Below, piece by piece: positions 1-25,738 of a DNA stretch of 25,738 nt; the stretch's first letter is position 1, and each line of letters starts with the position of its first letter. Below the pieces are notes generated by a model, which ran no database searches, was not told the DNA's origin, and saw only the letters and a list, made by a program, of their open reading frames with translations. Made by a program: the position numbers and the translations under genes. The DNA comes from Asparagopsis taxiformis. Taxonomy: Eukaryota; Rhodophyta; Florideophyceae; Bonnemaisoniales; Bonnemaisoniaceae. Location of the stretch: positions 1 to 25,738 of the forward strand of contig JALQPE010002684.1 of the NCBI GenBank assembly GCA_030407315.1, read 5' to 3'.

Positions 1-1060
1 CCTAACACTGTTTGACGAGGTTGCTTTCTGCGGTGGTGATCTGCGATCGTGAAGACGACTTATAGATCCGCTTCGGGTAGCGGCAGTTCCCTTCGCTAAA
101 ACTTGGTTGGTGCGATTTCAGAGCATCAGACAGTTCATCCTAGCCCCAATCGTCCACAGAGTCATCTGTTGTAATTGATGTACGTGTTGGAATGCGCGAA
201 GAAAGAGCTGGGTGGGGAAAGAGTTTGGATGGTAGAAGTGTCTGGCGGATGGTAGAAGGTGGAGAATAGTTGGGCTCGCACTTGAAGCATTACGAAGACG
301 CAAGGGCTGACGAGGAGTGGGGAGAGGATCGGTAAGCGAATGCGAGGACTGTCATTGAGATTAGTGTGTCTGTCGACGATACTTGAGCAGATAATAGTGG
401 TGGTCGAGGCGGAAGGGCAGGAGTGGCTGTTGCAGAGGTGCGACGGGGGTGGCTTGAGCAACAAGACGAATATCGGAAGAAGTTGACTCCTGAGAACTGC
501 GCTCGGAAAATTTCTGGGAAGCTGGCGATGTTTTTAGCTGTGTGCACTGGAGGAAATGACGAAGATGAGGGCACCGTTGGCGAATTATGCGCTTCCGAGA
601 GGCGAATTCGAGCGCCACTTTGGGTGTGTTTACGAACATCTGAAGTATGGTTTTGATCAGACAAAGGCTGAGGAAGCCATGCGAATGGGCGGTAGAATTT
701 GGTGGTGTTAGTTGTGTCGTTTCTGGTGATGCCATTATAAAAAATTCGCCAGAACAATTGTTTCCGCTTGAGTAGAATTGATTTCGCCCAAGTTGGCGAC
801 GGAAACTTGCGGTGAACAGGCGGGGAAGAATGCACGGAAGAATACGCAGAGAGCACTTACGACGCGCGAAAAGCTGAGAAATGTGTGACTATCACTCATG
901 GAAGACGTTGAGGGCGGAAGGGAACACATTGCAGAGGGAGGATGTGCGAGGCGGGAGGGAGAGGGAATAATTTCATGGCCTTGATGGGTCATGCATGCAC
1001 GGCTTACAGAACATGTGCATCTGGCAGTTAAATGGCCGGCGTGCTTCCAGTAGAAAGCCG
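1..1060. other. No recognisable gene
   Basis: Several reading frames are open here on the minus strand, the longest about 188 codons (290-856). Their translations are Ser/Pro/His-rich, overlap one another in different frames and resemble no family I know. The plus strand has only short frames. I see no RNA gene and no repeat. It is best treated as intergenic or as unrecognisable decayed sequence. Confidence 0.5.
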
Positions 1061-1062
1061 CC

Positions 1063-1127
1063 GGCCGCGGGTACAAATTGATCACATGTCACAATTCAAA
1101 ATTGTGACTCAAAATTTTGTACCGGCC
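1063..1127. repeat. Interrupted inverted repeat
   Basis: The outer arms read GGCCGCGGGTACAAA and TTTTGTACCGGCC. Nested inside is a CACAATT/AATTGTG hairpin at 1090-1106. The word GTGACATGTTGTACC follows at about 1160 and partly mirrors the left arm again. This could be a small miniature inverted-repeat element. No target duplication was identified. Confidence 0.4.
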
Positions 1128-1419
1128 TGTTGTGCTTCAATTTCAAGCACACCCCTCCGTGACATGTTGTACCTCCCGCCAAAAGTGGCAGTGTTTCGGT
1201 TGCATACTTTGAGCATAATGTGCACAATGTGCACAATGATTGTGTACATGTGTGTACTCGAGACGCCATGGCGTGGATGTCTTGGCGGTGCTCATTGTAA
1301 TTCACGCTCAACAGTGCGTGCATGCCGACGCGGACATCAGCACACGACGGAGCATGTGATACGTCCATGCATGGACTGCATCACACACTCAACGTGCAAA
1401 TAGGATCTTATAGCAGTCC

Positions 1420-1790
1420 ATGCCTGGAGCATATGACTGTAAAGGGGTATAGGAGTGGGGAGCATGTATGACACGGATGGTTGTACACATAAGTGTGTGG
1501 CGTTCGAGAATCAATAAGTGGAGCAGTGTATGGTCGTCGGCACTTTGCAATACGGCGTGTATGATTGTACAGGGTATAGGAGCGTGGAGCATGCATAGCA
1601 TGGATGGATTTACACATATGTTTGCATGAGTCTGTGGCGTGCATGGATGGGTGTACAAAGAAGTGTGCATGAGTCTGTGGCGTGCATGGATTGCACGGAA
1701 GGGTGTACAAATAAGTGTGCATGTCTGTGTGGCGGCAGTGAAGCAATCAGTGCAACAGTGCATGCACGTCACAGCACTTTGCAATATGAA
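1420..1790. repeat. Degenerate GT-rich tandem repeats
   Basis: The phrase GGGTATAGGAG followed by GGAGCATG and a TGTACACAT-like word recurs about 128 bp apart (1445 and 1573). A second motif, GCATGAGTCTGTGGCGTGCA, recurs at about 1624 and 1668. The words CAGTG and GCACTTTGCAATA end two of the units (about 1540 and 1780). The minus-strand open frames here are Cys/His/Thr-rich products of the repeat, not genes. Confidence 0.6.
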
Positions 1791-1861
1791 TTATTATGAA
1801 TGAGTGAGTGGCATTAAAGAGATTCTGAACGACATACATTTATGTGAACGGTCTTACCAAC

Positions 1862-2944
1862 TTATTTAAACGATGGCAACTGCTCTCGTACTCGATCACA
1901 GGTTGCACCATCTAACTTTCCGTCCACTAGCGAGTCAAACGTTGTAATCACCGAAGTAAGCGCAATTGTGTCAATCCAGGGTGTAGGAGTGCCGAGCACA
2001 AAGCACGGTTTGTACCTACTCCGGTAGGAGTCAGCGTCCGTTTTGGTGTACCAATGAACCATCAATTTTGCGATACGGTTTCCCTTGCGCGTAATTCTAT
2101 GTGTTCTCGCCACCCAGAACGGCTCCTCATCCGTACACTGATCCCCTTTGACCACCAGAAACAACTTCTTTCCCGATTGTGTAGCACTCAGAAGACTCGG
2201 CGGCGCCGTTTCTTCGTGAATCGAAAGCGTCTCCGAATTTTCGGACTGTTGCACGATGGGCTTTTCAGTAGCTTTGGAGGGTTGAAACTGCTGCTCAGCA
2301 CGCGATACTTCATTTTTGTCCGTAGGCTCAGCACGCGACACTTCATTTTTGTCCGTAGGAGATTGCGGCTGTGTTTGCGTCGCTAGATGTTTGTCCATAT
2401 CAGATTTCTGTGCACTGAACGTGTCAATGTGCGAATTTTTCGGCGCGGATTGATGCGCTTTGTCTGCCGGCAAGCGTACTCGATGGTGAGGAGATGGAGA
2501 GCGGAGTCGCATACAGCGCTCACAACGTTCACACTCTCCCCCCTTTTTTTTCTCGATCGCCAGTTGCGCAGCTTTTTTCAGTGGTTTTTTGTTTGACCAC
2601 TGCATCTCGCGGGAGAAGCCGAATACCTGCGTTAAGAATTGATAGCAGACGGCACTCCCGCGATATGCGTACATTTCCGACACCGGCTCATATAACGATA
2701 CTAAGTAGCGCTGTCGTCTCGTACGGTCATACTCAACGACTCGAAATGAGTCCCTTACTAGATCTTCGCTGGCAGCAATTTCGAAGCAGCGCCGGGAACA
2801 GCATTGTACCTTGTGCAATTCTCCATCTTCGAACTTTTTCGCTATGATTTTTGCCCTGTTCAGATTTCTCTTCCTGATAGAGGACACCTGTCCTTTCATC
2901 GCGAAAGACAGTCGGTCTATTTTAGATCCTGATGATTCGGTCAT
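1862..2944 (-). CDS. Intact DUF7869-related protein lacking the catalytic core
   Basis: A 360-residue open frame starts at ATG 2944. The N-terminal part (about residues 45-130) has a CC-x3-CF motif, then a DRTRRQRYL-x-SLYEP stretch and GSAVCYQFL-x5-FGFSR. These align with the same landmarks of the DUF7869-like gene at 7474-9924: CCNKGCF, DDRRRYL-x-ALLEP and GKPVCCEFL-x5-FKFSR. The middle (about 140-245) is a low-complexity Lys/Gln/Ser-rich linker with a duplicated TDKNEVSRAEP unit. The C-terminal part (about 260-360) has VVKGDQCTDEEPFW and VHWY, matching AVNGEDCTTEMPFW and VRWY of the other copy. The DUF7869 core (VDGADQ, VDNCTREN, GHTHADID) is absent. What I see is a core-less relative. I infer a DNA-binding or regulatory accessory protein, or an internally deleted transposase. 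The C-terminal module resembles chromatin-reader folds (BAH/chromo-like), which is weak. It is divergent from the ParB-methylase gene. Confidence 0.7.
   Translation of the reverse strand: MTESSGSKIDRLSFAMKGQVSSIRKRNLNRAKIIAKKFEDGELHKVQCCSRRCFEIAASEDLVRDSFRVVEYDRTRRQRYLVSLYEPVSEMYAYRGSAVCYQFLTQVFGFSREMQWSNKKPLKKAAQLAIEKKKGGECERCERCMRLRSPSPHHRVRLPADKAHQSAPKNSHIDTFSAQKSDMDKHLATQTQPQSPTDKNEVSRAEPTDKNEVSRAEQQFQPSKATEKPIVQQSENSETLSIHEETAPPSLLSATQSGKKLFLVVKGDQCTDEEPFWVARTHRITRKGNRIAKLMVHWYTKTDADSYRSRYKPCFVLGTPTPWIDTIALTSVITTFDSLVDGKLDGATCDRVREQLPSFK
2293..2358 (-). repeat. 33-bp tandem duplication inside the linker
   Basis: Two copies of a 33-bp unit begin at 2293 and 2326 and differ at about one base (GCGATACTT versus GCGACACTT). 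The unit length is a multiple of three, so the duplication adds 11 residues (TDKNEVSRAEP) and keeps the 360-residue frame open. Confidence 0.9.
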
Positions 2945-4241
2945 TGTTGATGGAGGTGGTATGGGGCGAAAGTGTCGGGGACTTGCAGCACATGTCCTGC
3001 TTTATACCAGAACGGGAACCAGCTTCTAATCAGTTATAAACGTTCAGGATGTAAATATGTCACAAATGAGCGCTTTCTGTACTTTTCGGAACGAGATGTA
3101 TTCTTGAATTATGAGCCTTGAATCCATCGATCTCATTGGACGCCCGGAACTCTCTTGAATTGAAGGATTCCAGCGTGCCAGTCGTAGTTCAACCAGCAAT
3201 GACTGTGGAAAGACATGTTATCTGTCTGATCTCTAATCCGAATACTCTTGGTGGGAACGATTCATTATCTGCTCCCGTTATTATTCCACATGTTCGTAGA
3301 ACAATATTCTGTTCATTGAATGGAGTCATAATGTAAATGTTCTACCATTTATATGTATCAAGGTGCATGCTATTGCACCTGAACCTTGTAAACACCATTT
3401 TAGTTGTACAAAAATCGAATCAAGCTTCTGTAGTTTGAGAACAGTACAACGTACTACTTTTCGGCAGGCCTGCTTTGTGCACCGTTCAAGCAATAATAAT
3501 GTTCTTTCGGTCTGAGTTTCTATTTCTAATATGCATTGTTTATCGTCTAAGTTGCAGTGGGTAGGAATGTACTCTAAGGTGTAATGTAGGATATGGAATG
3601 TATTAAGGGATGAAAGAAACCTGGTAGCTGCGCTGTTTACTGAAAAATGGCATTGCAATGGGGAAATGAGAATGGGTTTTTCGGTGTGCAAGATACTCAG
3701 ACCTGTTCGGTAATATTGGTATCGGAGGGGAAGGTGGCGAAACCTGTTCAGACATTCCTGCTATTAGCAGCGAAAAGATGATGTGTACGGCCCATTTCCT
3801 GTATAGGAAATAGTCCTGGTGAGATGGGCCATTCCTGGGAAATATGAAAAAAAATATGCCAAGTGTTGTGAGCAATATAGCAAATCAGATTGCCAAATCA
3901 TTCCATCATCTGGATAGACACGGCCCGGCGCAATATAATTTTTAGAATACCCCGCTACTGATATTTCTGACTGGTAATCATTGGGAGAGTGCTTGCGTCT
4001 CCTATCCACTTCAATTGTCTTCCGAGCAATGGTAACCACGATACTCGGGCCACCACCGCCGTCGTAATCCGGTTTGAGCCGTGTCGTGTCCTGCATGGCC
4101 AAGATGCTTCACCATGCATAGTACACTGGCCCAAAACCGAAATGACCGTTCACATTGGATCCGTTTGGGCCAGTGTACTATGCATGGTGAAAGTACACTG
4201 TACTTGAGTATGGCGTTCATGACAATCATTTCAAGTCCTTC
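2945..4241. other. Divergent intergenic region
   Basis: This 1.3-kb stretch separates the minus-strand core-less protein from the plus-strand ParB-methylase gene and so should carry both promoters. No open frame here is convincing. The best is a minus-strand frame from ATG 4096 to 3764 (about 110 codons) with no family I recognise. A small hairpin (ATTTCCT/AGGAAAT) lies near 3795-3812, and a long hairpin lies at 4108-4191. Confidence 0.5.
4108..4191. repeat. Perfect 28-bp inverted repeat, 28-nt loop
   Basis: The left arm 4108-4135 begins TTCACCATGCATAGTACACT. The right arm 4164-4191 is its exact reverse complement. A short palindrome, AAGTACACTGTACTT, follows immediately at 4190-4204. It sits about 50 bp before the first plausible start of the ParB-methylase gene. 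It could be a foldback scar or a binding site. Confidence 0.9.
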
Positions 4242-7200
4242 ATGCGAAAGTGCGAGAAATTGATACAGAGTTTTATAGCTTCTGTTTCCCCTTCATTTCT
4301 TACCCGGCACTTCATTATTTCAGAACTGGATGACATGACGAGATTCTTCAAGAGGAGTGGGTCCAGAATCAGTTCCAAATCAGGTCCTCCAGAAGAGGAA
4401 CCGGGTACTTCCACCATGAAGCACACTAATACCGCCTTATTTGCAGACGTCATGGAAGGGTCTACGAACACACGTGTTGATCCGCGGGCATGCATCCCAC
4501 TCACTGCTGTTCGACAAGTAGTGCGCTCTGGTGTGTTGCGATTGAAGTCGATATTTTCTGGAAACATAAAGTCAGCACAATGTCAAGAACAAGATGAAAC
4601 AAACGGAATTGATGGATTCATTTCGGGCTCCGACAATGCGATCGTAGTCGAGTTGGACCGGGTCGTTCCAGCGCCACATTATTGACTTTTTCAAAACGAT
4701 ACGCGGTCCTCAGGGTGATTTTCTTTCTGACAGTGAGGCGAAAGAGAAGTCCGAATGCCGTTCCGTTTGGTACGGAGTTGTTGACGGTATGCACAGACTG
4801 ACTGCAATCCAGGAGTTAATGGATGAGAACCCGGAGAGGTGGGACTCTTTTATGGCCTGTCACGATACTGAAAGGAGGTCATTCTATCCAAGTTCTGAAA
4901 CAACTAGGCAGACATCAGAACCGTAAGCATGATGCAACATTATATGTCGAAACCACGTTCTATGATATCCTGAGCGGAATGAAAGAAGAAGCCCACCGGA
5001 TGCAGAGCATGACCTCAAAGCCACCTACAGCCAAACAAGTTGCTGCCGCATATGATGGTTGCTCCCACCTCAAGGATAACACCGTGAGACAGACTGCTGC
5101 GACGGCATTGCGCCTTCCTGTGCGAGTGATCGAAGAGATTGGAACAATTATGAATTCGGAGCATCCAGACTTGGCAGAACCTCCTTCTAGCAACAGTATG
5201 GCATTGAAAACTCGGAGAAAGGGTACTAATACCCCAATGACAAGCGTTGACTGTCGCGTGTATCGCAAATTTGTGAATTTAACATCTTTGAAATCTGCAA
5301 CCAAGTTCATGAATGCTTCGGGTACTGATGCTGAAGAAGTTCAAGTTCATACTCTTTACAGGCTTCGGGGAATCTCCAGATTGAATAAATTCAAACCAGT
5401 ATCATACAAAGATACCCTCCAGCAATACGAATACACATGCGCAGCGATGAAAGAAGCGCGTAAGTTCGAGGTTCTTCATGAAGGACAGGTATGGCCAAAG
5501 GGCATGGAATCAATCAAGCAGAATCTACTTCGCTCATCAAAGTTCGATACTGATGTTATGGAGAACATGGGAAACGATTATAATATTCTGGATGCTCTTT
5601 TGAAGCAGTACCGGAAAGTTTGCCCTCAAATTGCTCCCATGAAGGAAAAGAAGTATCGGGAAAGCCATCGAAAAGACCCAGATCCCGATTCTTTCTGTCA
5701 GGAAATTGGCAAGACGGCAGCCGATAACGAAAATGCAGATACAAGGGACGCGAAAGAAGAGAAACAAAAAGATGTCTCGAAGGAAGATAGTGTTCCTCAA
5801 CTAGGCTCCGAAATATGTGATGAGGATATAGTCTCGGTACCGAAGATGAGCCAGATAACGCAAGAATCTGTACAAGATGAAGTTGACGCTTCCGAAAAGG
5901 TTATCACCGGACCGAAAACTTCTATTCCAGTGGACCGAATGATAACAGAGAACGATGTCTCTGCTTCACCTAGTATCAACTCAGACCGCCTCAACCTTCA
6001 TTCTAAACGCGGTTCATCTGGTACGAATGAGCCAGAAAGAAAAGACTACGTTCTTGAAATGGGAATTACATGCTATCAGATGAAATGGCAGGACTTCGAC
6101 AAGGAAATATGGACAGATGAGTACCCTCTTCAGGATTTAGTTCTTACCGACCCTCCGTATGGAACTCCGAATTCTAAATCCCTTCGTAATACCGCATATA
6201 ACAATTTCATAAGTGATAAGGAAATCAATGCATTATGCCAGTTTGCAAGGAGAGCCTTGAAGCCAGGTGGCTGGTTTTTCTGTTTTGTATCATTCCGAAA
6301 CTTTCCAGCATTCCTGCATGAGCTGAGAAACGTCGGTTTCGACGGTCCGGAATACCCTTTCGTATTCATGAAAGACACGAACACTGTACAAGCACATCGC
6401 GGAGATATGTTCCCACAAAACGCGTGCGAGTTTGCAGTTGTTGCCAGGGCTCCCGGACATCGTAAGGACGGTTTCAAGCCAGACCTTCGAAGCCAATATC
6501 ACCTCGTCCCAACAGAAACGAAACGGAAATTCGCTGCAATGTCCAGAATTCCCGTTTCGAAAGACAAACTTCTCACTCCAGGAACAAAATCTCCTGTTCT
6601 AACAGAAGAGAAAACATATTGGAATGTTATCCGAGATAATCAACACGTTTTGTCCTGAGAGGGTTTCAGTTATTGATGTTTACGGAGGAACACTTACTAC
6701 TGCGATCGCAGCGATGAAGACAGCCCGTTCATGTGTGGTTGTGGAAGCTAGTACCAAGATTTTCCGTCTCGCTCATGAAAGACTTCGTTCTATTGCCGAT
6801 GCTTTGTATCATAATGATCTGAGATCACGTATCGGATCGAAGAAGAGGAGAACAGGGAATCATGCAGAGGATGGCGTTCTGCTAAGCCAACCGAAAATCT
6901 GTTCGCTACAGAAAAAGGGAAAAGATGATAATACAAATGCCGGTAAATCCACTATCGAAGGAATAGAGAGAGTACTGAAAGGAGGAGATTCTGTTGAACT
7001 ATACATTTTGGATCAGGTCGTCGGAAAAGCGTCTCTCCTTTGTGCAGGAACTAGTGATGAGAGGTTCCAAACTACAATACACAATGTACCTCTAGCGAAC
7101 TTTCAAGGTGAGGATCAGAAACTTGTATCTTGTTATATGTTCGAACCGAACGAATGTTGTTTGGATTGTCCTTACCCGTACAAATACGGTGGTATTGAAC

Positions 7201-7274
7201 CTCCTCCTGGAACTTTGAAAGGGCTGAACGGGATATTCGCATGGGACTTGAACAAGATGAGGCCGTTGTCTTAG
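4242..7274 (+). pseudogene. ParB-like domain fused to adenine-type DNA methyltransferase, frameshifted
   Basis: One gene of about 1010 codons is read in four frame segments. Segment 1 (4242-4685) ends in ISGSDNAIVVELDRVVPAP. Segment 2 (about 4680-4850) carries VVDGMHRLTAIQELMDE, the DGxHRxxA signature of ParB-like nuclease/NTPase domains. Segment 3 (about 4850-6620) begins WPVTILKGGHSIQ and carries LTDPPYG (D at 6149), methyltransferase motif IV. Segment 4 (about 6640-7274) has VIDVYGGTLTTAIAA, which is SAM-binding motif I, and a Cys-rich tail (CCLDCPYPY). Motif IV before motif I is the beta-class order of N6-adenine/N4-cytosine methyltransferases. A Lys/Glu-rich linker lies before the methylase. 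The expected role is sequence-guided DNA methylation; the substrate is unknown. Frameshifts lie near 4680, 4850 and 6620-6650. Junctions are too tight for introns, so it is a pseudogene unless the assembly has indel errors. Possible starts are ATG 4242, 4336 or 4416. The DUF7869 gene follows on the same strand after 199 bp. Confidence 0.82.
4680..4850 (+). other. ParB-like domain segment (third frame)
   Basis: This stretch has no long open frame of its own and is easily missed. Its middle frame reads IIDFFKTIRGPQGDF, then WYGVVDGMHRLTAIQEL. The DGMHRLTA motif is the conserved core of ParB/sulfiredoxin-fold domains. It joins the end of the upstream segment (VVPAPHY) to the start of the methylase segment (WPVTILKGG), which places one frameshift on each side. 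Confidence 0.75.
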
Positions 7275-7473
7275 TCTTATTACGTATAGTTTCGCTCGGC
7301 CTTCAGAGAGGAAAGATTGTTGTCATTTTTCCCCGTAATCATGGCGCATGAAGAGCACAAATCAACCAATCAGCCGTACTCCATTCACAACAGAGATTGA
7401 TTTGACATAGGTATTTGGCGCTGTATCCTGGCCAACTATCGCCGTCGAGGAGGCCACTCTGCATCCATATTAG

Positions 7474-9924
7474 ATGAACGTCTCACCGGTGTCATTCCTA
7501 CTCACCATGCATCTTGATCAACCGATATACTCGTCTTGCAGCCATCTCTTTTCCACGCTACCTGCAAATCTAACTACCGTTCAGAGATCATTCGTTCTGC
7601 TCCCACAGCAGATGGCTCCGCGTTTTCATCTCGCCGAAGCTAGGAATGACGCACTGGAGAAAGCCGAATCATACATGAAATCTCTTTCTAGGGACTCCGA
7701 ATCAGAACACGCTCCTTCTGTTGAAACCATATCTATGCCGCGTAGCCACGATGAAGTGATGCATGGAATAGTGGGTACTTCTTCCGACTCTTTCCGATCC
7801 ACGGCTTCGATGTATAAACCATTTTCACGACTACAACACAGGAAGAATTATGAAAGTGTGACGAGGTCCAGTTCAGTTCGTCGAAAGAGCAGCATGCTAG
7901 AGAGGCGGGTGAAGTTCAGTTTGTCACTGCCCAAAACAGATATAAGAAGAATACCATGCTGCAATAAGGGATGCTTCAGAAAAACCGACCATGTTTTCCT
8001 TCGGAATGAAGCAGAACGAGTTTTGTTGTACAACAGGGACGATCGCCGCAGGTATCTGCACGCTCTACTGGAACCAAACAGTAACCGGTTCTACTTCTCT
8101 GGGAAGCCTGTGTGTTGCGAATTCCTCGAGTTCAGCTTCAAGTTTTCACGACACCTGCAGACCTCGGTAAAGAAAGCTTGCCAGAATGGGAGTCTTCCAT
8201 TTATGGCTTCTCCGAAACGAATTTCTGGCTCTCCACATAGAGATGCAGTGATCTGCTTCCTTGAACGCTTGTCTGCCTCGACTGCTGATATGATGCCAGA
8301 CAGTGGAGAGAAGCATCTGCCTCTTTTCGAGAAGAAGGCTGTGTACGAGATGTTCTGCGACCAATTTACGTTATTATACTCGAACCGGAACCCACCAACT
8401 TTGAGCTACTTCTACAACACCTGGAACACGTTTTGCGCGAATATCAAGGTTCGGCGTGTCCAGAGGTTCACGAAATGTTCGGAATGTGAGTACATACGTG
8501 ATAAACTGGAAGCCATCGGGACAGATATTCAACGCACTGCTCCGCTTCTGAACGTCGCCAGCGTCATATCGAGATGGTGGCACGGGAACGCAGGGAGTAT
8601 CAAAAGAAGTGTGAAGAAGCGTCACTATATCCCTCCAGGTTCACGTCTCTGATCGTAGACGGGGCTGATCAATCAGGATACGGTCTTCCCCATTTCACGG
8701 TATGTACAAAAGCGACTGTTGGTCATAGTTTGAAGGTGAGACTCATAGGTGTTCTCGAACATGGTGTCCGAAAGCATCTTTCGTTGTACACACTTACTGC
8801 TGAATTCGAAACTGGGCAAATCATATCATCGAGGCAATTCACAGGACTCTTACCAAAAAGGCTATGGGTTCGAGTCTTCAGGGAACACTGTACTTGCAGG
8901 TAGACAATTGCACAAGAGAGAACAAGAACACGTTTCTGTTTTGCTATCTAGAATGTCTCGTTGCTTGGGGTGTGTTTGAAGAAGTACACGCTTCTTTCCT
9001 ACCCATCGGCCACACCCATGCAGACATCGACCAGGCCTTTAGCTGTACCTCTCGCAGGCTACGTTCCCACAACGCCGTCACTATGGAAGATTTAGTTGAA
9101 CAACTCAGAGTGTCCTATACTCGGAACCCTCTGTCTCTCGTATGTTGCACGTGGCAAACTTCTCCGGTCTCTGCCGGAGTGAGAATTCGGTTGGAAAAGT
9201 GCATGCTTTCTCAAAATTCAGATACTTCAGGTTTCACCGATCCCAAGATACAGGAAAAAGTTATGACTTCTACAGAACTGCATGCGATGTTAAGATATTT
9301 TGTGAAGACAACTGGAAGCCTCTCCCAGTTCTCACTCCGGGGCTGAATGGTTTCCTGGTTAAGCCTCCTGAACTGAAACGAACACCGAGTAATATCATAC
9401 GTTCTCCTCCAGATCGACATGAGGTCCTGCTCCGTTTTCGTTCGGAAGAGAGCAGGGTCAATAACAATTCTAAAATAGATCAGCTACATGAGCTTCTACG
9501 ACAGGTTTATGAGGAAAGGGAAGATTCTTTTCATTGGAACCTCACCGAATGTTTCGAGATGAATGGCATGTATCGAAAAGGAATCGGAACGTCGTCCCGA
9601 TGGAGGAGGAACTCATGTCGACTGCAGATTGCATACCACTATCAGACTTGCCCTACTGGGTGAATCGCTTCGTGGCTGTAAATGGAGAAGACTGTACTAC
9701 TGAGATGCCGTTCTGGCTAGGACAAATTATGAGTTGTAAGAAAAACAACGAAGGGGTTATTTGTCAGCTGTGTGTTCGGTGGTACGAGGTCTACGATGGA
9801 AGAGACGCATGGTCAGGTAAGTATAGGCCTGCCATGCTTCGCAAGGGGAGAACAACAGTAGGTGGAAGGGACATATTCGGTTGACACCGTCATTGCAGAG
9901 TTCCCTTCACTAACAACAAGATGA
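7474..9924 (+). pseudogene. DUF7869 transposase-like protein, five frameshifts
   Basis: The first frame runs 7474-8652 from ATG 7474 (or 7612). It holds a Cys-rich N-terminal domain (CCNKGCF, GKPVCCEFL) and a middle region with KCSECEYIRDKL. The core continues in a second frame (about 8540-8880) with ASERRQRHIEMVARERREY and LIVDGADQSGYGLPHF, then a third (about 8880-9140) with LYLQVDNCTRENKN and FLPIGHTHADIDQAFS. These are the hallmarks of the DUF7869 family, and the three acidic motifs suggest an RNase H-like nuclease (inference). A fourth frame (about 9140-9540) holds VGKVHAFSKFRYFRF, and a fifth (to about 9860) a C-terminal module (VNGEDCTTEMPFW, VRWY). A last shift restores VDTVIAEFPSL, matching the end of the protein at 1862-2944, with a stop at 9922-9924. 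Frameshifts are near 8540, 8880, 9140, 9540-9600 and 9860. The probable role is transposase or integrase, now dead unless the indels are assembly errors. Confidence 0.82.
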
Positions 9925-10102
9925 TAAGAGCTGGGGTAGAGAAAGAGATCAGGTCAGGCCTGGCGTCTATTCCGAAGTAAAAACGCCTCGTCTTCGACGA
10001 CACGAGTAGTTCAATCAACTTTGTTATCCTATTCAATCAATATGAAAAAACATCTCTCATGTTCAATCAACTTCAGAAAGTTGGATTCTGGTTTGGAAAG
10101 TA

Positions 10103-10115
10103 CACTACGGTGTTG
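10103..10115 (+). mobile_element. CACTA-like terminal inverted repeat, left end
   Basis: The 13-bp word CACTACGGTGTTG is followed by AAAAGGGGGCCTCAGACAGT and then a dense GACAGT/ACTGTC array. The same word occurs in the same orientation at 16411 and inverted at 25690-25702. The 13-bp length and CACTA start match En/Spm-type ends. The preceding bases are GTA. Confidence 0.65.
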
Positions 10116-10118
10116 AAA

Positions 10119-10340
10119 AGGGGGCCTCAGACAGTACGGCGAGACAGTGATTTTTACTGTCTGAGACAGTAAAAATCACTATGCGGCAAATGAAAATTAA
10201 TGCCACACTTGGAGACAGTGATTTGCACTGTCTGGCAGACAGTACGGAACACTGTCTGCAGACAGTAAAAAACACTGTCTCACCGTACTGTCTGAGGCAA
10301 TGAATGGAGACAGTAAAAATTAATGATTTATTCAATAGTT
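10119..10340. repeat. Irregular GACAGT/ACTGTC palindromes (subterminal)
   Basis: Repeated inverted words such as GACAGTGATTTTTACTGTC and CAGACAGTAAAAAACACTGTC occur every 20-40 bp in both orientations. They resemble the subterminal motif clusters that bind the accessory transposition protein in CACTA elements. The binding role is inferred. Confidence 0.75.
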
Positions 10341-10460
10341 GGATATGATGTAATTTACTGTACTGGGCAGTGTTGGCGGATAGTGTTTTGTATTGGCCAA
10401 GGCAACATGGCCGGATAGTGAAATACGCTGCCTGGGACAACAGATGGAACCAACACGGTG

Positions 10461-10865
10461 CACTGTCCTGGGTAGTACCTGGAGACAGTGATTTTCACTG
10501 TCCTGGCCAGTACCTGGAGACAGTGATTTTCACTGTCCTGGGTAGTACCTGGAGACAGTGATTTTCACTGTCCTGGCCAGTACCTGGAGACAGTGATTTT
10601 CACTGTCCTGGGTAGTACCTGGAGACAGTGATTTTCACTGTCCTGGCCAGTACCTGGAGACAGTGATTTTCACTGTCCTGGGCAGTACCTGTAGACAGTA
10701 TTTTGTGCTGTCCTGGGCAGCACCTGTAGACAGTGTTTCGTGCTGCCCTGGGCAGCACCTGTAGACAGTACTTTGTACTGCCCTAGGCAGCACCTGTAGA
10801 CAGTATTTTGTGCTGCCCTGGGCAGCACCTGGAGACAGTAAAAGTAGTGTCCTGATATAGTAAAA
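10461..10865. repeat. 35-bp palindromic tandem repeat, 11 units
   Basis: Units start at 10481, 10516, 10551, 10586, 10621, 10656, 10691, 10726, 10761, 10796 and 10831, a strict 35-bp step. Each contains a GACAGTGATTTTCACTGTC-like palindrome preceded by AGTACCTGGA or AGCACCTGTA. In the first six units the linker alternates between GGGTAGTACC and GGCCAGTACC, giving a 70-bp higher-order period. The open frames through this array are repeat translations, not genes. Confidence 0.95.
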
Positions 10866-10869
10866 TTCG

Positions 10870-12640
10870 GTGTCTGGGAGTGGTGGATGAGATGGAGCGT
10901 CATGCTGTCGTGGGCATCTTTTTGGGGTAGATGGAGGCAGTTCTAGTGCTACGAGGATGGGTAATGGATGGTATCTACGTGAGAATGGTCACAATTGTAA
11001 GGCTAGGAATTTTTATTTCGTAGTGACTATGAGCTAGAGAGAAGTACAAGCGGTAGGATAGGTAGCAATCTAAGAGGGTGCAATATGGGAAGCTTCACTC
11101 TGGATTTGTTTATTTGCGCAGGATACATTGAGAGTAAAATATCCCTATGTTAGAACTGCTACTACAACCAACACTATTATGAAGAATAAAACTAAAAGTA
11201 CCAGAAAGTCTACAAATCTATCAACTGATTGCGCTGCATGAATAAGCTAGGAAATGAAGAGAAAGAGGAAAAACAGATGTAGTGAAAGGAAACAAGTTAG
11301 TGACGTTGAATTGGAGTGGGAAACTGATGGTTACCAGGAGACTAACGTACCTTAACGAATACCATTGCATCCCAAATCGAAATCTGTACTCACAGGCAGA
11401 GCAACAAAAATGGAGTAGTGAGAGAGAAAGATGAACGAAAGGAGAATTGGAAAACTCACCGACCGGGAACTTGAGAAAACGAATAGAATACTGGGTTAGT
11501 GGCGTGAAATGTGGTGACGTACCATGTACACTGCTCCGGAAGCGTATACGCTTCCGGAGCAGTAATTATAATTACTGATGCTTTTTCTTCCGACGGATAT
11601 GGAGATGGAAACAGGGATTTCCAGAATCTGTCGTTTAAGTAGCACTCTGCGGGCGGAAAAGACGTGTAGGAGAACAATAGAGGGATGAATTTGAAACGGA
11701 GCGGTGCGATGGGAGGCCCAGAAAAACGATACCTAGGCTGCGAATTACGCTTGGAAGCACATGATCTGGCAGAGGAGGCGCACATTATCGTATCTTCTAC
11801 CGCCTTTTATTGTCTATAATGACGTCATCACTACAGAAATATAGGAAAAACACTAACATATGGGGCCTACAGGACAGGCAGAGGTGAAGAGTAAGAAAAA
11901 TGGCGCACTTTCCTGGACGAGGAGTCCGCGCTTCCAGTGATGATGTGGATGGTATATATCGATAACGTCATTGTATGCTCCGAGTACACTTGGCAGGCAG
12001 TCAAAGCGGGCCACGTGGATGGTGGCGGTTAGGAAACAGCAGTGTCGAAGAATTTTTATAATTTTCATGTTTCAAGCGAGCAGTGAGTCTGCATTGCAAT
12101 ATATAAATGTATGCTAATTTAAGATATCACACCGAGTACGATTCAACGAGACATCGTGTTTTCACCTTGTGAATAGGGCCGAGAATATGGTAGAGTATAC
12201 GAGTAGGAACTACGTGCATGAGAAAATCAGATTCAGTATTAGTGCTTAGAGCATCACTGCGTAACAAACGGAAGTGGATACGTCTTGGCCAGGCTGGTGT
12301 TTAGGGAATGCGATACAAGATAGCAAAACGATATTGAGTAGGTCGAGCCCGGATGAAATAGCAATCATTGTGAATAAAGTAATGAGCATAGGACAAATCA
12401 TTGTGGTGAAACAGTTCATTGGATCGAATGAAAGCCAGGAAAGGTTTCGTAATGGTTGAATTTAGTGGCGGAGAAATATAAAATATAATTCTGCACTATA
12501 GCGGAGAAGTAGCGGAAAAGAGTAAATCTCCTTCAGCAAGCGAGACATGCATCAATATTGCCCAGTATAGTTCGTCTGAAGTGCAAGTTGAACCTCGCAA
12601 AGTGAATATCAGAGGTCGTTGGCTAGTGGTTGAAGAAGTC
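10870..12640. other. No recognisable gene
   Basis: About 1.8 kb of AT-leaning sequence has only short open frames in all frames. The minus-strand frame 11456-11785 has no recognisable content. The one notable structure is the 34-bp perfect palindrome at 11530-11563. I saw no tRNA and no further GACAGT motifs. Confidence 0.6.
11530..11563. repeat. 34-bp perfect palindrome
   Basis: The half-site ACTGCTCCGGAAGCGTA is followed without spacer by its reverse complement, centred at 11546/11547. The sequence is unrelated to the other palindromes in the window. Confidence 0.95.
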
Positions 12641-12647
12641 TGCAACG

Positions 12648-13074
12648 ATGGAGCAATTCTTGAAAGCGGATTTGGCTGCAGGAAACTATTCCGAACAGGC
12701 CAGAGTTCGTGCAGTTCTCTTCGACGGAGTTTCTGGCTGGGTGTACGGTGAAATTGTTGTTCAACGGATCGTTTAGGGGTGCTCCGGACGTCCAAAATTG
12801 TGTCAACCTCGAGATGACGGCGTACTACACTTGTAGCCGTTGGTGGGCCGGGCTGAAACCGAACTCGGTTGGTACCTTTGGGCAGGAATGGATTGCTGGT
12901 TTGTTGGAAATCTTCGGGTACGTGAAGGAGGTGGCCGAGTATTGGAACGTTTCGGATGTGTTGAGGATGCTGGATGGCTCCATTCCCAGCGTGGGTGACC
13001 CGAGCAAGAGCTTCGACATTCACTCACGCGTTTTCGAAGTTTTTGCGCTGATGGTGCCCAAGAAGGGGTTCTGA
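12648..13074 (+). pseudogene. Hypothetical protein fragment, frameshifted
   Basis: An ATG at 12648 opens MEQFLKADLAAGNYSEQA. A shift near 12700 leads into a frame that stays open to 13072-13074 and reads EFVQFSSTEFLAGCTVKL, then MTAYYTCSRWWAGLKPN and, near the end, FALMVPKKGF. The composition is protein-like, with aromatic and hydrophobic residues well spaced and no low complexity. I do not recognise the family. It may be the N-terminal part of the oxygenase-like relic that follows on the same strand, but 260 bp with stops separates them. Confidence 0.45.
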
Positions 13075-13080
13075 GCGGAC

Positions 13081-13275
13081 TTACATCCCAAGGAAGGCCC
13101 TCCCAATGGCTCTAAGTTTGAGAACATCTTTCCCAAACGGAAGTCTGTGTTTTGAAAGGACGCCAGGAAAATGCTCCTGCGCGTAACTGGCTACCGCGAC
13201 ATGTAAATGTGGAAACAATTTTACGTGGTGGACCCACACATCCCACATGCTGCGCTCCCAGTCACATGTGGTCAT
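13081..13275 (-). pseudogene. Possible protein fragment, opposite strand
   Basis: A 64-codon minus-strand frame reads WERSMWDVWVHHVKLFPHLH, then VAVASYAQEHFPGVL, KHRLPFGKD and LKLRAIGRAFLGM. The regular aromatic/hydrophobic spacing looks like real protein. It weakly recalls helicase-associated repeat domains of protists, but I cannot assign it. It lies between two plus-strand pseudogene pieces, so it may have been inserted there. Confidence 0.25.
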
Positions 13276-13337
13276 GATTCCGCCATCCCTTCCCCTTCCA
13301 TTTCCATTTCCCTGACCATCCCTTCATCCTCCATTCT

Positions 13338-14813
13338 TTGCCTTTGAAGAATCCAATTGAGGTAGTACCACCTCAATTAGATTCTTCCAGCTATTCCGAG
13401 GCTGCCTCTGTTTCTGCCACTACCCCTGTCGTGTCTGCATCGTCCGGAGTGGAAACTTCTGGGAAAGTGATGCCCAAAAGGAGTACCTGCCTGAAAGAGA
13501 GTCGTTCCGGTCGTGGTGGAACAGCGACGGCGGGTGGTGCGAGCCCTGTTCAGGTCGTCGAACTGGAGAGCGCACCCAAGGATGCGGGTAAAAGCTCCAT
13601 CCTCGGGAAGCGCAACTGGGAAACCGCTTCTGCGACGCCAGAGCCCTCTACCAAAAAGAGGAAGCTCAATGAGACTTCATCAAAGTCGTCGTCAAAGAAA
13701 TCCAAGTCGGCTTCCAGAGGACGTTCTCGGGAGCCGATTCTCCAGTTCGACGACGCCCATGAGAATCCCATTCCCGACAGTATCGTCGATGAGAATGTCG
13801 CCGCCGTTCTCCCCAGCGCAATTGCGTCTGGTAGCCCGATGAAGTACTACATGGAAATTACGACGGTAGAGACGGTGCGGGCGGAAATAAAGGCGGCAGC
13901 ATTCCTGGCAGCTGCATCACCAGGTGCTGAGGACTCGGTGGTGGAATAGTACTTTGTGGTGAAGCGGCGTTGCTGGACAACATGGGGGTGGTTGTTGTGG
14001 AAGGCCTCTTGCAGTCGTCCACGGCTGGTAGTGCGACGCATGACCTCTTCAGTCACTTTTCTCGGCAGTTCCCGCTGGTTGAGGAGGTTGAAAAGCCACA
14101 GAAACCCTCCCAGCAGTCTGATTCTGATTATGAAGACAGGAAACCACAGGACGAGCCGCCAGCTTTCGCAAAGCCCGGCTTCGATCCTTCGCCGTGGCAG
14201 TTCATCCACAACGTGGGTGATGCGAAGGACCGCATAGATGGTGGTCGTGGGCGCCTCACTCTGCCGCGGCGTGAGTTGTGCGACAAGCTGGAGGAGGGGA
14301 ATTTGGATATGTACAGGAACAAGTTGGTGGCAGAGCTTGCTCTTGGTGTTTGTGCGGATTTCTCGAAGTTGGGAATGGAGGGTGAGGATCCTGTCTTTTT
14401 CCCGAAGACAGGATTACGGCTGCTTCTTAAAACAGATGGGGCTGCGGACCAGGATGGGCACACGGACTTCTGAGTATCCCAATTTTGAGGAGTCGGACCT
14501 ACCCAATCCCCATCCTATTTCATGATGTCGAGCGGAGCCGATGGGTTCTTTATAGTAGCTGCACCTTATAGTCATGTATGCCTGGTCCATACGGACGCCG
14601 ACATGTGGAAGGTTCCCGTTAACCACTTTTATGTGCCACCCTATTCCGTCTTAGTTGATCGCGGTGACCTTTACCATTATGGGGTCGGCTTCAGGTGAGG
14701 AGATCTTCCTGTGGGAGCAGAATTTAGTCTATGGTCTGCCCACGCGCGGCCACATCTACTTGAAGACGGAGAAGGACGTCCTCACGGACCACATCCACAC
14801 CGTCGAATATTAA
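13338..14813 (+). pseudogene. 2-oxoglutarate/Fe(II) oxygenase-like protein, frameshifted
   Basis: The first segment (13338-about 13930) is Ser/Lys/Ala-rich with a nuclear-localisation-like KKRKLNE and a Lys/Ser cluster. It has no ATG at its 5' end, so the true start is unclear. A shift near 13930 enters LCGEAALLDNMGVVVVEGLL (open to 14473), which ends in GAADQDGHTDF. Here HTD would be the first part of the HxD metal motif. After further shifts, 14522-14698 reads SSGADGFFIVAAPYSHVCL and PPYSVLVDRGDLYHYGVGF, offering a second metal His. Then 14697-14813 reads EEIFLWEQNLVYG and RGHIYL, offering a possible 2-oxoglutarate-binding Arg. The order HxD, distal His, Arg fits the superfamily; the assignment is by motif only. 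The gene appears dead, with at least three frameshifts, the last near 14695. The substrate is unknown. Confidence 0.5.
13346..13387. repeat. 42-bp near-perfect palindrome
   Basis: GAAGAATCCAATTGAGGTAG is mirrored by TACCACCTCAATTAGATTCTTC with two mismatched pairs, centred at 13366/13367. It overlaps the start of the Ser/Lys-rich frame of the oxygenase-like relic. Confidence 0.9.
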
Positions 14814-14822
14814 AAGTATGAC

Positions 14823-15048
14823 AGGAGCAATAGATAGCATACGAGAAGTATTAAAACCTATGCTATTGTTCCCTGCTATGAAGTTCTGTCTTTCTCATCT
14901 CAACATTATTCGCTTAGCCCACCTTTCTATTTTCATCTATACATCTGACCTTCATGTCATAGTTTAGTGCTACTAAGCCTATTGATTGCTACTTTTTTGT
15001 ATTAGTCTACAACTTTACATGATTTCACTATAGTGAAATCATGTAAAG
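14823..15048. repeat. Hairpin and 36-bp perfect palindrome after the oxygenase relic
   Basis: An imperfect hairpin (AGCAATAGATAGCATA / TATGCTATTGTT) lies at about 14828-14872. At 15013-15048 a perfect palindrome has the half-site CTTTACATGATTTCACTA, centred at 15030/15031. A run of seven G follows near 15065. No gene is visible between 14814 and 15080. Confidence 0.85.
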
Positions 15049-15079
15049 CTATAGCTAGACCGTAGGGGGGGGACTAGTT

Positions 15080-15760
15080 TTAGACCTTGACAACCCGTGA
15101 GGTTCGACTATAAGAGACGTTGCTGAGATAACACATGACACAGAATGCTCCTGGAAGCCACTCACAGCCGTACAAACGTTCTGCTGAGCCATGTTCCTGA
15201 CTTCCCAATTCCTTGCTCACCCTTCCCTAGGTGGGAGGGGGACGGAACTCTCAGCCCCTTACAGCGGAAGCCGTTTACCGGGGATTCTTACAGCAAAGTC
15301 ATCGTTACGATGACTTTGCTGTAAGAAAGCGTTTCCATTACAGTGGCCAAAAAAATTTTACCGGGTAAAAAAATCATGGCAGCTGTAATGATTTATTTTC
15401 TTACAGCAAAGTCATCGTAACGATGACTTTGCTGTAAGAAAGCGTTTCAATTACAGTGGCCAAGAATTTTTTTACCGGGTAAAAAATCATGGCTGCTGTA
15501 ATGATTTATTTTCTTACAGCAAAGTCATCGTAACGATGACTTTGCTGTAAGCATCCCTGGTAAATTGCTTCCGCTGTAAGCGGCAGGGACTTCCGTCCTT
15601 TTCCGACCTAGGGAAGGGTGAGGAAGGAATTATGAAGTCAGGAAACAGGGTATAGGAATGGTATGGACGGCTGTAGGCGGCATTAGGTAACACATTGTGT
15701 TGTTTACACCCGGTTTGAGCTGGGTGTTGTGTCTAGTATGGTTGGAGGAGTGTACGAAAT
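15080..15760. mobile_element. Foldback-type element A with nested palindromes
   Basis: The core holds three copies of a 39-bp perfect palindrome (half-site CTTACAGCAAAGTCATCGT) at 15287-15325, 15400-15438 and 15513-15551. They are separated by spacers with ATTACAGTGGCC and a TTTTACCGGGTAAAA palindrome. Outside the core, inverted arms continue: GCTTACAGCGGAAGC with TTTACC near the core, then CTCACCCTTCCCTAGG and TTCCTGACTTC, and more weakly ACAGCCGT and GACACA. The arms match over roughly 170-250 bp per side. No coding capacity is visible. This is a foldback or MITE-like structure. Confidence 0.75.
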
Positions 15761-16220
15761 TTCTACCACGTGGTCGGAAATGGTTCAATTTTCTCACGAC
15801 AGAGATTCTGACTTTCGAAATTCAAACTCGTTAAAGTGGGCTGGAGTTGGTGTGAACACCTCCAGGACCTCTGGGAAGGATCTGGTAACACATGTCCTGT
15901 GACTGCACGCGGTTATCCTCTCTGAAATCAACCATAGATTATCGGAGGGCAAAATCTACTCTTGGTGTCGTGTGGCACATTGACTATACAAAACCGTCTG
16001 TTTCCAGTTTTTATATACTTTACTCTCGAGTAGATAGGATTTCAGCTGTCCAAGTAAAGAATGGGCCATATAAATGTTTCATTTCAACACAAGCATTGTG
16101 CAATTCAACCTCTTCCAGGTCAAAAACTTGTCCAGAGTACACTTCCAGGCCATCGCCTGGGAGCGTACTCTGGACAATTTCTTGGACTAAGTGCACTTTC
16201 AAGTGTATGCACTTGGAGGC
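15760..16220. repeat. Non-coding body segment following array A
   Basis: This segment is repeated in diverged form after array B (about 17270-17560) and array C (about 18310-18600). Shared landmarks are GTGAACACCTCCAGGA-like, ATCAAGCATAGATTATCG-like and GGCACAGTGAC-like words. Its end (about 16040-16220, with GTTTCATTTCAA and CCTCTTCCAGGTC) is related to 18880-19000, just before the 172-bp satellite. Open frames here are short and repeat-derived. Confidence 0.65.
16128..16177. repeat. Hairpin within the body segment
   Basis: TTGTCCAGAGTAC at the left is mirrored by GTACTCTGGACAA at the right, with CTTCCAGGC/GCCTGGGAG pairing inside. The homologous place near 18975 lacks the second arm, so the inverted duplication is specific to this copy. 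Confidence 0.85.
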
Positions 16221-16410
16221 ATCCAGTCCAAATCTACGTCGTTCCGACAAAGTTGAATTTTGGCCATGGCCGAAATTCATCACATCTGCAGTTGTGAGAA
16301 TCTGATGACCAAAAATCGATGCATTCTGCCAGCCCTAATGCGCAAGCCAGAAGCTTTACGGACAGATAAAACACCTTTCTGTACTCCCCAGAGCCACTCC
16401 AGCCCTTATA
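16221..16410. repeat. Solitary diverged copy of the 172-bp satellite monomer
   Basis: It matches the satellite at about 18998-19710 through CGTTCCGACAAAGTT, TTTTGGCCAT, CAGTTGTGAGAATCTGATG, CAAAAATCGATGCATTCTG and CCCCAGAGCCACTCC. It carries a small insertion after TTTTGGCCATGG. A CACTA-like end follows directly at 16411. Confidence 0.8.
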
Positions 16411-16478
16411 CACTACGGTGTTGAAAAGGGGGCCTCAGACAGTACGGTGAGACAGTGCTTTTTACTGCCTCACTGTAC
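16411..16478 (+). mobile_element. Truncated CACTA-like left end
   Basis: Nearly identical to 10103-10150: CACTACGGTGTTG, AAAAGGGGGCCTCAGACAGT, then GACAGTGCTTTTTACTG. The similarity ends within about 70 bp. The preceding bases are ATA. It is evidence that this is a repeat family rather than a chance word. Confidence 0.7.
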
Positions 16479-16479
16479 A

Positions 16480-17575
16480 ATGATCTCCAGGAAGTAGGAT
16501 ATTCTCTAAGCCTAGCACGGGACAGAAAGATTGAAGCGTAGGCATGCAGAAGTATAGAGGCAATAGTATGTGTAGACTATGGCAGTGGTAGAAAAGTATT
16601 TCATGCACGAAAAGGACTGGTAGAGTGGCACTAGAGAAGTGATGCTTAGCAGGAAGGGAGGTGGAGATGATGAAGGAAGACAACAGACATGAGATCGAGG
16701 GTTGAGACCAACGGCTTACAGACGGAGCAGTTTACCAGGGATGTTTACAGCAAAGTCATCGTTACGATGACTTTGCTGTAAGAAAACAATTCATTACAGT
16801 AGCCATGATTTTTTACCGGGTAAAAAAATTCCTGGCCACTGTAATGAAAACGTTTTCTTACAGCAAAGTCATCGTAACGATGGCTTTGCAGTAAGGATAA
16901 AATTCATTACAGTAGCCATGATTTTTTTACCCGGTAAAAAATTCTCCGGCCACTGTAAGAAAAAAATTCATTACAGTGGCCAAGAATTTTTTTACCGGGT
17001 AAACAAATCATGGCTACTGTAATGAATTGTTTTCTTACAGCAAAGTCATCGTAACGATGACTTTGCTGTAAGCATCCCTGGTAAACTGCCTCAGCTGTAA
17101 GCGGCTGGGAGCTTGGTCCCTCCCTCACCTTGGGAAGGGTGAGCAAGGAATTGTGAAGCCGTAAAACATGGCAGAGGGATGGTTTGGACGGCTGTTAGCG
17201 GTGTTGGGGAGCACTCTGCGTCGTGCTAACCCAGTCTGGGCTGGGTGCCCTGCCTGGTACGGCGGGAGGAGTGCACAAAATTTCAAACACAATTTCCTCA
17301 AAAGTGAAATTCTGATTGTCGAAACTCAACCTCCCTAAAATGAACTAGAGCTGGCATGAGCACCTCCACGACGTCTGGAAAGGTACTGACAGCACGTTTT
17401 CGGAGCATTGGCGCAGCTGTTCTCTCTGAGATCAAGCATAGAGTATCCGTGGTCAGATTCTATTCCTGGTGCCGTGTGGCACAGTGACCACACCAAATCG
17501 CCCTTTTTAGCAGACTATAGATTTGAGTTACTAGGAATCTAGCTGCCTTCAATACCAACATAGTTGGTAAGTAGG
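16480..17575. repeat. Tandem unit B (about 1.08 kb) with palindrome array
   Basis: It consists of a left flank with GTAGGCATGCAG and CTATGGCAGTGGTAGA, a palindrome array, then a diverged body. Core palindromes are at 16744-16782 (one mismatch), 16857-16895 (two mismatches) and 17034-17072 (perfect). Spacers carry TTTTACCGGGTAAAA-type palindromes. The array is bounded by inverted GCTTACAG/CTGTAAGC and GTTTACCAGGGAT/ATCCCTGGTAAAC. Landmarks recur 1077 bp later in unit C. Confidence 0.85.
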
Positions 17576-18610
17576 CTAGCCTAGGATTGTAGGAAAATCA
17601 GGAAGGATGGGAGGGTAGGTATGCAGCAACATGAAGGGGGTAGTATGAGTAGGTAATGGCGGTGGTAGACAAGGATTGCACTCACCGAAGGGTCGGCTGG
17701 AGTGACACCAGAGTCGACACAGGAAGGAAGGTTGGGATAGGCTGGGATGAAGCTTCATCCTCCTAGGAGGACAAGAGACATGAGAGAGAGGGTGAGGCCA
17801 GACCGCTTACAGCTGAGGCAGTTTACCAGGGATGCTTACAGCAAAGTCATCGTTACGATGACTTTGCTGTAAGAAAGGAAAAATTACAGCCGACACGATT
17901 TTTTACCCGGCAAAAAAATTCTTGGTGATTTTTTACCCGGTAAAAATTCTTCGCCCACTGTAATGTTTCCTTTTCTTACAGCAAAGTCATCGTAACGATG
18001 ACTTTGCTGTAAGTAAACGTTTCATTACAGTAGCCACGATTTTTTACCCGGTAAAATCCTTCGCCCACTGTAATGTTTTCTTTTCTTACAGCAAAGTCAT
18101 CGTAACGATGACTTTGCTGTAAGCATCCCTAGTGAATTGCCTCAGCTGTAAGCGGCTGGGAGCTTTGTCCCTCCCTCACCTTGGGAAGGGTGAGATAGGA
18201 ATTGTGAAGTCGGGAACATTGTGGAAGGATGGTTTCGACGGCTTCGGGCGGCTTTCAAGAGCAATCTGTGTCTTGTTCACCCGGTCTGAGGTAACTAAAA
18301 AGTTCAGTACTGCGAGAGGAGCACGCAAAATTTCAACCACGATTTTCTCATGACAGAGATTCTGGCGGTCGAAATTCAAACTCGTTGAAATGGACTAGAG
18401 TTGGTGTGAACACCTCTAGGAACTCTGGAAAGGTACTGCCTGCACATTTTCCGAGGGTACAAGAGGCTGTTATCTCCAATATCAAGCATAGATTATCGAT
18501 GCGCAAAATCTACTCCTGGTACTGTGTAGCACATTTACTATACAAAACTGTCCGTTTACCGTTATAATACACCCTACTTTCAATTAGGTAGGAATCTAGA
18601 TATTCACTTT
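17576..18610. repeat. Tandem unit C (about 1.04 kb) with palindrome array
   Basis: It has the same layout as unit B. Perfect 39-bp palindromes lie at 17835-17873, 17975-18013 and 18085-18123. The flanking inverted arms read CCGCTTACAGCTGAGGCAGT at the left and the mirrored CTCAGCTGTAAGCGG at the right. The body after the array (about 18140-18600) aligns with those after arrays A and B. Confidence 0.85.
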
Positions 18611-18880
18611 ACATCGATGATTATGAAGCAGGTTAGGCTAGGATAGGAGGGTAGGCATGGAGTGAAATGAAGGCAGTGGTATGAGTAGACTATGGCAGTG
18701 GAAGACAGGTATTTAATTCACAAGAGGGGCGTGTGAAGTGACACCAGAGGCACGGTGTGTCACAGGAAGGGAGATTGGGATGATAAAGGAGGAGTAGAGA
18801 CTTGAGAGATGGGTTGTTGAGGAATGATTCTAGCTCCAGTACATAACTACATTGCTCCTCTATAGGCTACGGCAATCGAC
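18611..18880. repeat. Partial third tandem unit (left flank only)
   Basis: GTAGGCATGGAG at 18652, the ATGAGTAGACTATGGCAGTG word and the GTGACACCAGAG word repeat the left flanks of units B and C. The palindrome array is missing and the sequence runs into the satellite region instead. Confidence 0.75.
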
Positions 18881-18997
18881 TCCAGCAGTCCAAGAAAAAA
18901 TGGACTATACGAATGTTTCATTTCAATATCAGAATTGTGCAGTTGAGCCTCTTCAAGGTCCGAAAGCTTTCCCAGAGTACGCTTCCAGGCTACTTGA

Positions 18998-19710
18998 AGG
19001 CATCCAGACCACTTGCACATCGTTCCGACAAATTTCAATTTTGGCCATCACATCTCCAGTTGTGAGAATCTGGTGACCAAAAATTGATACATTCTGGCAT
19101 TCCTACCACGCAAGCCAGAAGCTTTGAGTACAATTAGACCATGTCTCAGTGCTCCCTAGAGCCACTCTATCCCTTCTAGACCACTTCCACATCGTCCCGA
19201 AAAAGTTCAATTTTTGCCATCACATCTCCAGTTGTGGGAATCTGGTTGCCAAAAATCGATGCATTCTGTCAGCCCTAACGCGCAAGCCGGAAGCATTGCG
19301 AACGCATAGAACACTTTTCCGCACTCCCCAGAGCCGCTCCATCCCTTCCAGACCAATTCCACATCGTTCCCACAAAGTTCAATTTTGGCCATCATATCTC
19401 CAGTTGTGAGAGTCTGATGGTCAGAAATCGATGCATTCTGTCAGCCCTAACGCATAATCCAGCAGCTTTACGAACGCATAGAACACTTTTCCGTACTCCC
19501 TAGAGCCACTCCAACCCTTACAGACCACTTCCACATCATTCGGACAAAGTTCAATTTTGGCCATCACATCTCCAGTTGTGAGAATCTGATGGCCAAAAAT
19601 CGATGAATTCTACCAGCCCTTCCACGCAAGTCAGAAGCTCCTAGTACAATTAAAACACGTTTTAGTACTCCCTAGAACCACCCCAACTCTTCCAGACCAC
19701 TTTGTAGCCT
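18998..19710. repeat. 172-bp satellite, about four tandem monomers
   Basis: The word CATCTCCAGTTGTG (one base changed in one copy) begins at 19051, 19223, 19395 and 19567, an exact 172-bp step. Monomers also share CAATTTTGGCCATCA, AAAAATCGATGCATTCT, AGCCCTAACGC, CTCCCTAGAGCCACTCC and CCAGACCACTTCCACATCG. The short open frames here are repeat translations. Confidence 0.93.
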
Positions 19711-19774
19711 TTTTCGCGGGGTCCGAAATCGTCTCCTTCTTCTTCCCGAGTGAGAAACATCAGTCCCCCTCAGA

Positions 19775-19995
19775 TGCTTACAGAGAAGTTGGTTTACCAT
19801 GGTTTCTTACAGCAAAGTCATCGTTACGATGACTTTGCTGTAATGTTTTGTTTTCTTACAGCAAAGTCATCGTAACGATGACTTTGCTGTAAGCAATCTG
19901 GCTAAACTGTCTTTGCTGTAAGAAAACTGAACAGCAGTTCCGACAGGTTGTCCTGAGAAACCAAACCCGCCTTAACGATGACTTTGCTGTAAGAA
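19775..19995. repeat. Palindrome array D (degenerate foldback)
   Basis: Two core palindromes lie at 19806-19844 (last base changed) and 19855-19893 (perfect), only 10 bp apart. A half copy, AACGATGACTTTGCTGTAAG, lies at 19974-19993. Outer arms GCTTACAGAGAAGTTGGTTTACC and the mirrored TAAACTGTCTTTGCTGTAAG are weaker than in A-C. The TTTTACCGGGTAAAA spacers are absent, so this looks like a collapsed array. Confidence 0.85.
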
Positions 19996-20138
19996 AACAG
20001 AGTAATTACAGTTCCGATAGCTTGTCCTGAAAACCCGTCCTCCCGCACAAGTTTATTGTCTGTTACCGTCACCCGAAGTCCTGCAACTACTCCAGATCAT
20101 TCCCCGCAGAGGAATTTGAAAGAAGTGGCATAGGAGCA

Positions 20139-20512
20139 TGTCGTGAATGGCACAAAGATTACTGTCGGTGGTATGTGTAAGGGATTCGGAATGATTCATC
20201 TCAACATGGCAATGATGCTCGCCGTTTTCACCTGTGATGCTGATGTTGAACTGACGTTGTGGCAACGTATGCTGAATAGAGCCGTAGAAACGTCTTTCAA
20301 TTCATGAATTGCAATCACAGTTGATGGAGATACGTCAACGAATGACTTCATATGTGCTCTGGCCAGTGGTGCCGCTGTATTGCATGTAAACGAAGAATTG
20401 TCTCTGCAAGCTAAGGCAGTGGAGGGTTTGCTAACGAAGACTGATTTATTTGGCGAAAAGTATCGCACGGGACGGTGAAGGGGCAACTGTACAGTTGAGG
20501 ACGTCCTCATAG
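20139..20512 (+). pseudogene. argJ: Glutamate/ornithine N-acetyltransferase (ArgJ) fragment
   Basis: ArgJ transfers acetyl groups between ornithine and glutamate in arginine biosynthesis. The frame reads NGTKITVGGMCKGFGMI, NMAMMLAVFTCDAD, LTLWQRMLNRAVETSFN, then ITVDGDTSTNDFICALASGA. A small frameshift near 20458 gives SIARDGEGATVQ. All are well-known ArgJ landmarks in the right order. Three defects show it is dead. The motif around the self-cleavage and catalytic Thr, normally NMATML, reads NMAMML, so the Thr codon is ATG at 20212-20214. An in-frame TGA lies at 20305-20307 within a short insertion after SFN. A frameshift precedes the DGEGAT motif. Only the middle of the protein remains (about 110 of roughly 400 residues). 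It abuts palindrome array D upstream. Confidence 0.85.
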
Positions 20513-21645
20513 AGGCTGCGCAACTCGATGAAGCCACTGTGCAATATGAGCATGCCGATCAGGAAGCTGAGGAACAACAGGAACTGAGCGGTGGACCAGG
20601 GAGCCATGACTAGATTCAAGAGCATCAGCGAAACGCTGAAACTGACGAACAGCATGAAGTACCTTCGCTCGTCGTTCACGGAGGGGGAATCGCGTTCTCA
20701 TCTTGACGACACAGTAGTAAGAAATGGAGATGGGCATGTAGTCGCCAACCGGAATGGTATTGATGTAGAACCGTCGGAAGACGTTGCGAATATGGGAGAT
20801 ATCGATCAGGCGCCCGTAGAAGACCATGTAGAACCTGATGTTGATGGGGCTGTAGACGCAGCACTCGAGTGTTGTCAACGATCGTTGATGGGGTTGAATC
20901 GAATGCTGAGCGCGTTGAGGAGCATGCATATATGAAATAAAATGCCGTTGCAAGTGTTGATGGAAACGCAGATATTAATGAGAGAGTAGTTGAAATCGGT
21001 TTCGCTCAAGCGGAGGTGTTGCCTGAGAGAAGAAAGGTAACAGGAGATGTACATGGTGTTGATGCTGATCGTGTTCCGGAGGCAAACAGTGTGAATGAAG
21101 AAGATGTTGCAATTGTTGATGATGATGTCGATTGTCAAGAAGAAGGAACCGTACAAGGTAATGAAATTCTTGGTGATGAAACTGGGGCAACTAGAAGATC
21201 TAATGATGAAGAAGTATATGTAAAATGGGGAGGCGGCGATGAGGAATTAGAACACGAGAATGGTGGTCATCACGGAGGTGATGATCCATGCAATAACGAT
21301 GCGGTTGTAGTGCCGCACGAAGACGTGTTAGTGTTGATGGGGAAGAGTGACACCGATGGGGCAATTGAGACAGAATCATGTTTGCATGGCGACAACGTAG
21401 TAGATAAAGATATGAGAGACAGTATGGATGAACAGGAATAAATTGTTGAACAAGACCAGGAGTCACCAAAAGGCCGGAAGAGGCGACATATGGATATGGA
21501 AAATGGGAGTGAAGAAAGGCAGAAAAATGGAAGGAATAGAAGTAGTGGGGATGAAGAAAGGGAGGGTGTGGAAGATATAGTAGAAGAAGAGGGTTTTGCT
21601 AAGGTCATTTGCGCGGCGAAAGCCTCGGCAAGATTTATCGAGTAA
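20513..21645. pseudogene. Decayed coding region of uncertain strand
   Basis: On the plus strand an acidic protein can be followed through frame changes: VEDVLIEAAQLDEATVQYEH, then VEPSEDVANMGDIDQAPVED, then a frame open from about 20865 to 21645 except for TAA at 20938 and 21439. That frame includes VNEEDVAIVDDDVD, KGRKRRHMDMENG and a GFAKVICAAKAS end. On the minus strand the first 450 bp instead encode membrane-like segments: FMLFVSFSVSLMLLNLV and STAQFLLFLSFLIGMLIL, preceded by RRFYINTIPVGDYMPISISY. Antisense of Asp/Glu/Val codons naturally gives Ile/Phe/Leu/Asn, so one reading is a shadow of the other. I favour plus for 20865-21645 and cannot decide for 20513-20865. No family recognised. 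Confidence 0.35.
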
Positions 21646-21776
21646 ATTCATGAAACGATGAGCAGAGATGATACCTACTACTAATCCGGCGCAGTTAGCG
21701 TCCGGTGTTTTGTACAAAACACCTCAATATTGAGGCGACAGGGCAATGAACAGAGCGCAGTAAGATACATAAAAAG

Positions 21777-22022
21777 TCACTGCTCTTCATTAATATCTAT
21801 AAAAGTACTAGTCTTCCTGAAGTCTGAAACACGTTTGTAAAGGCCACGGAAATCATCGGGGCCAATATCGTCACCGGGGCGGCCAGAAAGCACGGCAAGA
21901 TCGTTCATGGCGGAGACCTCATCCATGGAGAGGTCCATTCCAAGGCCGGCTAGGCATTTATTCAACTCGAGCGGCGAAATTTGTTTCGAGCGGTCTGTGT
22001 CGATCGACGACGCTGGAGCGTC
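21777..22022 (-). CDS. EF-hand protein, C-terminal exon (partial)
   Basis: The minus-strand frame reads DTDRSKQISPLEL (D1 codon at 22001-21999), a canonical EF-hand loop: Asp1, Asp3, Ser5, Gln7, Ile8, Ser9, Glu12. It continues CLAGLGMDLSMDEVSAM. A second, degenerate loop SGRPGDDIGPDDF follows, with Ser at position 1 and Asp at position 12. The protein then ends DFRKTSTFIDINEEQ with a stop at 21777. There is no ATG upstream before a stop at 22037-22035. The sequence TATACATATTCAG just before the frame resembles a 3' splice site, so this may be a last exon. A possible first exon is the minus-strand ATG near 22240 (MQRVASRNLLHAPFLPC), which is speculative. It would bind calcium; the wider identity is unknown. 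Confidence 0.55.
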   Translation of the reverse strand, partial: DAPASSIDTDRSKQISPLELNKCLAGLGMDLSMDEVSAMNDLAVLSGRPGDDIGPDDFRGLYKRVSDFRKTSTFIDINEEQ

Positions 22023-22491
22023 TGAATATGTATACTACAAGTTTAGAGTGCGATTAGCGGGTATGTTATGTTTTTGAAAGAATTAGATGTTGTGTTATTC
22101 ACCAAGCGAATGGGGGGATTGGTGGATTGTGTGGCAATGTTTTATGTTGGAGTGACGTGTTGAGAGTCAAGGTGGTTTAGTTGAATGCAGGGCAGGAACG
22201 GGGCGTGAAGAAGATTGCGAGATGCAACTCTTTGCATGAATGCGGCGAGTTGATATAAATTTCAATTGCTCTTCGTACAGACCGTAAATCAGCGCTTTGC
22301 TGCCACACCAAAGACGATTTAGTGCAGCGCTACACAACAGCAATCAGGCCCCATAGGACTCATCCAACAAGCGGCCCACAACTCGCAGCACCCAACCACC
22401 CGGATCCGCACCAGCGCATCGAGATTCCAATCTCACCGACCGTAGTTTCCAAACATGATATAGCGTCTCCGTCTCTCGCGCCCCCTCCTCT
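22023..22491. other. Region between the divergent EF-hand and TRIC-like genes
   Basis: It holds a possible intron and first exon of the EF-hand gene on the minus strand, and Pro/His-rich open sequence on the plus strand from about 22322 that I do not recognise. The minus-strand word TTTATATCAAC at about 22258 could be a TATA-like element. Confidence 0.3.
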
Positions 22492-22529
22492 CCAGATTGT
22501 CCCTGCGCCATGGCGCAGGGACAATCTGG
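22492..22529. repeat. 38-bp perfect palindrome
   Basis: The half-site CCAGATTGTCCCTGCGCCA is followed directly by its reverse complement, centred at 22510/22511. The centre forms CCATGG, so an ATG sits at the exact symmetry point. It overlaps the 5' end of the TRIC-like relic. Confidence 0.95.
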
Positions 22530-23307
22530 CGTTTGCAAACGTTCACGCCCGCCCGAAACGCGTCCTCCACCCCAAGCGCCACGACGCCCCCGCCTTCACC
22601 GTTCATCAACGACAGTCTCCCGCGCTTCCCCACCACCACCTCGCTAGGCACGCTGCGCCTGCTCGACTATCTCGGCACAGTATTCTTCGCGCACTCCGGC
22701 GGTATCCTGGCCGCGACCGGTCTGGACATGCTGGGTGCGGTGGTGTTGGGAACGATGACCGCGCTGGGCGGCGGCACGATTCGCGACGGTCTAATCATCT
22801 GCAAACGTCCGTTCCGGACCTCTGAACCGGAGTATCTCACCCAATCAATCCTGGTATCATTGGCGCCATTCACGGTCTGGCCGCGCCAATACGATGCCGA
22901 CAATACGACGCCGACGCGGCGCCGTTTGTCGCCACCGACGCGCTGGGAGTCGGCGCTTTCTGCGTCATCGGCGTACAGCTGCGCGGCCCTAGGACGGACT
23001 CCGCGCACGCTTCAACCCGCTCATCTGCGTGCTATGCGGTATGGCGACCGCGACATTTGTCGGCGCCGTTCACAACGCGCTTTATAAACGTGATGTGCAT
23101 ATTCTGCATATTCATTCGGAGATTTAGGCATCAACAGCGGCTGCGGGTGCCTCCACGTATCTCTTCGTGCGCAACCTGTCGCTGCATCCCGCCGCCCGCG
23201 TCGAGGCTGGTGTAGGTGTCGCAGTGCTTGCAAGGGGCGTCACGTATTCGCGCGCCATTCGATTTCCAGTTTGGGATGACGCTACGAAAGATGCGAAACA
23301 GGAGTAG
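22497..23307 (+). pseudogene. UPF0126/TRIC-type cation channel, broken
   Basis: This membrane family has two three-helix repeats, each with a Gly-rich kink. Repeat 1 reads LRLLDYLGTVFFAHSGGILA, then GLDMLGAVVLGTMTALGGGT and IRDGLI (open frame to about 22860). After a frameshift, repeat 2 reads DADAAPFVATDALGVGAFCV and IGVQLRG (about 22900-22990). A second shift near 23000 gives RFNPLICVLCGMATATFVGA and VHNALYKRD. The last helix, STAAAGASTYLFVRN, and the tail, RAIRFPVWDDA, end at TAG 23305-23307. An in-frame TAG at 23125-23127 falls where a Tyr is usual (SEI-stop-ASTAA). With two frameshifts and one nonsense codon it cannot make the full protein. The 5' end is Pro/Thr-rich and lacks an in-frame ATG. 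GC content is higher than in its surroundings, as expected for a host-gene relic. Confidence 0.82.
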
Positions 23308-24436
23308 CACGCGGCTCGTTTGTCGTAGATCGCGTATATTGTTTCTGTTTGTTGGCGGCTGATGCTGCCGGTGCAACATGCGATGGTTGTAGAGTATTGG
23401 TGGACATTTTGGTGCGCCGTATTTGCTCACGTTGATGCATCAAATCGTCATGACGACCGATAGGATGAGCGGCGGCGTGATGTGTGCACATGCAGCCGTA
23501 TGTACCTGTGCTGTGTTGACGGTTTCGATAGTCGTCTAGGGGCGCGTTTTTTTGGGTTTTTTGCTGTCATTCGCAATCAACAACTGTAAACAATGAATGA
23601 CGCCAACGATGCGGATACATATCGACATGAGATCAGCGTAGACTATTTCAATTTCTTTGTGTACTCTATTGTTTGTCTGGTGCATTGTGCTGAGTTGTTT
23701 ATTGGCCACATATTACCATCCTCGGCGGCGGCGGTTGTAGGCGAAGAGTGCGTAGAGAAAAGGAAACAAGGACGAAAGGCAGCGAACTTCGCTGTTTGAA
23801 AGGAGCCGACGAAGAACTTCATGATATGTTTTATGGGGTGGTACGGAGGGGTTCTCAGAAAATGTTGAGAAAGTGTGTATGGTGGAGCAGGGAGAGTTGG
23901 GCGCTATGTTGTTTGAATGAGATGTATCTACGGGGGTTGTGGTGCGGCAAACAGCGCGTACCATACTGTTTATACAATATCAGTGAACAATGATAACGCG
24001 GGTGAATGAAAGAGATGTCGTCGATGTGCGGCATCTTTGAGATGTTTTACAAGGTATTGCGTGATGGAAAAGTCAATTTTTCGCGAGTGGGCAGATTCGT
24101 GTGACGTAGGTTTCCAGCAGATTGATATTGTTGAAAAAGGCGCAAGGCGCTGCGCACCGGAGATATGGCACACATTCCGGTGGTGTTGAGGGAGCACAGT
24201 TCGTCGGTTCTGGTGGGAGCTCTGGCTACTGTGATTTTGTGTGCATCGGTTATTGGGCCCATGGGATGATGGTACACGTGGCGGGAAACGCGTAAACATG
24301 GCACGGTGCGCGCAAAAACTCCGCGGAGTTTTTGAACGTGTGGAAGACGTTATGGAAAGTTTCTTCAAGAGAGGTGGATGAATGGGTGTTTCTTTGAAAC
24401 ATGTCATGACTGAAATCAGTGGGAATGGACTGTTAA
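23308..24436. other. Possible membrane-protein scraps
   Basis: A plus-strand ATG frame at 23593-23799 contains VDYFNFFVYSIVCLVHCAEL, hydrophobic enough for one membrane span. Near 24167 another plus-strand frame reads DMAHIPVVLREHSSSVLVGA, then LATVILCASVIGPM. These could be pieces of one decayed membrane protein with 24437-24628. The frames between are interrupted and I recognise no family. The 285 bp from 23308 to 23592 hold nothing I can name. Confidence 0.25.
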
Positions 24437-24628
24437 GCAATTGGCTATTTCTTGATCTCAAGCGGGCTCCTCACCCTAACAAGCGCAGTCGAGTTCTTCT
24501 TCAGCATCTACGTGCTGCTAGCGCTCCAATTTTACAGCCTCGTGGCCTATCCAAGCTGCACCGACGCCAACAACGAGCTCTTGATTGCCGGAATTATATT
24601 GGATGTCCTCGTGTCAACCGGTGTGTGA
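24437..24628 (+). pseudogene. Hydrophobic protein fragment
   Basis: After an in-frame stop, this 63-codon frame reads AIGYFLISSGLLTLTSAVEF, FFSIYVLLALQFYSLVAY and PSCTDANNELLIAGIILDVL, ending at TGA 24626-24628. Two likely membrane segments are joined by a polar loop containing Cys. It has no start codon and no recognised family. It may belong with the hydrophobic scraps upstream. Confidence 0.35.
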
Positions 24629-24630
24629 GG

Positions 24631-25320
24631 ATAGCTAGTTGGTGAGTAATTGGGGTAATGTCACAGAGTTTGTAAAGGACTAGCAGCTCTTCGGGTGTGC
24701 AATGACGAGAATGAGAAGCTCGGGAAAAAGGTGATGTTTTGTGGTGCAGGGACAAGAGTTGATCGGGTGCATGTTCGGCGTAGGTGATTGTAGCGTGGAG
24801 ACGTACTACTAGCAGATTTTCCAGTGCCTGACAAGAGTCAGAGTGGAGGTCTATGATGGCGGCATGAGATTGTGGAAGATTGCAAAGGAATGAAAGGGTG
24901 GTTTGATAGGATGTTCGTGCCGCATCTCTGTGGGGCTGAGCGGCGAAAGCAGCACAGTGTAGTACTTGTTCATGGCATTCATTGTCTTTATTCTCATTGA
25001 AAACTTTACTATTAACAGAACTACTACATCAACTTAACTAAATCTCAAACTCGAACTGTCGCTGTCACTGCCAACGTGCATCAAAAGTGATTCATTCCAT
25101 ATGTTACAAAGATGGTTCTATTTTCCTTATGTGTGATATAAACCATGATTCCCATCCGAATACGGTCGATACGCTCTCCTATAGAACTTATCTTCCCTCG
25201 TGCTAACTTTGCTACCTACAAATATCTGAAAAGCTCCATCAAAATCACTTTAGTCGTAAACCACATACCATTCCAATATTTACCTTCACACTAACATCAT
25301 GCTCCATACTTCCTCTCAAG
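24631..25320. other. No recognisable gene
   Basis: All frames are closed at short length, and I see no RNA gene or repeat until the GACAGT array begins near 25330. Confidence 0.6.
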
Positions 25321-25329
25321 TCCACTCCA

Positions 25330-25680
25330 CCAGACAGTGTTGTCAACCAATGCACGGTACTACCCGCAGACAATACAATTTGCTATCTACACTACTGTCT
25401 ACAGATTTCCCCAGACAGTGCAGTAATACAATACAATGCACTGCCTCAGACAGTAAAATGTACTGTCTGCACATACTGTCTGGCGGCAACACTTCCGGAC
25501 AGTAAAATTTACTGTTCTGGACAGTAAATTTTACTGTTTTTGGTACTGTCCAGATGTCGTGCCAGTTTATTGCTGCAGCAGTATTCTGAAATTTCCAGAC
25601 AGTAAATTTTACTGTCTCCGCGCACTGTCTTGACCAGACAGTAATTTTTTACTGTCTCAGACAGTAAATTTACTGTCTTT
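25330..25680. repeat. GACAGT/ACTGTC palindrome array (right subterminal)
   Basis: About a dozen CAGACAGT or ACTGTCTG words occur in alternating orientation, many forming palindromes such as GACAGTAAATTTACTGTC and ACAGTAAAATTTACTGT. Spacing is irregular, unlike the 35-bp array at 10461-10865. It mirrors the left array relative to the inverted CACTA-like ends. Confidence 0.85.
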
Positions 25681-25689
25681 TTTCATTCC

Positions 25690-25702
25690 CAACACCGTAG
25701 TG
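25690..25702 (-). mobile_element. CACTA-like terminal inverted repeat, right end
   Basis: CAACACCGTAGTG is the exact reverse complement of the 13-bp word at 10103 and 16411, and lies 10 bp beyond the last GACAGT palindrome. The next bases are GGT. They do not match the GTA or ATA that precede the left-type ends. Confidence 0.65.
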
Positions 25703-25738
25703 GGTTCTGTGTGTTGGAGAGCCATGTAGAGTGCACCA

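Follow-up and report, generated by a model that had tools for sequence, protein, structure and literature searches.

Three genes lying within 8 kb of one another raised the question of whether a DNA methylase with a possible ParB-like part, a protein carrying the domain of unknown function DUF7869, and a smaller relative of the latter belong to a single eukaryotic mobile element, as the original prediction had proposed. All three were located in the window (the whole analysed stretch of 25,738 bp, contig C2556 of a genome of 141 Mb and 3156 contigs; Table 1), the first two on one strand and separated by exactly 199 bp (7275-7473), as predicted. The expected eukaryotic setting was supported by the genome size and by plastid genes. 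Of the 13 phycobiliprotein-family matches in the genome, 11 lie on contig C469, and the light-harvesting family has only 10 matches; a phycobiliprotein-rich contig together with few light-harvesting matches fits a red alga, the likely host. A viral or prokaryotic setting was rejected on the basis of the genome size, the phycobiliprotein-rich contig and the lack of tblastn relatives in viral_contigs and, with DUF7869 as query, in genome_contigs.

Table 1. Features of the transposon copy in the window.
Feature	Position	Strand	Basis or remark
Incomplete transposon copy	1..10103	+	approximately bases 3766-13855 of the 13881-base C1701 copy; BLAST against complete copy
Intact 360-aa gene: outer domains of DUF7869 (Cys domain at the N-terminus, BAH-like domain at the C-terminus) without the RNase-H core	1862..2944	-	ORF; BLASTP; hhalign
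Perfect 28-bp inverted repeat	4108..4190 (arms 4108-4135 / 4163-4190)	.	51 bp upstream of methylase ATG
ParB/Srx-like + beta-class DNA methylase fusion gene (ParB/Srx-like part on weak evidence)	4242..7274	+	encodes 1010 aa where intact; frameshifted in the window copy
Predicted ParB/Srx-like domain with motif VDGMHR, plus the helices after it	4428..5155	+	sub-threshold Pfam; motif alignment
Beta-class methylase domain	6056..6821	+	motif DPPY 6149-6160; SAM motif 6675-6698
DUF7869 gene, predicted transposase	7474..9980	+	encodes 837 aa where intact; frameshifted in the window copy
Predicted RNase-H-like catalytic core	8640..9067	+	matches of model and structure to SETMAR, Mos1 and retroviral integrases
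Tail of DUF7869 protein, predicted to be a BAH-like chromatin-reader domain	9648..9941	+	mapped from model

Copies, ends and target duplications of the element

At least 40 places in the genome contigs, the window included, matched the methylase region at 99-100% identity (best 40 of 267 candidates), some of which may be mutual haplotypes. The start of the window contig falls inside the element, whose 5' part lies off the contig, and the copy ends without the last 26 bp of a complete copy. The ten other fetched copies all run on into the 3' terminal repeat and share the same sharp 3' end, beyond which their flanks differ, except for C2664 and C2665, which are alike. Upstream extension of the C1701 and C504 copies revealed the 5' end as an inverted repeat of the 3' end, with 45 of 47 bases identical between the two ends in C1701. 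An element lacking terminal inverted repeats, or truncated at its 5' end, had been considered, no repeat having been found at first up to 8 kb upstream, and was rejected once these two copies were extended.

Complete copies of the window family measured 13881 bp (C1701), 13490 bp (C504) and 19205 bp (C1015), a range of 13.5-19.2 kb, and were flanked by 4-bp target duplications (CATT, ATAG and CGAT, respectively); AGGT, TTCA, AAAT and TTGG were found at four further elements of 16.0-25.1 kb whose ends are related. A 4-bp duplication was present in 7/7 insertions with both flanks readable, spanning three families. Omitted from this count were C2543 (5' flank identical to that of C1701, fetched stretch without 3' end), C994, C2441 and C29 (5' end only), C2123, C663 and C1795 (no terminal 13-mer at up to 2 mismatches), C1780 (only 2 bases of 3' flank present, both in agreement), C544 and C2648 (without 5' repeat), and C352, C163, C2664, C2665, C687 and C2290 (no 5' repeat within the fetched stretch).

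All three genes were present in identical order in the ten other fetched copies. At least 21 of the 40 listed methylase matches paired with one of 40 listed 3'-end matches at 5316-5376 bp; at least C544, C352, C504 and C2290, unpaired among the matches listed, do carry the 3' end. Furthermore, the methylase gene lies inside elements with both ends and a duplication at C1701, C504, C1015, C90 and C589. That the three genes form one mobile element is strongly supported, and the proposed mobile module was borne out by boundaries shared across loci, by terminal inverted repeats and target duplications, and by the large number of near-identical copies.

Next to both terminal repeats of the C1701 copy (L029:9437-10000; L012:3178-3317), (G/A)TTGATTGA repeats were detected, two at the 5' end and three at the 3' end, mirrored in C504; they are candidate binding sites for the transposase or the ParB-like domain. 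At least six places (G000:C544:26219 and five other contigs) share a different 5' start (CAATGACGCTC...) that lacks the terminal repeat, C544 and C2648 being among them; this implies that what may be a rearranged form was amplified.

In the rest of the window, GACAGT motifs make up a 35-bp tandem array and other repeats, first immediately after the point where the element breaks off (10461-10839) and a second time close to the end of the contig (25447-25678). The 113-bp and 172-bp repeats that interleave at 15284-19922 and contain the palindrome TTACAGCAAAGTCATCGTWACGATGACTTTGCTGTAA are possibly other transposon ends or a satellite, and an ORF with a glycine-transporter domain (22497-23084; PF03458, E 3e-16) is likely a host gene.

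Predicted proteins

The ParB-like/adenine-methylase fusion of the original prediction was clearly supported in its methylase half and weakly in its ParB-like half. The intact protein matched Pfam N6_N4_Mtase (9.1e-12), motif IV (DPPY) precedes the SAM-binding motif as in the beta class, and the fold agrees; the domain is CcrM-like and is predicted to be an adenine or N4-cytosine methylase. For the N-terminal part, no ParB Pfam domain was found, only sub-threshold matches to DndB in three of the 11 family members (best E 0.021) and to GmrSD_N likewise in three (0.053), both below their cut-offs. A PDB profile search with this part gave no convincing match (best E 0.3), and the structural matches listed for the model of the fusion were filled by the methylase domain, with no ParB match among them. 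The motif DGMHR occurred in 6 of 11 members, DGxHR in 8 and DG in all 11, weak evidence for a ParB/Srx-like domain. The methylase homologue P0010 has degenerate catalytic and ParB-type motifs (EPPA, DGHHIH) and is possibly an inactive regulator. The 28-bp inverted repeat upstream of the gene, where the alignments to C687, C504 and C2290 are interrupted, is possibly an operator or autoregulatory site, or else a small hairpin insertion.

The intact DUF7869 protein matched its Pfam family at E 2.9e-49, and four aspartates of the core (D396 at 8658, D478 at 8903, D518 at 9023 and D520 at 9029) were kept in 46/46 aligned sequences. Solved structures searched by DUF7869 sequence gave a best E of only 0.073. 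Based on modelling, the protein is predicted to be an RNase-H-fold, DDE-type transposase with a BAH-like tail. No mention of DUF7869 was found in the literature searched.

In the 360-aa protein, residues 42-126 and 262-358 matched the two ends of the DUF7869 protein (BLASTP E 1e-13 and 3e-11; 30-35% identity), with no significant BLASTP match to the core, and the C-terminal parts of both proteins were aligned by hhalign at 99.2%. The divergent, intact protein with the outer domains alone was therefore present as predicted; its description as a core-less derivative stood in respect of the domains, but a recent deletion alone does not account for the gene, in view of its identity of 30-35% to the DUF7869 ends and of the diverged core-less homologue P0133 (same outline, 36% identity to the 360-aa protein). 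When the genome was searched with this protein, nearly all listed matches belonged to the window family (71-100% identity), and a diverged form (51-56% identity) was clear at C1931 and C603 only, among the best 113 of 1085 candidates; the gene thus seems confined to few lineages rather than present in every methylase/DUF7869 element. An in-frame 33-bp tandem repeat lies within the gene (2293-2359), and the C352 copy is open and 33 bp shorter.

Linkage of methylase and DUF7869 genes in other families

Divergent methylase loci were collected with P0007, 36% identical to the window-family protein, as query (at least 47 loci scored; 66 match rows, 3700 candidates), and DUF7869 genes by a profile search of the genome (best 150 of 502 candidates scored, all over the cut-off). 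Of the 47 scored loci, which represent a smaller number of families, 38 had DUF7869 within 5 kb, where chance alone would give 0.7-2.3, so that the predicted co-occurrence was confirmed. In three of the 38 linked loci (C673, C991 and C2006) the DUF7869 neighbour scores like the window-family gene. At C673, C991 and C3119 a window-family element appears to sit, at similar distances, between the divergently transcribed methylase and DUF7869 genes that belong to another family; this suggests nesting of the window-family element in another family at C673 and C991, and the composite at the three loci seems to have been copied as a whole.

Nine groups defined by identity to P0007 (93, 67, 64, 62, 58, 57, 54, 44 and 41%), not all of them necessarily separate families, include loci with a DUF7869 neighbour of their own, and the 59, 53 and 50% groups and the single loci C899, C921 and C3119 had none within 5 kb. 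Two arrangements were observed: methylase followed by DUF7869 on one strand in the window family, in the 41% group at C90 and also at C589 (at C90 and C589 both genes lie within ends bearing a 4-bp duplication), and divergent transcription of the two genes in the remaining groups. DUF7869 pieces from C1667 (41% group) and C250 (64% group) shared 63% and 54% identity with that of the window family, respectively. The 64% group accounts for 14 of the 47 scored loci and at C250 is flanked on both sides by inverted repeats that extend for at least 1.9 kb and are 99.9% identical (L059/L060; L061/L062 at C986). In the protein database, two methylase homologues and DUF7869 homologues come from equal-sized contigs (7926 for P0002/P0014 and 8748 for P0003/P0020), which suggests that the members of each pair may be linked. 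No methylase match lay within 10 kb of 93 of the 150 listed DUF7869 matches; since the comparison covered the methylase matches listed, 93 is the maximum for elements devoid of a methylase among them.

State of the window copy and selection among copies

Three frameshifting indels in the methylase gene and seven in the DUF7869 gene, absent from intact copies, leave the 360-aa gene as the only one open in the window copy. Over the whole element, the window differed from the complete C1701 copy by 31 single-base indels and 46 mismatches, against 1-9 such indels in nine other copies, an excess that suggests either errors in the assembly or degeneration of the window copy. Among 11 copies compared, open frames were found for the methylase in eight, DUF7869 in four and the 360-aa gene in six (one with an in-frame deletion), and all three genes were open in three. 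Rough nonsynonymous/synonymous ratios (11 copies including the window, C1701 as reference; small counts, broken copies included) were 0.82 for the methylase (26/9), 0.35 for DUF7869 (37/31) and 0.17 for the 360-aa gene (8/14).

Comparison with known elements

Since giant transposons with ParB-methylases are already in print, the kind of element is known (PMC12477816). According to the available text of that paper, Sola1-1_Ec32 from Ectocarpus is a 21.5 kb DNA transposon with a single gene for a ParB-like domain joined to an N4/N6 methylase, 1104 aa long compared with 1010 aa for the fusion described here; the window family, with more than 10 kb and an N6/N4 methylase fused to a ParB-like part on weak evidence, is of the same kind. 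The two differ in that the methylase lies on the strand opposite the transposase in Sola1-1_Ec32 and on the same strand in the window family, and in the core-less transposase paralogue, present here and not mentioned in the available part of that description. The same text cites Iyer 2011 and Petroll 2025 for ParB-methylases encoded by transposons of green and red algae, the same protein kind, in keeping with a host that is likely a red alga.

In the accessible portion of PMC3627910, Sola2 elements are reported with 4-bp target duplications and methylases are reported in viral mariner elements. The window family has the 4-bp duplication in common with the Sola superfamily. Sola2-Fanzor elements of Dictyostelium and Polysphondylium are also alike in short terminal repeats and in a large transposase with an accessory protein, but there the accessory is Fanzor and the duplications are AT-rich, in contrast to the varied ones found here. 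Fungal DNA transposons with TET/JBP, as presented in the available text of PMC12730594, likewise carry an enzyme acting on DNA methylation, a dioxygenase with duplications of 2, 3, 6, 7 and 8 bp, as opposed to a methylase and 4 bp. The methylase domain resembles CcrM and phage and plasmid beta-class methylases in fold and motif order; identity to the phage and plasmid enzymes was 23.5-29.3% among the 40 matches listed, and their genes (609-741 bp in five records) are too short to hold the N-terminal part of the fusion. ParB-fold/N6-N4 methylase fusions are frequent in phages and prophages (PMC12704722, available part). In the literature searched, as far as its text was available, no mapped ends of a DUF7869 element, core-less BAH-tailed gene or pair of gene arrangements was found.

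Proposed function and alternatives

The following scheme is favoured, with slightly better than even confidence. The DUF7869 transposase would cut and paste the element, the ParB-like part would keep the methylase on element DNA, and the resulting mark may let copies remain expressed, or keep their ability to move, in the face of silencing by the host; the core-less protein, a predicted regulator of transposition, would compete for element ends or chromatin and limit movement. Built-in regulators derived from internally deleted transposase genes are known in other transposons, e.g. the KP protein of the P element, and by analogy the core-less BAH-tailed paralogue suggests a regulator of this kind. 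The damage to the window copy and the abundance of other repeats on its contig could point to chance neighbours that form no unit, a reading that is almost certainly wrong, refuted by the gene order common to the ten other fetched copies, the shared ends, the duplications and the linkage at 38 of the 47 scored loci. It is doubtful, but worth weighing, that the 360-aa protein acts as a helper in targeting or assembly through its BAH-like domain and not as a repressor: it has a diverged homologue in P0133, it is transcribed divergently from the methylase and its rough ratio is the lowest of the three genes, but its frame is disrupted in five of the 11 copies and its clearly diverged form was limited to C1931 and C603 among the best 113 of 1085 candidates, so other families may move without it.

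Self-marking by the methylase, which the original prediction had suggested alongside methylation of target sites and which is part of the favoured scheme, competes with two other roles. The enzyme might be a passenger that acts on host or other DNA (host expression, nuclease protection) and leaves the element unmarked, which is rather unlikely; its weak recent constraint, the many DUF7869 matches without a detected methylase nearby among the matches listed, and the resemblance of its domain to stand-alone phage and plasmid methylases (at the identities given above) are in line with this, but the rigid linkage to DUF7869 across several diverged families and two arrangements, as well as the long-term conservation of the active site, suggests a role useful to the element. 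Dam methylation is known to gate Tn10 transposition. By analogy, the methylase could restrict cutting to hemimethylated, newly replicated ends and tie movement to replication, a quite improbable reading that is consistent with a DNA methylase travelling with a transposase-like gene and with the (G/A)TTGATTGA repeats at the ends, which could be binding sites; elements that may move without a methylase gene argue against it. An extended version of the self-marking scheme is itself unlikely: a nucleotide-switched ParB-like module would load an adenine methylase on transposon DNA, the mark would license DUF7869 and hide copies from silencing, and the BAH-bearing core-less protein would count copies and shut the system down, with about eight or more diverged lineages in one alga sharing the methylase part in two arrangements.

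DUF7869, a domain of unknown function, is now linked to transposons whose ends are mapped and flanked by 4-bp target duplications. The genome holds many near-identical copies of a eukaryotic element with a bacterial-type methylase of its own, three of the 11 compared having all genes open, and such copies would make the role of transposon-borne 6mA or 4mC testable from long-read data.
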